Positions 1 to 64,000 of a stretch of 64,000 bases of DNA are shown here, in pieces (position 1 is the stretch's first letter; each line of letters starts with the position of its first letter). Where the stretch lies: positions 2,317,056 to 2,381,055 of the forward strand of contig NZ_AP026830.1 of NCBI RefSeq assembly GCF_026000775.1, in the 5' to 3' direction. Both the position numbers and the translations under genes were made by a program. The stretch comes from Vulcanisaeta souniana JCM 11219 (GTDB taxonomy: Archaea > Thermoproteota > Thermoprotei > Thermoproteales > Thermocladiaceae). The notes under the pieces are model-generated. The model did not search any database. It was given only the letters and a program-made list of their open reading frames with translations, and had not been told where the DNA came from.

Positions 1-410
1 GTTAATGAGACACCGATTTCCCTGCCCTTGTTCCTGAACCAGAGGAAGTATTGTGCATATTCCTTACTTGACTCCTCCCTTACCTTATTAATTATCATCT
101 TTAGGATATACTCTATTTGGTCAATAGGTAGGTTGCTAATGTCATCAATATTGTGCTCAGGGGTCTCAACAACCACATAGCACCTACCCACTGACTTACC
201 TGTCCTGTAAAACCAGTGATTACCTGGCTCTGGCGCCTCCTCCATCAGCATTGGATACCTATTCTCAAGAATTAGGGCTCTCCATCCATGCCCGGTCTCC
301 GGGTTCCCAGGACAGAACGGGCAGTAATTGCTTGGTTGCCATGGTCTGAAACGCCTAATATTGGATACCAAGACCCACTCCCTAAGTGTTGGGTCCCACC
401 TGAGCTCCAT
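1..410 (-). CDS. galT: Galactose-1-phosphate uridylyltransferase, 5' part only
   Basis: GalT transfers UMP between UDP-glucose and galactose 1-phosphate in the Leloir pathway. The visible N-terminal 136 codons begin MELRWDPTLREWVLVS, a typical GalT start, followed by the NYCPFCPG zinc-site motif near residue 36 and an ETPEHN segment near residue 90. The frame runs off the left edge just after GVSLT, so the catalytic HPH motif expected next lies outside the window. The gene starts 7 nt after the galK stop codon, so galK-galT reads as one operon. The identity is firm; length and integrity of the rest cannot be judged. Confidence 0.9.
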   Translation of the reverse strand, partial: MELRWDPTLREWVLVSNIRRFRPWQPSNYCPFCPGNPETGHGWRALILENRYPMLMEEAPEPGNHWFYRTGKSVGRCYVVVETPEHNIDDISNLPIDQIEYILKMIINKVREESSKEYAQYFLWFRNKGREIGVSL

Positions 411-417
411 AGTTGGC

Positions 418-1677
418 CTACTGCCCATGTATGGCCACCCCGCTGTCTATACTAACGATCCATCCCCTGGGGGCCAGGCCCCTGCTCAGGACCTTATTCA
501 GTAGATCCTTAGCCTTATCCTCATCCCTAACCAATGCTATGACGGAACCTCCCAAGCCGGCTCCTGATAACTTTGCGCCATAGGCACCCTCGCTAACCAG
601 GAAGTTAACCAACTCATCTATTGCAGGTAAACTAACGTCATAGTATTCACTGAGTAGCCTATGTTGGTAAGTCATGATCCTACCCACGAAGGCCTCCCTC
701 CAATCATAACTAGAGAGGAGACTATCAACCTCGGCCTCACTCAATCCAAGCGCCCTCTCTATTTCAGTAATTCCGACAGTTTCACCCCTAATGACCCTTA
801 ACGCCAATTTCGTACTCTCGTTAGCCCTCAGGGTGTAGAGCATCCTTCTCCTGGATGCGTCACGTAATTCACTAATGAATGGCGCGATTTCATCCTCAAT
901 CACCTCATCCCAGCGGACCTCCCAGTAATGTGCACCAAGCTTGTTCCTTAGGTTCCTGGGCAAGTCCATACTCAGTAGTTTGTTGAGTCCCTCGTCGATC
1001 TCCAATTGACGTTTGGGATGAATGTCGGCCGTACTATGCCTAATGCCAGTATCAATAACCAGGAATACGCCTCCAAGCCTCGGTAGTGTAGTCACATTAT
1101 ATGGTGGCTTGGTTTCAATAACCACGATATCACCAAAGGCAGCGGCATACTGATCAAGCCTACCGCAAGGCACACCCATGATATCGTGCTCAGCCTCATA
1201 GGCGATCTCAGCTATTAACTTCCTATCTAGATTAAGCCCATTCAATGCACTGATGGCTGAGGATAGGGACACTAGTAATGTACCACTGCTGCCGAGCCCA
1301 GAGGACATTGGCACATTACTACGTATCCAGGCCCTAAATGGTCTAATACCGTACCCACGCCTCATGAATGCCATTACTAGTGCCCTTACGTAATTACCGA
1401 ACCATTTACTGTTAACAAGCCCCACATTACTCTGTGAAAATTCATCGATGAATTTCACCCCCTCATCCCTTAAATTCCCCGACGCCACCACGAAATTACC
1501 CTGCGAGAGTGAGATAGCTGTGTATGTCCTTAGGTTTATGCCGACGGCAACAACGGGTAAACCCTTATAGTCCTGGTGCGTATTCAGGAAGTCCAATCTA
1601 CCAGGTGCGGACGCCACTAGGGCAGGTTCCTCATTAAAGAATTCCCTGAATTCCTTAATGGCCATGTTCGCAGTCAT
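418..1677 (-). CDS. galK: Galactokinase (GHMP kinase family)
   Basis: This enzyme phosphorylates galactose to galactose 1-phosphate, the substrate of the GalT encoded directly downstream. The protein (about 419 aa) shows the GHMP features: a PGRLDFLNTHQDYKG substrate motif near the N terminus, the glycine/serine-rich ATP loop (SSGLGSSGTLLVSL) near residue 125, and a C-terminal GAKLSGAGLGGSVIAL motif. The open frame extends to 1695, but the TATA-like sequence centred near 1706 predicts transcription starting near 1681, so the ATG at 1677 or the one at 1665 (MAIKEF) is the more likely start. The motif 1 sequence departs from textbook GRVNLIGEH galactokinases, so activity on a related sugar is possible, but the pairing with galT supports galactose. 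Confidence 0.85.
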   Translation of the reverse strand: MTANMAIKEFREFFNEEPALVASAPGRLDFLNTHQDYKGLPVVAVGINLRTYTAISLSQGNFVVASGNLRDEGVKFIDEFSQSNVGLVNSKWFGNYVRALVMAFMRRGYGIRPFRAWIRSNVPMSSGLGSSGTLLVSLSSAISALNGLNLDRKLIAEIAYEAEHDIMGVPCGRLDQYAAAFGDIVVIETKPPYNVTTLPRLGGVFLVIDTGIRHSTADIHPKRQLEIDEGLNKLLSMDLPRNLRNKLGAHYWEVRWDEVIEDEIAPFISELRDASRRRMLYTLRANESTKLALRVIRGETVGITEIERALGLSEAEVDSLLSSYDWREAFVGRIMTYQHRLLSEYYDVSLPAIDELVNFLVSEGAYGAKLSGAGLGGSVIALVRDEDKAKDLLNKVLSRGLAPRGWIVSIDSGVAIHGQ

Positions 1678-1698
1678 AATTACCGCTAAACACACAAC

Positions 1699-1711
1699 CC
1701 CATATATTAAA
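1699..1711 (-). promoter_or_regulatory. TATA box for galK-galT
   Basis: On the minus strand this reads TTTAATATATGG, a good archaeal TATA element about 25-30 nt before the ATG at 1677. It argues for a nearly leaderless transcript and against the upstream start at 1695. Confidence 0.55.
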
Positions 1712-1741
1712 GGATTAAAGGAGCCTTATTAATGAAGCATT

Positions 1742-2093
1742 GTGGTTAATACACGTAGAGAAACCATTATGGGGTTAACGGTTGATGTTCTTGAGTCTGA
1801 CCACGGCGTAGAGACTGTGGAAAACACGTCAAGAGAAAGCGGTGAGTCTACGACAAAAATAGTGAAGACACTATTATTCAAGGCAGGTGCTAGATACTGA
1901 TGTTGGTGCAGCAACGCCACTCAGCAATAAGGTTTTGATGCCTAGGATTATGGTCGTTATGGATCCATCAATGCTAAAGAATGAGTATGTATTATGTGGC
2001 TGTGGTTCTAGGAATACATTGATTGAGGTTGATACGACGGAATTAGTGAATCTACTTAATCCTGTGCTCATTGATGCATTTGAACAGGTTTGA
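1742..2093 (+). pseudogene. Decayed YbaK/EbsC-type aminoacyl-tRNA deacylase
   Basis: Two frame-shifted segments together resemble the YbaK/ProX editing domain, which hydrolyses mischarged tRNA. Segment one (1742-1899) contains ...STTKIVKTLLFKAG..., matching the 'IVKTLvF' core. Segment two (1887-2093) contains VGAATPLSNKVL and CGCGSRNTLIEVDTTELV, matching the 'vGgvtPfg' and 'aGSrn..iels..eLl' parts. About 40 residues that normally separate these blocks are missing and the frame changes at the junction. The 3' end overlaps the convergent RNA methyltransferase gene by 26 nt. The call is by eye; the motif order makes it fairly convincing. Confidence 0.6.
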
Positions 2094-3273
2094 TGAGTTT
2101 GGCGATGAAGAAGCCGGGCGTGCCATGTACATGCGGGTAGAATCTAACAACGGAATCCCTGTACCTATCAATTAACCCGCCGGATGCATTGGGTATGTTA
2201 ATGCTAACAATTTCAAAGCCTAGGCTCTCAGCATAGGCTATGTTGTCCTCATTCTCAAGTGGTGGTATTGTGCATGTTGAGTAAACCAGGACCCCGCCTG
2301 GCTTCAGTAGTTTCCAGGCAACCTTAATGAATTGCCTCTGGTACTCCGCTGTAGATTTCACTATTTCCATTGTCTTCACATCAAAGAGCCTGGGCCTAAC
2401 GCCCATGTCTGTGCAGGGTGGATCAATCAACACCCTGTCCACGGAATTAACTAAGTCAGGTCTATCAACATCTAGGAACCTCGTATCCCTGGCCTCAACC
2501 CTATACAGACCATCCATTCCCAACCTACTTAGGCTCTCAATCATTTCCCTAATCTTGTTCTCGCTCCTATCGAATGCATAAACCACGGCCTTACCACCAC
2601 TAAGTTGTATTACATGACTTGTCTTACCACCTGGTGCAGCATTCATGTCAACAATTACGTCACCAGGCCTTGGATTAAGTACATGAGCAACCCATTGAGC
2701 GGGCAGACTCTGATCGTAAAACAACCCAATGGCGTATTCATGTAGCTCCCTAATCTTTGGAACCTCATATACGCTGACCAGTGTCCTAACTGCAACGCCC
2801 CTTTTAACGTTCTTAACCTCGTCATGGTTGATCTCCGCCGTACCAAAGGCCACTATCTCGCCATCCGGAGCTATCACGTTAACCTCATCACCCCTCTTAA
2901 TGTCATCATCCATCCTAACAACGCCGGGCACGTACAAGTTGGCACCCATATAGACGCTTTCAGCCGCCCTCTTGTCGGCTAGTACGTACTTACGCGCCGA
3001 TGGTATTCTATTAGGCCCCTTAACTGGGAACCAAAGGGCCTCGGGTAGGGTCTCATCGATATATACAACCACGGAGTGTTCCTGCAATATATTCACTAGG
3101 TCACTGGGGCTTGTTTTCATGGTGTTAACCCTCACATAATACCTATTGGGAGGCCTCCTTATTGCATCGAATAAGTTCTGTAGTTCATTATCCGAGAAGT
3201 ACTGTAGTAGGTATTGGTATAGCTGATAATCAAGCCTATGCCCTTTTATGATTTCTATCTCCTTACTTACCAT
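2068..3273 (-). CDS. NSUN-family RNA cytosine-C5 methyltransferase with PUA domain
   Basis: The product (about 401 aa) should methylate cytosine C5 in tRNA or rRNA using S-adenosylmethionine. An N-terminal region is followed by a PUA-like RNA-binding segment (about residues 90-170), then the Rossmann methyltransferase with VDMNAAPGGKTSH (AdoMet motif), a DPPCTD motif and an STCTIPPLENE motif. The cysteines in PCT and TCT are the two catalytic cysteines known in this family. The open frame begins at 3285, but the ATG at 3273 follows a GGTGGG Shine-Dalgarno sequence and is preferred. It lies 16-28 nt behind the 113-aa gene, so the two are probably one operon. The RNA target cannot be told from sequence. 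Confidence 0.88.
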   Translation of the reverse strand: MVSKEIEIIKGHRLDYQLYQYLLQYFSDNELQNLFDAIRRPPNRYYVRVNTMKTSPSDLVNILQEHSVVVYIDETLPEALWFPVKGPNRIPSARKYVLADKRAAESVYMGANLYVPGVVRMDDDIKRGDEVNVIAPDGEIVAFGTAEINHDEVKNVKRGVAVRTLVSVYEVPKIRELHEYAIGLFYDQSLPAQWVAHVLNPRPGDVIVDMNAAPGGKTSHVIQLSGGKAVVYAFDRSENKIREMIESLSRLGMDGLYRVEARDTRFLDVDRPDLVNSVDRVLIDPPCTDMGVRPRLFDVKTMEIVKSTAEYQRQFIKVAWKLLKPGGVLVYSTCTIPPLENEDNIAYAESLGFEIVSINIPNASGGLIDRYRDSVVRFYPHVHGTPGFFIAKLIKPVQMHQ

Positions 3274-3301
3274 ACCCACCTTCACTACTTAGGGGCAAGC
3301 T

Positions 3302-3643
3302 CTATGCAACGTCGTAATTACTTAAATCCCTCAGTCTCTTGAGCAATATATTCGCTGCACCATTAGGGTTCTCCTTAGCCAGTCTCCATAGGTCCATGCT
3401 CTCGGTTATTATGTACTTAAGAACCCTGGACCTGGACCTCGTTGGTTTGTTACTCTCCACCCTAACATAGCCGTCATCCGCCAACCTACCGAGCACCTTT
3501 GCAGTCTTCAATATGTCTGAGTGCCTGCCATTGAGTCCAGCGAATTTTAGCAATGACCTCGCCTTAATGGTGATCCTCCTGCCCTTACTCTTACTTATTA
3601 AATCGATAAGCGCCTTTACAATTCTTGAATCATACTCCTCCAT
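3302..3643 (-). CDS. Small conserved protein, winged-helix-like
   Basis: A 113-aa basic protein that I do not recognise as a named family. Residues about 20-75 (ITIKARSLLKFAGLNGRHSDILKTAKVLGRLADDGYVRVES) have the spacing of a winged-helix fold, with a recognition helix and a beta wing, followed by a basic RSRSRVLKYII stretch. DNA or RNA binding is likely. It is the first gene of an operon with the NSUN methyltransferase. A TATA-like GTTATATAG lies about 26 nt upstream of the ATG, giving a leaderless transcript. The promoter is divergent from that of ahbAB. Confidence 0.7.
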   Translation of the reverse strand: MEEYDSRIVKALIDLISKSKGRRITIKARSLLKFAGLNGRHSDILKTAKVLGRLADDGYVRVESNKPTRSRSRVLKYIITESMDLWRLAKENPNGAANILLKRLRDLSNYDVA

Positions 3644-3677
3644 ACAAAGCGCGCTTTAATTAAACCCTATATAACAG

Positions 3678-3695
3678 TTATTCACTGAGGAATAA
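3678..3695. promoter_or_regulatory. Palindrome upstream of ahbAB, possible operator
   Basis: TTATTC-ACTGAG-GAATAA is a perfect 6-bp inverted repeat with a 6-bp spacer. It lies 12 bp upstream of the ahbAB TATA element (TTTTAAATAG near 3707-3716) and between two divergent promoters. It differs from the sulfate-island palindrome. A regulator-binding role is inference. Confidence 0.4.
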
Positions 3696-3732
3696 CGCGA
3701 ATCCCTTTTAAATAGGGTAAATAACAGGTCCT

Positions 3733-4710
3733 GTGGAGCTTGATACTAGGTTAAGGCCGTTATTAATGGAGCTCCAGTATAACTTCCCAATAGTAAAAAG
3801 GCCGTTTCTTGAGATCGCAAATAGGCTTAATGAGGATGAGGACTGGGTACTGGAAAAAACAAGGGATTTAGTTCATAATGGTGTAGTTAAGAGGATTGGC
3901 GCTCTCGTGAATTACAGATCAAGGGGATTGGTATCAGCATTGGTTGGTGCTGATGTACCCAATGATTTGATTAATGATGTCGCCAAGGTTATAAATTCCG
4001 ATGCACAGGTTTCGCATAATTTCGTAAGAGAACACCCTAGGTATAACGTGTGGTTCGTTACGAAGGCCAGGAACAAGGAGGAATTAATAATGAAAGTTTC
4101 CAATACCTTATCTAAGCTTGGCATTAATGACCTTGTGATTCTAACGGCATTGAGGACCTATAAGATAGATGTTAAGTTTGACCTAATGAGCGGCATATCC
4201 CGTACAAAATCTATGGTATTGCCACCCAGCGTACCATCAATAGAATCCACAGGACTAACGATGGAGTTCTTTAGGAAATTAAGATCAATAAGTATTACAA
4301 GAGAGCCCTTCGACGAAATAACCGGTTTAGCCGGGATTAGCATTGATGAATTAAGTAATTTACTAAGTAATTTAATGAGAATTGGAATAATAAGGGACTT
4401 CTACGCAACGCTGGATTCAGACAAGGTGGGATTCAGGGAGAATGCCATGGTTGTCTTTAAGGCAACTCCAGAAACCTGTGAGAAGGCCGCATTAATTGAA
4501 GAAACAACACACGTAGTGCTTAGAGAAATAACTCTTGGTTCATGGCCCTACAACTGCTATTTCATGATACACGGCATTAATAGGGATGTACTTGAGAGAG
4601 CCATAAGCGACATAATGAAGAGGCTCGACATAAATAGGTATGAGGTACTTTATAGTATTAGGAATTTATTACCGGAAATGCCGAGAAGGCTTGAGTTAAC
4701 TAACACGTGA
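3733..4710 (+). CDS. ahbAB: Siroheme decarboxylase, AhbA-AhbB fusion
   Basis: Two Lrp/AsnC-like halves are fused in one 325-aa chain. The first (residues about 1-150) carries VSHNFVREHPRYNVWFV, the second (about 170-315) carries THVVLREITLGSWPYNCYFM. Both match the signature of siroheme decarboxylases AhbA/AhbB (NirDLGH family), which convert siroheme to didecarboxysiroheme in the alternative archaeal heme pathway. These subunits are usually separate genes. The start is GTG, with a TATA element 20-25 nt before it, so the transcript is leaderless. It fits hemA, hemL and the SUMT gene in the same window: siroheme made for DsrAB could also feed heme b for DsrM and AprM. Annotation as an AsnC transcription regulator would be misleading. 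Confidence 0.82.
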   Translation: MELDTRLRPLLMELQYNFPIVKRPFLEIANRLNEDEDWVLEKTRDLVHNGVVKRIGALVNYRSRGLVSALVGADVPNDLINDVAKVINSDAQVSHNFVREHPRYNVWFVTKARNKEELIMKVSNTLSKLGINDLVILTALRTYKIDVKFDLMSGISRTKSMVLPPSVPSIESTGLTMEFFRKLRSISITREPFDEITGLAGISIDELSNLLSNLMRIGIIRDFYATLDSDKVGFRENAMVVFKATPETCEKAALIEETTHVVLREITLGSWPYNCYFMIHGINRDVLERAISDIMKRLDINRYEVLYSIRNLLPEMPRRLELTNT

Positions 4711-5121
4711 TATAGTCTTTGCTCTATTGACCAACCAATATGCTAACGCGAGTATTAATATGCTCATAACTAATAATATTCCGTAATATAAGGAACCACT
4801 GGGCGATGCAATGTAGAGCAGTAATTCCCTTGAAACTGCAGTGAGCACTACGGCTAATACTAAGTCAACAACCACGGTACCTGACCTAATGTATTCCAAG
4901 AACATGTCAACGAATTCCAGGGCAATGACTACCAGGAAGATCGCTGAGAGGGCACTCAGTATCTCCAGGTCTGATACTGATGCGAAAGTCACTAGAGAAA
5001 TAATATCCCTAACTGCCAGGTATAGGGCTATTGCGCCCAGTACCACGGTTATAACAATAATGACTAAGTACAGCACTATACTCACGAGCTTAAATACACG
5101 TGCTATATCCTTAGTGTTCAT
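4696..5121 (-). CDS. PsiE-like small membrane protein
   Basis: A 141-aa protein with four predicted membrane helices (roughly residues 12-36, 50-72, 82-102 and 108-130). The pattern LEFVDMFLEYIRSG between helices 2 and 3 resembles the phosphate-starvation-inducible PsiE family, whose function is unknown. The frame is open to 5163, but the TATA-like AAAATATAAAACC near 5150 places the transcript start near 5126, so the ATG at 5121 is preferred. The 3' end overlaps the convergent ahbAB gene by 15 nt. Confidence 0.65.
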   Translation of the reverse strand: MNTKDIARVFKLVSIVLYLVIIVITVVLGAIALYLAVRDIISLVTFASVSDLEILSALSAIFLVVIALEFVDMFLEYIRSGTVVVDLVLAVVLTAVSRELLLYIASPSGSLYYGILLVMSILILALAYWLVNRAKTISRVS

Positions 5122-5343
5122 TTTATTATACACCCCGGAGCCCGGTTTTATATTTTGCACCATGTATAATCATTAATAATAATTATGAATCATCGAACCC
5201 ATGAATCAAATGAACTTCACACTAACGGATAGGGCTGTTCTCTAAGTCTTGGTGCTTTAGGTGTTTTCTAATTGCTTTTGGATGCTTTTTAGTGCTATTA
5301 GGCGTGCCGATGCCGTGTGCCTGTCCAGACCGTGTTAGTGGAA

Positions 5344-5495
5344 AAATTATAAGTCTTTGAAGTTATAAGCCCTTTGGTGACCTCGGGGTTCCGAGAGCCG
5401 CAGGGCCGTGAGCCACTGCGGTGAGGGGCTCCGAGCGGAAGCGTGACGAACCACCTACCGTGATTAAAAGTAATCAAACACGGTAGGCGGGGAAC
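5344..5495 (+). ncRNA. Candidate structured non-coding RNA upstream of the ATPase genes
   Basis: A GC-rich block stands out in an AT-rich 458-bp gap. TATA-like elements lie at 5344-5353 and 5361-5370. Perfect hairpins follow: CTCGG/CCGAG at 5382-5395; CCGCAG/CTGCGG at 5398-5421 enclosing GGC-CGTGA-GCC; a GCGGAAGC tetraloop-like element near 5434-5441; and a 9-bp stem CCTACCGTG/CACGGTAGG at 5454-5487 with a further GATTA/TAATC pairing inside. A T-run near 5497 could end the transcript. I could not match it to SRP RNA, RNase P RNA, 5S rRNA or a guide RNA. The strand is chosen from the TATA elements. Remaining bases of this gap (5122-5343) show nothing clear. Confidence 0.4.
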
Positions 5496-5579
5496 GCTTT
5501 TATGCATAAGACTGCAATTACGTGTTGCCGTGGGTTATAATGCAATAATGTTTTTAAGTCTCCCTCGCCAATTCTCCAC

Positions 5580-5897
5580 GTGTCATTAGAACGACTTTAT
5601 GAAGTCCTTAGGAAGATCGACAGCAAGGTTGATGAGATATACAAGTTGAGGGATAGTAGTGATGCCGAGATAGCCAAGTTAATAAGCGAAGTCAAGGTCA
5701 AGGTAGAGGACGAAATCGAGGAATACATAAAGAGATTGATAGGTGAGTATAAGGAAAAGAAACATAGTGAGATTGAAAATGAAGTAAATAAGTATTCCGA
5801 GGATCTGCGTAGAGATGTCGAGCAATTCAGGAAGAAGATTAATAATGCCATTGATAAAACGGTTGATGAGGTTGTTAGGATGTTAATTGGTGAATAG
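5580..5897 (+). CDS. atpH: A-type ATP synthase subunit H (peripheral stalk coiled coil)
   Basis: A 105-aa, highly charged protein predicted to be coiled coil almost throughout (heptads from LYEVLRKIDSKVDEIYKL onward). Length and composition fit subunit H/G of archaeal A-type ATPases, which pairs with subunit E as the peripheral stalk. It is followed after 5 nt by the subunit C gene. The GTG start lies about 25 nt after a TTTTTAAG TATA element at 5550-5559, consistent with leaderless transcription. The other ATPase subunits are not in this window, so these two genes form a separate small operon. Confidence 0.72.
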   Translation: MSLERLYEVLRKIDSKVDEIYKLRDSSDAEIAKLISEVKVKVEDEIEEYIKRLIGEYKEKKHSEIENEVNKYSEDLRRDVEQFRKKINNAIDKTVDEVVRMLIGE

Positions 5898-5902
5898 GCA
5901 GG

Positions 5903-6973
5903 ATGTCGAGCAATTACGTAATTAAACTAACGGCACTTGGACCAAGAGTGAGGGGATTAAGGGCCAAGTGCTTGCCTAAGGATAAGTTAAATGCACTAAT
6001 ACTTGCCCAGACGATTGATGATGCCATAAATGCCCTGAAGGGTACTGACTATGGCAATGTCATTGAGAAGCTAGGTAAGATCACTGACGAAGCTCAGATA
6101 ACTAATGAAATAAGGACCTACGTAGTCAAGTCAATAAGTTCATTGGCTTCATCAGTACCATCACCGGCATCCACAATATTGAAATCGTACTTAATGAGAC
6201 TTGAACTCGAAAACATTAAGGTAATTGCGAAATCCCTCATGAAAGGACTAGAGGGTGGTGTTACCCTAGAGAGTATGATTAATGTTGCCGTTGAGGAGGA
6301 GCTGGGTAGGAGACACGTACTGGCCGCCATAATGAGTGTTAGGGATATTGAGGATCTACGTAATAAACTGATGGAGATGCACCACCCGGCTGGCCCTGCG
6401 TTGGATAGCTTCGTGAAGGTAAGCAAACAGTACTCACAATATGGTAATGCCTTAATTGATACGTTAATTGACAGGGCCTTCATAGAGTACTTAGCCCACT
6501 TGGCAGAGATTGACAATTCTGTTGGCAAGTTCGTTAAGGGACTCATTGATTTTTACAACCTTAATGTATTCCTGAGGAGCAAGTTATGGGGTTTATCCCA
6601 GGAACTAGTCAATGAACTTGTAATACGTACGGGCAATGTATTTAGTACTGCAATTAAGATATATGGTGAATCACCCACCAGGATCCTTGAGGAGGTTGCC
6701 TCGGTATTTCCATCACTTGATCAATTAATTAAGGTCGCTGGTTCCTCAGACCTGAGGACCTTGGTTCAGTACCTAGGTCCATTTAGTTATAGATTTGCCA
6801 AGGACCTTGAGGAGTACATGGTATCCCTATTTACGGAATTCTCGCCGGGTGCCGCATTGGCGACCGTGCATTTTAGGTTCATCGAGAGCGACCTAGTCAT
6901 TACCCTACTGAATGCCTTCCTTGAGGGTTTACCCAGGGACTTTATTGTTAAGCTTTACGGACCCGTTATTTAA
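5903..6973 (+). CDS. atpC: A-type ATP synthase subunit C (central stalk adaptor)
   Basis: The 356-aa product resembles archaeal AtpC/vacuolar subunit d (AC39 family), the funnel that couples the central rotor to the membrane c-ring. Evidence is the mostly helical sequence with the repeated helical hairpins of the family, for example SYLMRLELENIKVIAKSLMKG near residue 95 and FIEYLAHLAEIDNSVGKFVKGLIDFYNL near residue 195, and a C-terminal KDLEEYMVSLFTEFSPGA helix. The family usually spans about 350 aa. It starts with ATG 5 nt after atpH, preceded by GGCAGG. Confidence 0.8.
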   Translation: MSSNYVIKLTALGPRVRGLRAKCLPKDKLNALILAQTIDDAINALKGTDYGNVIEKLGKITDEAQITNEIRTYVVKSISSLASSVPSPASTILKSYLMRLELENIKVIAKSLMKGLEGGVTLESMINVAVEEELGRRHVLAAIMSVRDIEDLRNKLMEMHHPAGPALDSFVKVSKQYSQYGNALIDTLIDRAFIEYLAHLAEIDNSVGKFVKGLIDFYNLNVFLRSKLWGLSQELVNELVIRTGNVFSTAIKIYGESPTRILEEVASVFPSLDQLIKVAGSSDLRTLVQYLGPFSYRFAKDLEEYMVSLFTEFSPGAALATVHFRFIESDLVITLLNAFLEGLPRDFIVKLYGPVI

Positions 6974-7103
6974 TATTCTTTATCTCCTCAACTTTTTTCA
7001 GTAATTCCTCCCTGGTCTTACTTATCTTCTCATTTACCTGCTCAAGGTACTTACTAACTATCTTTTTCATTTCGTCCTGGACAACATCATTAATACCCGG
7101 CAT
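6966..7103 (-). CDS. 45-aa coiled-coil protein, unrecognised
   Basis: A very short minus-strand frame encodes MPGINDVVQDEMKKIVSKYL and then a charged heptad-like tail ending EELLKKVEEIKNIK. It has a TATA element (CATTTATAATTC, near 7121-7132) about 24 nt before its ATG, the same leaderless layout as neighbouring genes, which supports a real gene. The stop overlaps atpC by 8 nt from the opposite strand. It may be a small stalk-associated or unrelated coiled-coil peptide; function unknown. Confidence 0.5.
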   Translation of the reverse strand: MPGINDVVQDEMKKIVSKYLEQVNEKISKTREELLKKVEEIKNIK

Positions 7104-7154
7104 CAATACACCGTAAGCATTGAATTATAAATGCTTTATGCCCCGTTAATTGAC

Positions 7155-7877
7155 CTAATGCTTGAACGCCAGAATTGATGATATGATGAGAACCACCAGT
7201 GATGCAATGAGGAGCAGCATGGCATATACACGGTATGGATAATATGATGAATGAGTCATTAGGTATGCCGTGGATACCACGGTTGCGTTATACCGCTTAA
7301 TACATGACCCATTTACTGAAATAACAACTAGTGAGTTTGTGCAGGGGCATGATAGTATAATTGCCGGTTTAACAAGTATGTCGATGTTTCCGTTGGCGAA
7401 AGTTGTGGTGAATAGCGAGTAGGTGTATGGTGTATAATCAATGATTTTACTGTTATCTAGGATCATTATTGACACATAGCCGCTGCCGATTATTGTGGCG
7501 TTTATTGTAACCCTACATACGCCGGGTAATGTTATGTTAAACCATTTGCTGGATGAGTTGTAGACATTGAAGGTGAGTTGGGTTTCATTGCTAATACGAA
7601 GGCTACTTGTTAATGGTATATACGTAATCTCCCTGGTCACTATGGATCCATTATTCAACTCCTGAACACCGCCAGTGCCCAATGATACAAGGGCGCGGCC
7701 AATAACGTAATTACTAACGTCAGTATCCCAGGGAAAGACACAAGTAACATTACTCCTTAATTCACCATTCATGCATGTATATTTAACAAATGCATTACCA
7801 CCCACTGACACGTTCATTAAAACCAGTCCGGCAATCAGTAACACCAATGCGGTAATTATTAGGTACTTAATCATCAT
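7155..7877 (-). CDS. Secreted or surface protein anchored at both ends, unknown
   Basis: The 240-aa protein has an N-terminal hydrophobic helix (residues about 4-26, signal anchor), an extracytoplasmic domain of about 180 residues rich in Asn, Ser and Thr with several N-X-S/T sites, and a C-terminal membrane helix (about 215-237). Eight or so cysteines in the outer part (for example CPCTNS) could form disulfides, as is common in hyperthermophilic crenarchaea. The glycosylation sites fit the STT3 enzyme at 34.4 kb. A TATA element lies about 26 nt upstream of the ATG. Function unknown. Confidence 0.7.
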   Translation of the reverse strand: MMIKYLIITALVLLIAGLVLMNVSVGGNAFVKYTCMNGELRSNVTCVFPWDTDVSNYVIGRALVSLGTGGVQELNNGSIVTREITYIPLTSSLRISNETQLTFNVYNSSSKWFNITLPGVCRVTINATIIGSGYVSIMILDNSKIIDYTPYTYSLFTTTFANGNIDILVKPAIILSCPCTNSLVVISVNGSCIKRYNATVVSTAYLMTHSSYYPYRVYAMLLLIASLVVLIISSILAFKH

Positions 7878-7905
7878 AACAACCTAGTCCATGCATATTT
7901 TAAGC

Positions 7906-8739
7906 TTAACGAAAGTGATCACTTATTGCATTCCAATCATCCCTACTTAACCTCCAGCCCATGGCGCCCGCGTTCTCCTCAACATGCTCTGCCCTACCAG
8001 CCTTCGGTATTGGCACCAAGTTGTCAATACCAATGTACCAATTAAGCACAACCTGTATTGCCGTCTTATCATACTTCCTACCAATACCCCTGAGAAACTC
8101 ATTATTGGCAAACTCACCCTTCTCAAGCGGTGTATACGCCAGGTAGAGTAAACCATTCCTCTGCACGTAGGGTATTACCGACGCCTCATCAACCCTATGG
8201 AGGAGACTGTACCTATTCTCCACCGCGGCGATGTCATACTTACTAAAGCATTGCCTAGCCCTTTCAATACCCTCGACATCAAAATTACTCAAGCCAACAA
8301 ACCTAACCACTCCATCATCTATCAACTTCTCAAAGGCCTTCATAGTCTCACAAACCGGTACATCATTCGCAGGCCAGTGAAGTAGGTAAAGGTCTATGTA
8401 TGTGCCCAGCCTCTCCCTACTCGCCTTGGCTGACCTAATGACGTCATCATAACGAGCATGGTTCGGCCAAACCTTAGTAACTATGAAGAGTTCCTCCCTT
8501 GAAAAGCCCCTTATTGCCTTACCAACTAGTTCCTCCGCATGTCCACCACCGTACATCTCAGCTGTATCAATAAGCGTCATGCCTAACTCAATACCACTTC
8601 TCAGTGTCTTGACCCAACCCTCGTCATTTGAGTAATCAGGTGACCAAAAACCACCGCCCATACCCCACGTTCCCATACCTATTACGGAAACCTTACCATT
8701 TATTGATTTTATGTACTTAGTATCCTTACTTAATGGCAT
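7906..8739 (-). CDS. Aldo/keto reductase
   Basis: A 277-aa NAD(P)-dependent oxidoreductase of the AKR superfamily (TIM barrel). Visible catalytic tetrad positions: Asp in LIDTAEMYGGG, Tyr in the same motif, Lys in VTKVWP and His in LLHWP. The C-terminal cofactor-binding motif LVPIPKAGRAEHVEENAGAM is also present. The length is slightly short but normal for the family. The substrate cannot be predicted. It is transcribed alone; a TATA-like CTTATAAAC lies about 30 nt upstream. Confidence 0.88.
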   Translation of the reverse strand: MPLSKDTKYIKSINGKVSVIGMGTWGMGGGFWSPDYSNDEGWVKTLRSGIELGMTLIDTAEMYGGGHAEELVGKAIRGFSREELFIVTKVWPNHARYDDVIRSAKASRERLGTYIDLYLLHWPANDVPVCETMKAFEKLIDDGVVRFVGLSNFDVEGIERARQCFSKYDIAAVENRYSLLHRVDEASVIPYVQRNGLLYLAYTPLEKGEFANNEFLRGIGRKYDKTAIQVVLNWYIGIDNLVPIPKAGRAEHVEENAGAMGWRLSRDDWNAISDHFR

Positions 8740-8915
8740 GGGTTATCACGGAAGCATCTCCATGGAGTTTATAAGGGTTATGCCGAAAACATAATGAGCT
8801 TGTTCTTATACTGAGTTGTTGTATTAATTTAATATTATTCATTATTAAATATGTGTATTGAATTAAATTGATCTAAATATAAAAATCCTTATTAATAAGT
8901 TATATAGTAAACAAA

Positions 8916-9173
8916 ATGATGTCTGTGGAATTAAGTGATAGGGAAAGAACCGTCTTGAGAATCATTGGTGATACCTGTGATAGGAAGGGTCAGGATAATA
9001 TTAAGTTTGAGGATGTTTCCGAACGCTTTAGAATAGCTGGTTTTAACATTAATGATGTCATGGACGTGCTGTATAGGCTTGAGGATCTGGGCCTAATTAG
9101 GCTTGAGATAATTGGTTATTCAACGATAATTTACATTACTGATAAGGGCAGGGACATCTATAAGTCTCTATAA
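8916..9173 (+). CDS. Small winged-helix DNA-binding protein
   Basis: An 85-aa protein with a helix-turn-helix-wing pattern: helices at about 8-22 and 30-42, a recognition helix at about 44-56 (INDVMDVLYRLEDLGLI) and a wing ending YITDKGRDIYKSL, similar to archaeal MarR/PadR-like single-domain regulators. No ligand domain. Its targets are unknown. AT-rich DNA with TATA-like runs precedes it (8870-8910). Either of two adjacent ATGs (8916, 8919) could be the start. Confidence 0.7.
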   Translation: MMSVELSDRERTVLRIIGDTCDRKGQDNIKFEDVSERFRIAGFNINDVMDVLYRLEDLGLIRLEIIGYSTIIYITDKGRDIYKSL

Positions 9174-9241
9174 CCTCCGTTTAATTTTAGGGCGTTAGGT
9201 TAAAATTATCTCATGAATGAGTTATAGCGGGTTTTAATTCA

Positions 9242-9760
9242 ATGTTTAGGAAGGGCCTTGATTTCATTAAGGAGCCCTATAGAACAGTCATTCAGAACCT
9301 ACTAAACTCATTAATTAGGTTATACGGTGATAACCTAGTTTCACTTGTTATTTACGGTAGTGTTGCGAGAGGTAATCAACGTAAGGATAGCGATATTGAC
9401 ATGCTGGTGATTTTCGAGAAATTGCCAAAACCCATGTCTGATAGGATTAAAATATTCGAGAGAGCCGAGGATGAGGTTCAGTCATTACTTGATGAATTAT
9501 TAGATAAAGGCTATGCCATCACCCTGTCCCCATTAATAAAAACTAGGGAGGAGGCTAAAAGGTTCTCACCGCTTTATCTGGACATGACCGAGGATGCCGT
9601 GATTGTTTATGATAAGGATGGATTTTTTGAGGAGGTGCTTACAAGAATAATTAATAGGTTAAGGGAGTTGGGCGCGACGAGAGTCTGGGTTAGTGACAGG
9701 GCTTGGTACTGGGTTTTGAAGAGAGACTATAGATTTGGCGAGGTGATTGAGATTGAATAA
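9242..9760 (+). CDS. MNT-type nucleotidyltransferase (partner of HEPN)
   Basis: The 172-aa protein carries the minimal nucleotidyltransferase signature GSVARGNQRKDSDIDMLV (GSx10DxD), where the two aspartates bind metal and ATP. In MNT/HEPN toxin-antitoxin modules this protein AMPylates and neutralises the HEPN ribonuclease. The HEPN gene follows with almost no gap. C-terminal residues (about 130-172) add a basic segment. Because the HEPN gene is interrupted, the module may no longer act as a toxin-antitoxin pair. Confidence 0.82.
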   Translation: MFRKGLDFIKEPYRTVIQNLLNSLIRLYGDNLVSLVIYGSVARGNQRKDSDIDMLVIFEKLPKPMSDRIKIFERAEDEVQSLLDELLDKGYAITLSPLIKTREEAKRFSPLYLDMTEDAVIVYDKDGFFEEVLTRIINRLRELGATRVWVSDRAWYWVLKRDYRFGEVIEIE

Positions 9761-9767
9761 TCTCGAG

Positions 9768-10181
9768 ATGGCTAAGTCCTACATTAACCAGGCTATGGAA
9801 AGGATAAAGCATGCAAAGGAAGCGCTAAACAGTGGTAATTACCCATACGTGATTAGGCAGTGCCAGTAAGCCGTTGAGTTGTTGCTTAAGGCGGCATTGA
9901 GAATTGTTAGTGTGGAACCACCAAGGTGGCATGATGTTGGTCCAGTGCTTAGGAGGGAACGTAATAAATTCCCCGTGTGGTTTCAGGAGCACATCGATGA
10001 ATTAGCGTCAATATCGAGAAGTCTTAGGAAGGAAAGGGAGTTCTCGATGGATGGTGATGAGGAGAGCGGGATACCTCCTGAGGAATTGTACACGAGGATA
10101 GATGCTGAGAGAGCACTTAATGATGCTGAGAAGGTTCTTTCGCTAGTCAGCAAGTTATTTAATGAGGTAAGTAGGTTGTGA
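9768..10181 (+). pseudogene. HEPN domain gene interrupted by an in-frame TAA
   Basis: The reading frame from ATG 9768 to TGA 10181 (137 sense positions) encodes a HEPN protein: MAKSYINQAMERIKHAKEAL..., then ...RQCQ-stop-AVELLLKAALRIV. The family consensus here is 'QaVELalKA', so the TAA at 9867-9869 replaces an amino-acid codon, probably GAA (Glu), by one base change. The downstream part still keeps a good frame (100 aa from 9879), so the mutation is recent or is a sequencing error. No recoding of TAA is known. It sits directly behind the MNT gene. Confidence 0.7.
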
Positions 10182-10219
10182 AGATGAATTTTGAGTGGTG
10201 AGGAATTTTTATTGGTTTG

Positions 10220-10555
10220 TTATACGCATCCTGTTGGTTTTGGCGCCCCTGCCACTTTACATGCTCCGTGGGCTGGTCCGTCTGGGAATAATTCGTATAT
10301 ACCCTCCAGTGATTCCCCAGTCTCCTTCGTAAGCATTTTTATTGGTGGACATACACCGTATGTCTCCCAGTACTGCCTGAGGTACTTGATCACCTTCCAA
10401 TGTCTCTCGGTCATTTGCTGCACACCTTCAAGATTCTTAGCCATCCACTCGGCGATCTTCTCATCCCAGATTTCGGGATTTTGCAGGAAGCAATCCTCGT
10501 CAAGCATTACTTTCTTTCCATTAACCTCGTACTCACCTGGACATGTGACTGGCAT
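10220..10555 (-). CDS. dsrC: DsrC sulfur-carrier protein
   Basis: DsrC accepts sulfur from DsrAB-bound sulfite as a trisulfide and passes it to membrane DsrMK. The 111-aa protein has the family sequence EDCFLQNPEIWDEKIAEWMA and the C-terminal arm HGACKVAGAPKPTGCV with both redox cysteines: Cys110 (next to last) and Cys99, 11 residues earlier. Both are needed in true DsrC, so this is a functional form rather than a TusE-like relative. An extra Cys5 and Cys22 are present. GGTGG precedes the ATG. The gene stands alone, with the shared palindrome at 10600-10618 and a TATA element near 10584-10595. Confidence 0.95.
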   Translation of the reverse strand: MPVTCPGEYEVNGKKVMLDEDCFLQNPEIWDEKIAEWMAKNLEGVQQMTERHWKVIKYLRQYWETYGVCPPIKMLTKETGESLEGIYELFPDGPAHGACKVAGAPKPTGCV

Positions 10556-10599
10556 TTAACCACCCAGGGTTGTAAATACTGCATGATGTAAAAAGGTTG

Positions 10600-10618
10600 T
10601 TACACGTATTAAGTGGAA
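10600..10618 (-). promoter_or_regulatory. Sulfate-island palindrome, dsrC promoter
   Basis: Minus strand: TTCCAC-TTAATAC-GTGTAA. It fits TTNCAC-N7-GTGNAA and lies directly upstream of the dsrC TATA element (TTTTTACATC). One of seven similar sites in the window. Confidence 0.6.
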
Positions 10619-10636
10619 TTTCATTAATTTTAATGA

Positions 10637-11572
10637 CTAAGCTCTCCTTAACCTAACCCTAAATGCATCCTTCGGTACCTCCATTAACCTATGAAAAAGC
10701 CTCCTCGCCTCGCTAAGTCCTAGATTATAGGTGAACCTAATTAATGAATTATCAATTAATACAGCCCTGTTCCCAAGTGAACCCCTATCAACATCACTAA
10801 GAACCTTCATCCTTAGTATCGTATAAATCAGGGCCTGTGCACCAAGTAGGTACTCCCTATTCTCATCCATGGTGATGCCATATAGGTAATTATGGGTTAG
10901 TGCAAGCCCTGGATGACGAAACACCTTAACACCCAACTTCCTACTAATCACATCACTAAGTCTCACAACACTGGGCATACACATCAGCTTACTGCCTAGG
11001 TATTCCGCGAGGATTTCATTGTAGTGGTCGGTATGGATCAATACATCACGGCCCCTTAAGGCACCTAATACCCTGGTCAACTCCCTAGCCCTTAATTCGG
11101 ACCTGAACTTAATTCTCTCTGCATCAAGCCTTGCATACCTTATTATCCACCTCACTGAGTCATCGAAACTCCTCCTAAATAATGCAGAGTTGTAACCCTT
11201 GTAGGCTTCTGCTATTTTAGTCTCCATATAGGCGATATACCTCTCCTCATTGCTCATTATTACACTTGATAATCCTCCGGTTATTGCCTTAATTCTAATT
11301 TTCATACTAATCAATCCATAGGGATCGATCGGCAACACATCAATGCCATCTTTGTTCAATTCCCTTAGCACACCATAGAACTCCCTGGCGTAGTTAACAT
11401 CGAAATACTCAATTTCATAAAGCAACTGATCAAAATCAATTTCTCCGTTTAGGTAACGCCTGACGCCCTCAACGTCAGGTACTTCGACTATGAAAACATC
11501 ATAATACCGAGCAAACTCCCTTAAATATCTTACGTACTCAATACCAGGTGGTAACAGGATTATGCTTATCAA
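10637..11572 (-). CDS. Conserved hypothetical protein between dsrC and dsrAB
   Basis: A 311-aa soluble protein without signal peptide or membrane helix that I do not recognise. It begins with a hydrophobic strand (ISIILLPPG), has a long charged helical middle (residues about 95-170), an Asp/His motif VLIHTDHYNEILAEYLG near residue 180 and a basic C terminus (FRVRLRRA). The start is TTG. The same orientation as dsrC and dsrB with 83-bp gaps suggests it may be co-expressed with dsrAB. No catalytic motif can be assigned. Confidence 0.6.
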   Translation of the reverse strand: MISIILLPPGIEYVRYLREFARYYDVFIVEVPDVEGVRRYLNGEIDFDQLLYEIEYFDVNYAREFYGVLRELNKDGIDVLPIDPYGLISMKIRIKAITGGLSSVIMSNEERYIAYMETKIAEAYKGYNSALFRRSFDDSVRWIIRYARLDAERIKFRSELRARELTRVLGALRGRDVLIHTDHYNEILAEYLGSKLMCMPSVVRLSDVISRKLGVKVFRHPGLALTHNYLYGITMDENREYLLGAQALIYTILRMKVLSDVDRGSLGNRAVLIDNSLIRFTYNLGLSEARRLFHRLMEVPKDAFRVRLRRA

Positions 11573-11654
11573 ATTGAATCACCATCCACCTAACCATTAA
11601 AGAAAACAAATGATGATTTTTATTTTAATCAATTTAACTACCTCTGCAGTTTAA

Positions 11655-12782
11655 TTACATGTACGTTATGAATTGCCTAACACCAAAGTTCCAAGAGGTC
11701 TCCTCACACCTATTGTGCCTAGTCCTCGGTATACCTAACTTATTCATGAACTCATCAATGCCGATCCTATCTATGAAGTCGCCAAGTCTCTCACCAGGCT
11801 GTGCCTCCCTCTTCCATACATCGATTATCTTCTTAACCGCAGCCACTACCTCCCTATACTCAGGCGGATTGACAGGTAACCATGGCACAACCTTATAAGG
11901 TAGCCTCGGGCCTGTCCCCGTATTACTCGTCTTACCACCCACGAATATAGCAACACCAATCTTCGTGGGATCCCAATCAAAATAATCACAGACATTCTTA
12001 CACCTACCACAGGCAATGCACTTCCTCTCATCGACCTCGATGCCCACCGAACCATCCGGCTTACCAAACACCCTAATAGCACCAACGGGGCATACGGCTG
12101 CTACATCCGGTGTAGCCTTCTTAAGGGCCTCAGAACTGGATGGCAAACAGAACTTAATTCTCTCCGGGTCAGGCCTTGGTGCCTGTCCGTAGTGCCCAAC
12201 AATCACTATGTCACCGGCCAATGTACCGCCACATGAGTTTGTGCAACCAGCCACAAAGACCATTAACTTAGCCGGTAGCTTCTCCTCACCCGTGAAGTAC
12301 GGCTTTAGGTTATTATAAAGTACCTGGGTTATCGATGGTGCATCAACCACGGCCGTTGTGCACGTTAGGTAGGCAGTGCAGGAGGTTATGTGCCATAGTG
12401 ATGTTCCCCATCCTCCCACTGGGAAGCCCAGCTTCTCAACCTCCTCCTTTATCTTCAATGCTTTGTCGAGGCTATCTGTTATGAACTCTAGGTTCATGCC
12501 CCTAGTGGCCCTCACGACACCGAGACCATACTTGTCGGCAATTTCTATGAACTTCTCGAGAGTATCTACACTAACCCTGCTGTTCGATGGCAATCCCACC
12601 TTTACCGTGAATACCCTATCCCCGGTCTCAGATATGTGCTCAATGATTCCATTACCATGGAACTTCCTGGCAACCCACTTACCATAATTACTCCTAATAA
12701 CCTCAGGTAATTGGGCCGAGAACGGTACTGGCAACCTCTTATTCATTCTATCCCTAGGTTCAGGTGTTATTGTGAAACTCAT
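11655..12782 (-). CDS. dsrB: Dissimilatory sulfite reductase beta subunit
   Basis: DsrB holds the catalytic siroheme-[4Fe-4S] centre of the DsrAB heterotetramer. In the open frame (numbered from its first Met at 12791) the siroheme-cluster ligands are Cys138/Cys144 (CTAYLTC) and Cys183/Cys187 (CTNSC). The inserted ferredoxin domain has Cys234 plus Cys258, Cys261, Cys264 and Cys268 (KCIACGRCKNVC), a complete set. The ATG at 12782 is preferred because GAGGTGA lies 5 nt before it. It is translationally coupled to dsrA, whose TGA ends at 12788. Confidence 0.95.
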   Translation of the reverse strand: MSFTITPEPRDRMNKRLPVPFSAQLPEVIRSNYGKWVARKFHGNGIIEHISETGDRVFTVKVGLPSNSRVSVDTLEKFIEIADKYGLGVVRATRGMNLEFITDSLDKALKIKEEVEKLGFPVGGWGTSLWHITSCTAYLTCTTAVVDAPSITQVLYNNLKPYFTGEEKLPAKLMVFVAGCTNSCGGTLAGDIVIVGHYGQAPRPDPERIKFCLPSSSEALKKATPDVAAVCPVGAIRVFGKPDGSVGIEVDERKCIACGRCKNVCDYFDWDPTKIGVAIFVGGKTSNTGTGPRLPYKVVPWLPVNPPEYREVVAAVKKIIDVWKREAQPGERLGDFIDRIGIDEFMNKLGIPRTRHNRCEETSWNFGVRQFITYM

Positions 12783-12787
12783 GAACA

Positions 12788-14032
12788 TCACCTCGAACCA
12801 GAACCACCTCCGAAATATTCACTCGTCACCTGCTTAGCCCAGTTTTCATACATTTCCCTCTCGTCATCGGTTAGGTTAGTCCCTATGGAGATCCTTAGGT
12901 GCGATGATGGTGTTCCCCTGGTCTTATTTGGTAAAGTCTTGTCAGCAACCTCACTAATGACCTTAAAGCCCCTCCTAATTATCATGTCGCCTATCCTATG
13001 CCTACGTGGCGCTAACTCCATGTACTTATTAATTAATTCCGTGGCGAATGGAACAATCTCCTCAACCGAGTCTAACAGAGCAACGGCCCTTGCTAGCTTA
13101 GGCCCGAAGTGCCCCTGAATGTGGGCACCAACGAGAAGCGCAATTTTCCTATTCCTACCCGGCCTTATCGCTGGAAATGCCTTCTTAATGCAATTCATGG
13201 CCTTCAGGCATTTAGATCCATCTATATTGAGTTCCTTCTTCTCTTCATTCCAACTAATGGCCTTTGATGGACATGAATCGACAATTTCCTTTGGATTTAT
13301 TTTACCCTCCTCAACCATCTTCCTAAACAATCCCTGATCAACCTCAGGAGCACCAACCCAAGTACCGATTAGTGCGAAATCAGCCCTGGAATTGGCTGTG
13401 GCGCAGTCCATTGGACAACCACTGAACTTGAACTTTATTTTATACGGGAACATCTGTGTATTTAAATACCTGTAAAACGCTGGATGCGATCTGATGTAAT
13501 CCATGGCATGCAGTGTATCGTACAAGGCGAACTCACATAGGGCTGGACCAGGGCACGCATAGAATTCCCTAAATGTGTCACCTGAACCACCAACGTCACT
13601 ACCCATTATGGTCCTAATGGCATCCACAGCCTCATCAGCCTTCTCAGCAATCATATTAAGAACAAGCGCCCCAGTGTTACCACCAAACTCCATCAAACCT
13701 ATCCCATACCTCTTGGCAACCTCAACAACCTTCCTCAAGTAACTAGTCGAGTAGAACCTACCGGCGGGTGCATAAGTCCTGAAGTGAATCTCCACGAACT
13801 TACCATCCCTACTCCTCCTCGCCAATATACCACTGAATACATACCTAACCCTGAAGGAGCCGCTAAGCCACGGTGTGTACTTCCTGGCTAAGCCCTCGGC
13901 ATAAGCCTCAATTGGGTACTTCGTCCTCTTCAGCTCAGTTACATAACTAGGCCAGGGACCCCTCTCAAGGTACTCAAGCATCTTCATACCTCGTTCCAAG
14001 TCACTTGCCTTTTGAACAGTCTCTGTACCCAT
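12788..14032 (-). CDS. dsrA: Dissimilatory sulfite reductase alpha subunit
   Basis: The 414-aa protein pairs with DsrB to reduce sulfite in the cytoplasm. The siroheme-cluster ligands are intact: Cys160/Cys166 (CPGPALC) and Cys206/Cys210 (CPMDC). The ferredoxin insert is unusual: Cys254 (SCPSKAI), Cys275 and Cys281 are present but the middle cysteine of the expected CxxCxxC is Ala278 (KCLKAMNC). Its cluster may be [3Fe-4S], use another ligand, or be lost. The transcript is nearly leaderless: TATA near 14056-14065 and ATG at 14032. The shared palindrome lies at 14076-14094. Confidence 0.94.
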   Translation of the reverse strand: MGTETVQKASDLERGMKMLEYLERGPWPSYVTELKRTKYPIEAYAEGLARKYTPWLSGSFRVRYVFSGILARRSRDGKFVEIHFRTYAPAGRFYSTSYLRKVVEVAKRYGIGLMEFGGNTGALVLNMIAEKADEAVDAIRTIMGSDVGGSGDTFREFYACPGPALCEFALYDTLHAMDYIRSHPAFYRYLNTQMFPYKIKFKFSGCPMDCATANSRADFALIGTWVGAPEVDQGLFRKMVEEGKINPKEIVDSCPSKAISWNEEKKELNIDGSKCLKAMNCIKKAFPAIRPGRNRKIALLVGAHIQGHFGPKLARAVALLDSVEEIVPFATELINKYMELAPRRHRIGDMIIRRGFKVISEVADKTLPNKTRGTPSSHLRISIGTNLTDDEREMYENWAKQVTSEYFGGGSGSR

Positions 14033-14075
14033 AACTTATCATAGATTGTAAGGACTATTTATTTTGAAAAGATTA

Positions 14076-14094
14076 TTACACATAGCACGTGATA
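14076..14094 (-). promoter_or_regulatory. Sulfate-island palindrome, dsrAB promoter
   Basis: Minus strand: TATCAC-GTGCTAT-GTGTAA, followed by TAAT and then the TATA element (AAAATAAAT). The right half (TATGTGTAATAAT) is the best conserved part among the seven sites. Confidence 0.6.
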
Positions 14095-14149
14095 TTATAC
14101 GTTAATAAAAACAGCGAACCTGCTCCCTCCTGGGGGCAGGATAAGGCTT

Positions 14150-14780
14150 TGAACCAGATATTCAGCATGCCTTTGGGAAGTATAAGTAAAGGCCAGGCAT
14201 TAATTCACTTGGCCTAAGGGAAGCGAGGTAGTATCGACGGACTTGAGGATAAACGCCTTGGCAAGCGTAATAATAAGTTACGGTACTTGGTTACTGTATA
14301 AGGGTGTTGGGACTGAGAAGGACTACTTCTACCTGCAGAGTAGGATTGCAGGGACTCAGCCGTTGGCAGATAGGATGAAAACCTTGGTGAATGGGACGCA
14401 TACCTAGAGCTGTTTAAGGAAAAGAGGAGGTTGTTCGGGGAAGTTAACCAGGCATCTCCTTCATTTGTAAGGAATGCTGGCGTAATTAATGCATTATAGT
14501 TGGTAGGTGGCATTGAACTTAAGGTTCAGGGGTACGGTATGAGATTGTTGGGTATAGCACCTCCGTTGAAGTAAAGAGGCGCCCTAGGGGTATGGTTAAT
14601 TGCCCGTTAGGTCACAGGCTTCAAAGTGTCCTTAACGGTTCAAACATTATTAAGGAGGGCATAGGAAAACAGTAATTGCAACTAAAAACGTTGTCATTCC
14701 TGTTCCTCATAACGGAGCGGTACCCGTGAAATGGATGTAACCCCGATACATCGGAAAATCCACCCCTCGGGACAAGGAGA
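14150..14780 (+). pseudogene. Remnant of an IS605-type TnpB/OrfB gene
   Basis: Multiple frames in this 850-bp gap preserve pieces of a TnpB-like nuclease: EKDYFYLQSRIAGTQPLADR near 14308-14367, LELFKEKRRLFGEV near 14405-14447, and a C-terminal NCP-GHRLQSVLNGS-NIIKEG zinc-ribbon segment near 14600-14660, then TVIATKNVVIPVPHNG. Several stops and frameshifts show it is dead. No intact transposase or clear ends remain. The element sits between dsrAB and the DsrE-like gene, so the sulfate island has been a landing site. Confidence 0.6.
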
Positions 14781-14898
14781 AGGGCAGTTAGCTTTCATAT
14801 GGATGAGGTATGGAGAAGCTCGATCTAAAGGCTATGATGTACTTGCATGGTTTACGTGAAATAAAACCAATAATTAAGCATGGCCAGTGTGGGTGCCG

Positions 14899-15258
14899 AT
14901 GAATGAGGATAAGGATAACAGGGTTGTTTTCTTCATAACCACGTCTCCCTCTGAGGAGGATCGAATCCAGGCCGTATTAAGGCTTTCATTGATCGCCTCC
15001 TCACTAGGTTATGAAGTCTTCATATACCTGGCGCTTCACTCGGTGGTTACGGTTAGGAAGAACACATTTGAGAAATTAAGTAGTACAACAAGGGACATGT
15101 TGAGGGACGCGATTAAGAATAATATCAGGATCATGGCGTGTAAAGTGGCCATGGAGGGCTTTAATGTTAAGGCTGAGGAGTTGATTGATGGCGTGATTGT
15201 TGCGGAACCCAAGGACCTCTTTGAAATCGCTAAGGGCTCTGTCCTTCTCTCCTGGTAA
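14899..15258 (+). CDS. DsrE/DsrF-like protein
   Basis: A 119-aa protein of the DsrE-like fold, a group that carries sulfur on a cysteine or binds other sulfur-transfer proteins. The family pattern is visible: VVFFITTSPSEEDRIQAVLRLSLIASSLGYEVFIYL at the N terminus, then MACKVAMEGFNVKAEELIDGV, which matches the 'aC..Sm...g...eeLidGv' core of DsrE2-type proteins. The cysteine in MACK is the likely active residue. The ATG at 14899 is preferred to 14887. The 3' end overlaps the opposite-strand gene by 29 nt. A role in sulfur transfer with DsrC is inference. Confidence 0.75.
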   Translation: MNEDKDNRVVFFITTSPSEEDRIQAVLRLSLIASSLGYEVFIYLALHSVVTVRKNTFEKLSSTTRDMLRDAIKNNIRIMACKVAMEGFNVKAEELIDGVIVAEPKDLFEIAKGSVLLSW

Positions 15259-15769
15259 TACTGCCTAGTAACTCTGAGAGATATCTCATGTAATTAAACC
15301 CTAAATCCTCTATTAAGCCCTCCATAAAGTTTTCATTAAATAATTCCTCAGTAATGGCTGCCTTTATGCCGCAAGCAACCATTGCCCTTTTATTACTTAC
15401 ATCAAGCCTAAGTGGGAATAAAAATGGTGCAATTGATCTATCTCCGTGTAGTTCATATCCAATCTTCGTTGTTAATTCCTCAAGGTCATTAAAAAGCTGG
15501 GCAATACTAGGGAATTCCTCGAGGTTAATATCCACTATGAGGTCTAGGTCGAGTAGTGCCAGGGACACGTAATCCTCCTCCTTAGCGGCATTTATCAGCA
15601 TTGGTTCACCACCTTGGACGTACAGTATCAAATTAACTTCCTCACCCGTCGACTTCATTATGTCATCAATAGCATCGGAAATACTGAGTTCCTCCAGGAA
15701 GCCGGAGTTCTTGGCTTTGTTTATTAATTCCGAGATCTCCTTTCTCTTCATATCATCCTCATTATTCAT
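15230..15769 (-). CDS. Hypothetical acidic protein next to dsrMK
   Basis: A 179-aa acidic soluble protein, not recognised. Predicted mixed alpha/beta: helices at residues 5-40, strand LILYVQGG near 47, LDLDLIVDINLEE near 72, and a C-terminal helix. One Cys (MVACGIK). It is divergent from dsrM with about 90 bp between them, so the palindrome at 15804-15822 could affect both genes. Convergent overlap with the DsrE-like gene. No function can be assigned. Confidence 0.55.
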   Translation of the reverse strand: MNNEDDMKRKEISELINKAKNSGFLEELSISDAIDDIMKSTGEEVNLILYVQGGEPMLINAAKEEDYVSLALLDLDLIVDINLEEFPSIAQLFNDLEELTTKIGYELHGDRSIAPFLFPLRLDVSNKRAMVACGIKAAITEELFNENFMEGLIEDLGFNYMRYLSELLGSITRREGQSP

Positions 15770-15803
15770 TAGTTAATGAAAACCTCATTACTTTTATATT
15801 GTT

Positions 15804-15822
15804 TTGCACATACTACGTGTAA
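15804..15822 (+). promoter_or_regulatory. Sulfate-island palindrome, dsrMK promoter
   Basis: TTGCAC-ATACTAC-GTGTAA. Its arms extend to TTGCACATA/TACGTGTAA with one central base, the most complete palindrome of the set. The dsrM TATA element (ATATTTTTTATG, 15825-15836) begins 3 bp downstream. Confidence 0.65.
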
Positions 15823-15861
15823 TAATATTTTTTATGTTTCTATGATTACTACGAATCGAGT

Positions 15862-16668
15862 ATGAACGAACTTTATCTCGTTCTCTACGGATACATTCCA
15901 TACGCCGTAGTAATGATATTCCTAGTGGGCATCATATATAGAGTGGCCACGTGGATTACAGCAAAGGGGTTAGTGGGACTTTACAATGCCAATGTCTGCC
16001 TATACAGGGATGACTGGGGCTCAACGATGACAGAGGTTCTTAAGAGAATATTCATTTTCTACACATTACCTGGCAGGGACAGGGACTGGTCACTATTCAT
16101 AGGATCCTTCCTCTTCCACTGGGGAATCTGGATCGCGTTGATAGGGCATCTTGGCATAGTAATCCCAGGCACATACCTGGAGAGGTGGTTTGGATTAACG
16201 CCAAGTCTTCACCAAACTATTGCGTTGTATGTTGGTGGTACTGCTGGCACAATAGCGTTGATAGGATTATTAATCCTCATCGTCAGGAGGATCGCTGGTA
16301 GAACAATAACCGTAAGAGTGATGGGTGAGTACAAGGTACGCATTCCTTTACGCATGTTTAGCTTCCTTGATGACTACTTCGCAGTGGCAATACTCCTGGC
16401 AATAATAGTCCTAGGGCTTTATCAAACACTCGGTATAACACCATACAATCCAGCCTATGTTGACGTAATCAGCAAGTGGATGTGGTCCCTGGTTATGCTT
16501 CATCCAAACATACAACCAATAATTAACTACCCAATACTCCAGGTACATGCATTGCTCGCCATGGTATTCATCGCATACTTCCCATGGAGCAAGATGATGC
16601 ATCCATTCTCATTCCTCTTCATGCCAACGATAGCAAGACCAGCAATAAAGGTGAAGACCACGGGGTGA
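15862..16668 (+). CDS. dsrM: DsrM-like membrane cytochrome b
   Basis: The 268-aa NarI-type protein has five predicted membrane helices (about residues 8-30, 68-95, 110-133, 160-185, 218-245). Histidines suitable for heme b ligation occur in FHWGIWIALIGHLG (helix 2) and VHALLAM...HPF (helix 5). With DsrK it should oxidise a quinol and reduce the DsrC trisulfide. It is followed by dsrK after 11 nt. The TATA element centres about 31 nt before the ATG. Function is assigned from fold and neighbours; it could equally be called HdrE-like. Confidence 0.85.
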   Translation: MNELYLVLYGYIPYAVVMIFLVGIIYRVATWITAKGLVGLYNANVCLYRDDWGSTMTEVLKRIFIFYTLPGRDRDWSLFIGSFLFHWGIWIALIGHLGIVIPGTYLERWFGLTPSLHQTIALYVGGTAGTIALIGLLILIVRRIAGRTITVRVMGEYKVRIPLRMFSFLDDYFAVAILLAIIVLGLYQTLGITPYNPAYVDVISKWMWSLVMLHPNIQPIINYPILQVHALLAMVFIAYFPWSKMMHPFSFLFMPTIARPAIKVKTTG

Positions 16669-16679
16669 GGTGACGGCCG

Positions 16680-18098
16680 ATGTCGTATGACAAGGTATTC
16701 AAGGAAAGACCATTCAAGTGGGGTGATGCATCTAACTTCATGCATTACTTGGCGGATGAAAGATTAGTCTCAAGGCTTCATGAGGCAATTAAGTTCAAGC
16801 AACCAATAACCACTGATGAAGAGAAGGTTGAGTACTTTAGGAGGAGATTGCTTGAGGAATATGAGAATAATAAGAACGTGAGGATGGCGGTGGACGTATG
16901 TGTTCACTGCGGTCAATGCATGAATGCCTGCCCAACATACATAACGACTGGTGACCCATATAACTCACCCCTTGGACGCGCTGAGTTGATAAGGGCTGTA
17001 ATTAAGGCGGATAAGGTTAGCGGTAAGTTGTTTGGCAAGGCTGTTGGTGCCGTTAAGAAAATCGACATGAATTACATAAAGAAGATATACACGTACTACT
17101 GGCTATGCCTTATCTGCAGGAGATGTGGTTATGCCTGCCCACTCGGTGTTGAACAGACTGACGTGACAAGGGCAGTAAGGGGGATACTCTATGAGATAGG
17201 CATGGCATCTAGATTTACGGCATTAACAGTGGATGCCCACTGGAAGAACGGCAATAACATGAATTTAACCCCTGGGGCTGTTAAGTCCATAATTGATTTT
17301 GTGGTTAAGGAAATTAAGCAGGAAAAAGGTATTGAACTTAAGGTTAAGATTGACGAACCTGCCTACGCCTTATTACTACCGTCATCAGCCGATTATTTCA
17401 TGAATATGGAAACCCTCAAGGGCTATCTACTATTCCTATATGCAGCCGGTATAGATTATACGTTGAGCACGAAGGCTGCGGAGACGGCCAATTTTGGCCT
17501 ATTCCTTCATCCCAAGCACCTGCAGGGCTTGGCTGAGAAGTACGTTAGTGTTGCCAGGGAGTTAGGCGTAAAGCTCGTGATTGCTGGCGAGTGCGGGCAT
17601 GCATGGAGGGCCCATAAGAACTATACATTACCAAGACTTAGGGAATACGGGATAAAGTTGGTTCACATTCATCACTTGGTGGCTAAGGCCATAAGAGAGG
17701 GAAGGATAAAGTTGAATCCTGAGGCCAATGGCAACATAGTCTATATGTATCAAGATCCGTGTCAATATGCAAGGGGAGGAGACCTAACGGAGGAACCAAG
17801 ATTCATACTAAGCCATGTTGCTAGGAGTTGGGTTGATCCCGAGCATAATAGGTCATGGACCTGGTGTTGTGGAGGTCAAGGAGGTAACCTAACGGATGAG
17901 GTGGTGCCATTGGTTACGCAATATGCGAGACTTTGGTATGAGGAAGCCCTTAAGAAGGATGCACAATGGGTTATTAGGCCATGTTCAATTTGCAAGGCTC
18001 AGCTTAGTCATGTCGTTCCTTACCTAAACAAGATGTATGGTAAGGAGATTAAGTACTCAGGGCTCATGGACCTTGTATATAGGGCTTTAGTTGTTTGA
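16680..18098 (+). CDS. dsrK: DsrK, iron-sulfur CCG-domain protein
   Basis: The 472-aa HdrD-like protein has two N-terminal [4Fe-4S] motifs (CVHCGQCMNACP near residue 75, CLICRRCGYACP near residue 143) and the two C-terminal CCG-type modules: ECGHAW near 310 with DPCQYARGG near 358, and CCGGQGGN near 400 with RPCSICKAQL near 438. These bind the noncubane cluster thought to act on DsrC disulfide/trisulfide. GAGGTGA precedes the ATG. Only DsrMK, not DsrJOP, is present, as known for archaeal and Gram-positive sulfate reducers. Confidence 0.92.
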   Translation: MSYDKVFKERPFKWGDASNFMHYLADERLVSRLHEAIKFKQPITTDEEKVEYFRRRLLEEYENNKNVRMAVDVCVHCGQCMNACPTYITTGDPYNSPLGRAELIRAVIKADKVSGKLFGKAVGAVKKIDMNYIKKIYTYYWLCLICRRCGYACPLGVEQTDVTRAVRGILYEIGMASRFTALTVDAHWKNGNNMNLTPGAVKSIIDFVVKEIKQEKGIELKVKIDEPAYALLLPSSADYFMNMETLKGYLLFLYAAGIDYTLSTKAAETANFGLFLHPKHLQGLAEKYVSVARELGVKLVIAGECGHAWRAHKNYTLPRLREYGIKLVHIHHLVAKAIREGRIKLNPEANGNIVYMYQDPCQYARGGDLTEEPRFILSHVARSWVDPEHNRSWTWCCGGQGGNLTDEVVPLVTQYARLWYEEALKKDAQWVIRPCSICKAQLSHVVPYLNKMYGKEIKYSGLMDLVYRALVV

Positions 18099-18221
18099 AT
18101 GTATATGAATAAGTTAGTATTTTTCTCATTAGAAAAAATATTATTTATATTTTATCATTACTCTGTGCAATTTCTGCATTAAGCAAACGACTTAATATCA
18201 AATGAATACATACGGATATTA

Positions 18222-19013
18222 ATGAAGAGTAACGATACCATAAACTCCCTGAGCATCATACCCGAAGAACTAAGGTTAGAACTTCGGAGACTTGTGAATG
18301 TGGAATATGACAATGTCGTAAATGACATGCTCGCCTATATCATCACAAGAGGGCTGGTAACCCTGTATAGGGTCTCCAGGGAGACCCCGTATAGTATCTC
18401 ATCAATTTACAAGAAGGCCAGGTATATGGTCAAGAATAACCTATTAACACCCAGGGAATCGAATGGTAGGTTAAATGGTAAGCACATGTACGAGGTAACG
18501 GTTAAGGGGTTAATAACTTGCTTAGCCTATAAATGCTTGGATGATGATGTGGTGCTGAGTAAGCTCAAGGTAAGATGGAATCTAAAGAATTATGATATGC
18601 ATAGGTTGGTGTCCATACTCACAGTACTGCCGTATATAGCTAGTAATGATAACCTAAGGGTGCTTGAAAACATAGATACATTAATGATAACAGCATTAAG
18701 TACATTAATTAATAACCCGACAATGATCAGTAAGCTCATTGATGAACGCACAATAACCAACGTGAAAAACACATCAATTTACTACTTAATAAATAACGTT
18801 ATAAATGGCATATCCAATAATAGAAAGCCAGACATAATACTTGGCAATAATTCATTCCTCGTGGGATACTATAAAAACAATAGGTCTCTCTATGTGTACA
18901 TATGTAGGCTGTGCGAGAAAAACTGCGTACTAGCATACATAACATGTAATAACGATCATGGATGTCCATTGACTACTGAACTAAGTAAAGATGTACTAAA
19001 TATAGTAAGATGA
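18222..19013 (+). CDS. Helix-turn-helix protein with cysteine cluster (paralogue A)
   Basis: A 263-aa protein that I cannot name. Residues about 40-85 form a helix-turn-helix (TLYRVSRETPYSISSIYKKA), then a wing-like segment. Six cysteines are shared with the paralogue at 24970: the pair in TCLAYKC (near residue 90) and CRLCEKNC plus a distal GC near the C terminus (about 230-250). Such spacing suits a zinc or iron-sulfur site. The gene stands alone between dsrMK and the apr-sat operon; its TATA (ACTTAATATC) is about 27 nt before the ATG. A regulator of the surrounding operons is the natural inference, not shown. Confidence 0.72.
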   Translation: MKSNDTINSLSIIPEELRLELRRLVNVEYDNVVNDMLAYIITRGLVTLYRVSRETPYSISSIYKKARYMVKNNLLTPRESNGRLNGKHMYEVTVKGLITCLAYKCLDDDVVLSKLKVRWNLKNYDMHRLVSILTVLPYIASNDNLRVLENIDTLMITALSTLINNPTMISKLIDERTITNVKNTSIYYLINNVINGISNNRKPDIILGNNSFLVGYYKNNRSLYVYICRLCEKNCVLAYITCNNDHGCPLTTELSKDVLNIVR

Positions 19014-19164
19014 TTGGTATTGTTTTTTAACTTATTAAAAACAATTAGCGAAATTGAAAAATCATTAAATAATGAAGCATGAATATTTAGTATTAAGTTA
19101 ATTTTAGTTTATATTTATTTATATTCATTATTATATTCACGTAATTATTTATAAGCATATAAAC

Positions 19165-19183
19165 TTTCACTATCTATGTGAAA
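19165..19183 (+). promoter_or_regulatory. Sulfate-island palindrome, aprM-aprBA-sat promoter
   Basis: TTTCAC-TATCTAT-GTGAAA, a perfect 6-bp inverted repeat with 7-bp spacer, followed by TAATG and a T-rich TATA element (19188-19197). The rest of the 195-bp gap 19014-19208 is AT-rich with nothing else clear. Confidence 0.65.
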
Positions 19184-19217
19184 TAATGCTTTTTTTAACT
19201 AAAGTAATATGAGACCG

Positions 19218-20075
19218 ATGTTCGAGTTATACCTACCAATACCACACCTATGGATAATATATGGCGCCATAGTGCTTGTTGTAGAGATGGTGATTGGCTT
19301 TGCAATCGAGATAAGCCGAGGCATATTGGCCCTCTCCCACCTGAGCAATGTACTACCCATAAAGGGGCCGACGAGGAATTGGGGCTCGGCGAGTGCATTT
19401 ATTGCTGGGCTAATTACGGCGTTCCTATACCCATTCTACGGTGCCCCCATGACATCTTGCCACACGCAAGCCACATACCTAAGCAAGCCCAAGGTTAAGG
19501 CACTAGCCCACGCACTTGTTTGGTGGGGATTCGTGTTTGCCGCAATATCAACAACACTGGGCTTCATCTATGACGAGTGGGTGTCAAGTGGTGTCCCAGG
19601 TCTCGTGGCCTTTATACCCGGCGGTAAACTTGGCCCAACCGGGCCATATGCAGTAATAGGCACTGGGGCAATTGGTGGTGTCCTCATTGTAATAGGCTTC
19701 ATACTCATGATGGTAACTAGGTGGCAAGACACTAGGTCGGTGAGCGAATCTGCAATTACGGATTTCTTCCTATGGACCGCATTCTTTGTTGCATTGAGTG
19801 GTTTCGGTATAATGGGTGTTGAACTCACAATCCCGACCAACTACTATGCATTGGCCACGGCATTTGGCGTACACATATTCCTGGTGGCCATGATGTTCGC
19901 CACAATGCCCTGGACAAAGTTTGGCCACGCTATATACATGTACATATGGCAATTGTATGATAAGTACAGGACTTGGAAGGGCGCTGAGCCTAGGCTACTT
20001 GGTCCATGGAGCGGTGAACTGGCTGAGAAGGCGCTTGAATCTCGTGTACCAAGTCATCCAAAGAGGCATGGGTGA
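19218..20075 (+). CDS. aprM: AprM-like membrane protein (APS reductase membrane partner)
   Basis: A protein of about 285 aa with six predicted membrane helices (near residues 8-32, 58-80, 95-120, 140-165, 182-205, 215-245) and candidate heme histidines in ALAHALVWW, FGVHIFLVA and KFGHAIYMY. It is the first gene of aprM-aprB-aprA-sat-orf. In organisms lacking QmoABC an AprM protein is thought to pass electrons from quinol to AprBA. The frame is open from 19209, but the TATA element centre near 19194 makes the ATG at 19218 the better leaderless start. The name rests on context and topology. Confidence 0.75.
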   Translation: MFELYLPIPHLWIIYGAIVLVVEMVIGFAIEISRGILALSHLSNVLPIKGPTRNWGSASAFIAGLITAFLYPFYGAPMTSCHTQATYLSKPKVKALAHALVWWGFVFAAISTTLGFIYDEWVSSGVPGLVAFIPGGKLGPTGPYAVIGTGAIGGVLIVIGFILMMVTRWQDTRSVSESAITDFFLWTAFFVALSGFGIMGVELTIPTNYYALATAFGVHIFLVAMMFATMPWTKFGHAIYMYIWQLYDKYRTWKGAEPRLLGPWSGELAEKALESRVPSHPKRHG

Positions 20076-20085
20076 GGTGGTGAGC

Positions 20086-20574
20086 ATGCCCTCTTATGTA
20101 ATCCCGGCAAAGTGTACAGGTTGCGGGGATTGCGTTAATGTATGTCCAAGCCATATAATGAAGTTCACGAAGTCAGGTGTATTCGGCAGGAAGGCGTACA
20201 ACGCAGAACCAGAGTCCTGCTGGGAGTGCTACAACTGCGTTAAGCACTGTCCACAAGGTGCCGTCCAGATGAGGGGCTACATGGACTTCACACCACTTGG
20301 TGGTGCCGTTGAGGTTTACAGGGATGAGAAGACCAATAGGGTTTACTGGACCATTAGATATAGGAATGGCACGGTTAAGTACTTCGTATTCCCAATAAGG
20401 ACCACGCCCTGGAACTCAATAAAGTCGCCACAGGAGTACCCAGAACCATCCAAGGAATTCTTGAGGGCGCCGTACTTATCCTGTGAGCATGAGAAGCTTG
20501 GTGGTAATAAACTTGGTGTTGAGCTACCTAAGACGAAGGTTCCAGAGGTAGTTAAGGTTGAGGTGAGGGGGTGA
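20086..20574 (+). CDS. aprB: Adenylylsulfate reductase beta subunit
   Basis: The 162-aa electron-transfer subunit of APS reductase has two [4Fe-4S] motifs, CTGCGDCVNVCP (near residue 10) and CWECYNCVKHCP (near 45), then a beta-sheet region and the C-terminal tail that wraps AprA. The frame is open from 19921 inside aprM, but homology begins at the ATG 20086, preceded by GAGGTGGTGA. It follows aprM by 10 nt and precedes aprA by 4 nt. Confidence 0.94.
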   Translation: MPSYVIPAKCTGCGDCVNVCPSHIMKFTKSGVFGRKAYNAEPESCWECYNCVKHCPQGAVQMRGYMDFTPLGGAVEVYRDEKTNRVYWTIRYRNGTVKYFVFPIRTTPWNSIKSPQEYPEPSKEFLRAPYLSCEHEKLGGNKLGVELPKTKVPEVVKVEVRG

Positions 20575-20578
20575 GAAT

Positions 20579-22483
20579 ATGACGAGGGTTAGGTATGTGG
20601 ATGCGGACATCCTAATAATTGGTGGTGGAATGGCTGGCGCGGGAGCTGCATGGGAGACTAGGTATTGGTGCAGGAATTGCAGAGTAGTACTTGCCGAGAA
20701 GGCGAATATTAATAGGAGCGGTGCAGTGGCAATGGGACTTTCGGCAATAAACACGTACATGGGGCTTAAGTGTAAGGAGAATACCGTGGAGGATTACGTT
20801 AAGTACGTGAGGGGTGACTTAATGGGTATTGTGAGGGAGGACTTGGTATATGACTACACGAGACACGTTGACTCAACAGTGCACTTATTCGATGAGTGGG
20901 GTCTCCCAATATGGCCCGAGCCTAAGACTGGGTGCTATGTTAGGGAGGGTAAGTGGCAGATAATGATTCATGGAGAGTCCTACAAGCCAATAGTTGCTGA
21001 GGCTGCTAGGAAGGCCCTTGGTGATGAAAACATATTGAATAGGGTCATGGTTACTCACCTAATAAAGAGCGCAAGCGATCCGAATAGGATTGTTGGTGCC
21101 CTAGGCTTTAATGTTAATGACGGAACATTCTATGTATTTAGGGCAAAGGCAACAATACTTGCTGCCGGCGGCGGTTCACAAATATACAGGCCCAGATCGC
21201 AGAGCGAAGGACTTGGCAGAAGCTGGTATCCACCATGGTCCTCGGCCTCATCCTACGGCATGCTCATTGAGGCTGGTGCCGTAATGACAATGATGGAGGC
21301 GAGATTCGTAGTGCCGAGATTCAAGGATGGCTATGGCCCAGTTGGCGCCTATCAATTATTGCTTAAGACAAGGATTAGTAATGCCTATGGTCAGGACTTC
21401 TGGAAGCCCCATGTTGACGAAATAAGGAAACTATATAGCGGCAAGGGTAAGTACGTAGACCTACCAATCACACCAACAACACTCAGGGTATTTGCACAAC
21501 GCCTTGAGTGGATGGCTGGTCGCGGGCCGAGTCTAATGAGAACCGAGGAAACAGTGAAGAGAGGCACTGAAAGTGAGGCCATGGCCTATGAGGACTTCCT
21601 AGACATGACAATAAGTCAAGTTGTCATATGGGCTGGGCAGAACCATGAACCATCAGAGAGACCTTATGAGGTGATCACCACGGAGCCTTACGTAATGGGT
21701 AGCCACGCCACTGAGTGCGGTGCATGGTCCAGTGGTCCTGAGGATCTGGCACCCAGGAAGATCGAGGGCTTACCAGACGATAGGGGATACCAGTATTACT
21801 GGGGTTATAATAGGATGACGACTCTGGATGGCTTATTCTGCGCAGGTGATGCTTGCGGTGCTAATCCACATAAGTTCAGTAGTGGTTCATTCACGGAGGG
21901 CAGGTTAGCAGGTAAGTCAGCAGTACTATACGTGATGGACCACAGTGATGAGAAGATAGACGTGGATAGGGCTCAAGTCGATTCGTTAATAGCCAAGATA
22001 ATGGAGCCACTGGAGCGTTACCAGAGGGGTAGGTACAATGTCGTTACCGGACCAAGTTACATGCACCCAGTGGACCCAACAAAGATGTATTGGAAACAGG
22101 GCTTGTTTAGGCTTCAGAAGATAATGGATGAATACGCAGGTGGCTGGTCAACAATGTACATGACCAACGAGTGGATGCTCAACAGGGGTTTAGAACTACT
22201 ACAGTTCCTTAAGGAGGACCTCGTGAATTATGCCGCTGCCCAGGATTGGCATGAGTTAATGAGGGTTTGGGAGCTTTGGCACAGGATATTGTCTGCGGAG
22301 GCCGTGATTAGGCACATGCTGTTTAGGAAGGAGACCAGGTGGCCTGGTTACTACGTTAGGGCAGACTACCCGGCGCTGGATGATGATAATTGGCATGTAT
22401 TCGTTAACTCAAGGTATGATGCAAAGACTGGGCAGTGGGAAGTATGGAAAGTGCCTGTGATACACATAATAGAGTTCCCATGA
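20579..22483 (+). CDS. aprA: Adenylylsulfate reductase alpha subunit
   Basis: AprA reduces adenosine 5'-phosphosulfate to sulfite and AMP at FAD. The 634-aa protein has the dinucleotide fold ADILIIGGGMAGAGAAW at residues 9-25, the EKANINRSGAVAMGLSAINTY flavoprotein motif near 42, and the C-terminal helical domain. The second FAD-contact segment GLFCAGDACG near residue 420 is intact. Length and motif order match archaeal AprA. It is translated with aprB and sat. Confidence 0.95.
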   Translation: MTRVRYVDADILIIGGGMAGAGAAWETRYWCRNCRVVLAEKANINRSGAVAMGLSAINTYMGLKCKENTVEDYVKYVRGDLMGIVREDLVYDYTRHVDSTVHLFDEWGLPIWPEPKTGCYVREGKWQIMIHGESYKPIVAEAARKALGDENILNRVMVTHLIKSASDPNRIVGALGFNVNDGTFYVFRAKATILAAGGGSQIYRPRSQSEGLGRSWYPPWSSASSYGMLIEAGAVMTMMEARFVVPRFKDGYGPVGAYQLLLKTRISNAYGQDFWKPHVDEIRKLYSGKGKYVDLPITPTTLRVFAQRLEWMAGRGPSLMRTEETVKRGTESEAMAYEDFLDMTISQVVIWAGQNHEPSERPYEVITTEPYVMGSHATECGAWSSGPEDLAPRKIEGLPDDRGYQYYWGYNRMTTLDGLFCAGDACGANPHKFSSGSFTEGRLAGKSAVLYVMDHSDEKIDVDRAQVDSLIAKIMEPLERYQRGRYNVVTGPSYMHPVDPTKMYWKQGLFRLQKIMDEYAGGWSTMYMTNEWMLNRGLELLQFLKEDLVNYAAAQDWHELMRVWELWHRILSAEAVIRHMLFRKETRWPGYYVRADYPALDDDNWHVFVNSRYDAKTGQWEVWKVPVIHIIEFP

Positions 22484-22493
22484 GGTGACCAGC

Positions 22494-23870
22494 ATGAGTC
22501 TCAAGATCCATACACCACCTCCACACGGGGGCAGGCTCGTGGATGCAGTAATTAGGGATAAGGATAAGGCCATTAACATGGCTGCTGGCGCAATACCATA
22601 CGACATAAGGGCCACTAGGGATCCCGTGAGTGGTTTACCCATTAGGAATGTATATAGGGAGATTATGTCAATTGCCTACGGTTTCTTCAGCCCACTGGAC
22701 AGGTTCATGACTAGGAATGAGACTGAGAATGTGCTTAGGGAGAGGAGACTCCTTGATGGTTGGTTATTCCCATACCCAATGATATTCGACGTTACGGAGG
22801 AGGACCTTAGGAAACTCGGTGTTAAGGAACATGATAGATTGTTGCTTAGGCTTAAGGGTCAGCCCTTTGCAGTCCTCGATGTCGAGGAGATCTGGAGATT
22901 TGATCCTAAGGATCTGGCTGACAGAACCTTCGGGACCCCTGATAGAAACCCTGAGGTCGTTAAGAGAAGATTTGACGAGAAGCACCCAGGTTGGTTAATA
23001 TATAGGAGCATGACTGGTATTGCATTGGCTGGCAAGGTTTATGTTGTCAATGAGCCCGTGTTTAAGGACCCATATGGTAGGTTCTGGTATCCGCCGGCTA
23101 AGTCCCGTGAGGAGATGCAGAGGAGGGGTTGGAGGACCGTGATTGCCCACCAGACTAGGAATGTTCCGCATACAGGCCATGAGCACTTAATGAAGAACGC
23201 GGCTTACCTTGGTGATATCGAGCCGTGCCATGGAATACTCGTTAATGCCATAATCGGTGCCAAGAGACTTGGGGATTTTGTTGATGAGGCAATACTCGAG
23301 GGTCATGAAGCAATTAATAAGTATGGCTATATAAGCCCGAAGAGACACATCGTCACCTTCACCCTATGGGACATGAGGTACGGCAACCCACTTGAGTCAC
23401 TGCTCCATGGCATAATTAGGCAGAACATGGGTTGCACACATCACATGTTTGGCAGGGATCACGCTGCCGTGGGTGATTACTACGATCCATACGCAACACA
23501 AATACTTTGGGAGAAGGGCATACCGAGTTTCGGCCTAAATGCGCCGCCTTATGATCTCGATAAGGGTCTCAAGATTAGGCCTGTTAACATTAAGGAGTTT
23601 TGGTACTGCCCGAAGTGTGGTGAGATAGCCTATAGCGACACATGCGCCCATTCGGACATGGCCCAGAGGTTTAGTGGTAGTTTCATTAGGGGTTTGATTG
23701 CTGAGGGTGTTGAGCCACCGCCAATAATCTTTAGGCCCGAGGTTTATAGGGTGATTGTTAAGTGGTGGAGGTTCTATGGTTACCCATTCGTTAATAGGAA
23801 GTACCTTGAGTTAAAGGAGAGGGAGCTTGAGGTCGAGGTACTGCAAATGGAGGTTCCGGTGAAGAGGTGA
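22494..23870 (+). CDS. sat: ATP sulfurylase (sulfate adenylyltransferase)
   Basis: Sat activates sulfate with ATP to form APS, the AprBA substrate. The 458-aa protein has an N-terminal PUA-like domain, the catalytic QTRNVPHTGHEH motif (HxGH) near residue 222, GRDHAAVGDY near 318 and a C-terminal zinc-binding CPKCGEIAYSDTCAH segment near 375. The ATG at 22494 is preferred because GAGGTGA lies 5 nt upstream; the GTG at 22485 is inside this ribosome-binding region. Confidence 0.95.
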   Translation: MSLKIHTPPPHGGRLVDAVIRDKDKAINMAAGAIPYDIRATRDPVSGLPIRNVYREIMSIAYGFFSPLDRFMTRNETENVLRERRLLDGWLFPYPMIFDVTEEDLRKLGVKEHDRLLLRLKGQPFAVLDVEEIWRFDPKDLADRTFGTPDRNPEVVKRRFDEKHPGWLIYRSMTGIALAGKVYVVNEPVFKDPYGRFWYPPAKSREEMQRRGWRTVIAHQTRNVPHTGHEHLMKNAAYLGDIEPCHGILVNAIIGAKRLGDFVDEAILEGHEAINKYGYISPKRHIVTFTLWDMRYGNPLESLLHGIIRQNMGCTHHMFGRDHAAVGDYYDPYATQILWEKGIPSFGLNAPPYDLDKGLKIRPVNIKEFWYCPKCGEIAYSDTCAHSDMAQRFSGSFIRGLIAEGVEPPPIIFRPEVYRVIVKWWRFYGYPFVNRKYLELKERELEVEVLQMEVPVKR

Positions 23871-23875
23871 TGGAG

Positions 23876-24244
23876 ATGCCCTACAAGATCTCCGTAATAC
23901 TGGATAAATCCAGGTTGGAGAGGATCAGGGGTACACCATTGGAGAGGATGGTTAAGGATCTATATGGTGGTTATCTAAAGGTTATTGAGGTAGAGGTACC
24001 TGATGAAGTCGCTCAGCGGATCTTGAAGGAGTTTCCGAGGGCTAGGATTGACGCTAGAGGCTTCATTGAGGAGACGCCGGTGGCCTTTAAGAGAGAGCTC
24101 TTTGAGGTGATCGCTCAGTTGAGGAGTATTGGTAGGGAGGTCTTTGATGAGTTACTGAAGCCCGAGAGACTTGGTATAATTAAGGAGTTGGCGGCTAAGG
24201 AGGAAGAGTACCTGCCACCACCAACCTTACCCGAAGAGAAGTGA
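23876..24244 (+). CDS. Unknown protein at the end of the apr-sat operon
   Basis: A 122-aa charged soluble protein (MPYKISVILDKSRLERIRG...) with no recognised motif and no cysteine. It starts 5 nt after the sat stop codon with GAGGTGA overlapping the sat end, so it is translationally linked to sat. The C terminus is acidic and proline-rich (EEEYLPPPTLPEEK). The co-transcription points to a job with Sat or AprBA, such as assembly or electron-partner docking, but this is inference. A T-rich run at 24250-24261 may end the operon. Confidence 0.65.
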   Translation: MPYKISVILDKSRLERIRGTPLERMVKDLYGGYLKVIEVEVPDEVAQRILKEFPRARIDARGFIEETPVAFKRELFEVIAQLRSIGREVFDELLKPERLGIIKELAAKEEEYLPPPTLPEEK

Positions 24245-24300
24245 TATGTTTGGTTTTTATTTAAAAATTAATCTTAATTAATTTATTCAGGTTCTTTACT

Positions 24301-24888
24301 ATGTTTCATAGTTATGAAACAGAGTTTATTAAGGTGCTGAGGACTGAGCTTAGGAATTTAGGAACTGAAATTACTGACGAACAACTTGATAAGATAAAGG
24401 TATGCATCAGCGAACTAAAGAGGAGACACTTGCCCCTAAGCGATGCTAGGGATGTGGCTAGGATAATTGCCCAGGTACTTTCCGAAAACCCGTTAATTGC
24501 ATCAACAAGGGAGGACGTTAGGCAGTTCCTCTCGGTAATAAGTTCCTGTAGGTTAGTGGGTTTTCAATTACGTAGGCATGAGTCAATATACTGCCCAATA
24601 ATGGTTCCCATGGGTTTCATAGGTGTCTCAATAATAGCAGTAATGGCTCGTCTAGGCAGTATTTCCCTAATTATTAAGAGGGTTGGTGAACCCGTGAGCG
24701 ATAATGCCTTCTACGCCGAGGACTTAATATTAGTTGGTTACTTCGATACAAATAATCTCACGTGGACTCAGCGATTAAACCCGGGAATTTATCTTGTTGA
24801 GGTTAGTAATTCATATGGTGAGGATGTTAATATCAGTATCGACGTGATAACATGCATATTAGAAACCCGAGAAAATCATCAGGAATAA
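24301..24888 (+). CDS. Hypothetical protein with one membrane helix
   Basis: A 195-aa protein. The N-terminal half (residues 1-90) is helical and charged, a hydrophobic segment at about 98-122 (CPIMVPMGFIGVSIIAVMARLG) is a likely membrane helix, and the C-terminal 70 residues look like a beta-sandwich (IYLVEVSNSYGEDVNISIDVI). Four or five cysteines are spread along it. It lies between the apr-sat operon and the second Cys-rich regulator. Not recognised; no function assigned. Confidence 0.6.
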   Translation: MFHSYETEFIKVLRTELRNLGTEITDEQLDKIKVCISELKRRHLPLSDARDVARIIAQVLSENPLIASTREDVRQFLSVISSCRLVGFQLRRHESIYCPIMVPMGFIGVSIIAVMARLGSISLIIKRVGEPVSDNAFYAEDLILVGYFDTNNLTWTQRLNPGIYLVEVSNSYGEDVNISIDVITCILETRENHQE

Positions 24889-24969
24889 ACTCAATGTATA
24901 CTCGTACTTATAAGGATATTTATTTAATGCATCTTATGCACTGAGCAAATCATATTTATTCAACTGAAT

Positions 24970-25800
24970 ATGCACATAATTGATGAGCATATGTTAATGA
25001 ATAAAAACTACATAAGCAATGGGATAAGTCGACTACTTCAAAAAACAATCGTCTCAGACATGGAAATCGATGATACAATTAAGGAATTATTAACATACAT
25101 TATTTATAATGAACCAATAACACTATACAGAATTTCCAAAAATACTAGGTTTGCTGTGTCAACAATATACAAGAAAGCCAAGAGGATGATCCAATATGGA
25201 TTAATAAGGCCATTGAATGATGATGAATTTGGCGGCGAAAGGTGTGTTTACGTGTCCACGGTTAAGGGTCTTCTAACATGTCTAGCCATTAATTGCATTG
25301 ACGATCCAGGCATTGTTATAAGTAGGTTATGCCAGAGGTGGCATTTAAAGAGTTATTGCTGCCAAAGGGCAATGAAAATATTGAGTGTAATGCCGGTATT
25401 ACTTGGCATTGATAGTAATGCCCTGAGGATGATTGAAGACCCCAGGGCAATAATGATCTCAATACTTGAGCATAGGGACCAACTAAGGAAAAGTCTCAAT
25501 CCTGATCTACTGGATGATGTGATTAACACGGCAACGCATTACTTGATCAGCAGGTTAATCATTGATAGTGACATAACCACAAAGTCATCATTACTTGTGG
25601 GTAACGAGAGATTTGTAGTGAACATTGACATTAACGGCAGCGCCTATGTATATGTTTGTAAACTCTGCGAGAAGTCATGCATGAATATTACTATACCAAG
25701 TGATTCCAATGGATGTGCCCTATTTCATGAGATTAGAAGGTTAGGGATTTGGATCCGCCCACAATCGCCATTGAGCCATCAAAAATCAATCATTGTTTAA
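24970..25800 (+). CDS. Helix-turn-helix protein with cysteine cluster (paralogue B)
   Basis: A 276-aa paralogue of the protein at 18222. The two align over the HTH (TLYRISKNTRFAVSTIYKKA), the TVKGLLTCLAINCIDD segment and the C-terminal SAYVYVCKLCEKSC...GC motif. Shared elements are six cysteines, in a CX4C pair and a CX2CX3C plus distal Cys. Paralogue B has extra cysteines (RLCQRW, SYCCQR). It is encoded directly before the SUMT-dsrN operon, itself headed by the shared palindrome. ATG 24970 or ATG 24991 may be the start. Probable metal- or redox-sensing DNA-binding protein; not demonstrated. Confidence 0.72.
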   Translation: MHIIDEHMLMNKNYISNGISRLLQKTIVSDMEIDDTIKELLTYIIYNEPITLYRISKNTRFAVSTIYKKAKRMIQYGLIRPLNDDEFGGERCVYVSTVKGLLTCLAINCIDDPGIVISRLCQRWHLKSYCCQRAMKILSVMPVLLGIDSNALRMIEDPRAIMISILEHRDQLRKSLNPDLLDDVINTATHYLISRLIIDSDITTKSSLLVGNERFVVNIDINGSAYVYVCKLCEKSCMNITIPSDSNGCALFHEIRRLGIWIRPQSPLSHQKSIIV

Positions 25801-25820
25801 TTATTTAAGTGAGTGAGGTT

Positions 25821-25839
25821 TTTACATGCTACGTGAAAT
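25821..25839 (+). promoter_or_regulatory. Sulfate-island palindrome, SUMT-dsrN promoter
   Basis: TTTTAC-ATGCTAC-GTGAAA, one base off TTNCAC in the left arm, then TAATCATTATTTAATG with the TATA element at about 25843-25854. It ties siroheme-related genes to the dsr and apr promoters. Confidence 0.6.
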
Positions 25840-25882
25840 AATCATTATTTAATGCCGCGATTTAATAAGTAATAAGACAAGG

Positions 25883-26539
25883 GTGATCATTATTTCGATC
25901 TATGTTGTTGGGGTGGGCCCCTGGGATCCCGAGCTAATTACCGTGAAGGCAATTAAAGTATTGAGTAAGGCGGATGTTATTTTCTACGGTTCATTGATTA
26001 ATGAGGAGATAATAAGAATGTATGCACCTAGGGCGGAGAAAATATACATGGGCCATGTCAAGGGTGACGACCATAGGGAGTACGTTATTGAGGCACTAAA
26101 GATGGCTAGGAGAGGTCTTAATGTTGTTTTTCTCAAGAATGGAGACCCTGTAATATTCGGCAGGGGGATTGAGATCTGCAGGGAAGCGATTAGTAATGGC
26201 ATTCATTGTGAAGTGATACCAGGGGTCAGTAGCTTCACAGCGGCTGCTGCCCGGTACCTAATCGAGTTGAAGGGCACGATCATGCTTATGGCCTATCCAA
26301 ACATAGACTTTAATACTGATGCTGACGTTAGAGTCATATTCATGGGGTCGAAGATAGCCAAGGAATTAATACACAGGTTCAGTGATAATAACAAAATCAT
26401 AATAGTTAGTAGGGTTACTTACCCCGATGAGGAGGCCCATGATATAGATGTTAGTGTCAAGGTTGATGGGCTCGATGTAAGGGCTCCATCATTGATCTTC
26501 GTATTAAGGCGTGATGAACATGGAAGCCACAGTACCTAG
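25883..26539 (+). CDS. SUMT-like tetrapyrrole methyltransferase (siroheme branch)
   Basis: The 218-aa protein has the tetrapyrrole methylase fold: IYVVGVGPWDPELITVKAIK at the N terminus, LKNGDPVIFGRGIE near residue 90 and a VIPGVSSFTAAAARY AdoMet-site motif near 112. It is a little shorter than typical uroporphyrinogen-III C-methyltransferases (about 240-260 aa). The GDPvIFGRG motif suits SUMT, which makes precorrin-2 for siroheme; the CbiF/CobM branch is the alternative. GTG start with AAGGG close before it. It overlaps dsrN by about 20 nt. Siroheme supply for DsrAB is the contextual reading. Confidence 0.7.
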   Translation: MIIISIYVVGVGPWDPELITVKAIKVLSKADVIFYGSLINEEIIRMYAPRAEKIYMGHVKGDDHREYVIEALKMARRGLNVVFLKNGDPVIFGRGIEICREAISNGIHCEVIPGVSSFTAAAARYLIELKGTIMLMAYPNIDFNTDADVRVIFMGSKIAKELIHRFSDNNKIIIVSRVTYPDEEAHDIDVSVKVDGLDVRAPSLIFVLRRDEHGSHST

Positions 26540-27896
26540 GTTAGTAATAGCTTCGTATAAGGGTAAGAATGGTAAGACCACCGTGACGTTAGCGCTGGCA
26601 TATGCATTAATAAGGACTGGTTATAGGATCTCCATGTTTAAGGTTGGTCCAGACTACATAGACCCAAGCTATCACTCCGTAATAATCAACAAACCAAGCA
26701 GGAACCTTGATTATGTGCTTATGGGTAACAGGGTAATAACCAGGTTCTATAGGTACTCCATGGATTCCGACATTGCTATCATTGAGGGCGTCTCTGGCCT
26801 TTATGACAGCATGGACGGAGTTACTGAGGTTGGTAGCACCGCCCAAGTAGCGAAGTTGCTTGGGGCGCCAGTCGTTCTTGTGATCAATGGCGAGAGGATC
26901 AACAGGACTGTGAGAGCCATAATAAGGGGCTTAAGGATCTTCGACCCAAGCGTGAGGATCGTTGGTGCAGTAATTACGAATGTTAACCAGAGACAGTTAG
27001 ATAAGTTGAGGACTGCCGTGGAGAACGAGGGCCTGGAGTTCCTGGGTTACGTACCGAAGCGCGATGATGTGGAGGAAGTCATGCAATATAGGCACCTGGG
27101 TTTAATGCATGCCGGGGAAGTAAATACTCAGCAGTTGATGAATGTATTTAGGGATGCCTCGGACTTCATAGATGTTAATAAGGTGATTAAAATCGCCAGA
27201 GAATACTCAGAGCCAATTGAGGTAAGGGATTACGCCAGTCCAAATGAATCCAAGGAAGTCACGACTAAGTTAAGAGTCGGCATATTAGGCGGTAGGGTGT
27301 TTACGTTTTATTATCCGGAGACCATTGAAAGGATCAGTAACTTTACAAGAGACCTTAAGTTCATAGATCCGGAGAGGGATCAAGAGCTTGGTGAATTGGA
27401 CCTATTACTGATTGGTGGCGGTTTTCCTGAGGTCTATGGGGAGGACCTGGAGAGAAATCGTAGCCTTAGGTATGAGGTGAGGAGATTCATAGACTCGGGT
27501 GGGTACCTATATGCCGAATGTGGGGGCTTGATGTATTTAACGAATTCAATAATCCATAACAATGAGGAGTATGATATGGTGGGTGCCATAGATGCCACGA
27601 CAATTATGCATAGGAGACCCATGTGGTATGGCTATGCCAAGGCCAGGGTAATTAGGGACTCCATTATTGGTAATACTAATACCGTATTGATGGGGCACGA
27701 ATTCCATTACTCCTCATTGATCCTTCACGGCAATTATGACTTCGTTATTAAGTACGAGAGGGGCGTGGGGGTGAATGGTTTTGACGGCTTTCAAATAAAT
27801 AATGCCTACGCCCATTACCTTCACATCCATCCAGATACTTATGATGTGATTGATAGGATACTCAGAAGAATCTTGGTTAATAAGACCAAGCCCTAG
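26520..27896 (+). CDS. dsrN: DsrN/CbiA-like a,c-diamide synthase (siroheme amidation)
   Basis: A 458-aa glutamine-dependent amidase of the CobB/CbiA type: an N-terminal P-loop-like SYKGKNGKTTVTLALAYAL, VGPDYIDPSYH near residue 40, and a C-terminal class I glutaminase with AECGGLMYL (nucleophile Cys) near 338 and an EFHYS motif near 395. CbiA amidates cobyrinate, but in sulfate reducers and sulfur oxidisers the dsr-linked DsrN amidates siroheme to siroamide. No other cobalamin genes are nearby and the promoter carries the dsr palindrome, so DsrN is favoured. ATG 26520 is chosen; GTG 26511 and ATG 26514 are alternatives. Confidence 0.75.
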   Translation: MEATVPRLVIASYKGKNGKTTVTLALAYALIRTGYRISMFKVGPDYIDPSYHSVIINKPSRNLDYVLMGNRVITRFYRYSMDSDIAIIEGVSGLYDSMDGVTEVGSTAQVAKLLGAPVVLVINGERINRTVRAIIRGLRIFDPSVRIVGAVITNVNQRQLDKLRTAVENEGLEFLGYVPKRDDVEEVMQYRHLGLMHAGEVNTQQLMNVFRDASDFIDVNKVIKIAREYSEPIEVRDYASPNESKEVTTKLRVGILGGRVFTFYYPETIERISNFTRDLKFIDPERDQELGELDLLLIGGGFPEVYGEDLERNRSLRYEVRRFIDSGGYLYAECGGLMYLTNSIIHNNEEYDMVGAIDATTIMHRRPMWYGYAKARVIRDSIIGNTNTVLMGHEFHYSSLILHGNYDFVIKYERGVGVNGFDGFQINNAYAHYLHIHPDTYDVIDRILRRILVNKTKP

Positions 27897-27897
27897 T

Positions 27898-28572
27898 TTA
27901 ATTAAGTATATAGTCATTACCACACTGCATTGCCAGTATCCTAGCCTTATTGCCATTATCCATGAATGCCACCGACTTGCAACCATTAATATCCGTTGTG
28001 GGGAAGTAATCAACTAACGCCTTCGCAATTACCCTCCTAGCCCTACTAACGGTATTCGCATCCCCATACATATTAATTAATGCCTCATACAGCGAATTAA
28101 AGGCGGCAAGCCTAAGGTTATTGGGTAATATGAATAGAACGTTCTTAGGAAACTCCTGATATAACATTATGAGCCCATTACTGAGCCTTTCCCTGCCACT
28201 CAGGTAAAGTAATTTTACATAACTCTCAACCTCATCATCACTGAACCCTATTAAGCCCCAGTTACCCTTAATGGCCCCAATCACTGCCTGGGCAGTATCC
28301 TCATTTATACCATCAATATTCATAAAATACGCAAAAAGAAGTAACAAATATCCACCCAAACTTACCAAGTACCTACTCCTGCTAATTCTTTTCAGCAATC
28401 CCATCATCTCCAGTTCAGAGATCTTCCTGTAAAACGTCGCCTTACTAACATGCCCCGCCAATGACAACCACAATGGGTTTGGACCACCATCTCTCGTAGT
28501 CTCACGAATAGTGTGAAGAATAAACTTCAAAATCATCAAATGCGTAATATCAATATCAATGCCAGGTATCAT
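27898..28572 (-). CDS. Third helix-turn-helix protein of the island
   Basis: A 224-aa protein with an HTH at about residues 35-65 (GHVSKATFYRKISELEMMGLLKR) followed by a helical domain. The layout recalls the two Cys-rich proteins but the cysteine cluster is reduced to two residues near the C terminus (NGC, MQC). It is convergent with dsrN and ends 1-2 nt from it. The promoter carries a half-site, GTGAAATAAG on the minus strand (28604-28613), directly upstream of a GTATTTTTAG TATA element, and the transcript would be leaderless. Probably a regulator with a different signal. Confidence 0.6.
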   Translation of the reverse strand: MIPGIDIDITHLMILKFILHTIRETTRDGGPNPLWLSLAGHVSKATFYRKISELEMMGLLKRISRSRYLVSLGGYLLLLFAYFMNIDGINEDTAQAVIGAIKGNWGLIGFSDDEVESYVKLLYLSGRERLSNGLIMLYQEFPKNVLFILPNNLRLAAFNSLYEALINMYGDANTVSRARRVIAKALVDYFPTTDINGCKSVAFMDNGNKARILAMQCGNDYILN

Positions 28573-28655
28573 TCAATATTTCTTAATGGCTAAACTAAAA
28601 ATACTTATTTCACATGAAACTAAACCTAGTTACAATTACTAAAACAATGACGTAC

Positions 28656-28960
28656 ATACAATGCGTTGAACTAAATGTATCCAGTGAACTTAACAGTATT
28701 TTTATGAATACCATAGACCGATCGAGAAATATGACCCTGGTAGTAGCTTTAGTGAAAACGCTGAGTCATTCATTAATGTCAATAAGGTACTAATTAGTAC
28801 ATTCATTGAATATAATAGTAATATCAGGATCAAGATTTATACTGGGGATGGACAAAATGCTGAAGGAGCAACAGCACCATTAAATGATACTATAAATACA
28901 AAATCGAATCTAAGAAAAGAACATACACCATTAATGAAAAATGCTGCTATCATTCCGTAG
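28656..28960 (+). other. Gap with possible decayed coding sequence
   Basis: In the 590-bp gap 28573-29163 one frame reads MTYIQCVELNVSSELN... for 48 codons and then stops, while another open frame of about 80 codons without a start (28692-28960, ...SSFSENAESFINVNK... to ...NAAIIP-stop) overlaps it. Codon use looks gene-like but neither piece resembles a family I know. It may be an old pseudogene. 28961-29150 shows nothing beyond AT-rich sequence. Confidence 0.25.
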
Positions 28961-29152
28961 ATACTTTCTATGTAATGATACCCTTAACCACTTAATGCGG
29001 GTCTACAATAAAGTAACTAATAGTAATCATCCCAATTTACGAATTAATTGGCATCTTTATGATCAGTGAATTAATTAAGGAATTCCTTATACACATTGGA
29101 TAATTATTAGGTTTATATTGATCGTCCCTGGGTACAGCATTATCATGCCATA

Positions 29153-29171
29153 TTTCACGTGCATTGTGGAA
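29153..29171 (+). promoter_or_regulatory. Sulfate-island palindrome upstream of the 29.2-kb gene
   Basis: TTTCAC-GTGCATT-GTGGAA fits the consensus exactly. A TATA element (TTAATAAATAC) begins about 5 bp downstream, the same spacing as at the other sites. Confidence 0.55.
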
Positions 29172-29205
29172 TAGTATTAATAAATACTTTTACATAAATA
29201 TTATT

Positions 29206-29919
29206 GTGAGCAATGCAAGCATAATAAATAATATTATTGATAATGCAATAACTAAGGTTAAACTATTCGAGCCTAATTCATTAATTAGAGAGAAGGCTGA
29301 CTTATTCGTTAAAATTCACTTAGTTCCTACGGAGCAATTAATCAAAATAGAGAAAGGCGTGGTAATTCCCACTACATACATAATTGACCTAGCCGTAATA
29401 AGCCCCTCGGTAACACGAATTAAGGATTACCTGGACATGCATGAAAAGGATTCCCTAAGCCTTGGCAGGAGAATGAGTAATGTTAAGGATAGGGAACGAT
29501 TAATCACTGATTATATAGATTTAATCATAGGTACATTGAGGTTTTTCAAGGATTACTTCATATGCAGGCATGTCCTTGATCACATTGTCTGGGCCTACGA
29601 TGAGATTATGAATAATAATACAGTGATTGGGTTATTTAGGAATAAGTTTAAGGATGATAGGGAGGTTGATAAGGTCTTAAACGAGTTGTCTAAGCATGTT
29701 GTTGCTTCAATCACTGATTTCTACAGTGGGTTGAGGAAGTGGGTTCTTAGTAATGAGTTAAGGAAGCCTTCATATACGCAGTACTTCATAGTTAATGAAG
29801 TATTAAGAAGGCTCTCACCCAATGAATATTTAATAGTCATTGAAGCCAATGAGGATTATTTCTACTTAGGACTTCTTAGGGACGTCTCATTAACGAACAC
29901 TATAATTAAGTTAAGTTAA
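29206..29919 (+). CDS. Hypothetical protein under the shared palindrome
   Basis: About 237 aa, mostly helical and charged, with one cysteine (YFICRHVLDH) and no membrane helix. Not recognised. The frame is open from 29164, but that start lies inside the palindrome; the TATA element at about 29176-29186 predicts a leaderless start at the GTG 29206. Because its promoter matches those of dsr, apr and sat, this gene is a candidate new member of the sulfate-respiration regulon. Confidence 0.6.
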   Translation: MSNASIINNIIDNAITKVKLFEPNSLIREKADLFVKIHLVPTEQLIKIEKGVVIPTTYIIDLAVISPSVTRIKDYLDMHEKDSLSLGRRMSNVKDRERLITDYIDLIIGTLRFFKDYFICRHVLDHIVWAYDEIMNNNTVIGLFRNKFKDDREVDKVLNELSKHVVASITDFYSGLRKWVLSNELRKPSYTQYFIVNEVLRRLSPNEYLIVIEANEDYFYLGLLRDVSLTNTIIKLS

Positions 29920-30320
29920 TAATGAATCCATGTAAGGCAGCTTCATCCATTTCTATAATAATATTGAATTACCAAGACAAATAATCTACTAACATCAATA
30001 ACCTGGCAGTAATTCATGGTAGTAACGCCCTACTACTTATTTGCTAATTTTGTAATTAATGACAGGACAAAACCAATGCTTAATAGGTCTTGTATATAAA
30101 TGGATATAAATAAGCTTATTGGCTTATTATTGAAGCTATTTTTATACTTTTATATTCTATTCCCTTATTAATTTAATTTTTATAGGTATCTGTTAAGAAA
30201 TATGTGTAATATAATTGAAAGTTATTTATTTATTTCTGAATAGATTATTAAATTATTTTACATAAAACGTGATAATACGTGTAATAATGTTTATATATCG
30301 TGAAGTCAAGTTTTTGACTG
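29920..30320. other. AT-rich intergenic region before tauE
   Basis: About 400 bp of AT-rich DNA without a convincing frame on either strand. Apart from the palindrome and half-site at 30256-30288 and the TATA element at 30289-30299 I see nothing in it. Confidence 0.5.
30256..30288 (+). promoter_or_regulatory. Palindrome plus extra half-site, tauE promoter
   Basis: TTTTAC-ATAAAAC-GTGATA at 30256-30274 resembles the other sites with two deviations. A second right half, ACGTGTAATAAT, follows at 30277-30288 and abuts the TATA element GTTTATATATC. The doubled arrangement is unique in the window. Confidence 0.5.
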
Positions 30321-31736
30321 ATGATCACCGTAATATTCGATCTACTAAAGATGCTGGAATTCGTAATCGCAGGTATTGTGGCTGGCTTACTCGGTGCCCT
30401 GGCTGGGCTTGGCGGTGGCGTTGTTTTAACGCCAGTATTAACGTTGTTCCTGAGCGTACCAATAATATACGCCACGGGCTCCGCATTAATATCGACAATA
30501 TCCACATCAGCCGGCTCAGCCAGTGTATATGTCAAGAAGAGACTAGCCAATGACAGGATAGGCATTAGCCTAGTCACCGCAACAACCACGGGTGCAATAA
30601 TAGGTTCATTAACAGCAAATTTCGTATATGCACACGGCCTCACTTGGATCATATATGTAATATTTGGCGTAGTACTACTGGCTTCAATAGTGCCAACGGT
30701 GCAAAGGAGCACTTGTGAATTACCGCCACTAAGGGACCCGGATCGAACAACCAAGGTCTTCAAACTCTATGGAGTGTGCTATGACCCAGCACTAAAGATT
30801 TGGTATAAGTATTGGGGTGTTCGTTGGTGGCTCGGCTGGCTTATCATGCTCTTCGCTGGCTTCATTAGTGGGTTATTGGGTATTGGTAGTGGGGCCCTTA
30901 AGGTCCTTGCCATGGATTGGGGAATGAACTTGCCCATGAAGGTGAGTACAACAACGAGTAACTTCATGATAGGAGTGACAGCGGCGACTAGCGGCTCGCT
31001 ATATTGGTTCTTTGGGTACATAAGTCCATTCATAGCTGCATGCACGGCGATTGGTGTCCTGCTTGGTTCGAGGATTGGCACTAGGATGCTCATGTACGTG
31101 ACCAATAGGCAGGTTAGGTGGGTCTTTGTATCGATACTGGCTTATTTGGGCTTTAGGATGGTTCTTAGGGGTCTCGGTAGGGAGGGCATGCTGCCGATAA
31201 CGTCAATGGAAAGAAACATAGTGGCTGCAGTATTCGCATCGATAATAATAATTTCCCTCTACTTCGTATTCACGTACAAGTACCAGGAAACCCAAGACAT
31301 GACGCTGAGTATTTACCAGGCTCAGCAGGAGAATCCGGGAAAGATTGAGCTTAAGTTCATAAATATAACGAGTAATCTCCTTAAGTACGGCGTCTTCATA
31401 AGTATCGCGCTATTAATTCTCGGTCTTATACTCATCTTTGTTCATGGTGGTGGATTGGGAATACCGCTTAATAAGATCGTTGATCCCAATGGACATGTTG
31501 ATACCTCGGCAATATCGATAATGAGCGTTGTTGTTGGTGATTTAAGGCTTGATGGGCTAAGCCTAATGCTAACAGGGTTATTGGTTTTAATAGCAATACC
31601 GGTGATCATGGTTTCACTAAACCTCGCTAGGTTCGCCATGGAGAGAGATGTACTATATACAGTACTTGCAGCAATAACCCTGGTCAACCTGTTCCTCGCA
31701 ATATTCGTACTTCCGGTAATAATACTTCATGTGTAG
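30321..31736 (+). CDS. TauE/SafE-family exporter with C-terminal DUF1634 domain
   Basis: A 471-aa integral membrane protein. Residues about 10-310 form the TauE/SafE permease with the two repeats typical of the family: GLLGALAGLGGGVVLTPVLT near 20 and SGLLGIGSGALKVLAM near 185. Residues about 345-470 add a three-helix DUF1634-like region. TauE/SafE proteins move sulfite, sulfoacetate or related anions. The leaderless ATG is 27 nt after the TATA centre. Regulation by the shared palindrome and a second TauE/SafE gene next door support sulfur oxyanion transport; direction is unknown. Confidence 0.82.
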   Translation: MITVIFDLLKMLEFVIAGIVAGLLGALAGLGGGVVLTPVLTLFLSVPIIYATGSALISTISTSAGSASVYVKKRLANDRIGISLVTATTTGAIIGSLTANFVYAHGLTWIIYVIFGVVLLASIVPTVQRSTCELPPLRDPDRTTKVFKLYGVCYDPALKIWYKYWGVRWWLGWLIMLFAGFISGLLGIGSGALKVLAMDWGMNLPMKVSTTTSNFMIGVTAATSGSLYWFFGYISPFIAACTAIGVLLGSRIGTRMLMYVTNRQVRWVFVSILAYLGFRMVLRGLGREGMLPITSMERNIVAAVFASIIIISLYFVFTYKYQETQDMTLSIYQAQQENPGKIELKFINITSNLLKYGVFISIALLILGLILIFVHGGGLGIPLNKIVDPNGHVDTSAISIMSVVVGDLRLDGLSLMLTGLLVLIAIPVIMVSLNLARFAMERDVLYTVLAAITLVNLFLAIFVLPVIILHV

Positions 31737-31746
31737 GGTGCTTAAA

Positions 31747-32715
31747 ATGTATGTAGTTACCCAAGCCCTGGCAAACCTGGGCTTAATAGCAGTTTGTGGC
31801 TTAGGAGCTGGCATACTCGGGGGACTACTTGGGCTCGGTGGTGCCGTTATACTAACGCCACTATTAACAATTCTGCTTAACCTGCCAATACAGTACTCCG
31901 CCGGCATTAGTCTCGTGTCTGCAATATCCACGTCAATAATGGCTGGCTCCAGGTTCCTGAGGATGGGCTTACCAAACACTAAGGTTTTCATAGCATTATC
32001 CTCAGCAGGCACCACTGGAGCCATAATGGGGTCGTTGATGGCGTACCACATAATAAACTCGGGCTATAACTGGATCCTTTACCTAGTGTTTAGTGGTGTC
32101 ATGTACATGGCAATGGCCCTCGTGGCAAGGCCCAAGCAACACGTGGTAACGGCATTACCAGTAGACGTAAGGGATTCCTACGTAGTCACCGGGTCCTACC
32201 TGGACCAGGCCCTGAAGGTCTATGTGAACTACGGAATACGAAGAAGCAACCTACTCAAGGCATGGGGAGTTATGCTCTTTGGAGGCGTGATATCGGGCCT
32301 CCTTGGGATCGGAGGCGGGCCAATAAACATGCTAGCCCTGTACTGGGCTGCCGAGATGCCGATAAAGGTTGCTTCAGCAACCAGCAACCTAATAGTCGGG
32401 GCCACGGCGGCAACCAGCGGAACACTTTACTGGTTCTTTGGTTATATACAGCCGTTCATGGCCATGGCATCAGTGATAGGCATAGTGATTGGCGCAAACA
32501 TATCAACGCACATACTACCCAAGGCCAGGGGATCCACAATAAAGATACTACTGCTCTCAATATTCTCATACCTAGCATACAGAATGCTACTATCTGGATT
32601 GAAGAGGGGAGGGATCTTCGTATTGCCAACAGGCATTGAGTATGTAACGTCGTTCATGGTACTAATAATAACACTGGGAATACTATTTGCATTGCGTAAA
32701 TACATTAATGATTAA
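31747..32715 (+). CDS. Second TauE/SafE-family membrane protein
   Basis: A 322-aa paralogue of the preceding protein without the DUF1634 tail. It keeps both repeats (GAGILGGLLGLGGAVILTPLL near residue 22; VISGLLGIGGGPINMLALYW near 185) and seven to eight membrane helices. It starts 10 nt after the first gene ends, so the two are co-transcribed and may form a hetero-oligomer or serve different substrates. The ATG at 31747 is preferred over the upstream open frame. Confidence 0.82.
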   Translation: MYVVTQALANLGLIAVCGLGAGILGGLLGLGGAVILTPLLTILLNLPIQYSAGISLVSAISTSIMAGSRFLRMGLPNTKVFIALSSAGTTGAIMGSLMAYHIINSGYNWILYLVFSGVMYMAMALVARPKQHVVTALPVDVRDSYVVTGSYLDQALKVYVNYGIRRSNLLKAWGVMLFGGVISGLLGIGGGPINMLALYWAAEMPIKVASATSNLIVGATAATSGTLYWFFGYIQPFMAMASVIGIVIGANISTHILPKARGSTIKILLLSIFSYLAYRMLLSGLKRGGIFVLPTGIEYVTSFMVLIITLGILFALRKYIND

Positions 32716-32761
32716 TATACGGTTAAGGTTTATTAATTTACGTTAAATAATTCCTTAATCC

Positions 32762-33232
32762 ATGACATTAACGTTATCATCCATAATAGCGGAGCTACTG
32801 AAGGAGCTAGCTGGTGATAGGAATATCGAGGAATTCATAATCGATTTAATTACAGAGAAGCTTGATCCGCATCGTAGAATTGAGATTTACTTAAGCTTCA
32901 TGAGGATTACTTAAAGTCAGCCGAAGAGATGCATACCAAGGGTAACCCAGCCCAGACCAGTGATAGGTATTGGGTGCCGTGGTGGCTTTGTTAAACGCCA
33001 TTACTGAGGCAAGAGAATCTACAGTCATAGGGATTACTACGTAATAATTGAAAGACTGCATAAATAGATTAATGATAAATCGATCCTAACTAACTTCAGC
33101 ATGGTCGAGAGACTTCATGCAAACTTCTACCACAACTTCATGACCAGGGAAGGCTTTGAAACGCATAGGGAGGCCGTGCTTGAATTGGTAAATAAAATGA
33201 GTAAAATTTCGAAGAACCCGAGTGAGACTTGA
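32762..33232 (+). pseudogene. Decayed PaREP1/HEPN-like gene
   Basis: Stitched across three frames the sequence reads like archaeal PaREP1-domain proteins: DPHRRIEIYL / LHEDYLKSAEEMHTKGN.AQTSDRYW / VVALLNAITEAR / SHRDYYVIIERLHK-stop-INDKSIL / ERLHANFYHNFMTREGFETH. At least two frameshifts and an internal TAG break it. PaREP1 proteins are common, often repeated, in Thermoproteales and belong near the HEPN superfamily. The rest of the gap to the tRNA (33233-33399) shows nothing. Confidence 0.6.
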
Positions 33233-33399
33233 TGAGCGTTTTTCATAGTTGCCGATAATGTGACGGCTCAATTCTTTAGCCATACTGGCAAGGTTTCATT
33301 ACTAATCAGCAGCCAGAAACATCAACCACCCATCATTAATACACTGGTTGAGAGATAGATTGATTTACGTAACTTCACTTAATACACTGAACGCAGAAC

Positions 33400-33477
33400 T
33401 GGCGGCCCCGGTGGGATTCGAACCCACGACCTACGGCTTAGAAGGCCGCCGCTCTATCCATGCTGAGCTACGGGGCC
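33400..33477 (-). tRNA. tRNA-Arg (anticodon TCT)
   Basis: A full cloverleaf on the minus strand, 75 nt plus encoded CCA (33400-33402). Acceptor GGCCCCG/CGGGGCC, D stem GCTC/GAGC, anticodon stem GCGGC/GCCGT with loop CTTCTAA (anticodon TCT at positions 34-36), T stem GTGGG/CCCAC with loop TTCGAAT, discriminator G. There is no intron, although many Thermoproteales tRNAs have one. Confidence 0.96.
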
Positions 33478-33516
33478 TTGGTATGATTAGTTACTTGGTT
33501 TTTTAGCTTTTCTCGT

Positions 33517-34323
33517 CTAGGCCCTTAGTACCCTTATTGCGAAGCTAAATGCCTTTTCCTCACCTGGTCTTATTATGGTTAGTCCCATGCCATTGTGATA
33601 TGCATCCGGTGTTCCACTCATTGGTTCTATTGCTATGGCGTTAGGCACTCCCGTGAATATCTGAACGTAAGGCATGCCCTGCCTTATGATCTTGATCGCC
33701 GAATGTTGGGACTCCAGTGTTATGTCTCCATTAATTAGGAAGCAGTCATCAAATTCTCTCCTTCCCATGATGTTTAGGTTAAATGGTATTAATTTACCGG
33801 TTGGTATTTTATTAATTGTTTCACACATTAATGCTTTCCCCTGGGTATTTATCCTCCAGTCATTAGAGGCTATGAAGTATGGATGAGCACCAACTACCAA
33901 AGGCGCACCTCTGAGCCCCGTATTTTTAACAATGAACTCAACATCGAGTCCTCCTTCAACTAGTGCGTATTTGACCATTGATGTTAATTCCGTTGGGTAA
34001 CCAGGGTGATTAAGAACATGCTTGAGCGATATACTGTTCTCACTGGTGGATGTTACGCTCCATTCCTCGTTTAAGACAAGACCATGAATTGCATGGCCCT
34101 CCTTATTCCTAGGTAGCGAATACTTTATTCCTTCAAACTCATACTCCCCATCCCTGACCCTATTCGCGAAGGGTATCATTATTGCTATGCCACTCCACGT
34201 TGGTCTGTCAGGATCGCCAGGTAGTATTATGTCCTTACCTGAGACCGACCACTCGAGTAAGTACGCGCCCCTATTGCATATGACAGCTCTAGAGACGTAA
34301 CCGCCTACTTCGAGGCACCTCAC
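33517..34323 (-). CDS. Aldose 1-epimerase
   Basis: The 268-aa beta-sandwich protein resembles GalM-type mutarotases, which interconvert alpha and beta anomers of glucose or galactose. Family features are RVRDGEYEFEGIKYSLPRN and HAIHGLV in the N-terminal half (His in HGL as acid/base), GAHPYF near residue 147 (catalytic His) and a C-terminal AIEPMSGTPDAY with the catalytic Glu. It is alone here, but a role with the galactokinase operon or the glucose dehydrogenase at 59.4 kb is plausible. Confidence 0.85.
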   Translation of the reverse strand: MRCLEVGGYVSRAVICNRGAYLLEWSVSGKDIILPGDPDRPTWSGIAIMIPFANRVRDGEYEFEGIKYSLPRNKEGHAIHGLVLNEEWSVTSTSENSISLKHVLNHPGYPTELTSMVKYALVEGGLDVEFIVKNTGLRGAPLVVGAHPYFIASNDWRINTQGKALMCETINKIPTGKLIPFNLNIMGRREFDDCFLINGDITLESQHSAIKIIRQGMPYVQIFTGVPNAIAIEPMSGTPDAYHNGMGLTIIRPGEEKAFSFAIRVLRA

Positions 34324-34410
34324 GGTGTTATTTTATTATGGCTTGCTAATTTGTTTTTCGTACTCGGTCTGTGAAAAATACTTTTAAATTGATTATTTAA
34401 TCAAGCCGTA

Positions 34411-36774
34411 ATGAGCAAGGCAAAGGCCGTTAGTAAAGCTAGGATGGAACCAGTTACCCGAACAATACCCAGTATTCCGCTTGATGTGAGGGCCACGCAG
34501 TGGCTTGCTTTTCTGTCGGCCCTAGTGCCATTCACACTACTGGCCTACTACGTTAGGTTATACCCAGTGCTGATTTACGGCTGGTACATAAACGAGTTCG
34601 ACCCATACATAAGGCTCTTCATGGCTGAACAAATGCTTAAGTACGGAACAATCAAGGGACTCCTCTGGTGGCTCCATAAGGGCTACGGCGCATTATTCAC
34701 ACACTTCTGGTACCCATGGGGAGCCAATTGGACAACCATATTGTCACCTGGTGTTTCCTGGCTCGGTGTACTCGCTTACAAGGTACTATCACACTTCGGC
34801 TTCGACCTACTACAATCAGTTATTCTACTCCCGGCAATAGCTAATGCTGCGGTTGTACCGGCAATGTTTTACCTTGGTTATAGGCTTGGTGGTAAGTATG
34901 TAGGTATATTGGCAGCCCTATGGTCTGTATTCACCACTATGTTCCTGCAGAGGGGCACGGCAGGTTGGTTTGCCGCGGAGCCCATATTCCAATTCATAGC
35001 CACCCTAGGCATTGCCTTCTATATCGAGTCCTTAGTGAGGAAGGACAATTACTGGATACTCTTTGCAATAATTTCGGCAATATTCAACGGAATAACGACT
35101 TGGGTGTGGGGTTCCTACGTATTCCTATGGAACTTCTACGGATTATTCACAATAATAGTATTACTTTACCTGCTCATTAGGATAGCCAGGAGGCAGAACC
35201 TGCCCTTCACCATTGACAAGCTTGTGATAACCTACGTACTCACTGACCTTGGGTTCTCAGCCTTCGTAGCAATAACACCAAGGTACGGCTTCCACACACT
35301 GATATCTGGAATGGGCGGCGTAGCCAATGCAGCCCTACTATTCTCAATAATAGCCTATGCACTAATTAAATTATATCCAAGGTATCCAAGGATCATGGTG
35401 CCCGTGGTCAGGTACTTCCTAGTCGCCATTGTTGTACTTGTTGCCGTAGTCATCGGATTAAGCTTCACTTCAATAGGTGGTAAGTTCCTTGGCGCCATAG
35501 CGCCACTTGCCAGGAGCGCCATCGTACAGAGCGTTGCTGAGCATTCTCCATCAACGCTCCAGCAGAGTATGTACAATGTCTCAATAACGATACCATTCGT
35601 AATATACACAATACTCCTTTCCATAATGTCACTCTCACTACCAGCAGTACTAATTGGCCTTGGGTCCTTGGCGGCTGCGTACTTCGCGTCATCCGAGGTT
35701 TGGCTATTCATGCTCCTTGGGTTATTCTGGGTACCTGCTGCAGCATACGGTTTCGTAAAACTCACAGAACTTGTATTGAATAGGCGCGCATTGATTGGTA
35801 TTTCCCTAGCGGCCCTATTTAGTGTCATACTCGCCATAGCCCTCGTGATTAACATACAACCCGCGCTATCAATGTCCATAATGCCTCAACAAATAGTTAG
35901 TACGGTATCACCGCCGTATCCAACGCCCGACTGGCTTGATGCACTTCAATGGCTATCCTATAACACGCCGCCCAACGCCACCGTACTCTCATGGTGGGAT
36001 TACGGTTATTGGATCTCGATCATAGGGAACAGGACAAGCCTAGCCGATAACTCAACAGTAAACAGCACGCAAATAGCGCTAATAGGTAGGTTCTTCATGT
36101 CTAACCCATACAACTACACGGGTGTCCTGGAGGATCTGAATAAACTTCATGACCCACAGTACATACTAATATTCGAGCCATACTACATATATGGACCTGT
36201 GAATGCTACGAATACGGGTTTAGGATCAAGCTCGATGTGCATCCTCATACCTGAGTACCCAGCAGGCGGTGACTTTGCAAAGAGTTATTGGATGGCTAGT
36301 ATAGCCGGTTACTCAAGTAGCTACATAGGAAACACATTCATAGAACCCGTGAAGCTAGGCTCATCATATATTTACTTACCTTATTCCAACATAACAGTAG
36401 TCAACAACACATTGGAAGGCTATTCCGCAGCGTATAATGTCACCTTGTATGACTTAATGTTTAACTCCGAAGTATCCAGCGCATCATATTCGGTATGGCT
36501 GACATGTACAATGAATGGTATACCAACGTATTGGATATTTGAAAGCATACCAACGGTGATCCCAACAACCAGTGGTTCATCATATACTATAAAACTTATG
36601 TATCAAAGCATACTGTCTAACTATGCCGGCATACCGTCGCCACTCCTTTCCTCACCACCACCCTGGGCTCAATTAGTCTATGTCTCTAGACCATATGGTT
36701 GGGTGATAATATATAAGGTAAACTATGCATTATTGGAGGCATTGGCGCATAACCAAACGCTTTCGACTCCCTAA
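34411..36774 (+). CDS. aglB: Oligosaccharyltransferase, STT3/AglB family
   Basis: The 787-aa membrane enzyme transfers lipid-linked glycans to Asn in N-X-S/T sequons on exported proteins. The first 500 residues hold about 13 membrane helices with the metal-binding NEFDPYIR motif (first outer loop, residue about 62) and FWYPWGANWTT. The C-terminal outer domain starts near 505 and contains the universal WWDYGYW motif near residue 530. Transcribed alone from a TATA element (TTTTAAATTG) about 25 nt before ATG. Many surface proteins in the window have sequons. Confidence 0.93.
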   Translation: MSKAKAVSKARMEPVTRTIPSIPLDVRATQWLAFLSALVPFTLLAYYVRLYPVLIYGWYINEFDPYIRLFMAEQMLKYGTIKGLLWWLHKGYGALFTHFWYPWGANWTTILSPGVSWLGVLAYKVLSHFGFDLLQSVILLPAIANAAVVPAMFYLGYRLGGKYVGILAALWSVFTTMFLQRGTAGWFAAEPIFQFIATLGIAFYIESLVRKDNYWILFAIISAIFNGITTWVWGSYVFLWNFYGLFTIIVLLYLLIRIARRQNLPFTIDKLVITYVLTDLGFSAFVAITPRYGFHTLISGMGGVANAALLFSIIAYALIKLYPRYPRIMVPVVRYFLVAIVVLVAVVIGLSFTSIGGKFLGAIAPLARSAIVQSVAEHSPSTLQQSMYNVSITIPFVIYTILLSIMSLSLPAVLIGLGSLAAAYFASSEVWLFMLLGLFWVPAAAYGFVKLTELVLNRRALIGISLAALFSVILAIALVINIQPALSMSIMPQQIVSTVSPPYPTPDWLDALQWLSYNTPPNATVLSWWDYGYWISIIGNRTSLADNSTVNSTQIALIGRFFMSNPYNYTGVLEDLNKLHDPQYILIFEPYYIYGPVNATNTGLGSSSMCILIPEYPAGGDFAKSYWMASIAGYSSSYIGNTFIEPVKLGSSYIYLPYSNITVVNNTLEGYSAAYNVTLYDLMFNSEVSSASYSVWLTCTMNGIPTYWIFESIPTVIPTTSGSSYTIKLMYQSILSNYAGIPSPLLSSPPPWAQLVYVSRPYGWVIIYKVNYALLEALAHNQTLSTP

Positions 36775-36783
36775 AATCACTGA

Positions 36784-37008
36784 CTATTGCTTACTTGAAT
36801 GCCCTGAAATTAATGCATCCATTATATCCCGGCTTAGTTTAATCCTCCCGCTCATTACCTTCATTAACAGCCTTTGCCTACCATACCTATCCTCAGGCGA
36901 GTACTTAGGTGGGTGCGGCACCTCGAGCTCGCCGCCACAGTATGGGCACTTGTCCTTCCTCATTGTGTACCTACCGCAGTTCCTACATCTCCTCAGTATT
37001 GAGTCCAT
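36784..37008 (-). CDS. nop10: H/ACA RNP protein Nop10
   Basis: Nop10 (74 aa) supports Cbf5 in H/ACA-guided pseudouridylation and rRNA processing. The N-terminal zinc ribbon CRNCGRYTMRKDKCPYCGG and the following basic PPKYSPEDRYGRQR helix match the family. It follows the aIF2-alpha gene by 15 nt in the rpl44e-rps27e-aIF2a-nop10 order widely conserved in archaea. Confidence 0.93.
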   Translation of the reverse strand: MDSILRRCRNCGRYTMRKDKCPYCGGELEVPHPPKYSPEDRYGRQRLLMKVMSGRIKLSRDIMDALISGHSSKQ

Positions 37009-37023
37009 AATAGTTCACCTACG

Positions 37024-37878
37024 TTACTCGCCTACCCTAGTAAAACTGGCCTCGCCGCCCCTCTTCTTTATTTCTGTACTTACTAGGTTAACCACATCCT
37101 TTAGTATTTGCTCTAGTTTCTTTGGGTCCTTACCAACAATATCCACCCTATACCTAGGTGGACCTATTGTGTATATCCTAATGCCGTCGGCGCCCTCCTT
37201 CTTTGCCAGATCCATTGCCTTTAAAAGCACGTCCCTAACGTGCTTAACACCATCAGGCTTTATGCTTATCATCCTAATGATACCCGAGATCTCCACAGGC
37301 TCTGCCTCAATCCTCTCCTTGGCAACCTCCACAATTGCATTAATAACATTATCACTAAGCCCCAGCTTCCTTAGGTCGTCAGGTCCATACTTAACCACAT
37401 TCTCAAAAATCGATAGGAAATCACCATAATAATCCTCAAGTTTCCATCCAAATTCCCGAAGGGCCGTTTCGAGTGGTATGTTCAACTTCTTTGCAACAAG
37501 TTCGAGGAGCTTAACACCCCTAAGCGTTCTCTTCCATCTGGTCAGCTTCTCCTTCTTCTCCTCCTCCCTAACCTTCCTGAGTGAAACATCAACTAGTCTC
37601 CTCCTGGCATCAACCCTAATAACCCTAAATACAGTCTTCTGCCCGGGCCTTAGGTAGTCCTTAATCTCGTGAAACCACGACTGAACAACCTCATTAATTG
37701 GCGCGTAGGCCTCCATGCCTCCATACTCATCGAGCAGTACATACACGCCGTGCTCCAGTATTCTATATACCGTGCCAACTACGAGCTCACCTATGTCAGG
37801 TAATTCCTTCCTGGCTATCCTAACCGTTAATACATTCCTCTTGATATCATCTACCCTCTCCTCTCTCTTACTCATCAA
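37024..37878 (-). CDS. Translation initiation factor aIF2 alpha subunit
   Basis: The 284-aa subunit of the aIF2 heterotrimer, which delivers initiator tRNA to the ribosome. The order is an S1/OB domain (residues about 28-105, GELVVGTVYRILEHGVYVLLDEY), a helical domain, and a C-terminal alpha/beta domain that binds aIF2-gamma (GIRIYTIGPPRYRVDIVGKD near 240). Two adjacent ATGs are possible starts. It is co-transcribed with S27e upstream and Nop10 downstream. Confidence 0.93.
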   Translation of the reverse strand: MMSKREERVDDIKRNVLTVRIARKELPDIGELVVGTVYRILEHGVYVLLDEYGGMEAYAPINEVVQSWFHEIKDYLRPGQKTVFRVIRVDARRRLVDVSLRKVREEEKKEKLTRWKRTLRGVKLLELVAKKLNIPLETALREFGWKLEDYYGDFLSIFENVVKYGPDDLRKLGLSDNVINAIVEVAKERIEAEPVEISGIIRMISIKPDGVKHVRDVLLKAMDLAKKEGADGIRIYTIGPPRYRVDIVGKDPKKLEQILKDVVNLVSTEIKKRGGEASFTRVGE

Positions 37879-37916
37879 TCATTGGCAAGACAGGGTGAAT
37901 TTAATACTTTTTCGTT

Positions 37917-38123
37917 TTATTCGTATGTGGTGACCACGGTGGCGCCAACTATCCTACCCCTGCCACCCGTTGGTTCTATGAGAACATTACCGCAGACCAG
38001 GCACCTAACTGCCATGGCTGGTCTATCGAAGACCACCTGCTCATTACCACAGTTGTTGCACCTAACCCTTAGGAACCTTGACCTCGGCCTTGGAACAAGT
38101 ATTGAACGCCAGTTAGTGGGCAT
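37917..38123 (-). CDS. rps27e: Ribosomal protein S27e
   Basis: A 68-aa zinc-finger protein of the small subunit with [20 protein letters not shown] and LVCGN, the four-cysteine zinc site of S27e. The frame is open to 38156, but homology begins MPTNWRSI at 38123, with GAGGTGGTGAG just upstream. It overlaps nothing real upstream and starts 11 nt after the L44e stop. Confidence 0.94.
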
Positions 38124-38133
38124 ACTCACCACC

Positions 38134-38418
38134 TCACTTTGTCTCAGCCAATTCAACCTTCTTTAATCTACCAAGTTTCCTAAGAACCACATAACCACAC
38201 TGCCTGCACTGAAGCTTAACAACAACCTTCTTGGTGGTCTTGGAAAACCTCTTCTGCTTTGGTTTCCTGCTTGATCCATAGCCCTTAAGCTTCCTTAAGT
38301 ACCTCCTCTGTCCCTCGGATAGGTTCCTCCTCTTTCCATGGCTGTATATCGTTACTGAGTGATCCGTGTACGTATTGCACTTTGGGCAATAAACCCTCAC
38401 AACCTTGGGAAACTTCAC
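38134..38418 (-). CDS. rpl44e: Ribosomal protein L44e
   Basis: A 94-aa large-subunit protein. [20 protein letters not shown] and the C-terminal [16 protein letters not shown] provide the two CxxC pairs of the zinc site; the basic middle ([20 protein letters not shown]) is family typical. First gene of the translation operon that continues into S27e, aIF2-alpha and Nop10. Confidence 0.95.
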
Positions 38419-38465
38419 GAAGTATCCTCGGGATAAAGCCCCTTTTATATTTTCTCCTTCATTAA

Positions 38466-38984
38466 TTAACGTACAATATCAATTATACCCCTACGTTGCA
38501 ACTCCCCAGCATCACTCCTGGGTATTGCCGCCACGTCAAACTGGGAAAAGGGACCAAGGGCCACTAGGCGAACACTATACAGCACGGGAAATCCCTTCCT
38601 GAATGATACAATTGCTAATTCCCGGGCTTCACCCTTGGGCGTCTCAAGAACCCTCAATTCAAGTAGTGGCATGAAGAACCTCCTCTCTTCCACAAACAAT
38701 GACCCCTCGGGAATCTCCCTACCCAACTCATAACTCTTCATCAGCTTCTCAATCCTCCTCCTAATGAGCGCCGCTAGGGTTTCCCTGATCATGGCCCTCG
38801 TGGATTCAACTAACTCCTTATCAAGTACGTTACCCCCAACTGATAACCTATTGTTTAACTCCTGGATTATCTGGGCGTATGACTCGTAGGGTGGTTTTTG
38901 AAGCTCCTCGGTACTTACCTCAAGCTTTACGAAATCCACCAACCTCTTAAGCGCATCATTAATCAACCAACTCACCCCAACCAT
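38466..38984 (-). CDS. GINS complex subunit, Gins15-like
   Basis: GINS is the core of the archaeal CMG-like replicative helicase with MCM and Cdc45/GAN. The 172-aa protein has an all-helical first part (residues 8-95, ...[29 protein letters not shown]) and a small beta domain after about 115, the A-then-B domain order of Gins15 (Sld5/Psf1-like). Location directly behind priS matches the Sulfolobus gins15-priS pairing. Sequence identity is low in this family, so context carries weight. The start overlaps priS by 26 nt; a slightly later start is possible. Confidence 0.72.
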
Positions 38985-40008
38985 TAATCACTAGGTACAG
39001 ACCAATGTATGTGGGCACCTTAATAATACTACCCTCATCACCATTAATCTCCTCGCCAAGAACCCTCCTAACGGGTACCTTCCTAGCAAGCCTAATAGTT
39101 AGTGAACCCTTCCTGAACTGCACAGCCTTATCTATAATGAACTCGACACCGCGCTCCAGCTCACTGGGACTTATCCTAATGACTTTAAGACCTGTCTTGC
39201 CATGTAGCGAGTTGGGCATTCTAATGAGCCTGTGGATGTCCATGGTAACCACCTCGTCAATATGAACAGAGAGGCGTTCACTAATCATGGCATTGAGAGA
39301 ACTTAACTTCCGAACTAGGTACTTACCCACTCTCTTCCTTCCGCTAAGCTCATTCAGAAGCTCTGGATCTACTTCGTGAATAACCGAAGCCAATCTGCCA
39401 CCGATACCCCTCAATCTGGCGTCAATAAGGCTTGCATTACCCCTGATCAAGTGCTCAATATCAAAGCCACGAAGCAGTAGGTAATCAACGATCTCCCTCC
39501 TCTCCTCATCAGTCAAGCCCCTAACATCGGGTAACTCAATATGTACATGGTAACCCCTATGCCCACTGAAGAAAATTTTAATTGATGAGTCAGAAAAACC
39601 AAAGTCCTCAATGAGAAAATCAAGGAGTTTACCAACCTCCTCTGCTGCGTCACCTAGGCACTCAAGAGTCATTAGCTCAACGCCCTGGCAATTAGGCGTT
39701 GGTAAGTGATCACCATCGATATCAAAGACCAGGTCAGCGCCCAACCAATCCTTGGCATCCATGTCCTGATTAGTGGGATTCCCATAAAGGGCAGCCGAGT
39801 AGTAAATGTGGGATGGTACATTGTTTATTATGTACCGTCTCAACTCATCACTGCCCCTAAAACCAATATGCCTAATCATGCCCTCCTTATCTAGGAATTG
39901 AAAACCAAACTCCCTCCTCTCTAAATCGCTGACCTCCGACAGGTCAATACCCCTATAATAATTCCTAAATAAAACCCTCACCAATTCAATAAAGCCAGGC
40001 ATGCCCAT
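38959..40008 (-). CDS. priS: DNA primase small (catalytic) subunit
   Basis: PriS synthesises primers with PriL. The 349-aa protein has the catalytic aspartates in GADLVFDIDGDHL near residue 92 and the SGHRGYHVHI motif near 150, then a helical insert and a C-terminal KVPVRR region. It is preceded by PCNA and followed by the GINS gene in the same direction, a compact replication cluster. Confidence 0.94.
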   Translation of the reverse strand: MGMPGFIELVRVLFRNYYRGIDLSEVSDLERREFGFQFLDKEGMIRHIGFRGSDELRRYIINNVPSHIYYSAALYGNPTNQDMDAKDWLGADLVFDIDGDHLPTPNCQGVELMTLECLGDAAEEVGKLLDFLIEDFGFSDSSIKIFFSGHRGYHVHIELPDVRGLTDEERREIVDYLLLRGFDIEHLIRGNASLIDARLRGIGGRLASVIHEVDPELLNELSGRKRVGKYLVRKLSSLNAMISERLSVHIDEVVTMDIHRLIRMPNSLHGKTGLKVIRISPSELERGVEFIIDKAVQFRKGSLTIRLARKVPVRRVLGEEINGDEGSIIKVPTYIGLYLVINGWGELVD

Positions 40009-40070
40009 TGCCTCATACCGGTAATCATTAAAATTGTTTTTACCACCTAATAACCATATTGTTTTTAGTA

Positions 40071-40826
40071 TTACTCAATCATTGGCGCTATGTAGTATGT
40101 TAACTTACCACCCATGGGTATCTCAAACGTTAATGCAATGGGCTTCTGTGTGGCAAACTCCACGGTAACTATATCACTAATCCTGTAGGCCCTTGAAATA
40201 GTATCAACCAGGTAATCAAGGCTGTACTTGGCGGTGGCTGGTTCCTTTAGGTCATACTCGAACATTACCTCGCCCTCCCTCTCAAACTTAACCTCAACAT
40301 CACCCTTATCACTACTCGCCGATACATATAGACCATCATCCTTTGCATCAAACTTAACAGCATCGGCAATAACATCAGCATCCTTTAGAGCCTCATTCAA
40401 TGAGTCACTGGATATCTTAGCCAATACCGTATACACCACCTTTGGTGTTGGCAGTTCCTCGGCACCAATATCAATGAGCGGTAGCGTCATCGTCCTTGAG
40501 GCCTTGCCAACAAGCCTAACCCTAAGCTTGCCTTCACTCACCTCCATACTTAATTTATCACCCTTCCTAATCCTCCTCAGTAACTTCTTGAAGTCATCAA
40601 AGTTAACTCCAATCTTAACTTCCTCATTGAGACCTTCTGGAAATTCCTCAAAGGCCTCCCTGGGTATCAATAAGTCGATCATAGCCGTCCTTGATGGATC
40701 TAAAGCCCTCAACTTAAGTCCGTCACTAGCTAACGTAAAGTTCGCCTCCTCAATCAACGCAGACACAGCATCTATTATCTGCAAGAACTCCCTGGCGTCT
40801 GGATACGTTATCTTAACCTCAGACAT
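40071..40826 (-). CDS. pcn: Sliding clamp PCNA
   Basis: PCNA forms a trimeric ring that tethers polymerase, ligase and nucleases. The 251-aa protein has the two-domain fold with LKLRALDPSRTAMIDL near residue 35, the central loop and the C-terminal GKLTYYIAPMIE. The frame is open to 40895, but the ATG at 40826 begins the conserved MSEVKITYPDAREF and sits about 25 nt after a TTTATATTTA TATA element, so it is the start. Crenarchaea often have several PCNA paralogues; only one is visible here. Confidence 0.94.
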   Translation of the reverse strand: MSEVKITYPDAREFLQIIDAVSALIEEANFTLASDGLKLRALDPSRTAMIDLLIPREAFEEFPEGLNEEVKIGVNFDDFKKLLRRIRKGDKLSMEVSEGKLRVRLVGKASRTMTLPLIDIGAEELPTPKVVYTVLAKISSDSLNEALKDADVIADAVKFDAKDDGLYVSASSDKGDVEVKFEREGEVMFEYDLKEPATAKYSLDYLVDTISRAYRISDIVTVEFATQKPIALTFEIPMGGKLTYYIAPMIE

Positions 40827-40898
40827 CGCATTACTCAACCGCCGCCTAAATATAAACTCTACATCCTTAACAGAAACAATATTATCTCTAGCCACGCC

Positions 40899-41237
40899 TT
40901 ACTCGTACTCACGCCATACGTGGCCACATTTCGTGCACTTGTAAAACCTGGTTGGCGGTTCATCCGCAGCCCTGGTCTGCTGAACCCAGAAATAGGCCTC
41001 ATCATTACCGCACTTTGGGCAAGTCTTCCTAACCTTCGGCAGCGCCTCCTCACCAGTCTTTGCCAGCACTATTGGCTTATCATCCTTCTTACTCAACGTC
41101 GTCTTCTCAACAAGCTTGGCATTACCAGAATCAACCTCCTCAGTATAGCCACACTTCGGACACCTCCAAAACGCCCTCCCACCCTCCTTTGCTAAAACCA
41201 TCATACTCCTGCATCTTGGGCAGAACTTAATGGCCAT
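40899..41237 (-). CDS. tfs: Transcription factor S (TFS, TFIIS-like)
   Basis: TFS stimulates RNA cleavage by backtracked RNA polymerase. The 112-aa protein has an N-terminal zinc ribbon (FCPRCRSMM...WRCPKCGYTEE) and a C-terminal ribbon (CPKCGNDEAYFW...FYKCTKCGHVWREYE). The acidic pair in the hairpin, QQTRAADEPPT, corresponds to the cleavage-active DE. The ATG at 41237 (MAIKFCPRC) is preferred over the frame start at 41252. Confidence 0.93.
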   Translation of the reverse strand: MAIKFCPRCRSMMVLAKEGGRAFWRCPKCGYTEEVDSGNAKLVEKTTLSKKDDKPIVLAKTGEEALPKVRKTCPKCGNDEAYFWVQQTRAADEPPTRFYKCTKCGHVWREYE

Positions 41238-41600
41238 TGCCCAAACCCGCAAAGCAACCTATTTATTAAGCCTTCTGGCTATTAGGTAATGACAGACCTC
41301 TTCCTTGTTCTTGGGGTTGGTTCGTTGTCTTCATCTTAATTGTCAGTGGTCTTTGGTTATTTTACCCGTCTGGCGGTGGGTCATTGGCCAAGGCCTCCGG
41401 CCCATTACCCCCTTGACCTAGGCCCCACCTGGGTAATCCACCCCCACTTAAGTACACAACATACCCAGCAAACCCACATACCACAAAACCCCAAAGACAA
41501 AAATCAATCCAAGAGCAAGGCTTGTCATACCTCGTGGTCACGGCTAGCCATATCCAGCAAATGCTTATTAACCCTAATTACCCCGCGTAATTGATCAGCC
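41238..41600. other. GC-rich intergenic region with inverted repeats
   Basis: A 360-bp gap between divergent tfs and rps19e. Positions about 41370-41450 are GC-rich with inverted repeats (GGCC-GGA-GGCC; ATTACCC/GGGTAAT; a longer imperfect pairing of GGTCATTGGCC). This could be a structured RNA on either strand, but no conserved RNA motif is visible. A TATA element (GCTTATTAACC, about 41567-41577) serves rps19e. Confidence 0.35.
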
Positions 41601-42083
41601 TTGGTCAGTGTTAGGGACGTACCAGCGGACCTACTAATTAGGGAGTTAGCCAAGTACCTAAAGGAAAACGTGCCTCAGGTAAAGCCGCCGGACTGGGCGT
41701 TATTTGTTAAGACAGGCCCGAATAAGGACAGAGTACCAATGCAGGATGATTGGTGGTACATAAGGGCAGCGGCAATACTGAGGAAGGTCTACTTGAACGG
41801 TCCAGTGGGACTTGGCAGCCTAAGAATGGCCTTTAGCTACAGGGCTAAGATAGGCACTGGCGCAAGGAGCGAGAGGACCAGGAAGGCCGGTGGCGCTATA
41901 ATTAGGAACATACTGCATCAACTGGAGACCGCAGGCCTTGTTACAAAAGTGAAGACTGGCAGGGTGGTAACACCACAGGGTAAGTCATTACTTGACAAAA
42001 TAGCGGCCAACATATTTAAGGAATTAACCAAGAAAAGCCCAGAATTAACCAAGTACTTAACGCCAAAGACGGCCACGGAATAA
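41601..42083 (+). CDS. rps19e: Ribosomal protein S19e
   Basis: The 160-aa small-subunit protein has the S19e winged-helix core: PPDWALFVKTGPNKDRVPMQDDWWYIRAAAILRKVYLNGPVG, then SYRAKIGTGARSERTRKAGGAIIRNILHQLE. The start is TTG, about 25-30 nt after a TATA element, so probably leaderless. It heads rps19e-pdcd5-rpl39e, a standard archaeal order. Confidence 0.95.
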   Translation: MVSVRDVPADLLIRELAKYLKENVPQVKPPDWALFVKTGPNKDRVPMQDDWWYIRAAAILRKVYLNGPVGLGSLRMAFSYRAKIGTGARSERTRKAGGAIIRNILHQLETAGLVTKVKTGRVVTPQGKSLLDKIAANIFKELTKKSPELTKYLTPKTATE

Positions 42084-42150
42084 CCCACATTCACATCATA
42101 AGAAATTGGGATTTAAGGTTAATAAATAGGTATGCTGGTTCTGCCATGTT

Positions 42151-42516
42151 ATGTCCATTGATGAAAACTACGATGAGGGAAACGAAGGGCAAGAGACCGG
42201 ACAAGACGACCTAGAGGCAATTAGACAGAGGAAACTCCAGGAGCTCCAAAGACAGGCAGAGGAGGAAAGAAGAAGGCAGGAACTAGCTGCACAGAGAAGA
42301 GCTGCCCTCAGGGCGATACTGACGCCAGAAGCTCGTGAAAGACTTGATAACCTAAGGGTTGTTAAGCCCGAGCTCGTTGATGCCCTTGAGCAACAATTAA
42401 TAGCCCTAGCCCAGTCAGGGAGGGTCAAGGTGCCCATCACCGATGAAGACCTCAAGAAGATACTGGAAACAATTTATAAACAGACCCATAGGGAGTTCAG
42501 GATAAGGTATAGGTGA
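42151..42516 (+). CDS. PDCD5-like DNA-binding protein
   Basis: A 121-aa protein of the archaeal/eukaryal PDCD5 (TFAR19) family: a charged N-terminal coiled segment ([20 protein letters not shown]) followed by [35 protein letters not shown] and [15 protein letters not shown]. The family forms a three-helix bundle; its exact role is unsettled. It lies between S19e and L39e. A TATA element (GTTAATAAATAGG) precedes the ATG by about 25 nt. Confidence 0.9.
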
Positions 42517-42521
42517 GGGTC

Positions 42522-42677
42522 ATGGCTAGGAATAAACCACTGGGCAGGAAACTAAGGCTTGCGGCAGCTGGTAAGTCAAATAGGGCACCGCCGATTTGGG
42601 TAACCGCAAAGACCGATAGGAGAGTTCTAACAAACCCAGCCAGGAGACTCTGGAGAAGGACAAAACTTAAGGTATAA
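42522..42677 (+). CDS. rpl39e: Ribosomal protein L39e
   Basis: A very basic 51-aa large-subunit protein beginning [20 protein letters not shown] and ending [11 protein letters not shown]; the [13 protein letters not shown] core is diagnostic. ATG at 42522, 5 nt after the PDCD5 stop. It is too short to be found by length-based gene calling but is unmistakable. Confidence 0.95.
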
Positions 42678-42700
42678 GGGTTTTTGGGTTAGTGTCTTCA

Positions 42701-43189
42701 ATGTTTCGTGAAATTCTCAGAAATAAATTCGTAATTAGTGCATACATAATTGGTGTCATAACAATCATACTCGCCATATACATAATACTAAACCCTTTCA
42801 AAGTCAATTACTACTATAGCGGGCCCGCCATAAACAATTCATTCACAATAAATCCATCAAGCATAGTATTCATCATATTGAAAACGAATAATAGTAACCT
42901 CAATACAAACATAACAATAATCAAATGGATACCCGAGACCAACATATCAATAACACTATACTACGCCATAAGCCTAGGCCCCTACCAATCAAGGGAAATC
43001 AACTTCACAACCATCACAACACTTAACGTAGCATCAACAGGGCAGGGACGAATTACGATATTTGGCATTTATAGGCCAGAGGTTATTAATGTATTAACAA
43101 TTATTCTCACAATACTATTTATATTAATAATAGCATTATTAATAATTGGATTTATTAAATCAATAATTAATATACGCGGAAAAATTTAA
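42701..43189 (+). CDS. Membrane protein with two helices, unknown
   Basis: About 162 aa with an N-terminal membrane helix (FVISAYIIGVITIILAIYIIL), an outer domain of about 90 residues rich in Asn/Ile/Thr with N-X-S/T sites, and a C-terminal helix (VINVLTIILTILFILIIALLI). No cysteine. A TATA element (GTATAAGGG) lies about 25 nt before the ATG 42701, which is preferred to the upstream GTG 42692. Located just before the ABC transporter binding protein, but with its own promoter. Function unknown. Confidence 0.65.
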   Translation: MFREILRNKFVISAYIIGVITIILAIYIILNPFKVNYYYSGPAINNSFTINPSSIVFIILKTNNSNLNTNITIIKWIPETNISITLYYAISLGPYQSREINFTTITTLNVASTGQGRITIFGIYRPEVINVLTIILTILFILIIALLIIGFIKSIINIRGKI

Positions 43190-43213
43190 AAACTTAAACC
43201 GAAAAAGCAAGGT

Positions 43214-45880
43214 ATGCCTACGCAAAGGAAAACAATAAATCACGTACTACTACTCATGACAATAGCTACAGTAACCGCACTGCTAGTAATGGGTTTCGTC
43301 GCCAGCGCACAACAAACAACACCATCCACAATTAACCTATACGAGGTCACACCAACTGAGGCCGTCCAATACTTTACCTCAGGCAGAATCGACATCTACC
43401 TAAACCCATTCGCCTTACCAACCAATGTCCTAACACAACTGAGTTCTACGTCTGGTATTCAAATGGTCAGCCCATCAATAACCTCCGCCTTTGACTTACT
43501 CTTCAACCCAGCGCCAAGCAATACAACCTTTAACCCCTTTGCCTACTGGCAATTCAGGTATTTGATGAATTACATAGCCGATAGACACGGTATTATAACA
43601 CAGTTATTCTCCGGCTATGCAACACCAATATATAATTGGCCTGGTCCATACGCAATAAACAGCCAACTCCTAGTCCAATCAATGATTATTCAAGCAAACA
43701 TACACTATGACCCAACCTATGCCAACCAATCAATCTTCGCCCTCTTCCAAGCAATAAACACAACGCCGAACTTCGACGGCATGTATAACCCGTGGGTAGG
43801 CAGAATACTATACATTAACCATCAGTGGTACTACATACCGCTCAACAGCACGACTCCTAAACCTGTCACAATAATATTCTTCATTAGGAATGATGATCCA
43901 TATAGATATGCCATTGGGCAGTTCTTCATGTCGGAACTCCAGAGCATTGGCTTCACTGTTAAGCCAATATACGGCGACCTATCCGAAGCATTAACAATAG
44001 TCTACGGCTCAAACCCAACACAATTAGAATGGCAAATATATACTGAAGCCTGGACAATAACTCCGGAGACCTGGGATACCCTAGCTGGTGCGGCGTTCTG
44101 TGCATCATGGTATGGTTATATGCCTGGTTGGGGCGTTCCAGGCTTCTGGCAGTACACCAATTCAACTATTGATAAATTAAGTAGGTGGGTCACAGAAAGC
44201 AACTTCACGTCAGCGCAACAGTTTGATAGCTACTCAGAAACCGCTTTATATGATTGCTTCCAGCAGGCGGTTAGGGTATGGCTGGTGGCTGCGATATATC
44301 CATACCCGATACAGAACCTGACAAACTACATGCCAAGTATATTTGGTCTCGAGTGGCCTCTAGGCATAAAGTTCGCGTACTCAACAACACACCCCAACAC
44401 ACTCAATGTAGGTATGTTCCATGTAAGCGAATTCCCATGGAACACCTTCGGGTGGTACATTGAACTAGATACTTACTCCTCTGATGTTATTCAGGAGTTC
44501 ACGAGCGACCCATTCTACTACTACAACCCATTAACTACTGAGCCAATGCCCTATAGGGGTGCTTGGAATGCGATAATTAGCCCGAATGGTTCAGCAATAT
44601 ACCCGGTGCCGCCCAATGCAGTGATTTGGAATGCAACAGCTGAGAAGTGGCAGGATGTTGGGCCTGGTCAGTATGCCAGGTCGGTTGTTTACCTGTATTT
44701 CAATGGTACTTGGCTTGGTCAGTACTGGCAGGATGGCCAACCAATAAGCATGGCCGACGTAATCTTTACCTACTACACGTGGTTTGACCTAGCAGCCACA
44801 ACAACTACTGGCGCGCCAGACCTAGGCCCTAACCAGGGCACTGCAAGCGACATTGGTAGCGCATTGGCACCAGGCGTGAGTACTATAGTTGGTATTCAGT
44901 TCTTCCCGAACGGTACAGTCGTTGTTTACGGTAACTACTGGTTCCCCGACCCTAACTTCGTAGCCGCTTATTATGCTCCAGGTTTTCCAACATTCACCAC
45001 CCCGTGGGTTGACCAAGCCATTGAGTTTTATGCCTATCAGCAGGGTAAGTACGCCTTTGATGAACCTGAGGCTCAGTCACTGAGTATATCAACAGGAGAC
45101 TTTAGATCGCCGCAGTTTAATCAGTACGTGGCAGGTGTGCTGCAGAACTGGATTAAGATTGGGTATATTTGGGATAATGGTTCATGGGCTATAATAAATG
45201 GCCAGAACTTCCTTGGCTCTAATGCTACCGCAACGGCTATTCAGGACTATGAGGATGCGCTGAGCTTTTACAATACCTATGGTAACTTCTGGATTAGTAA
45301 CGGTCCATACATACTCAAGAGCATAACTACAGTAACGCCACAGTCGGCTGTACTCGTCAGCTGGAGCGGTTACCCGTATAACTACACATACTGGTTCAAT
45401 CAGATATTCACTAGGTCGGGTATTACATCAGTGCCCTCGAACCTAGTTACAAGCGTAACCTCTGTATCTCCATCATCAATAACAGCCAATACCACAGTAA
45501 CGTTAACAGTGAGCGTAAGTGCTTTCGGAAACCCAGAGGCCTATGTATACCTAATTAACCCGGCGAATGGGCAGATACTTTATGAAACACTTGCCTCATC
45601 AACAACACCAGGTACATTAACAATAACAATACCGAGCAATGTAACGGCTACATTAACGCCTGGAAGTTATGAACTAGAACTATTTACATTCACTAACCTT
45701 GTAAAGGCACCCGTGCAATACGTAACCTCACTAACAGTAGCGCCACCGCCAACAACGACCACTACGACTACGACCAAAACTACTGCAACAAGCTCAGCGC
45801 TATTAATAGCCGTGATAGTGATAATAGTTGTAATTATAATAATAATCGGTGTATGGCTGGCTACTAGAAGGAGGAAGTGA
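43214..45880 (+). CDS. ABC transporter substrate-binding protein (SBP family 5), membrane-anchored
   Basis: An 888-aa solute-binding protein for peptides or oligosaccharides. It has an N-terminal signal helix (residues about 8-33), a large binding domain of the DppA/OppA type (segments such as IYTEAWTITPETWDTLAG and GQPISMADVIFTYYTW), then an Ig-like region (about 755-845), a Thr-rich linker (TTTTTTTKTT) and a C-terminal membrane helix with RRRK stop. The C-terminal anchor with a Thr/Ser linker is the usual crenarchaeal design. Leaderless TATA at about 43189. Followed by its permeases and ATPases. Confidence 0.88.
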   Translation: MPTQRKTINHVLLLMTIATVTALLVMGFVASAQQTTPSTINLYEVTPTEAVQYFTSGRIDIYLNPFALPTNVLTQLSSTSGIQMVSPSITSAFDLLFNPAPSNTTFNPFAYWQFRYLMNYIADRHGIITQLFSGYATPIYNWPGPYAINSQLLVQSMIIQANIHYDPTYANQSIFALFQAINTTPNFDGMYNPWVGRILYINHQWYYIPLNSTTPKPVTIIFFIRNDDPYRYAIGQFFMSELQSIGFTVKPIYGDLSEALTIVYGSNPTQLEWQIYTEAWTITPETWDTLAGAAFCASWYGYMPGWGVPGFWQYTNSTIDKLSRWVTESNFTSAQQFDSYSETALYDCFQQAVRVWLVAAIYPYPIQNLTNYMPSIFGLEWPLGIKFAYSTTHPNTLNVGMFHVSEFPWNTFGWYIELDTYSSDVIQEFTSDPFYYYNPLTTEPMPYRGAWNAIISPNGSAIYPVPPNAVIWNATAEKWQDVGPGQYARSVVYLYFNGTWLGQYWQDGQPISMADVIFTYYTWFDLAATTTTGAPDLGPNQGTASDIGSALAPGVSTIVGIQFFPNGTVVVYGNYWFPDPNFVAAYYAPGFPTFTTPWVDQAIEFYAYQQGKYAFDEPEAQSLSISTGDFRSPQFNQYVAGVLQNWIKIGYIWDNGSWAIINGQNFLGSNATATAIQDYEDALSFYNTYGNFWISNGPYILKSITTVTPQSAVLVSWSGYPYNYTYWFNQIFTRSGITSVPSNLVTSVTSVSPSSITANTTVTLTVSVSAFGNPEAYVYLINPANGQILYETLASSTTPGTLTITIPSNVTATLTPGSYELELFTFTNLVKAPVQYVTSLTVAPPPTTTTTTTTKTTATSSALLIAVIVIIVVIIIIIGVWLATRRRK

Positions 45881-45995
45881 TTAATTTTGTCAAATGATCT
45901 TCGTTGTTAAAAATCACAATTTCTTAATTTTTATATTTATTCTAGATTGGTCTACATAATGTTAGTAAGGCTTAAATAGTGTAGTGGGTTCTTCA

Positions 45996-47111
45996 ATGTC
46001 GATGGGTCTTGCAAGGACGCTTGCAGTTAGAGCTGCAACACTAGTTGTCTTGCTATTCATAGTACTCTTCGTAATCTCCTTTGCCTTAGCCGGACCTGCG
46101 TCAAAGATACTTAAGGATGAAATAATGATGGAGGCGAAATCCATAGTGATGAACTTAATGTTGCATGGACACTATAACTCAACCCAGGTTCAGCAGATAG
46201 AGAACCAAATAATAACTGAGCTGGAGAATGCATATGGCCTTAATAAACCGCCAGTGATAAGGACGCTTTATATAATGTATAATATGGTAATGTTTAATTG
46301 GGGTTACTCATACTTTCCGAGTGAGTATGGTAATATTGGTGGCGGTAAGGTAGTTGATATAGTACTGTCGGCCTTGCCCGGTACAATACTACTTGATACC
46401 TTTGGTATATTACTTAGTGCATTTATAGGCATAGAGATAGGACTTAGGTCGGCCCTTAAGTATGGCTCTAGGTCTGATAAGGCTGTTATGTACTACGCTG
46501 CGTTGGCCAATGGTATACCGCAGTGGTGGTTGGGTATTGTCATGCTATTGATATTCTCATTTTACCTAGCTCAAATACATTCGCCGATTTACTTCCCGAC
46601 AGGTGGTATAATTAGTCCCAGATACTATGAAACATGGTTGTTGGATCCGGTAAAGGTGTTCATGATTCCGCAGGCTGTTCTTGACCTGCTATGGCATTTT
46701 GCGCTACCGCTCATAACAGTGTTGTTGATTAATGTTGGTGGTTGGGCGTACTTCGCGAGGACGGTTGTGCTTAATATTTCCCAGGAGGATTTCGTAAATT
46801 TCGCAAAGATTAAGGGATTACCCGAGAGTCAAATTGTGAATAGGTATATACTTAGGCCGGCTGCTCCGTCAATATTGACGAGTATCTTCATAACTATACC
46901 GTTCATAATATTTGGTGGCTTCCTGGTCACCGAAATGGTGTTTCATTGGTGGGGTCTTGGTTATGTGTATAACATAGCAATTGTTGGGTCTCCAGTGCCT
47001 GATTTACCGGTTGTTGTTGCGCTGACTTATGCGTCAACATTGCTTTATATTGTGATAATATTTATTATGGAAATAGTCTACATAATGCTCGATCCAAGAC
47101 TCAGGGAGTGA
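45996..47111 (+). CDS. ABC transporter permease, DppB/OppB type
   Basis: First permease of the transporter, about 371 aa with six membrane helices and the cytoplasmic EAA loop (FVNFAKIKGLPESQIVNRYILRPA) near residue 270 that contacts the ATPase. It has a longer first outer loop than bacterial DppB. The frame is open from GTG 45984, but the TATA GCTTAAATAG near 45970-45979 favours the ATG at 45996. The stop codon is 1-2 nt before the next permease. Confidence 0.9.
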   Translation: MSMGLARTLAVRAATLVVLLFIVLFVISFALAGPASKILKDEIMMEAKSIVMNLMLHGHYNSTQVQQIENQIITELENAYGLNKPPVIRTLYIMYNMVMFNWGYSYFPSEYGNIGGGKVVDIVLSALPGTILLDTFGILLSAFIGIEIGLRSALKYGSRSDKAVMYYAALANGIPQWWLGIVMLLIFSFYLAQIHSPIYFPTGGIISPRYYETWLLDPVKVFMIPQAVLDLLWHFALPLITVLLINVGGWAYFARTVVLNISQEDFVNFAKIKGLPESQIVNRYILRPAAPSILTSIFITIPFIIFGGFLVTEMVFHWWGLGYVYNIAIVGSPVPDLPVVVALTYASTLLYIVIIFIMEIVYIMLDPRLRE

Positions 47112-47112
47112 G

Positions 47113-48537
47113 ATGATGAGCATGGCGAAGAATAGGCGGGAGTTTAGGATCCTTGGAATGACACCAAGTGAGATTAGTGGGGAGTTCTTTTCATCAAGTA
47201 CTGGTAAGGTTGCGGCTGTATTATTCATAATACTAATTGCAGTATCGATATATGCATTGATTGTTTTACCGCCAAACTTCGCAAATGTATGGAATAACCC
47301 AAAGTACTGGCAGTTAAATCCTCAGTATGCGCCGCCTGCCTGGATTGACTCGATAATAGGCCCCGTGTTCTCGCCACAGGTATACGTTAATAATTATGCA
47401 TACGGTATACAACAAAGCAATGGAATTACCTATGTCACCGTATCCTTCACTGCTAATTATGAGTATAATAAGCCCTGGAGTGAGATATTTATCGTTGTAA
47501 ATAACCCAGCCATATATAGCATGGAGCAGCCTCCTGTGGTTTCAATAACCGTATACAGGCCAGATGGGAGCGAAATGACACTGGGCCCAGTGCCTATTAG
47601 TAACAGGGTAATAGTCCTTGGTGTGTCTCCTGAAGTCGTAAGTCAAGTAAACCTATTCTACGCCGAGAAGTACCATATCACTAGCGTAGTGCCTGCCGGG
47701 TCCTCTGCCATACCGTACATATTTTACACGTATGATGATGGAAAGCCGGCACCGTTGAAGGGAACATACAAATTCTACCTCGTTTTTTATGTATTTTCGC
47801 AAAATTCATCAGTAATTAATAATAATGACCTAAGGATTGTGCTTCAGGGTCAGGCATATGGTTTAATGGGTACTGATAATATGGGCCATGACCTATGGCT
47901 CGGGCTTTTGGCTGGTTTCCCAATAGACCTGGCGGTAGGGCTGCTTTCTGCATTGATCATTGTTATTATTGCCATAATAATTGGTATAATTGCCGGCTTT
48001 TATGGTGGGTTAGTTGATGAGTCTCTGATGAGGCTTACGGACTTCGTAATACTGCTGCCGGCATTCCCGTTATTAATAGTGTTCTCCGTTCTCTTCCAAT
48101 GGAGTATTTGGGACGCTGTGATATTCCTGGCCATTGTGTCCTGGGGTGCCTCAGCTAGGATTATTAGGGCTATGATTATGCAGATAAGGAGTGCGCAGTA
48201 CATAGAATCAGCGGTAATAGCTGGTGCGAGTAGGATGTGGATACTTAGGAATCACATAATGCCTCAGATAATTCCGTACGTGCTTTATTTACTGGTCACT
48301 AATGTGCCAGGTGCAATACTTACTTTGGCCTCCATAAACTTCCTCGGCCTTGCAGGTTCTGAGTACCCGACATGGGGCATGCTCCTCTATTATGCTGATG
48401 AGTTTGGTGCGTTAACATCTGGTTATTGGTGGTGGGTTATACCACCTGGACTGCTTGTGGCCTTCGTTGCGGTAGTCTTTATATTAACTGCAATGGCCTC
48501 AGAGCCAGTGGTTAATCCAAGGCTTAGGTATGGGTGA
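47113..48537 (+). CDS. ABC transporter permease, DppC/OppC type
   Basis: Second permease, 474 aa. A membrane helix near residue 35-58 is followed by an outer domain of about 170 residues (unusually large for DppC), then five helices and the EAA loop (YIESAVIAGASRMWILRNHIMPQ) near 368. GLMGTDNMGHDLWLGLLAG near 255 is the family motif. ATG at 47113 or 47116. It overlaps the next gene's start region. Confidence 0.9.
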   Translation: MMSMAKNRREFRILGMTPSEISGEFFSSSTGKVAAVLFIILIAVSIYALIVLPPNFANVWNNPKYWQLNPQYAPPAWIDSIIGPVFSPQVYVNNYAYGIQQSNGITYVTVSFTANYEYNKPWSEIFIVVNNPAIYSMEQPPVVSITVYRPDGSEMTLGPVPISNRVIVLGVSPEVVSQVNLFYAEKYHITSVVPAGSSAIPYIFYTYDDGKPAPLKGTYKFYLVFYVFSQNSSVINNNDLRIVLQGQAYGLMGTDNMGHDLWLGLLAGFPIDLAVGLLSALIIVIIAIIIGIIAGFYGGLVDESLMRLTDFVILLPAFPLLIVFSVLFQWSIWDAVIFLAIVSWGASARIIRAMIMQIRSAQYIESAVIAGASRMWILRNHIMPQIIPYVLYLLVTNVPGAILTLASINFLGLAGSEYPTWGMLLYYADEFGALTSGYWWWVIPPGLLVAFVAVVFILTAMASEPVVNPRLRYG

Positions 48538-48542
48538 TGGGG

Positions 48543-49523
48543 ATGACGTTACTCGAGGTTAGAAATGCAAGGCTTTACTACGCAACCACGAAGGGAGTAG
48601 TAAAGGCTGTTGATGGTATATCCTTTGAATTGAATGAGGGGGAGACACTGGCTGTGGTTGGTGAGTCGGGTAGTGGGAAGACGACATTGGGTAAATTACT
48701 TACAAGGGTTTGGGAGAGGAACGTCTCTGTTGTTGATGGTGAGATTTACCTGGAGGGTAAGGAGATCCTTCACATACCTGAGGAGGAGTTTAGGAGGGAG
48801 ATTAGGTGGAGGAAGATCGCTATGGTGCCCCAGGCATCAATGAATGCTCTGAATCCCGTGATCAGAATTGGTGATCAAATGATTGAACCATTGCTACTGC
48901 AGGGAACCAGTAGGGATGAGGCGCTTAAGATGGCGATGGATGCCCTGGAGTCTGTAGGCTTACCCAGGGATCTTGTAAATAGGTATCCGCATCAACTTAG
49001 TGGTGGTATGAAGCAGAGGGTTATAATTGCTATGTCAATAATGGCTCATCCAAAGGTCGTAATTCTTGATGAACCAACGTCAGCTCTTGATGTGATAACG
49101 CAGGCAAATATAATGAACCTTTTGAAGAAGCTTAAATGGGAGTTTAGGTTATCATATATATTTGTTACTCATGACCTCTCATTGGCAAGCGAACTCGCGG
49201 ATTCCGTGGCAATAATGTATGCAGGTAAGCTCGTGGAGATAGGCGGCGCCGAGGACATCTATGGAAACCCAAGTCACCCATATACCCAGGGCTTAATATC
49301 CAGCGTGCCAACCCTAAGAGTTGATAAGAATCTCTCCTTCATAGCTGGTGAGGTGCCAAGTCTAATCAATCCGCCAGCAGGTTGTAGATTCCACCCAAGA
49401 TGCCCGTTCTATAGGGATAGGGATTATCTTAAGGGTCTTTGTGATGCCAAGGAGCCGCCAATGATTGAACTTGAGGGCAAGGCCAGTAGGAAGCATTTAG
49501 TGGCTTGTTGGTTATATAAATAG
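48543..49523 (+). CDS. ABC transporter ATPase, DppD/OppD type
   Basis: A 326-aa ATPase with Walker A GESGSGKTTLGK, Q loop MVPQASMNALNP, signature LSGGMKQR, Walker B VVILDEPTSALD and the switch His in THDLSL. The C-terminal oligopeptide-transporter extension NPPAGCRFHPRCPF, with further cysteines downstream, is present. GGTGATGGGG precedes ATG 48543; the frame is also open from 48534, overlapping dppC by 4 nt. Confidence 0.92.
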   Translation: MTLLEVRNARLYYATTKGVVKAVDGISFELNEGETLAVVGESGSGKTTLGKLLTRVWERNVSVVDGEIYLEGKEILHIPEEEFRREIRWRKIAMVPQASMNALNPVIRIGDQMIEPLLLQGTSRDEALKMAMDALESVGLPRDLVNRYPHQLSGGMKQRVIIAMSIMAHPKVVILDEPTSALDVITQANIMNLLKKLKWEFRLSYIFVTHDLSLASELADSVAIMYAGKLVEIGGAEDIYGNPSHPYTQGLISSVPTLRVDKNLSFIAGEVPSLINPPAGCRFHPRCPFYRDRDYLKGLCDAKEPPMIELEGKASRKHLVACWLYK

Positions 49524-49597
49524 TATAAAAGTAAATAAGATATTGATGTAAATATAGGTTAGATTTTTAAACCATAATTGTAGTGATGAGGTGCTAT

Positions 49598-50614
49598 ATG
49601 CCAGAGACCTTTGATGATACTCCGTGGGTTAGGAAGGATAGCTTGGTCATTGCGCATAGATTAAGGACGTACTACACAATAAAGCCTGGTCTCTTCGCTA
49701 AACCCAGGTATGTCAAAGCCGTTGATGATATTAGCCTAAGCATTGATAGGGGTATTACATTGGCCGTTATTGGTGAGTCGGGTAGTGGGAAGACGACACT
49801 AGGTAGGACACTAATTAGGCTCCTTGAACCTATTTCAGGTGAGATATACTTTGATGGGCATGACATAACTCATATGAAGGAAGAGGAATTGAAGAAGATA
49901 GGCTTCAGAAGAAGAGTTAGTATGGTATTCCAAGACCCATACTCAAGCCTTAACCCGTTCCACAGCATACATTTCATACTTGAGGAGCCGCTTATGGTGC
50001 AGGGAATATCTGCGGAGGAGAGGGAGGAGAGAATATTCAAGGCGCTTGAGGAGGTTAAGTTAACTCCACCTGAGGACTTCATAAATAAGTATCCGCATAT
50101 GCTCAGTGGTGGGCAAAGGCAGAGAATTGCCGTTGCAAGGGCGATAATAACGAATCCGGACTTCATAGTTGCAGATGAGCCCGTCTCAATGCTTGATGCA
50201 TCGATAAGGGTTGAGATACTGACAATCCTAAAGGATATACAACAGAGGCATAAGATGGCCTTTATGTACATAACACACGACATATCTACGGCTAAGTACT
50301 TCAGCGACTATATACTGATAATGTATGCGGGGCAATTCGCTGAATATGGACCGTTTAGGGACGTGGTCAAGAACCCACTTCATCCATACGCCCAATCGCT
50401 CGTTGAGGCAATACCGGATCCGGACCCGAGCAATAGGTTGAGGGAGAGGAAGGTGGCTCCTGGTGAACCGCCGAACCTAGCTAATCCACCGTCTGGTTGC
50501 AGGTTCCACCCAAGATGCCCATATGCAATGGATATATGCAAAAAGCAGGAACCACCGGTTATAGAGGCAAGACCTGGTGTATTTGTTAAGTGTTGGTTAT
50601 ACGTTAAGAAATAA
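49598..50614 (+). CDS. ABC transporter ATPase, DppF/OppF type
   Basis: Second ATPase, about 338 aa: Walker A GESGSGKTTLGR, Q loop MVFQDPYSSLNP, signature LSGGQRQR, Walker B FIVADEPVSMLD, switch THDIST, and the C-terminal NPPSGCRFHPRCPYAMDIC. GAGGTG lies 4 nt before ATG 49598, which is preferred over 49583. It has its own weak TATA (TTTTTAAACC), so it may be partly separately transcribed. Confidence 0.92.
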   Translation: MPETFDDTPWVRKDSLVIAHRLRTYYTIKPGLFAKPRYVKAVDDISLSIDRGITLAVIGESGSGKTTLGRTLIRLLEPISGEIYFDGHDITHMKEEELKKIGFRRRVSMVFQDPYSSLNPFHSIHFILEEPLMVQGISAEEREERIFKALEEVKLTPPEDFINKYPHMLSGGQRQRIAVARAIITNPDFIVADEPVSMLDASIRVEILTILKDIQQRHKMAFMYITHDISTAKYFSDYILIMYAGQFAEYGPFRDVVKNPLHPYAQSLVEAIPDPDPSNRLRERKVAPGEPPNLANPPSGCRFHPRCPYAMDICKKQEPPVIEARPGVFVKCWLYVKK

Positions 50615-50662
50615 TTAACGCGGAACTAAGGCTTTTAATGGGGGTTATTATTACTGACATAA

Positions 50663-51157
50663 ATGTCGATTTCCAGTGATATCCTTAAGGCCGTAATGAG
50701 GAACTACCCAACTGGCGTCACGATAGTGACCACGGTGCATAATAATGAGTACTATGGGTTAACGGTTAACTCATTCACATCACTATCACTGGATCCACCG
50801 CTTGTGTTAGTTGCCATTGATAGGAGGCTAGCAAGTCATGAGGCCATTGATAAGTCAAATGTTTATGCCGTGAACATATTATCAGATGACCTAAAGGAGT
50901 TAGCTGTGAGGTTTGCAACGGCGCCTAGGGAGGATAGGTTTAAGGGATTGAAAATAAGAACCGCAAAGACTGGCTCGCCAATAATTGATGGCTCAATAGC
51001 CTACCTGGACTGTAGGGTTACTGCAAAGTACCCAGGCGGTGATCACACAATATTCATTGGTGAAGTCGTCGATACTCAAGTAATGAACAACAAACTACCA
51101 TTAATATACTACAATAGAGGCTACTACACCATTAAGCAAGCCACACCATTACCATAA
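50663..51157 (+). CDS. Flavin reductase-like protein
   Basis: A 164-aa FMN-binding split-barrel protein. The flavin reductase signature is clear: YPTGVTIVTTVHNNEYYGLTVNSFTSLSLDPPLVLVAID (residues 15-53), with the later GGDHTIFIGEV motif. Such proteins supply reduced flavin to a partner or act as NAD(P)H:flavin reductases. No monooxygenase partner is adjacent. Single gene with a TATA-like GCTTTTAATG about 30 nt upstream. Confidence 0.85.
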   Translation: MSISSDILKAVMRNYPTGVTIVTTVHNNEYYGLTVNSFTSLSLDPPLVLVAIDRRLASHEAIDKSNVYAVNILSDDLKELAVRFATAPREDRFKGLKIRTAKTGSPIIDGSIAYLDCRVTAKYPGGDHTIFIGEVVDTQVMNNKLPLIYYNRGYYTIKQATPLP

Positions 51158-51246
51158 CCCTGGTCGCATATCGCTCCATGCCATAATGGGCAGCCTCGGT
51201 ATGCCGTAGTAAAAACCATTTAAATAGCCACAGCACTGTATTGGTA

Positions 51247-51299
51247 CAGTGATGATGGGTATCAAAACTGAGCTGTGAGGATCTCACGACGAGCTGATC
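51247..51299 (+). ncRNA. C/D box sRNA candidate
   Basis: All four boxes occur with archaeal spacing: C box GTGATGA (51249-51255), 12-nt guide, D' box CTGA (51268-51271), C' box GTGAGGA (51275-51281), 12-nt guide, D box CTGA (51294-51297). A TATA element (ATTTAAATAG, about 51218-51227) lies about 25 nt upstream. The antisense elements are TGGGTATCAAAA and TCTCACGACGAG; the latter is close to, but not an exact match for, a conserved 16S rRNA segment. Such RNAs guide 2'-O-methylation. The 3' end abuts the Pop5 stop codon. Confidence 0.68.
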
Positions 51300-51621
51300 A
51301 CGCTTGCTCCTCGAAATCACTAAATACGTAGGGCATTGATGATGCTATGGCAAGGGCCTTCCTCATTGTACCAGTTGCCTTAACCGTGATAACCGCGGTT
51401 TCACTCTCCCTGCCTGCCATCACTATGGCGGACCTTAGGTAACTAAGCAAGTCGGTGGGCACTTGAATTACTAGTCTACCCTTACCCACATACTTAGCGA
51501 TGATCCTTAATTCCACGCCAATTGCCTCCTTGCCGGCAAGTAGCCTAAACCAATTATTTAACTCGGGAATAAGCCTATCCAAGTGTTCCCTTGGATAAAC
51601 ATCCACAATAACATACCTCAT
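51298..51621 (-). CDS. rnp2: RNase P protein subunit Pop5 (Rnp2)
   Basis: A 107-aa protein: MRYVIVDVYPREHLDRLI..., the long helix and C-terminal VTVKATGTMRKALAIASS are consistent with archaeal Pop5, which binds the catalytic domain of RNase P RNA. Identification leans on position: it overlaps the Rpp30 gene by 4 nt and follows it, the standard rpl15e-COG1325-rpp30-pop5 order. Thermoproteales are known for a reduced RNase P RNA, so the proteins may matter more. Confidence 0.78.
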   Translation of the reverse strand: MRYVIVDVYPREHLDRLIPELNNWFRLLAGKEAIGVELRIIAKYVGKGRLVIQVPTDLLSYLRSAIVMAGRESETAVITVKATGTMRKALAIASSMPYVFSDFEEQA

Positions 51622-52214
51622 ATGCAGATACCCCTCCTGTACATGGCATCAACCAACAATTCATACGGCTCATCACTGAACATGCCACTCACGTCAATAC
51701 CAGTCAATACCTCCATTAACTCCACCACATCTCTTGGATTCCTAACATCTGACACCTTACTTATGCCCTGAGATAATACGATTCTGAGCCCATCAATTGT
51801 TGAGTAATCACTAATCACATCCCTTAAGAAGGCAAGTCCCCTCTCGCCGTAACTCACGATTGGGGTGATGACTATTTCCAGCGCCTTGCCTTCCTCAGCC
51901 ATGACCCTGGCCTGGGCCTTAGACGGCAAAAGCCTTTTATTAATTGTATTAATTGTTACTACATCAATCCTATCATCACTAATCAACTTGTTGAGAACGA
52001 ACCTACTCCAGGGGATCACGGACACCAGGTCAAAGTTTTTGTACATTTTAATTTTCCAGGCACTGCCCTGGGTAATAACCAGCTTCCTAAGCACGGGAAA
52101 CTCATCAATATCATTACCACCACCGGTTACTATTGCCGCCATACCATAACCAAGCATCACTAATAGCTTAATCAATTTCTTATCCACAGAACCCAGGTGT
52201 AATTCTACGTACAT
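51618..52214 (-). CDS. rnp3: RNase P protein subunit Rpp30 (Rnp3)
   Basis: A 198-aa TIM-barrel-type protein. The family segments are visible: MYVELHLGSVDKKLIKLLVMLGYGMAAIV, the DVVTINTINKRLLPSKAQARVMAEEGKALEIVITPI stretch near residue 85 and VVELMEVLTGID near the C terminus. Rpp30 pairs with Pop5. It starts 12 nt after the COG1325 stop codon. Confidence 0.85.
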   Translation of the reverse strand: MYVELHLGSVDKKLIKLLVMLGYGMAAIVTGGGNDIDEFPVLRKLVITQGSAWKIKMYKNFDLVSVIPWSRFVLNKLISDDRIDVVTINTINKRLLPSKAQARVMAEEGKALEIVITPIVSYGERGLAFLRDVISDYSTIDGLRIVLSQGISKVSDVRNPRDVVELMEVLTGIDVSGMFSDEPYELLVDAMYRRGICI

Positions 52215-52226
52215 CGCATGCCATGA

Positions 52227-52640
52227 TTAACTACAGACTCCATTAATAAATTGTACAGCATCATTATCCCTAACCTTAACTCTAATTCTAATCACATCAT
52301 CGCCATCGCTCAGCATAATACGTCCATTCACGAATCCCTGCTTATCCAACCTAATGAATATGTTTCCTGAGGTGTCTACCCTGCGATCAATTGTCTTTAG
52401 TAGATAGTCCCTATTCACTAGGGATGAACATATTGCCCTTAGTACAGTAATTACTAATTCCTCATCCTTAATAGACGAGAACACTCTATATATTGGGTTA
52501 CCATAATGACCAACCAATACCTCAATAATTATTGGTGCATTACCTGTTAGCAACCTCGCCAGGGCATTAGTAACCTTATCTAGATCCTCCGTAGCATGTA
52601 GAATAACCTCAACATCTAATTGAAGAGTATTAGTGACCAT
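52227..52640 (-). CDS. COG1325-type RNA-binding protein (exosome-linked)
   Basis: A 137-aa alpha/beta protein beginning with TLQLDVEVILHATEDLDKVTNALARLL and containing IEVLVGHYGNPIYRVFSSI, features of the COG1325 family of predicted archaeal RNA-binding proteins. Position between L15e and Rpp30 is conserved in crenarchaea. Its molecular role is not established. Confidence 0.75.
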   Translation of the reverse strand: MVTNTLQLDVEVILHATEDLDKVTNALARLLTGNAPIIIEVLVGHYGNPIYRVFSSIKDEELVITVLRAICSSLVNRDYLLKTIDRRVDTSGNIFIRLDKQGFVNGRIMLSDGDDVIRIRVKVRDNDAVQFINGVCS

Positions 52641-52649
52641 AAGTTATAC

Positions 52650-53225
52650 TTACCGTGACTGAGTTGACTGTGATTGATCAGCGCCCTTTCTCCTTAATCT
52701 CTCAATTAATTTTCTTTGCCTCTCCCTTAGTCTCCTTCTCCTGCGTCCCTCATCATCCTCCTTCCCAACCAGCCATGTAAAGCTTGGATCCTTCCTTATG
52801 GCCGGGTGACTTGGATCTACCAGTATAACCTCGTACCATGCATAGGCACCATCCTCACCGACCCAGTATGAACCGAGGACTTCCATGTTTGGGTACTTCC
52901 TGGCAGCCCTCTCCTCGGCAATTAACTGAAGACCCTTATCTGTGGTTATTCCATAAACACCCATCCTCTTAGGTCTCCTTCCACTATTCGGCCTTCTCCT
53001 GTTAAATGGACCCCTCCTGAGCCTGACCCTAACAACTATTATTCCCTGCTTAGCCTTATAGCCATACTGCCTAGCCTTATTAATCCTAGTGGGCTTTTCA
53101 ATCCTAACAATGGATGGCTCCCTACGCCACTCTATCAACCTCTGCTTCATTACCACATCCCAAACCCAGCTATCCTTAGCCCCAGCCCAAGCCTCAGCCA
53201 AATAGTGGTAAAGCCCCTTCGCCAT
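52650..53225 (-). CDS. rpl15e: Ribosomal protein L15e
   Basis: A 191-aa basic large-subunit protein. The diagnostic start [13 protein letters not shown] at 53225 is preferred over the frame start 53270, and a GTTTTTAATA TATA element lies about 25 nt before it. Conserved [18 protein letters not shown]-like (here [19 protein letters not shown]) and [14 protein letters not shown] segments and a C-terminal [10 protein letters not shown] tail are present. It begins a transcript through COG1325, Rpp30 and Pop5. Confidence 0.95.
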
Positions 53226-53262
53226 CAAGACCAGGTTGTGTGTGGGTATTAAAAACATTATG

Positions 53263-53793
53263 CTAACCAAGCACGTTCTCGCAGGGTATCCTCAAATCAA
53301 GGGCTAAATCCCTCAGGGCATCACCCTCAATACCACTCTCCTTAAGTGACATCTCTCTAAGCGCCACTGAGAGCAATACCGCAGCATCCATATTCTGATA
53401 TGCATTGACCAGCCTCATTAACTCATTAAACAAGTCCCTCAACTTCACTATTAAGTAACCACCAAATAGCACGTATTCGTTGCTCATGCCGTATAACTCA
53501 CCTATTAATTGCCTACCCCTATCCGTGACCCTGACCATTAACCTATTGTTTATCGTTCTTAACTCGATCAATCCCTCACTAACAAGATCACTCAAGTCAC
53601 TCAATATGGACTTACTGTTTATTGGCGGTTGCTCGAACACATATCTAACAATATGCGATGCCAAGTAAGTTATCAACAACAATCTATATAAGCTTATTGA
53701 TGAACCCCTCGAGTACCAAGTCATAAATAACAACGCATACTTACTAGGAAGCGCCTTGAACCTTCCACGCCCAATACTAACCTCCGGAAGCAT
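53263..53793 (-). CDS. Conserved hypothetical protein, winged-helix-like
   Basis: A 176-aa protein. Residues about 55-100 ([36 protein letters not shown]) resemble a winged helix, flanked by long helices. Not a named family as far as I can see. ATG 53793 is favoured by a TATA (GTTATATAC) centred 25 nt upstream inside the end of the THUMP gene; the frame is open to 53811. It precedes L15e by 37 bp. Confidence 0.6.
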
Positions 53794-54743
53794 CACTGAC
53801 CCAACAACCATGTTGTGTATATAACACTAATGGCATAAGCCAACGCAATTGTAGTCCTCATAGGATGCCCAGTCAATGGCCCAAGCCTAACCTCATACAA
53901 CGCCCTACTCCTTAGTCCTAGGCTAACGTCATCATACTCATTACCCAGTATCAAGCCAATCCTCAACCCCTTACTAAACGTTTCCCTACTCACCTCAATC
54001 AATTTCCTCTCATTATGACTGGCATGCATTGATAGCACAATGGGTACATCAACATCACTCAACGCCTCATCAACACTCACAACCCTAACCCTAGGCATAG
54101 ACCCAAGTCTCAAGGCCTTCAATGCCCTATCAATGAGCAATGGATTAGTTATCAACCTAACCTCAATACCCAATGCATGACTTAATTGAATTAGGTCCAT
54201 TGCTTCGTAAACCTCCCTAGGGCCCTCAACAATGCTGACCACACGATTCATCCAATCACTCGGTATTGCCTCCCTCCTTTTACGGAATAAATCCCTCGTT
54301 GAGTGGGCCACAACAAAGGAGTCCTCCCTAACCTCAACATACACTATATAATCAGGGTCCTCCAAATCAACCCTTGCATATTGAGCAAGGTACTCACCAA
54401 GTTTCTTAGCAAGCTCAATACTGGTCATGGAGTACTTCTTATCCATCCTCCTGACTACGACCTTGAAAGCACCATCCCTATTATTAATGAGACTCAGCAA
54501 CACCTCCTTAGCTACCGTGAATAGCGTATTCAAATCCCTACTAATTATCTGGTCCACCATTGATACATGAGCAACATAATCGAGATCCCTAATAACAGTT
54601 AATATGTTTGGACTACAATTACTTAAGTCAATAATGCATTTGCCACGACCCCATTCGACGATCTGGCCGCAGTTAATCCTCGCCAGTAGGTCATATGGTT
54701 TTATACTCCTTGCATAAGGTTCAAGCGTTATTAGGGCTTTCAT
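53793..54743 (-). CDS. THUMP-domain protein with SPOUT-like C terminus
   Basis: A 316-aa protein. The N-terminal half (residues about 50-165) has THUMP features: MSMVDQIISRDLNTLFTVAKEVL, FKVVVRRMDKKYSMTSIELAKKLGEYLA and DYIVYVEVREDSFVVAHS, an RNA-binding domain that recognises the tRNA 3' end. The last 130 residues end in GLRIGLILGNEYDDVSLGLRSRALYEVRLGPLTGHPMRTTIALAYAIS, similar to SPOUT methyltransferases. It is likely an RNA methylase acting on tRNA, but the target is unknown. Confidence 0.7.
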   Translation of the reverse strand: MKALITLEPYARSIKPYDLLARINCGQIVEWGRGKCIIDLSNCSPNILTVIRDLDYVAHVSMVDQIISRDLNTLFTVAKEVLLSLINNRDGAFKVVVRRMDKKYSMTSIELAKKLGEYLAQYARVDLEDPDYIVYVEVREDSFVVAHSTRDLFRKRREAIPSDWMNRVVSIVEGPREVYEAMDLIQLSHALGIEVRLITNPLLIDRALKALRLGSMPRVRVVSVDEALSDVDVPIVLSMHASHNERKLIEVSRETFSKGLRIGLILGNEYDDVSLGLRSRALYEVRLGPLTGHPMRTTIALAYAISVIYTTWLLGQ

Positions 54744-54801
54744 TTTTACCTACGGTTTGAGCTAGGGAGCTATAGATTTAAAAGAATGTGCATCGTACTC
54801 G

Positions 54802-56046
54802 CTATGGTTCTGTAAGTAGTGACGCCACTACAGTCTTTATATCATTTATTACATCGCTTAGGAAAACATGCTCGTCAGGCGCATGGGCTGTTTCCTTGGA
54901 AGTCATCCAGACGGCCACGGGTATGCCCCTAGCCCTTAAGTAACGTGCATACGTGCCGCCACCAATACCCAGTAGCTTCGGCTCTAGGCCCCTCACTATC
55001 CTTATTGCCTTGGACAGTCTCTTGATGATTTCGCTATCCGCGCTGGTTGGTTGCACGGGGTCCTCCCTACTAACAACCTCTACATCGACCTTGCAACCAT
55101 GTTTATCGCAATAATTATTTGCAGTATCCCTAATAACCTTGAGGACCTCATCAATGCCGTACTTAGGTAATATCCTACAGTCAATGTAGAACACGTGTCT
55201 GCCGGGTATTGTGTTTACGTTACCTACATTGGGCTCCACCTTGGTTGGTTCAAAGGTTGACCTTGGCGGTATGAACAATGGATCTTCGTAATTAAAGACC
55301 TCGTGTAACTTCCTATCTATTTCAAGTGTTAATTCACTACCTAGCCTATATGCATTAAGTCCAAGTTCAGGGAGAGACGCATGCGCTTGCTTACCGTACA
55401 CGGTTATCCTTACCCAGAGTATTCCTTTCTCGGCAATCTCTATCATTGTACCATCAGCATTACCGGCATCTGGTACAACAACCAAGTCCCTACCCGTTAT
55501 CAAGTTAGGTTCCCTATTAATTATGTATTGAATGCCATGCTTACTACCAACCTCCTCGTCACTCGCCAGTATAAGTCCATAGTTAATGGGTGGCCTAATA
55601 CCGAGCTCCCTAAGCACCTTGCCAACTGTTATTCCCATTACTATTCCCTGCCCATCATCCTCAACACCCCTACCATAGATCGTATCACCAACTACCGTGG
55701 CCTTGAACGGATCGTAACTCCACAGCGACCTGTCGCCCTCAGGCACAGTATCCATATGCGCAATAACCCAGTAGGTCCTTGATGCGTCGAGCCCTTTTAT
55801 TAGGGCTATGACGTTCGGCCTTGAACCCCTGCTAACCCTATTATCAGGGGCCTCCATCACCCTAACCTCATCGAAGTACCTCTTGGCAACACCCAATAGG
55901 TAATTAGCTCTGTCCCACTCGCCATCACCACCGTTCTCAGGGGCCAGGGCTTTTATTGGTATAAAGCCCCTGTATAGTTCAATTGCAAAATCCCTCTGTC
56001 CATCAACATATTTAAGTACATCGCCTAGGTCTATCTTTGATCTCAC
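54802..56046 (-). CDS. M20-family metallopeptidase (DapE/ArgE-like)
   Basis: A 414-aa zinc-dependent hydrolase. The family motifs appear in order: WVIAHMDTVPEGD (metal His/Asp) near residue 92, YGRGVEDDGQG near 123, LASDEEVGSKHG near 160 (catalytic Glu and metal Glu), a lid domain near 205-330 and a C-terminal SKETAHAPDEHV. It may be a carboxypeptidase, aminoacylase or succinyl-diaminopimelate-type deacylase; substrate cannot be set. GTG start; transcribed divergently from hemA. Confidence 0.87.
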   Translation of the reverse strand: MRSKIDLGDVLKYVDGQRDFAIELYRGFIPIKALAPENGGDGEWDRANYLLGVAKRYFDEVRVMEAPDNRVSRGSRPNVIALIKGLDASRTYWVIAHMDTVPEGDRSLWSYDPFKATVVGDTIYGRGVEDDGQGIVMGITVGKVLRELGIRPPINYGLILASDEEVGSKHGIQYIINREPNLITGRDLVVVPDAGNADGTMIEIAEKGILWVRITVYGKQAHASLPELGLNAYRLGSELTLEIDRKLHEVFNYEDPLFIPPRSTFEPTKVEPNVGNVNTIPGRHVFYIDCRILPKYGIDEVLKVIRDTANNYCDKHGCKVDVEVVSREDPVQPTSADSEIIKRLSKAIRIVRGLEPKLLGIGGGTYARYLRARGIPVAVWMTSKETAHAPDEHVFLSDVINDIKTVVASLLTEP

Positions 56047-56168
56047 GAATAATACACCTCCATAATTGATTATTTAGTTTTACGCTGAGCCTATAGCGTA
56101 ATTATTTTACATTACTATCTGGAACAATGCTTAAAATAGAACTGCTATCGGTACTTAATGATTATTGA

Positions 56169-57353
56169 ATGAGCAGGATCAAGTCATTAGTAATGACGTA
56201 TCGGGATCACGACCTAAGCACATTGGCTAAGGCCTATTTCACAAACGAGGAATTGGCAAAGCTGTATAAATCATATGATTCACTTGTTGCATTGGAGACC
56301 TGCAATAGGATTGAGCTTTACCTGGATGGTGATGAAGACGAGGGTGGTTTAATTGAGTTAATTTATGAGAAGGCTGGGATTAAGCCTAGGCTACTTTATG
56401 ACCTGGATGCAGTTAAGCACCTATTACTTGTTACGGCGGGCTTGGACTCAATGTTCCTGGGGGAGAGGGAGATCCTGTCCCAGGTCAAGAGGGCCTATGC
56501 CATGAGTAAGCCATCACCAAGGCTGAGAATACTCTTTGAATCGGCTATTAGGTTTGGAGAGAGCTTTAGGCGTAGGCATGACCTTAATGAGGTATCTTTC
56601 GTGAAGTTCTTATCGGATTACATAATGGGGAGTATTAGTAGGGATAGTAATGTGCTTATTGTTGGTGGTGGTGAGGTTGCGAGGGGTGTGGTTAGGGAGC
56701 TCCTTAGGAATGGCTATAGGAATATAACGATCATAAATAGGACTACTGATAAGCTCAAGTATGAATTCAAGGATTCAGTGAGGTTATTGGGCCTTGAGGC
56801 GTTAATAAATGAATTAATAAGCAATAAATATGACGCATTGGTGGTGGCAGTATCGGTACAGTCACCATTGATTACAATCAATGAACTTACGAACCACTCA
56901 CCACCAAAACTAATGATTGATGTTTCAACACCAAGTGCCATTAATGTCCAGGGTAATGGACATGTCAGGGTTATTAAGCTAGAGGATTTGAGGGAGCCAT
57001 ACCTCGAGTATGTGAATGGTAGGAGTAAGGTAATGAATGAGTTACTGGAGATTGATAATGAAGCTGAGAGGATAATGAGACTTATCATGCGTAGTGATGC
57101 CGATGAGATTATTAGAAGCGTCATGAGGTTCATTGAGGAAATTAGGGAGGAGGAAGTCAGTGAGGCATTGAGAGTATTAAGGGGCGGTGAGAGTGTTGAG
57201 ACCGTGATAGATGACATGAGTAGGTCCCTGGTTAAGAAGATCATGCATAATTACCTGGAGAACATGAGGAAATTTGCGGAGGCTGGTGAGGAAGATATGG
57301 TAAGGAGATTAAGGGATTATTTAATGGAGGTATTGAGGAGCAATGAGAATTAA
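56169..57353 (+). CDS. hemA: Glutamyl-tRNA reductase
   Basis: HemA reduces glutamyl-tRNA to glutamate-1-semialdehyde, the first step of tetrapyrrole synthesis. The 394-aa protein has LETCNRIELYL (active-site Cys near residue 43), LDSMFLGEREILSQVK near 93, the NADPH domain VLIVGGGEVARGVVREL near 165 and a C-terminal dimerisation helix region. It is paired, convergently, with hemL: stops 57351-57353 and 57356 almost touch. TATA TTAAAATA lies about 30 nt before ATG. Tetrapyrrole demand in this organism includes siroheme for DsrAB and hemes. Confidence 0.94.
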   Translation: MSRIKSLVMTYRDHDLSTLAKAYFTNEELAKLYKSYDSLVALETCNRIELYLDGDEDEGGLIELIYEKAGIKPRLLYDLDAVKHLLLVTAGLDSMFLGEREILSQVKRAYAMSKPSPRLRILFESAIRFGESFRRRHDLNEVSFVKFLSDYIMGSISRDSNVLIVGGGEVARGVVRELLRNGYRNITIINRTTDKLKYEFKDSVRLLGLEALINELISNKYDALVVAVSVQSPLITINELTNHSPPKLMIDVSTPSAINVQGNGHVRVIKLEDLREPYLEYVNGRSKVMNELLEIDNEAERIMRLIMRSDADEIIRSVMRFIEEIREEEVSEALRVLRGGESVETVIDDMSRSLVKKIMHNYLENMRKFAEAGEEDMVRRLRDYLMEVLRSNEN

Positions 57354-57355
57354 AC

Positions 57356-58630
57356 CTACCTAAGGGCCTTGGCCGAGTCCTCAACCTGCCTAAGTGTCTC
57401 CTCAATAATGCCATTGGTGTGACTTGAACTTGTGAACATAGCCTCAAATTGACTGGGCGCTATGAAGACACCGCGCTTAAGCAACTCCTCATGAAGCCTG
57501 AGGTATAGCTTGGTATTTGATTTGCTCGCCGTCTCGTGATCAACAACCTCACCCTTAGTGAAAAATACCTGGAGCATTGTTGGTGCCCAATTAACCACGT
57601 GATCAATGTCCAACCTACTGAATATATCGTTAAATCCCTCCGCCAACCTGCGCGATGTATTTATGGCATTTTCATAGGCATTTGTCGTCTCAAGAACCTC
57701 TATCGTGGCTAACCCAGCAACCATGGATATCGGGTGACCGTTAAAGGTACCAGCGTTAAAGACAGGGCCCCTTGGTGATAGCAGATCCATTATCTCATCA
57801 CGGGCACCCACAGCACCCACTGGGAACCCTCCGCCAATTATTTTGCCCAATGTCGTAATATCGGCACTAACGCCGTAATACCTCTGGGCACCACCAAGCC
57901 CGATCCTATAACCAGTGACCACCTCATCAAGTATGAGTAAGGCGCCATACCTATCCGCGATCTCCCTGAGACCCCTTAGGAAGCCGTCCTTAGGTGGTAT
58001 TACGCCGTAATTCGCCATGATGGGCTCGACGATTATTGCCGCCACATCATTGCCCTCACTCCTCATTACCCTCTCCACACTGTCCAAGTCATTATACCTA
58101 GCCACAAGCGTTAATTTAGCCACATCCTCAGGGACACCGGCCGATAATGGAACCCCGAAATGCGCTGCGGCACTGCCTGCCTTAACAAGGACATAATCCA
58201 CAGCACCGTGGTAACAACCCTCGAACTTCAGTATCTTTTTACGCTTTGTATAACCGCGGGCGAGCCTAATGGCCGTTGATACGGCCTCACCACCACTATT
58301 AACGAACCTAATCCTCCTAATACTTGGGAAGTGATCCGCTATCTTCTTAGCTAGCAGTACCTCAATCTCGGTTGGCACCCCATAAAGCCAACCCCTGCTT
58401 ACATAATCCATTACACGCCTAGTAACGGGCTCAGGGGCATGACCAAGAATTAGCGGCCCATAGCCAAGTACATAGTCTATTAATCGATTACCATCCACGG
58501 TAAAGAGATATGGACCTTTACCCTCCCTTACAAAAAATGGATAAGGCTTAATTGCAGCCCTAACTGGACTATTTACCCCACCAACAAGGACCCTCTGCGC
58601 CTCCTCATACAATCTCCTGGATTCACTCAT
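57356..58630 (-). CDS. hemL: Glutamate-1-semialdehyde 2,1-aminomutase
   Basis: HemL converts glutamate-1-semialdehyde to 5-aminolevulinate using pyridoxal phosphate. The 424-aa protein shows GGVNSPVRA near residue 17, NSGGEAVSTAIRLARG near 111, LILDEVVTGYRIGL near 235 and the PLP lysine in TLGKIIGGGFP near 263. Full length for the family. It lies tail to tail with hemA, which makes its substrate. Confidence 0.95.
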   Translation of the reverse strand: MSESRRLYEEAQRVLVGGVNSPVRAAIKPYPFFVREGKGPYLFTVDGNRLIDYVLGYGPLILGHAPEPVTRRVMDYVSRGWLYGVPTEIEVLLAKKIADHFPSIRRIRFVNSGGEAVSTAIRLARGYTKRKKILKFEGCYHGAVDYVLVKAGSAAAHFGVPLSAGVPEDVAKLTLVARYNDLDSVERVMRSEGNDVAAIIVEPIMANYGVIPPKDGFLRGLREIADRYGALLILDEVVTGYRIGLGGAQRYYGVSADITTLGKIIGGGFPVGAVGARDEIMDLLSPRGPVFNAGTFNGHPISMVAGLATIEVLETTNAYENAINTSRRLAEGFNDIFSRLDIDHVVNWAPTMLQVFFTKGEVVDHETASKSNTKLYLRLHEELLKRGVFIAPSQFEAMFTSSSHTNGIIEETLRQVEDSAKALR

Positions 58631-58713
58631 TAATTATCCGAGGTTGTTTACCCCATTAAGTTTTACTTTGGATCGTAATGCTTTAAAGAGGATTCGCATT
58701 ACCGATTCGTAGT

Positions 58714-59268
58714 ATGATTGAGAGGACCCTCGTCATAGTAAAGCCAGACGCTGTTAAAAAGGGATTGATAGGGGAGGTGATCAGTAGGTTCGAGAGAGCC
58801 GGCCTAAGGATCATCGCTATGAAAATGATTAGGCTAAGTAAGGAGGAGGCTGCCAAGTTTTATCCAAGCGACGAGAATTGGTTGAGGTCTGTAGGCGGCA
58901 AGACACTGAAGTCCTACTCAGAGATTGGGAAGGACCCTAAGATTGACTTAGGCACGGATGACCCAGTGGAGATTGGGAAGATAATTAGGGGTTGGCTTGC
59001 TGACTATCTATCAATGGGCCCGATAGTAGTCATGGTACTTGAGGGTAACAGGGCTGTTGAGGTTGTTAGGAAGATAATAGGTTCAACAACGCCATACTCA
59101 TCGCCGCCAGGCACAATAAGGGGTGACTACTCAGTGGACAGCCCAGACCTGGCGAACATAGAGAAGAGAGCATTATTCAACTTGGTTCACGCAAGCGATA
59201 GCCCTAGGGAGGCCGAGAGGGAGATTAAATTCTTCTTCCGTGAGAATGAATTCATCAACTACTCATAA
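58714..59268 (+). CDS. ndk: Nucleoside diphosphate kinase (long form)
   Basis: Ndk balances nucleoside triphosphates through a phosphohistidine. The 184-aa protein has IERTLVIVKPDAVKKGLIGEVI at the start, GPIVVMVLEG near 104, PPGTIRGDY near 128 and the active-site His in LFNLVHASDS near 152. It exceeds the usual 135-150 aa because of two insertions, residues about 52-90 and about 136-148. Long Ndk forms are known in Thermoproteales such as Pyrobaculum. Single gene with a CTTTAAAG TATA element. Confidence 0.92.
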   Translation: MIERTLVIVKPDAVKKGLIGEVISRFERAGLRIIAMKMIRLSKEEAAKFYPSDENWLRSVGGKTLKSYSEIGKDPKIDLGTDDPVEIGKIIRGWLADYLSMGPIVVMVLEGNRAVEVVRKIIGSTTPYSSPPGTIRGDYSVDSPDLANIEKRALFNLVHASDSPREAEREIKFFFRENEFINYS

Positions 59269-59414
59269 AACCCAAACCTTATCAAGCATTAAAACCAAGT
59301 CAAACCAGGTCAATAAGTTACGGACTATTAACTACGTGTAAGGAACCAAGTGAGTATCTGATTCAGTAGTTCGAATCACTTTCCTAAATAGCCGGAGTTT
59401 ACGGTCTTCTCATT

Positions 59415-60470
59415 TCACAGGCTTCTTATTTGTATTACGGACTTTATGTCTTCGTGACCCCAGTTATACGCGTATTCATACTCGTCTAGCGTGACCTCCT
59501 TAGTTATCAACTTCCTGACCCAACCACCAAACTCAAGCTTAGCCTTGACTAAGTCTGAGACGCCCATTTCAAAGGCCCTTATACTTGCGTTGGTCGCGCC
59601 AATGATTAGTTTATTCCTTCTCCAATCATCCAGTAACGGCCCCATATTGACTGTTTTGCTGTCTAGGTATATTCCCAATAACACGGCTACGCCGTCAACC
59701 CCTAAATGCCTTAATGCATCGTATGCGGCGCTTGTTGAGCCCGTGGCCTCAATGACTATGTCAAAGTCACCATTCACTTGGTCAACATTTGTATTCACAT
59801 ACGTGGCGCCTATCTCCCTAGTGAGCTTTGCCTTTAGGCTATCATAAGGCCTTGTGGCGGTTACCGTTATGTCAGTGAAACCCCTGAGCCTCATAACCAT
59901 TAACGCCAACATGCCGATGGGACCTGCACCCATTATCAAAACCCTCCTTGGACTCCAGGACTCAAACCTTGCTTGTCCAAGTTTTATTGCTAGGTCAATG
60001 CCTTTCTCGACGATGCTTAGGGGTTCGGTGAGTACGGCGACGTCTATGGCCTCCTTAGGCACCCTAACCAGGTACTTGGCATCCGTTACAGCGAATTCGG
60101 CGGCGAACCCATGGAGGTACCATATACCATGTTCTGTGTATGTACCCCTTGGGCAGTAATCCAGTTCACCTATTGGTAGAGTGCATGTTGTTGGTCTCCT
60201 TACTGTTGGTATGACAATGTCGCCAACACTCACATTATCAACACCATCACCAAGCTCCACAACCTCAGCAACAGCCTCATGACCAAGAATTAGGTGCTCT
60301 TCACCAGGTGGCGGTGCTCCGTATCTGCCTTCAATGATATCCTTATCCGTGCCGCAAACACCTACCTCAATTGGACTTAGTAATACCTGACCGCGCTTTG
60401 GTGATGGCTTTGGCATGTCCCTTAATGCCAATGAGTCCTTAACTAATGGTACGACTGTAACAGCCTTCAT
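59415..60470 (-). CDS. gdh: Glucose 1-dehydrogenase (zinc MDR family)
   Basis: A 351-aa enzyme of the archaeal glucose dehydrogenase type, which oxidises glucose (or galactose) to the lactone in the Entner-Doudoroff route. The catalytic zinc site is visible in GVCGTDKDII and LILGHEAVAEV, and a cofactor fold VLIMGAGPIGMLALMV near residue 178. The lobe that usually has four structural-zinc cysteines has only two (CTLPIGELDYC). The ATG at 60470 (MKAVTVVP) is favoured by a TATA element near 60505. Broad sugar use would link it to the galactose genes. Confidence 0.83.
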   Translation of the reverse strand: MKAVTVVPLVKDSLALRDMPKPSPKRGQVLLSPIEVGVCGTDKDIIEGRYGAPPPGEEHLILGHEAVAEVVELGDGVDNVSVGDIVIPTVRRPTTCTLPIGELDYCPRGTYTEHGIWYLHGFAAEFAVTDAKYLVRVPKEAIDVAVLTEPLSIVEKGIDLAIKLGQARFESWSPRRVLIMGAGPIGMLALMVMRLRGFTDITVTATRPYDSLKAKLTREIGATYVNTNVDQVNGDFDIVIEATGSTSAAYDALRHLGVDGVAVLLGIYLDSKTVNMGPLLDDWRRNKLIIGATNASIRAFEMGVSDLVKAKLEFGGWVRKLITKEVTLDEYEYAYNWGHEDIKSVIQIRSL

Positions 60471-60637
60471 CAGATGAACATGGAGGTGCACTCCTTAATA
60501 AATCAGTAATGTGTAGTCGTTTAATCAATAATTGTTTCTAAAACTGAACTTAAGAATTATGGTGGGTTTAATCACTATATAATCTATGTATGTATACAAA
60601 AGAAACACATATTAATGCGGCACTCAGTTCATGCTGT

Positions 60638-61387
60638 ATGTCACAACTATTAAAGGAACTAATGGATAAGTTGGTAAGGAAGGGCTTGGTCATTATTGAT
60701 TTAACCCATGAGTTATACAATGGAATGCCCACTTACCCAGGTGACCCACCCTTTAACCATGAGTACGTAAAGGTTGGTAAGAATTACGGTGAAGCCACGT
60801 TGTCAAAAATCTCAGCGGGACTGCACAGTGGCACTCACATTGACTTGCCACGTCATTTCGTACCAAACGGAACAACCGCAGAAACACTACCCCTAACTGA
60901 CTTTATCACGTATGGCATTATACTCGACTTAAGTTACAAGAGACATGGTGAAGCGATCACAGAGGATGACTTAAGGAGGTTCAACGATAAGATCCAGGGC
61001 AATTACGCAGTAATGCTTTACACGGGCTTCTCAAAGACCTGGGGCACGGAGGAATTCCTCTATAATTGGCCGTACCTAGATAGGTCCGGAGCCGATTACC
61101 TGGTTAAGAGGGGCATTAAGGCCGTTGGGATTGAGGCATTGAGCATAGCTGGTTGGCCAGGTAAGGAGGGTTATCCATACCCACCCAGGGTTCCCAGGGA
61201 TGATGTTACCTACGTCCACTATAAGCTACTATCAAACGGCATATACATAATAGAGGGCGTTGCCAACCTAGACGTTGCATTAAATACCTGTAGGGATGGC
61301 GAGGGATTATTCATATTCACACCCCTTAAGATTAAGGGCGCCGAGGGTTCGCCATTACGATTAATAATGCTTTGTGAACCCAGGTAA
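60638..61387 (+). CDS. Cyclase-family metal-dependent hydrolase (kynurenine formamidase-like)
   Basis: A 249-aa hydrolase with the diagnostic metal-binding HSGTHIDLPRHF motif and the N-terminal IIDLTHELYNGMPTYPGDPPF. These proteins hydrolyse N-formylkynurenine, isatin or other cyclic amides. The frame is open from 60590, but a TATA element at 60575-60583 is too close to that start; ATG 60638 fits better. No partner gene indicates the substrate, so the name is kept general. Confidence 0.82.
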   Translation: MSQLLKELMDKLVRKGLVIIDLTHELYNGMPTYPGDPPFNHEYVKVGKNYGEATLSKISAGLHSGTHIDLPRHFVPNGTTAETLPLTDFITYGIILDLSYKRHGEAITEDDLRRFNDKIQGNYAVMLYTGFSKTWGTEEFLYNWPYLDRSGADYLVKRGIKAVGIEALSIAGWPGKEGYPYPPRVPRDDVTYVHYKLLSNGIYIIEGVANLDVALNTCRDGEGLFIFTPLKIKGAEGSPLRLIMLCEPR

Positions 61388-61395
61388 GTAAGGAC

Positions 61396-61986
61396 TCAGC
61401 CAATGTCCCTTGGATCCCTCGGTAGGTCTATACCGAAAGCTTCCCTTAGCAATTTACGTAATATCCTATACGTCATACCCCATATTGTCACATCCCCCAT
61501 TATTATTGCCGGCCTTGGAAAACCTTTTATCATAACGTTTAATTTAACGTAATTCGTAACATCACTAATATACAGCCAAAAAACCTTTGATAGTTCTGTT
61601 TCGTTTATGGTTAATTTAGGATTACAGTCCTTCAATGAAAAAATCACTGGGACAACGTTGATGTTGGGCGCATTGCTTGGTGAGATTGGATCCAGGACCC
61701 CCAGTAATTCAGCATCCTTTGTAAGGTCAAGCCCCACCTCCTCCCTGGCCTCCCTTATAGCTGTCTCCACCAGATCCCTGTCTTTCCTTGGATTAAACCT
61801 TCCACCAGGAAATGCAGCATCCCCACTCCAGGGATCGCTTGGGTTCTCCGTTCTCTTTCCTATGAGAACAGCATTTAGGCAGGGATTGTATATCACAGCC
61901 ACTGCTGCCCATGAATGCTCATTATCAGGACTCGGCCTGTCACTCTTCGTAATACTCCTTAGTTGCGCTACAGCGTATCCCTCCAT
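61396..61986 (-). CDS. Nudix hydrolase, CoA-pyrophosphatase-like
   Basis: A 196-aa protein with the Nudix box GGRFNPRKDRDLVETAIREAREEVGL. The preceding VLIGKRTENPSDPWSGDAAFPGGR is similar to CoA/ADP-ribose pyrophosphatases (NUDT7/NudL type), which cleave CoA or related dinucleotides. The frame is open to 62043; the TATA element (GTATTTATTAG near 62008-62018) favours the ATG at 61986. Convergent with the cyclase gene, separated by 8 bp. Confidence 0.8.
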   Translation of the reverse strand: MEGYAVAQLRSITKSDRPSPDNEHSWAAVAVIYNPCLNAVLIGKRTENPSDPWSGDAAFPGGRFNPRKDRDLVETAIREAREEVGLDLTKDAELLGVLDPISPSNAPNINVVPVIFSLKDCNPKLTINETELSKVFWLYISDVTNYVKLNVMIKGFPRPAIIMGDVTIWGMTYRILRKLLREAFGIDLPRDPRDIG

Positions 61987-62086
61987 ATTAATATAAAGGA
62001 TACCCAGGTTTAAGCTAATAAATACTATTCGCCATGACCTCATAACAGGGATTTAGGTCTGTTCGGTATTTGTTCTTCCTTCATAC

Positions 62087-62275
62087 TTGGGCTTTATTGC
62101 CTATCGTGAGAGATTGTTTTGGCGCGACTTGGGTAACCATAATGTCTCCATTTACCGTGAACCCATGAACCCTCACCCTTTAGGGCGTGAAGGAGGTCAG
62201 TTATGCATTATGCCCAAGTCTAGAAACATACCTAGATATTTTGTTAATATACTCCTTGGGGAATTACGAAGATAA
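62087..62275 (+). pseudogene. Probable remnant of an IS605-type element end
   Basis: This 62-codon frame contains EPMNPHPLGREGGQLC, which resembles the C-terminal tail and right-end region of archaeal IS605 OrfB/TnpB genes, and has no start context. The upstream part (YRERLFWRDLGNHNVSIY) is compatible with the same gene. Only the tail survives, with no transposase core, so it is taken as a relic between the Nudix gene and the dehydrogenase gene. The evidence is weak. Confidence 0.4.
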
Positions 62276-62300
62276 TTAAACATGCATTAAAGGCGAAAAA

Positions 62301-63332
62301 CTATAGCAGGGCTTGCAAAGGCCTAACTGAGAGGACCTCAGGGTTTGCAAGGTAAAGTGGTCTCTTTCCCATTAATACGTTGATTAAATTCCTAACAGTG
62401 ACCTCTGCCATTCTCTCCCTTGTTTCGTAAGTCGCAGAACCAATGTGTGGAACAAGGACGACATTATCGAACTTTGTCAATTCATGGTTGCTCGGTAGGG
62501 GTTCCTCCTCGAATACATCTAATGCAGCACCAGCTATCCAACCCTCCCTGAGCGCCTTAACTAGGGCCTTTGTATCCACTATGTCGCCCCTGGCCACGTT
62601 TACTAAGTAGGCGCTCTTCTTCATCAGCCTTAGCCTCTCCTCATTTATTAGATGCCTAGTTTCTGGGGATGCGGCTATCGTCACCATAACATAATCAGCC
62701 TCATTAAGTACTGACTCCAGGGGCCTATATTCAATACCAAGTGCAAACTCTATCTGTGGTTTCCTCGTCCTTGACCAATAAATAACCTTCATATTAAACG
62801 CCCTTGCCCTCCGGGCCAATGCAGCACCGATATTTCCCAATCCTATTATGCCCATTGTGGTTCCATGAACATCATTGCCAAGGAGCCAACCCCACTTATC
62901 ATGTATCTCGCCTGCCCTGATCATTCTATCCCCAAGCACTATCTTCCTAGCCAGTGCTATCAATAGTCCCATTGCCAGGTCAGCCACAGCCTCAACAAGG
63001 ACCTCTGGGGTGTGTGTTACGTATATTCCCCTCTCTGTGGCTGCCTTAACGTCTATATGATCAATGCCGACACTGTACGTACTAATAACGAATAATTTAC
63101 TTGCCTCATTAATTAATGACCTACCTATTGTATCACCTAGGGTTACAATAGCCCCAACACAATTCCTAAACATTTCAACCCAAACCTCCCTTGGCGGTGA
63201 CGCTTGCTTACTCCACATGGGCCCCGTCTCCTTCCACATCCTAATCTCTATTGGTAATTTATTAAGTTCTGCATATATTATTGAGGGCAGGTTACTCCTG
63301 CTGATGAAAACGCAGGGACCGACCATCGCCAT
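62301..63332 (-). CDS. D-2-hydroxyacid dehydrogenase / glyoxylate reductase-like
   Basis: A 343-aa NAD(P)-dependent enzyme. The Rossmann motif MGIIGLGNIGAALARRARAF near residue 158 and the catalytic Arg/Glu/His set are present: LVNVARGDIVD (Arg), DVFEEEPL (Glu) and VLVPHIGSATYETRERMA (His). Glyoxylate or hydroxypyruvate reduction is typical of archaeal members. Leaderless start at ATG 63332 or 63326, about 25 nt after a CATTATAAG TATA element; the frame is open to 63341. Confidence 0.87.
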   Translation of the reverse strand: MAMVGPCVFISRSNLPSIIYAELNKLPIEIRMWKETGPMWSKQASPPREVWVEMFRNCVGAIVTLGDTIGRSLINEASKLFVISTYSVGIDHIDVKAATERGIYVTHTPEVLVEAVADLAMGLLIALARKIVLGDRMIRAGEIHDKWGWLLGNDVHGTTMGIIGLGNIGAALARRARAFNMKVIYWSRTRKPQIEFALGIEYRPLESVLNEADYVMVTIAASPETRHLINEERLRLMKKSAYLVNVARGDIVDTKALVKALREGWIAGAALDVFEEEPLPSNHELTKFDNVVLVPHIGSATYETRERMAEVTVRNLINVLMGKRPLYLANPEVLSVRPLQALL

Positions 63333-63414
63333 TTCAATCATGTAACAGCTTATAATGTTTTTCAGCGCATATAGTTAGTATTAAATAGTTAGTGAACCTA
63401 ATTATTGATTGTTA

Positions 63415-63669
63415 ATGGTCACAATTAGAGACGTATTGAACAAGCTTAAGTGGACAAATCAAATCAATAACTACATAGTGGTTTATGTGTCTAGGGGATC
63501 GCCGAATAATGAGGAAGTTGTTGAGTTATCGAGAGTGATTATGATTAGTAAGGATGGCTTTACATACATAAGTAATAGGGGTAGGGAGACGTACATACCG
63601 TATCACAGGGTAATAGAGATTAGGCATAGAGATGGCACGGTGATATTCCATAGAAACGTACCTCATTGA
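63415..63669 (+). CDS. DUF504/UPF0248 protein
   Basis: An 84-aa protein (MVTIRDVLNKLKW..., then ETYIPYHRVIEIRHRDGTVIF) with the pattern of archaeal UPF0248/DUF504: an N-terminal RD.L..l.W segment and a C-terminal YIPYHRI..I motif containing a conserved His. The function of this family is poorly known, with RNA-related roles suggested. ATG 63415 is preferred over TTG 63409. Convergent with dph5, 17 bp apart. Confidence 0.75.
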   Translation: MVTIRDVLNKLKWTNQINNYIVVYVSRGSPNNEEVVELSRVIMISKDGFTYISNRGRETYIPYHRVIEIRHRDGTVIFHRNVPH

Positions 63670-63686
63670 CTCAAGGCGATACTGAA

Positions 63687-64000
63687 TCAAACAGGGCTTT
63701 TATTAATGAACCTCTTAATGAGTAATTGATGTTTATGTACCAACTCCTCATTGGCATTCAATACATTGACCAAGTAGTCTATTTCCACGGGATTCAATAA
63801 CCCTGGAACAACAAGGACATGCGGCGTATCACCAATACTAGGTACATTACCTATTGTTGATACGTCAATACGCTGATCATCCCAGCCAACCCTGGCTGCG
63901 TATATAACCATCAATTCATCATTTATGACGCCAAGGCCACCCACTCTCTCCATCTCCCTGAGTACGTTAATTGCATCAGGGGCGCTCATGAAGTCACCAT
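63687..64000 (-). CDS. dph5: Diphthine synthase, 3' part only
   Basis: The last 104 codons of a gene that runs off the right edge. The segment MSAPDAINVLREMERVGGLGVINDELMVIYAARVGWDDQR and then DTPHVLVVPGLLNPVEIDYLV matches the C-terminal domain of Dph5, which trimethylates the modified histidine of elongation factor 2 during diphthamide synthesis. The internal Met at 63989 is not the start because the frame continues to 64000. The N-terminal AdoMet domain is outside the window. Confidence 0.75.
   Translation of the reverse strand, partial: GDFMSAPDAINVLREMERVGGLGVINDELMVIYAARVGWDDQRIDVSTIGNVPSIGDTPHVLVVPGLLNPVEIDYLVNVLNANEELVHKHQLLIKRFINKSPV

Follow-up and report, generated by a model that had tools for sequence, protein, structure and literature searches.

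Two paralogous winged-helix proteins as candidate regulators of sulfate and sulfite respiration genes in Vulcanisaeta

Two paralogous genes within the sulfur island

The window analyzed here, a 64,000-nucleotide stretch of the Vulcanisaeta souniana JCM 11219 genome, comprises two genes for winged-helix proteins: HTH1 (18222..19013, plus strand; protein P0001, 263 aa), located between dsrMK and qmoC-aprBA-sat, and HTH2 (24970..25800, plus strand; protein P0002, 276 aa), located between aprBA-sat-DUF6955 and cobA-dsrN. Both open reading frames are where the initial annotation had placed two paralogous HTH proteins, and their paralogy is borne out by 35% identity over 234 aa (E=2e-44). Matches across the 2.43 Mb genome were confined to these two places, and no third close copy was found. 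Orthologues of HTH1 are present in the dsr-bearing Vulcanisaeta genomes examined, and the synteny of HTH1 and HTH2 is kept in those with intact islands; a search for related loci with P0002 returned one named relative, from Vulcanisaeta sp. UBA163. Both genes are under purifying selection (dN/dS about 0.22), and the recognition helices of the two proteins are nearly alike.

Structure prediction with AlphaFold2, using input alignments of 3 rows (the window proteins plus one related locus), gave a winged helix with H-H-H-beta-beta order in each protein at a confident pLDDT of about 80-92, in agreement with the HTH first read from the sequence. This domain covers approximately residues 31-92 of HTH1 (18312..18497, plus strand; pLDDT about 80-90), where Foldseek also retrieved winged helices, and approximately residues 35-96 of HTH2 (25072..25257, plus strand; pLDDT 86-92). 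It is followed by a helical middle part and by a poorly modelled C-terminal module, with pLDDT below 60 in both proteins. The predicted fold thus places HTH1 and HTH2 among winged-helix DNA-binding proteins in general. Foldseek matches were to MarR, ZitR and F-93 winged helices, all of them weak (E 0.002-0.1).

No Pfam or NCBIfam model passed its cut-off for either protein. With regard to PF22194 (F-93_WHD, cut-off 28 bits), P0002 reached 25.3 bits (E=1.6e-5) and P0001 14.4 bits, both below the cut-off, and 12 of 23 family members matched this model weakly; a MarR model was weakly matched by two of the 23, below membership. Neither HTH1 nor HTH2 matched an ArsR/SmtB model, NCBIfam included. 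Similarly, no V4R domain, as in MsvR, was matched at E up to 1 by P0001 and P0002 or up to 0.05 by the 23 members, and Pfam revealed no cNMP-binding-like domain of the CRP/FNR type in HTH1, HTH2 or other members, whose HTH is N-terminal. Profile searches with the full family, or with its C-terminal four-cysteine (Cys4) module alone, returned no relative in the PDB.

A palindrome at sulfur-gene promoters

A palindrome with the 25-bp consensus TTATTnCAC-N7-GTGnAATAA (shorter form TTnCAC-N7-GTGnAA) occurs at eight sulfur-island promoters in the window, and lies directly 5' of the TATA box of dsrC, dsrAB, the dsrE-like gene, dsrMK, qmoC-aprBA-sat, cobA-dsrN and tauE. Allowing at most one mismatch, the window holds seven sites, compared with 1.9 expected, a number reached by one of 100 shuffles; genome-wide there are 11 sites (six of them inside the island) versus two for the reversed pattern, so that the palindrome proved to be real. 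Individual sites were located upstream of dsrC (10220-10555, minus strand) at 10600..10618 (TTACACGTATTAAGTGGAA), upstream of dsrAB (14032-11655, minus strand) at 14076..14094, upstream of the dsrE-like gene 14887 at 14843..14861 (one mismatch), between the divergent unk15230 (minus strand) and dsrMK (plus strand) at 15804..15822, upstream of qmoC-aprBA-sat-DUF6955 at 19165..19183 (TTTCACTATCTATGTGAAA), upstream of the cobA-like and dsrN/cbiA-like genes at 25820..25838, and upstream of an unknown gene, 29164, at 29153..29171 (TTTCACGTGCATTGTGGAA). A weaker site with two mismatches (30256..30274) precedes the TauE-family exporter genes at 30321-32715, TauE being assigned by Pfam. HTH1 and HTH2 do each lie between operons headed by this element, in agreement with the initial proposal.

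An orthologous site precedes dsrC in other Vulcanisaeta. Outside the island, palindrome sites head siroheme-synthase-type, sulfide:quinone reductase (SQR)-like and DsrE-Hdr genes, and their distances to these genes are conserved in several Vulcanisaeta genomes; another, at genome position 1858062, falls within a coding gene and was taken as a chance occurrence. We rejected the view of the palindrome as a mere symmetric BRE of divergent promoters, since both arms are also present at the non-divergent dsrC, qmoC and cobA promoters, and BRE does not account for the inner CAC..GTG.

The outer arms, AATAA, coincide with the archaeal BRE, which could account for part of their symmetry where promoters are divergent.

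The palindrome does not head HTH1 or HTH2 in Vulcanisaeta. Their promoters have in common a TGCA box (GTGCAATTTCTGCAT at 18165..18179 for HTH1 and ATGCATCTTATGCAC at 24927..24941 for HTH2) which, unlike the palindrome, is shared by just these two promoters, and whose two half-elements resemble palindrome half-sites in everted order. Possession of a box of their own suggests mutual or auto-regulation of the two genes.

Across genera, the palindrome and the regulator family co-occur. A matrix built from Vulcanisaeta only picked the dsrAB promoters of Caldivirga and of genus g3 (scores 17.6-26, 0 of 300 shuffles), as well as the shared HTH/dsrC promoter of Caldivirga. The relatives in these two genera are devoid of the C-terminal Cys4 module, yet the palindrome is retained, which indicates that this module is dispensable for DNA recognition or for having the regulon. 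In Pyrobaculum, dsr/apr starts are preceded, at about -54 to -31, by the variant TTATTnCC-N8-GGnAATAA (36 matches versus two in the control); it was absent from the dsr loci of three genomes without a Cys4 regulator (G065, G066 and G071), and was noisy when scored genome-wide. Boxes were only weak in Thermoproteus tenax, and the matrix found no recognizable box in genus g4, where a relative is present.

A C-terminal cysteine module linked to dsr and apr genes

HTH1 and HTH2 share six cysteines (C100, C105, C228, C231, C235 and C248 in P0001; C104, C109, C230, C233, C237 and C249 in P0002), within the motifs TCLAYKC/TCLAINC and CRLCEKNC/CKLCEKSC plus a distal GC. The first pair is encoded at 18519..18536 in HTH1 (CLAYKC, C100/C105; plus strand) and at 25279..25296 in HTH2 (CLAINC, C104/C109; plus strand). 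The Cys4 module is encoded at 18903..18965 in HTH1 (C228-x2-C231-x3-C235-x12-C248; plus strand) and at 25657..25716 in HTH2 (C230-x2-C233-x3-C237-x11-C249; plus strand). The initial claim of six shared cysteines holds for both proteins and for every full-length Vulcanisaeta orthologue, but beyond this genus invariance is limited to the C-terminal four, which account for four of just nine invariant columns in an alignment of 23 sequences. The TCLAxxC pair is kept only partly in the wider family and is dispensable in Pyrobaculum relatives, while the shorter Caldivirga relatives lack the C-terminal Cys4.

Spacing of the four cysteines within the family is either C-x2-C-x3-C-xn-C or C-x2-C-x5-C-x4-C. 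The spacings C-x2-C-x3-C-xn-C and C-x2-C-x5-C belong to known [4Fe-4S] sites, those of Mo-bisPGD enzymes and of FNR and WhiB, respectively. The C-terminal site probably holds a metal cluster and, judging by cysteine spacing alone, this would most likely be of the [4Fe-4S] type.

A profile of the module yielded 26 matches in 17 of 398 Thermoproteota genomes, confined to such regulators in dsr/apr islands, and no other carriers below E=1e-4. In 15 of the 17 genomes dsrA is present; of the remaining two, one has apr and the other, an incomplete assembly, contains pieces of dsrMK, dsrC and sat; the family is therefore not one found mostly in dsr-free genomes, and the dsr association suggested at the outset stands. 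Cys4 proteins were associated with dsrA among 81 genomes of the class (Fisher p=8e-7), and the family with dsrA or aprA among 45 genomes of the order (p=1e-4). Members adjoin dsrAB, dsrC, dsrMK, dsrN, sat or apr in Vulcanisaeta, Caldivirga, genera g3 and g4, Pyrobaculum and Thermoproteus. The exception to this constant linkage is a side branch, a Thermoproteus clade of shorter relatives (L125, L132 and L133). Distant members flank genes for split-Soret cytochromes and PhsA/TtrA-like reductases, and also keep C-terminal cysteines. We propose a dsr-associated Cys4 winged-helix family, whose members are encoded in a dsr/apr cluster and combine a winged helix at the N terminus with four cysteines at the C terminus, as both HTH1 and HTH2 do.

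Proposed regulation, alternatives and known systems

Comparative evidence makes HTH1 and HTH2 the best candidates as readers of the palindrome that precedes almost all sulfur genes of the island, and it is from such comparison that we infer the link between reader and box. In the model that we consider probable, though by no means secure, they represent a new winged-helix family of the order Thermoproteales whose members would regulate dissimilatory sulfate/sulfite respiration as dimers. They would bind TTATTnCAC-N7-GTGnAATAA directly 5' of TATA in dsr, apr, sat, siroheme-modification and sulfur-export operons, and thereby switch the whole pathway as one regulon. The four C-terminal cysteines would constitute the sensor site, most likely with a [4Fe-4S] cluster, through which redox or reactive-sulfur state may alter DNA binding. 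Activation seems slightly more likely than repression because the operators are flush upstream of TATA. The pair would have arisen by duplication inside Vulcanisaeta. A third HTH gene in the window, at 27898 (minus strand), was rejected as a reader of the palindrome: it belongs to another clade, found elsewhere beside PhsA/TtrA-like reductase genes, and the full Cys4 is missing.

A broader version, which we advance only tentatively, is that Thermoproteales possess their own class of winged-helix [4Fe-4S] sensors, in which the Vulcanisaeta paralogues would act on one palindromic regulon, probably both as homodimers and as heterodimers, and have a separate cross-regulatory box at their own promoters, while sister clades within the superfamily would regulate different anaerobic respirations, namely those with molybdenum S/N-oxide reductases and split-Soret cytochromes. 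A less probable alternative to the preferred model retains the regulators and the palindrome but has a structural zinc site in the Cys4 tail, which would serve dimerization or stabilize the fold at high temperature; the signal would be read elsewhere, e.g., through ligand binding in the helical middle domain or by the CLAxxC pair. Four invariant cysteines with one CxxC would fit zinc too, Pfam gave weak zinc-finger echoes (PF18585, E=0.011; PF13824, E=0.022), and the Caldivirga relatives keep box and linkage without the module; nevertheless, zinc sites usually have two CxxC knuckles rather than one, the observed spacings are those of known [4Fe-4S] sites, and distant members flank anaerobic reductase genes. 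It is rather improbable that the cysteines form a metal-free thiol or polysulfide switch, bridged by sulfane sulfur, sulfite or an oxidant with release of DNA, as in SurR or sHdrR/SoxR. Regulon and linkage are indeed of sulfur genes, SurR responds to sulfur through a CXXC switch (PMC7278568), and a bacterium has two related cysteine-bearing winged-helix repressors of sulfur genes (PMC12423496), but the known switches use two cysteines, whereas the four invariant ones here exceed what a disulfide needs and are typical of a metal ligand set.

To the same modest degree we entertain that another, unlinked factor reads the palindrome, HTH1 and HTH2 mainly regulating their own genes via the TGCA box, or few other promoters. 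Linkage is no proof of regulation, and the Vulcanisaeta HTH1 and HTH2 promoters have that different box and no palindrome. However, Caldivirga has the palindrome in its shared HTH/dsrC promoter, the Pyrobaculum variant tracks the presence of the Cys4 regulator, the two recognition helices are nearly identical, and the everted half-elements of the TGCA box resemble palindrome half-sites. Chromatin-type or selfish winged-helix proteins of viral origin, F-93-like and carried along with the island, seem highly improbable: viral F-93 is the best Pfam echo, below cut-off, but purifying selection on both copies, their synteny in dsr-bearing Vulcanisaeta with intact islands, and order-wide dsr/apr linkage together with a conserved sensor-like module argue against this.

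None of the open-access papers searched names a dsr or apr regulator in Thermoproteota. HTH1 and HTH2 would be part of a control system of archaeal sulfate respiration not described before, for which this analysis supplies a candidate regulator family, an operator and a target list that includes siroheme cofactor genes, together with a likely function for proteins that at present match no family model. Pyrobaculum offers a natural variant system, with joint differences in operator and regulator, so that a single purified protein and a 25-bp DNA would suffice for a direct test. Since DsrAB-based metabolism is ancient, such a system bears on how this metabolism was wired in hot-spring lineages.

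Among known regulators, F-93 of virus SSV1 (PF22194, PDB 1tbx) is the nearest curated winged-helix profile to P0002, but it is a DNA-binding domain only, of about 100 aa, without a helical or Cys4 domain, and both proteins score below its cut-off. SurR of Thermococcales, an ArsR-type protein, is likewise an archaeal winged-helix regulator with cysteines, which adjusts electron-transfer genes to sulfur; it acts on palindromic sites near TATA, and what it governs is the reduction of elemental sulfur and the production of hydrogen rather than dsr/apr. Its CXXC switch is in the DNA-binding part, whereas HTH1 and HTH2, with no ArsR match, have C-x4-C after the wing and their CxxC in the C-terminal Cys4 module. 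The effector domain of MsvR from methanogens is V4R-type, a domain that Pfam did not find in HTH1 or HTH2. MsvR is an archaeal redox-sensitive DNA-binding regulator whose binding is tuned by cysteines (PMC7278568). HcpR of Desulfovibrio, of the CRP/FNR family, is a predicted regulator of the sat and apsAB operons via a palindrome (PMC545781), and in this resembles the control proposed here; it is bacterial, has CRP/FNR architecture and a different palindrome (TTGTGAnnnnnnTCACAA), whereas HTH1 and HTH2 are without a CRP-type domain. Finally, sHdrR and SoxR of Hyphomicrobium are two related ArsR-type, cysteine-bearing sulfane-sulfur repressors that share a sulfur regulon (PMC12423496). They serve bacterial sulfur oxidation with an ArsR fold, whose models HTH1 and HTH2 do not match, and with two conserved cysteines that form a sulfur bridge, but they resemble the arrangement proposed for Vulcanisaeta, in which two related cysteine-bearing winged-helix regulators would act on one sulfur regulon.

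The HTH1/HTH2 pair and its cysteine module

The paralogy proposed in the initial annotation for HTH1 (18222-19013, + strand, 263 aa) and HTH2 (24970-25800, + strand, 276 aa) was borne out by 35% identity (E=2e-44), and a sequence search of the whole genome, which is complete (2.43 Mb), retrieved no third close copy. The six cysteines said to be common to both proteins are indeed all shared and are kept in 16/16 full-length Vulcanisaeta proteins aligned, with HTH1 orthologues carrying one additional C-terminal cysteine and HTH2 orthologues three in the middle domain. No Pfam or NCBIfam family scored above the cut-off in the profile search that had been suggested, the best Pfam echo being the F-93 winged helix (25.3 bits vs a cut-off of 28). 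AlphaFold2 models, built on an alignment of three rows, supported the expected DNA-binding part as a winged helix (pLDDT 80-92), followed by helices (about 60-75); the strand-rich, cysteine-bearing C-terminal module stayed below 60. In Foldseek, the hits were winged helices of the MarR, ZitR and F-93 type, all of them weak by E-value; none was a full-length structural analogue.

When 23 relatives (Vulcanisaeta, Pyrobaculum, Thermoproteus and a neighbouring genus) are aligned, nine columns prove invariant, four of them being the C-terminal cysteines (the Cys4 module). The TCLAxxC pair, also counted initially in the common pattern, is not invariant in this set; the shorter relatives in Caldivirga and Thermoproteus tenax lack the C-terminal module and retain a CLAxxC-like pair. 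The dsr-island proteins of Vulcanisaeta have their four cysteines arranged as C-x2-C-x3-C-xn-C; Pyrobaculum and a third paralogue of the divergent Vulcanisaeta genome G061 show C-x2-C-x5-C-x4-C instead.

A Cys4-module profile retrieved 26 proteins (E<1e-6) in 17 of 398 Thermoproteota genomes, the next-best match having an E-value no better than 1.8e-4. In the co-occurrence check that had been suggested, dsrA is present in 15 of these 17; module-bearing genomes also include G076, with apr and no dsrA, and G058, in whose incomplete assembly dsrMK, dsrC and sat pieces are present. For the association with dsrA, Fisher's test gave p=8e-7 among the 81 genomes of the class and p=0.009 when confined to the order, in which dsr is widespread. 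The regulator genes neighbour dsrAB in Pyrobaculum, dsrMK in genus g8, dsrC in Caldivirga and T. tenax, dsrN/dsrB in genus g3, and sat/apr in other genomes. More distant members, with C-terminal cysteines of their own, adjoin genes for split-Soret cytochromes or PhsA/TtrA-like molybdenum reductases. Distant winged-helix relatives with C-terminal cysteines at loci L178-L181 are each encoded divergently from a neighbouring gene, which at L179 is for a split-Soret cytochrome c / C_GCAxxG_C_C protein and at L178, L180 and L181 is similar to it in size.

In the tree, HTH1 and HTH2 form two clades (HTH2 support 93/93), each with the gene-bearing Vulcanisaeta species except G061, which carries just one copy, at the HTH1 position, and branches before the split. 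On this phylogeny, the duplication is therefore Vulcanisaeta-specific. Among close relatives, dN/dS was about 0.22 for HTH1 and HTH2 alike.

Composition of the sulfur island

The island comprises dsrC, dsrBA, a DsrE-like gene, dsrM, dsrK, HTH1, a QmoC-like gene, aprB, aprA, sat, DUF6955, an unknown gene, HTH2, a cobA-like tetrapyrrole methylase, a CbiA/DsrN-like gene, a third HTH gene, another unknown and two TauE-family exporters; functions were partly assigned by Pfam and NCBIfam searches, and the remaining names are our reading of the sequences. A related-locus search gave Vulcanisaeta sp. UBA163 as the nearest named relative, its contig matching G058 of the same genus; apart from this record, the species names of the compared genomes are presumptive.

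The third winged-helix gene (27898-28572, - strand), beside the island, is conserved in Vulcanisaeta; its product belongs to a sister clade, adjoining PhsA/TtrA-like molybdenum reductases elsewhere, and has lost the last C-terminal cysteines of that clade. The protein at 15230-15769 (- strand) matched no Pfam or NCBIfam family, and homologues with 27-29% identity lie directly 3' of dsrB in Pyrobaculum and T. tenax (L119, L121, L122, L123); it is a predicted, unrecognised dsr-associated protein. The conserved proteins at 24301-24888 and 29164-29919 likewise had no family match; the latter is encoded twice in several Vulcanisaeta genomes, and a strong palindrome marks the start of its gene. The stretch at 14100-14860, which separates dsrA from the DsrE-like gene, is poor in genes, has broken reading frames and may be a decayed mobile element; in other Vulcanisaeta this place is taken by SQR or DsrK-like genes. 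In G061 (L106, L107), dsrAB is present twice, and a different contig bears an additional dsrMK accompanied by a separate regulator with Pyrobaculum-type Cys4 spacing; these extra genes are possibly one acquired island.

A palindrome covarying with the candidate regulator

A search for TTnCAC-N7-GTGnAA, contained in the candidate operator TTATTnCAC-N7-GTGnAATAA, located sites at 10600, 14076, 14843, 15804, 19165, 25820 and 29153, and a weaker one at 30256. A tighter pattern gave 11 sites genome-wide vs 2 for its reverse, with 6/11 in the island. Outside it, palindromes precede a siroheme-synthase-type NAD-binding gene, an SQR-like oxidoreductase gene, and a DsrE gene with FlpD/HdrA genes after it; another (G000:C1:362110, L141) separates a YeeE/YedE-type sulfur transporter gene from a small, uncharacterised, cysteine-containing 96-aa ORF, and one is within a coding gene. 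The first three also precede the orthologous genes of other Vulcanisaeta, at identical distances for SQR-like and DsrE-Hdr; in V. distributa, an SQR gene is within the island, behind its own palindrome.

With a weight matrix built from 44 Vulcanisaeta sites, the dsrA/dsrB promoters in Caldivirga and g3 scored 17.6-26 (0/300 shuffles each), and the promoter shared by HTH and dsrC in Caldivirga reached as much as 18.4. Pyrobaculum has a variant, TTATTnCC-N8-GGnAATAA, with unchanged outer arms and a CC/GG-type centre one base shorter, at roughly -54 to -31 relative to the initiation codons of dsrA, dsrM, dsrC and aprB/qmoC (36 matches with <=2 mismatches vs 2 in reversed sequence). None was found at the dsr genes of the Pyrobaculum genomes G065, G066 and G071, which have dsrAB and lack the Cys4 regulator. 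The recognition helix differs in parallel, being S[IA]S[ST][IV]YKKA-like in Vulcanisaeta and HFSH[AV]YRKA-like in Pyrobaculum (23-sequence alignment). This covariation of box, regulator and helix, correlative in kind, is the strongest evidence that the HTH1/HTH2 family reads the palindrome, as initially suggested.

No palindrome was present upstream of HTH1 and HTH2 themselves. All Vulcanisaeta copies at both island positions share GTGCAA-N3-TTGCAC or a close variant (RTGCAW-N3-WTGCAY), which in a strict search of the compared Vulcanisaeta island sequences occurred only near these genes. It resembles the half-sites of the palindrome in everted order, and we infer auto- or cross-regulation.

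Proposed mechanism and related systems

The analysis showed a winged helix in the models, conservation of Cys4, the gene linkage, the boxes and their targets. In the mechanism proposed, a dimer of the family protein would bind the palindrome and the Cys4 site would hold a cofactor. Both Cys4 spacings occur among established [4Fe-4S] ligand sets, in Mo-bisPGD enzymes and in FNR and WhiB, and ordinary zinc ribbons have more than one CxxC, unlike the single CxxC of the module; a [4Fe-4S] cluster is therefore somewhat favoured, with zinc a less probable occupant and a thiol switch improbable. As for the direction of control, window promoters show a T-rich TATA-like box a few bases after the right arm GTGnAATAA, and archaeal activators commonly have their operators directly 5' of TATA. 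A palindrome arm overlaps BRE, however, so repression is nearly as likely as activation.

In the open-access literature searched, no regulator of dsr genes was described for Thermoproteota, although the key Vulcanisaeta sulfate-reduction paper may already mention one. With no family match to any of them, the functionally closest systems to HTH1/HTH2 are SurR and MsvR (PMC7278568), the sHdrR/SoxR pair (PMC12423496) and HcpR (PMC545781).
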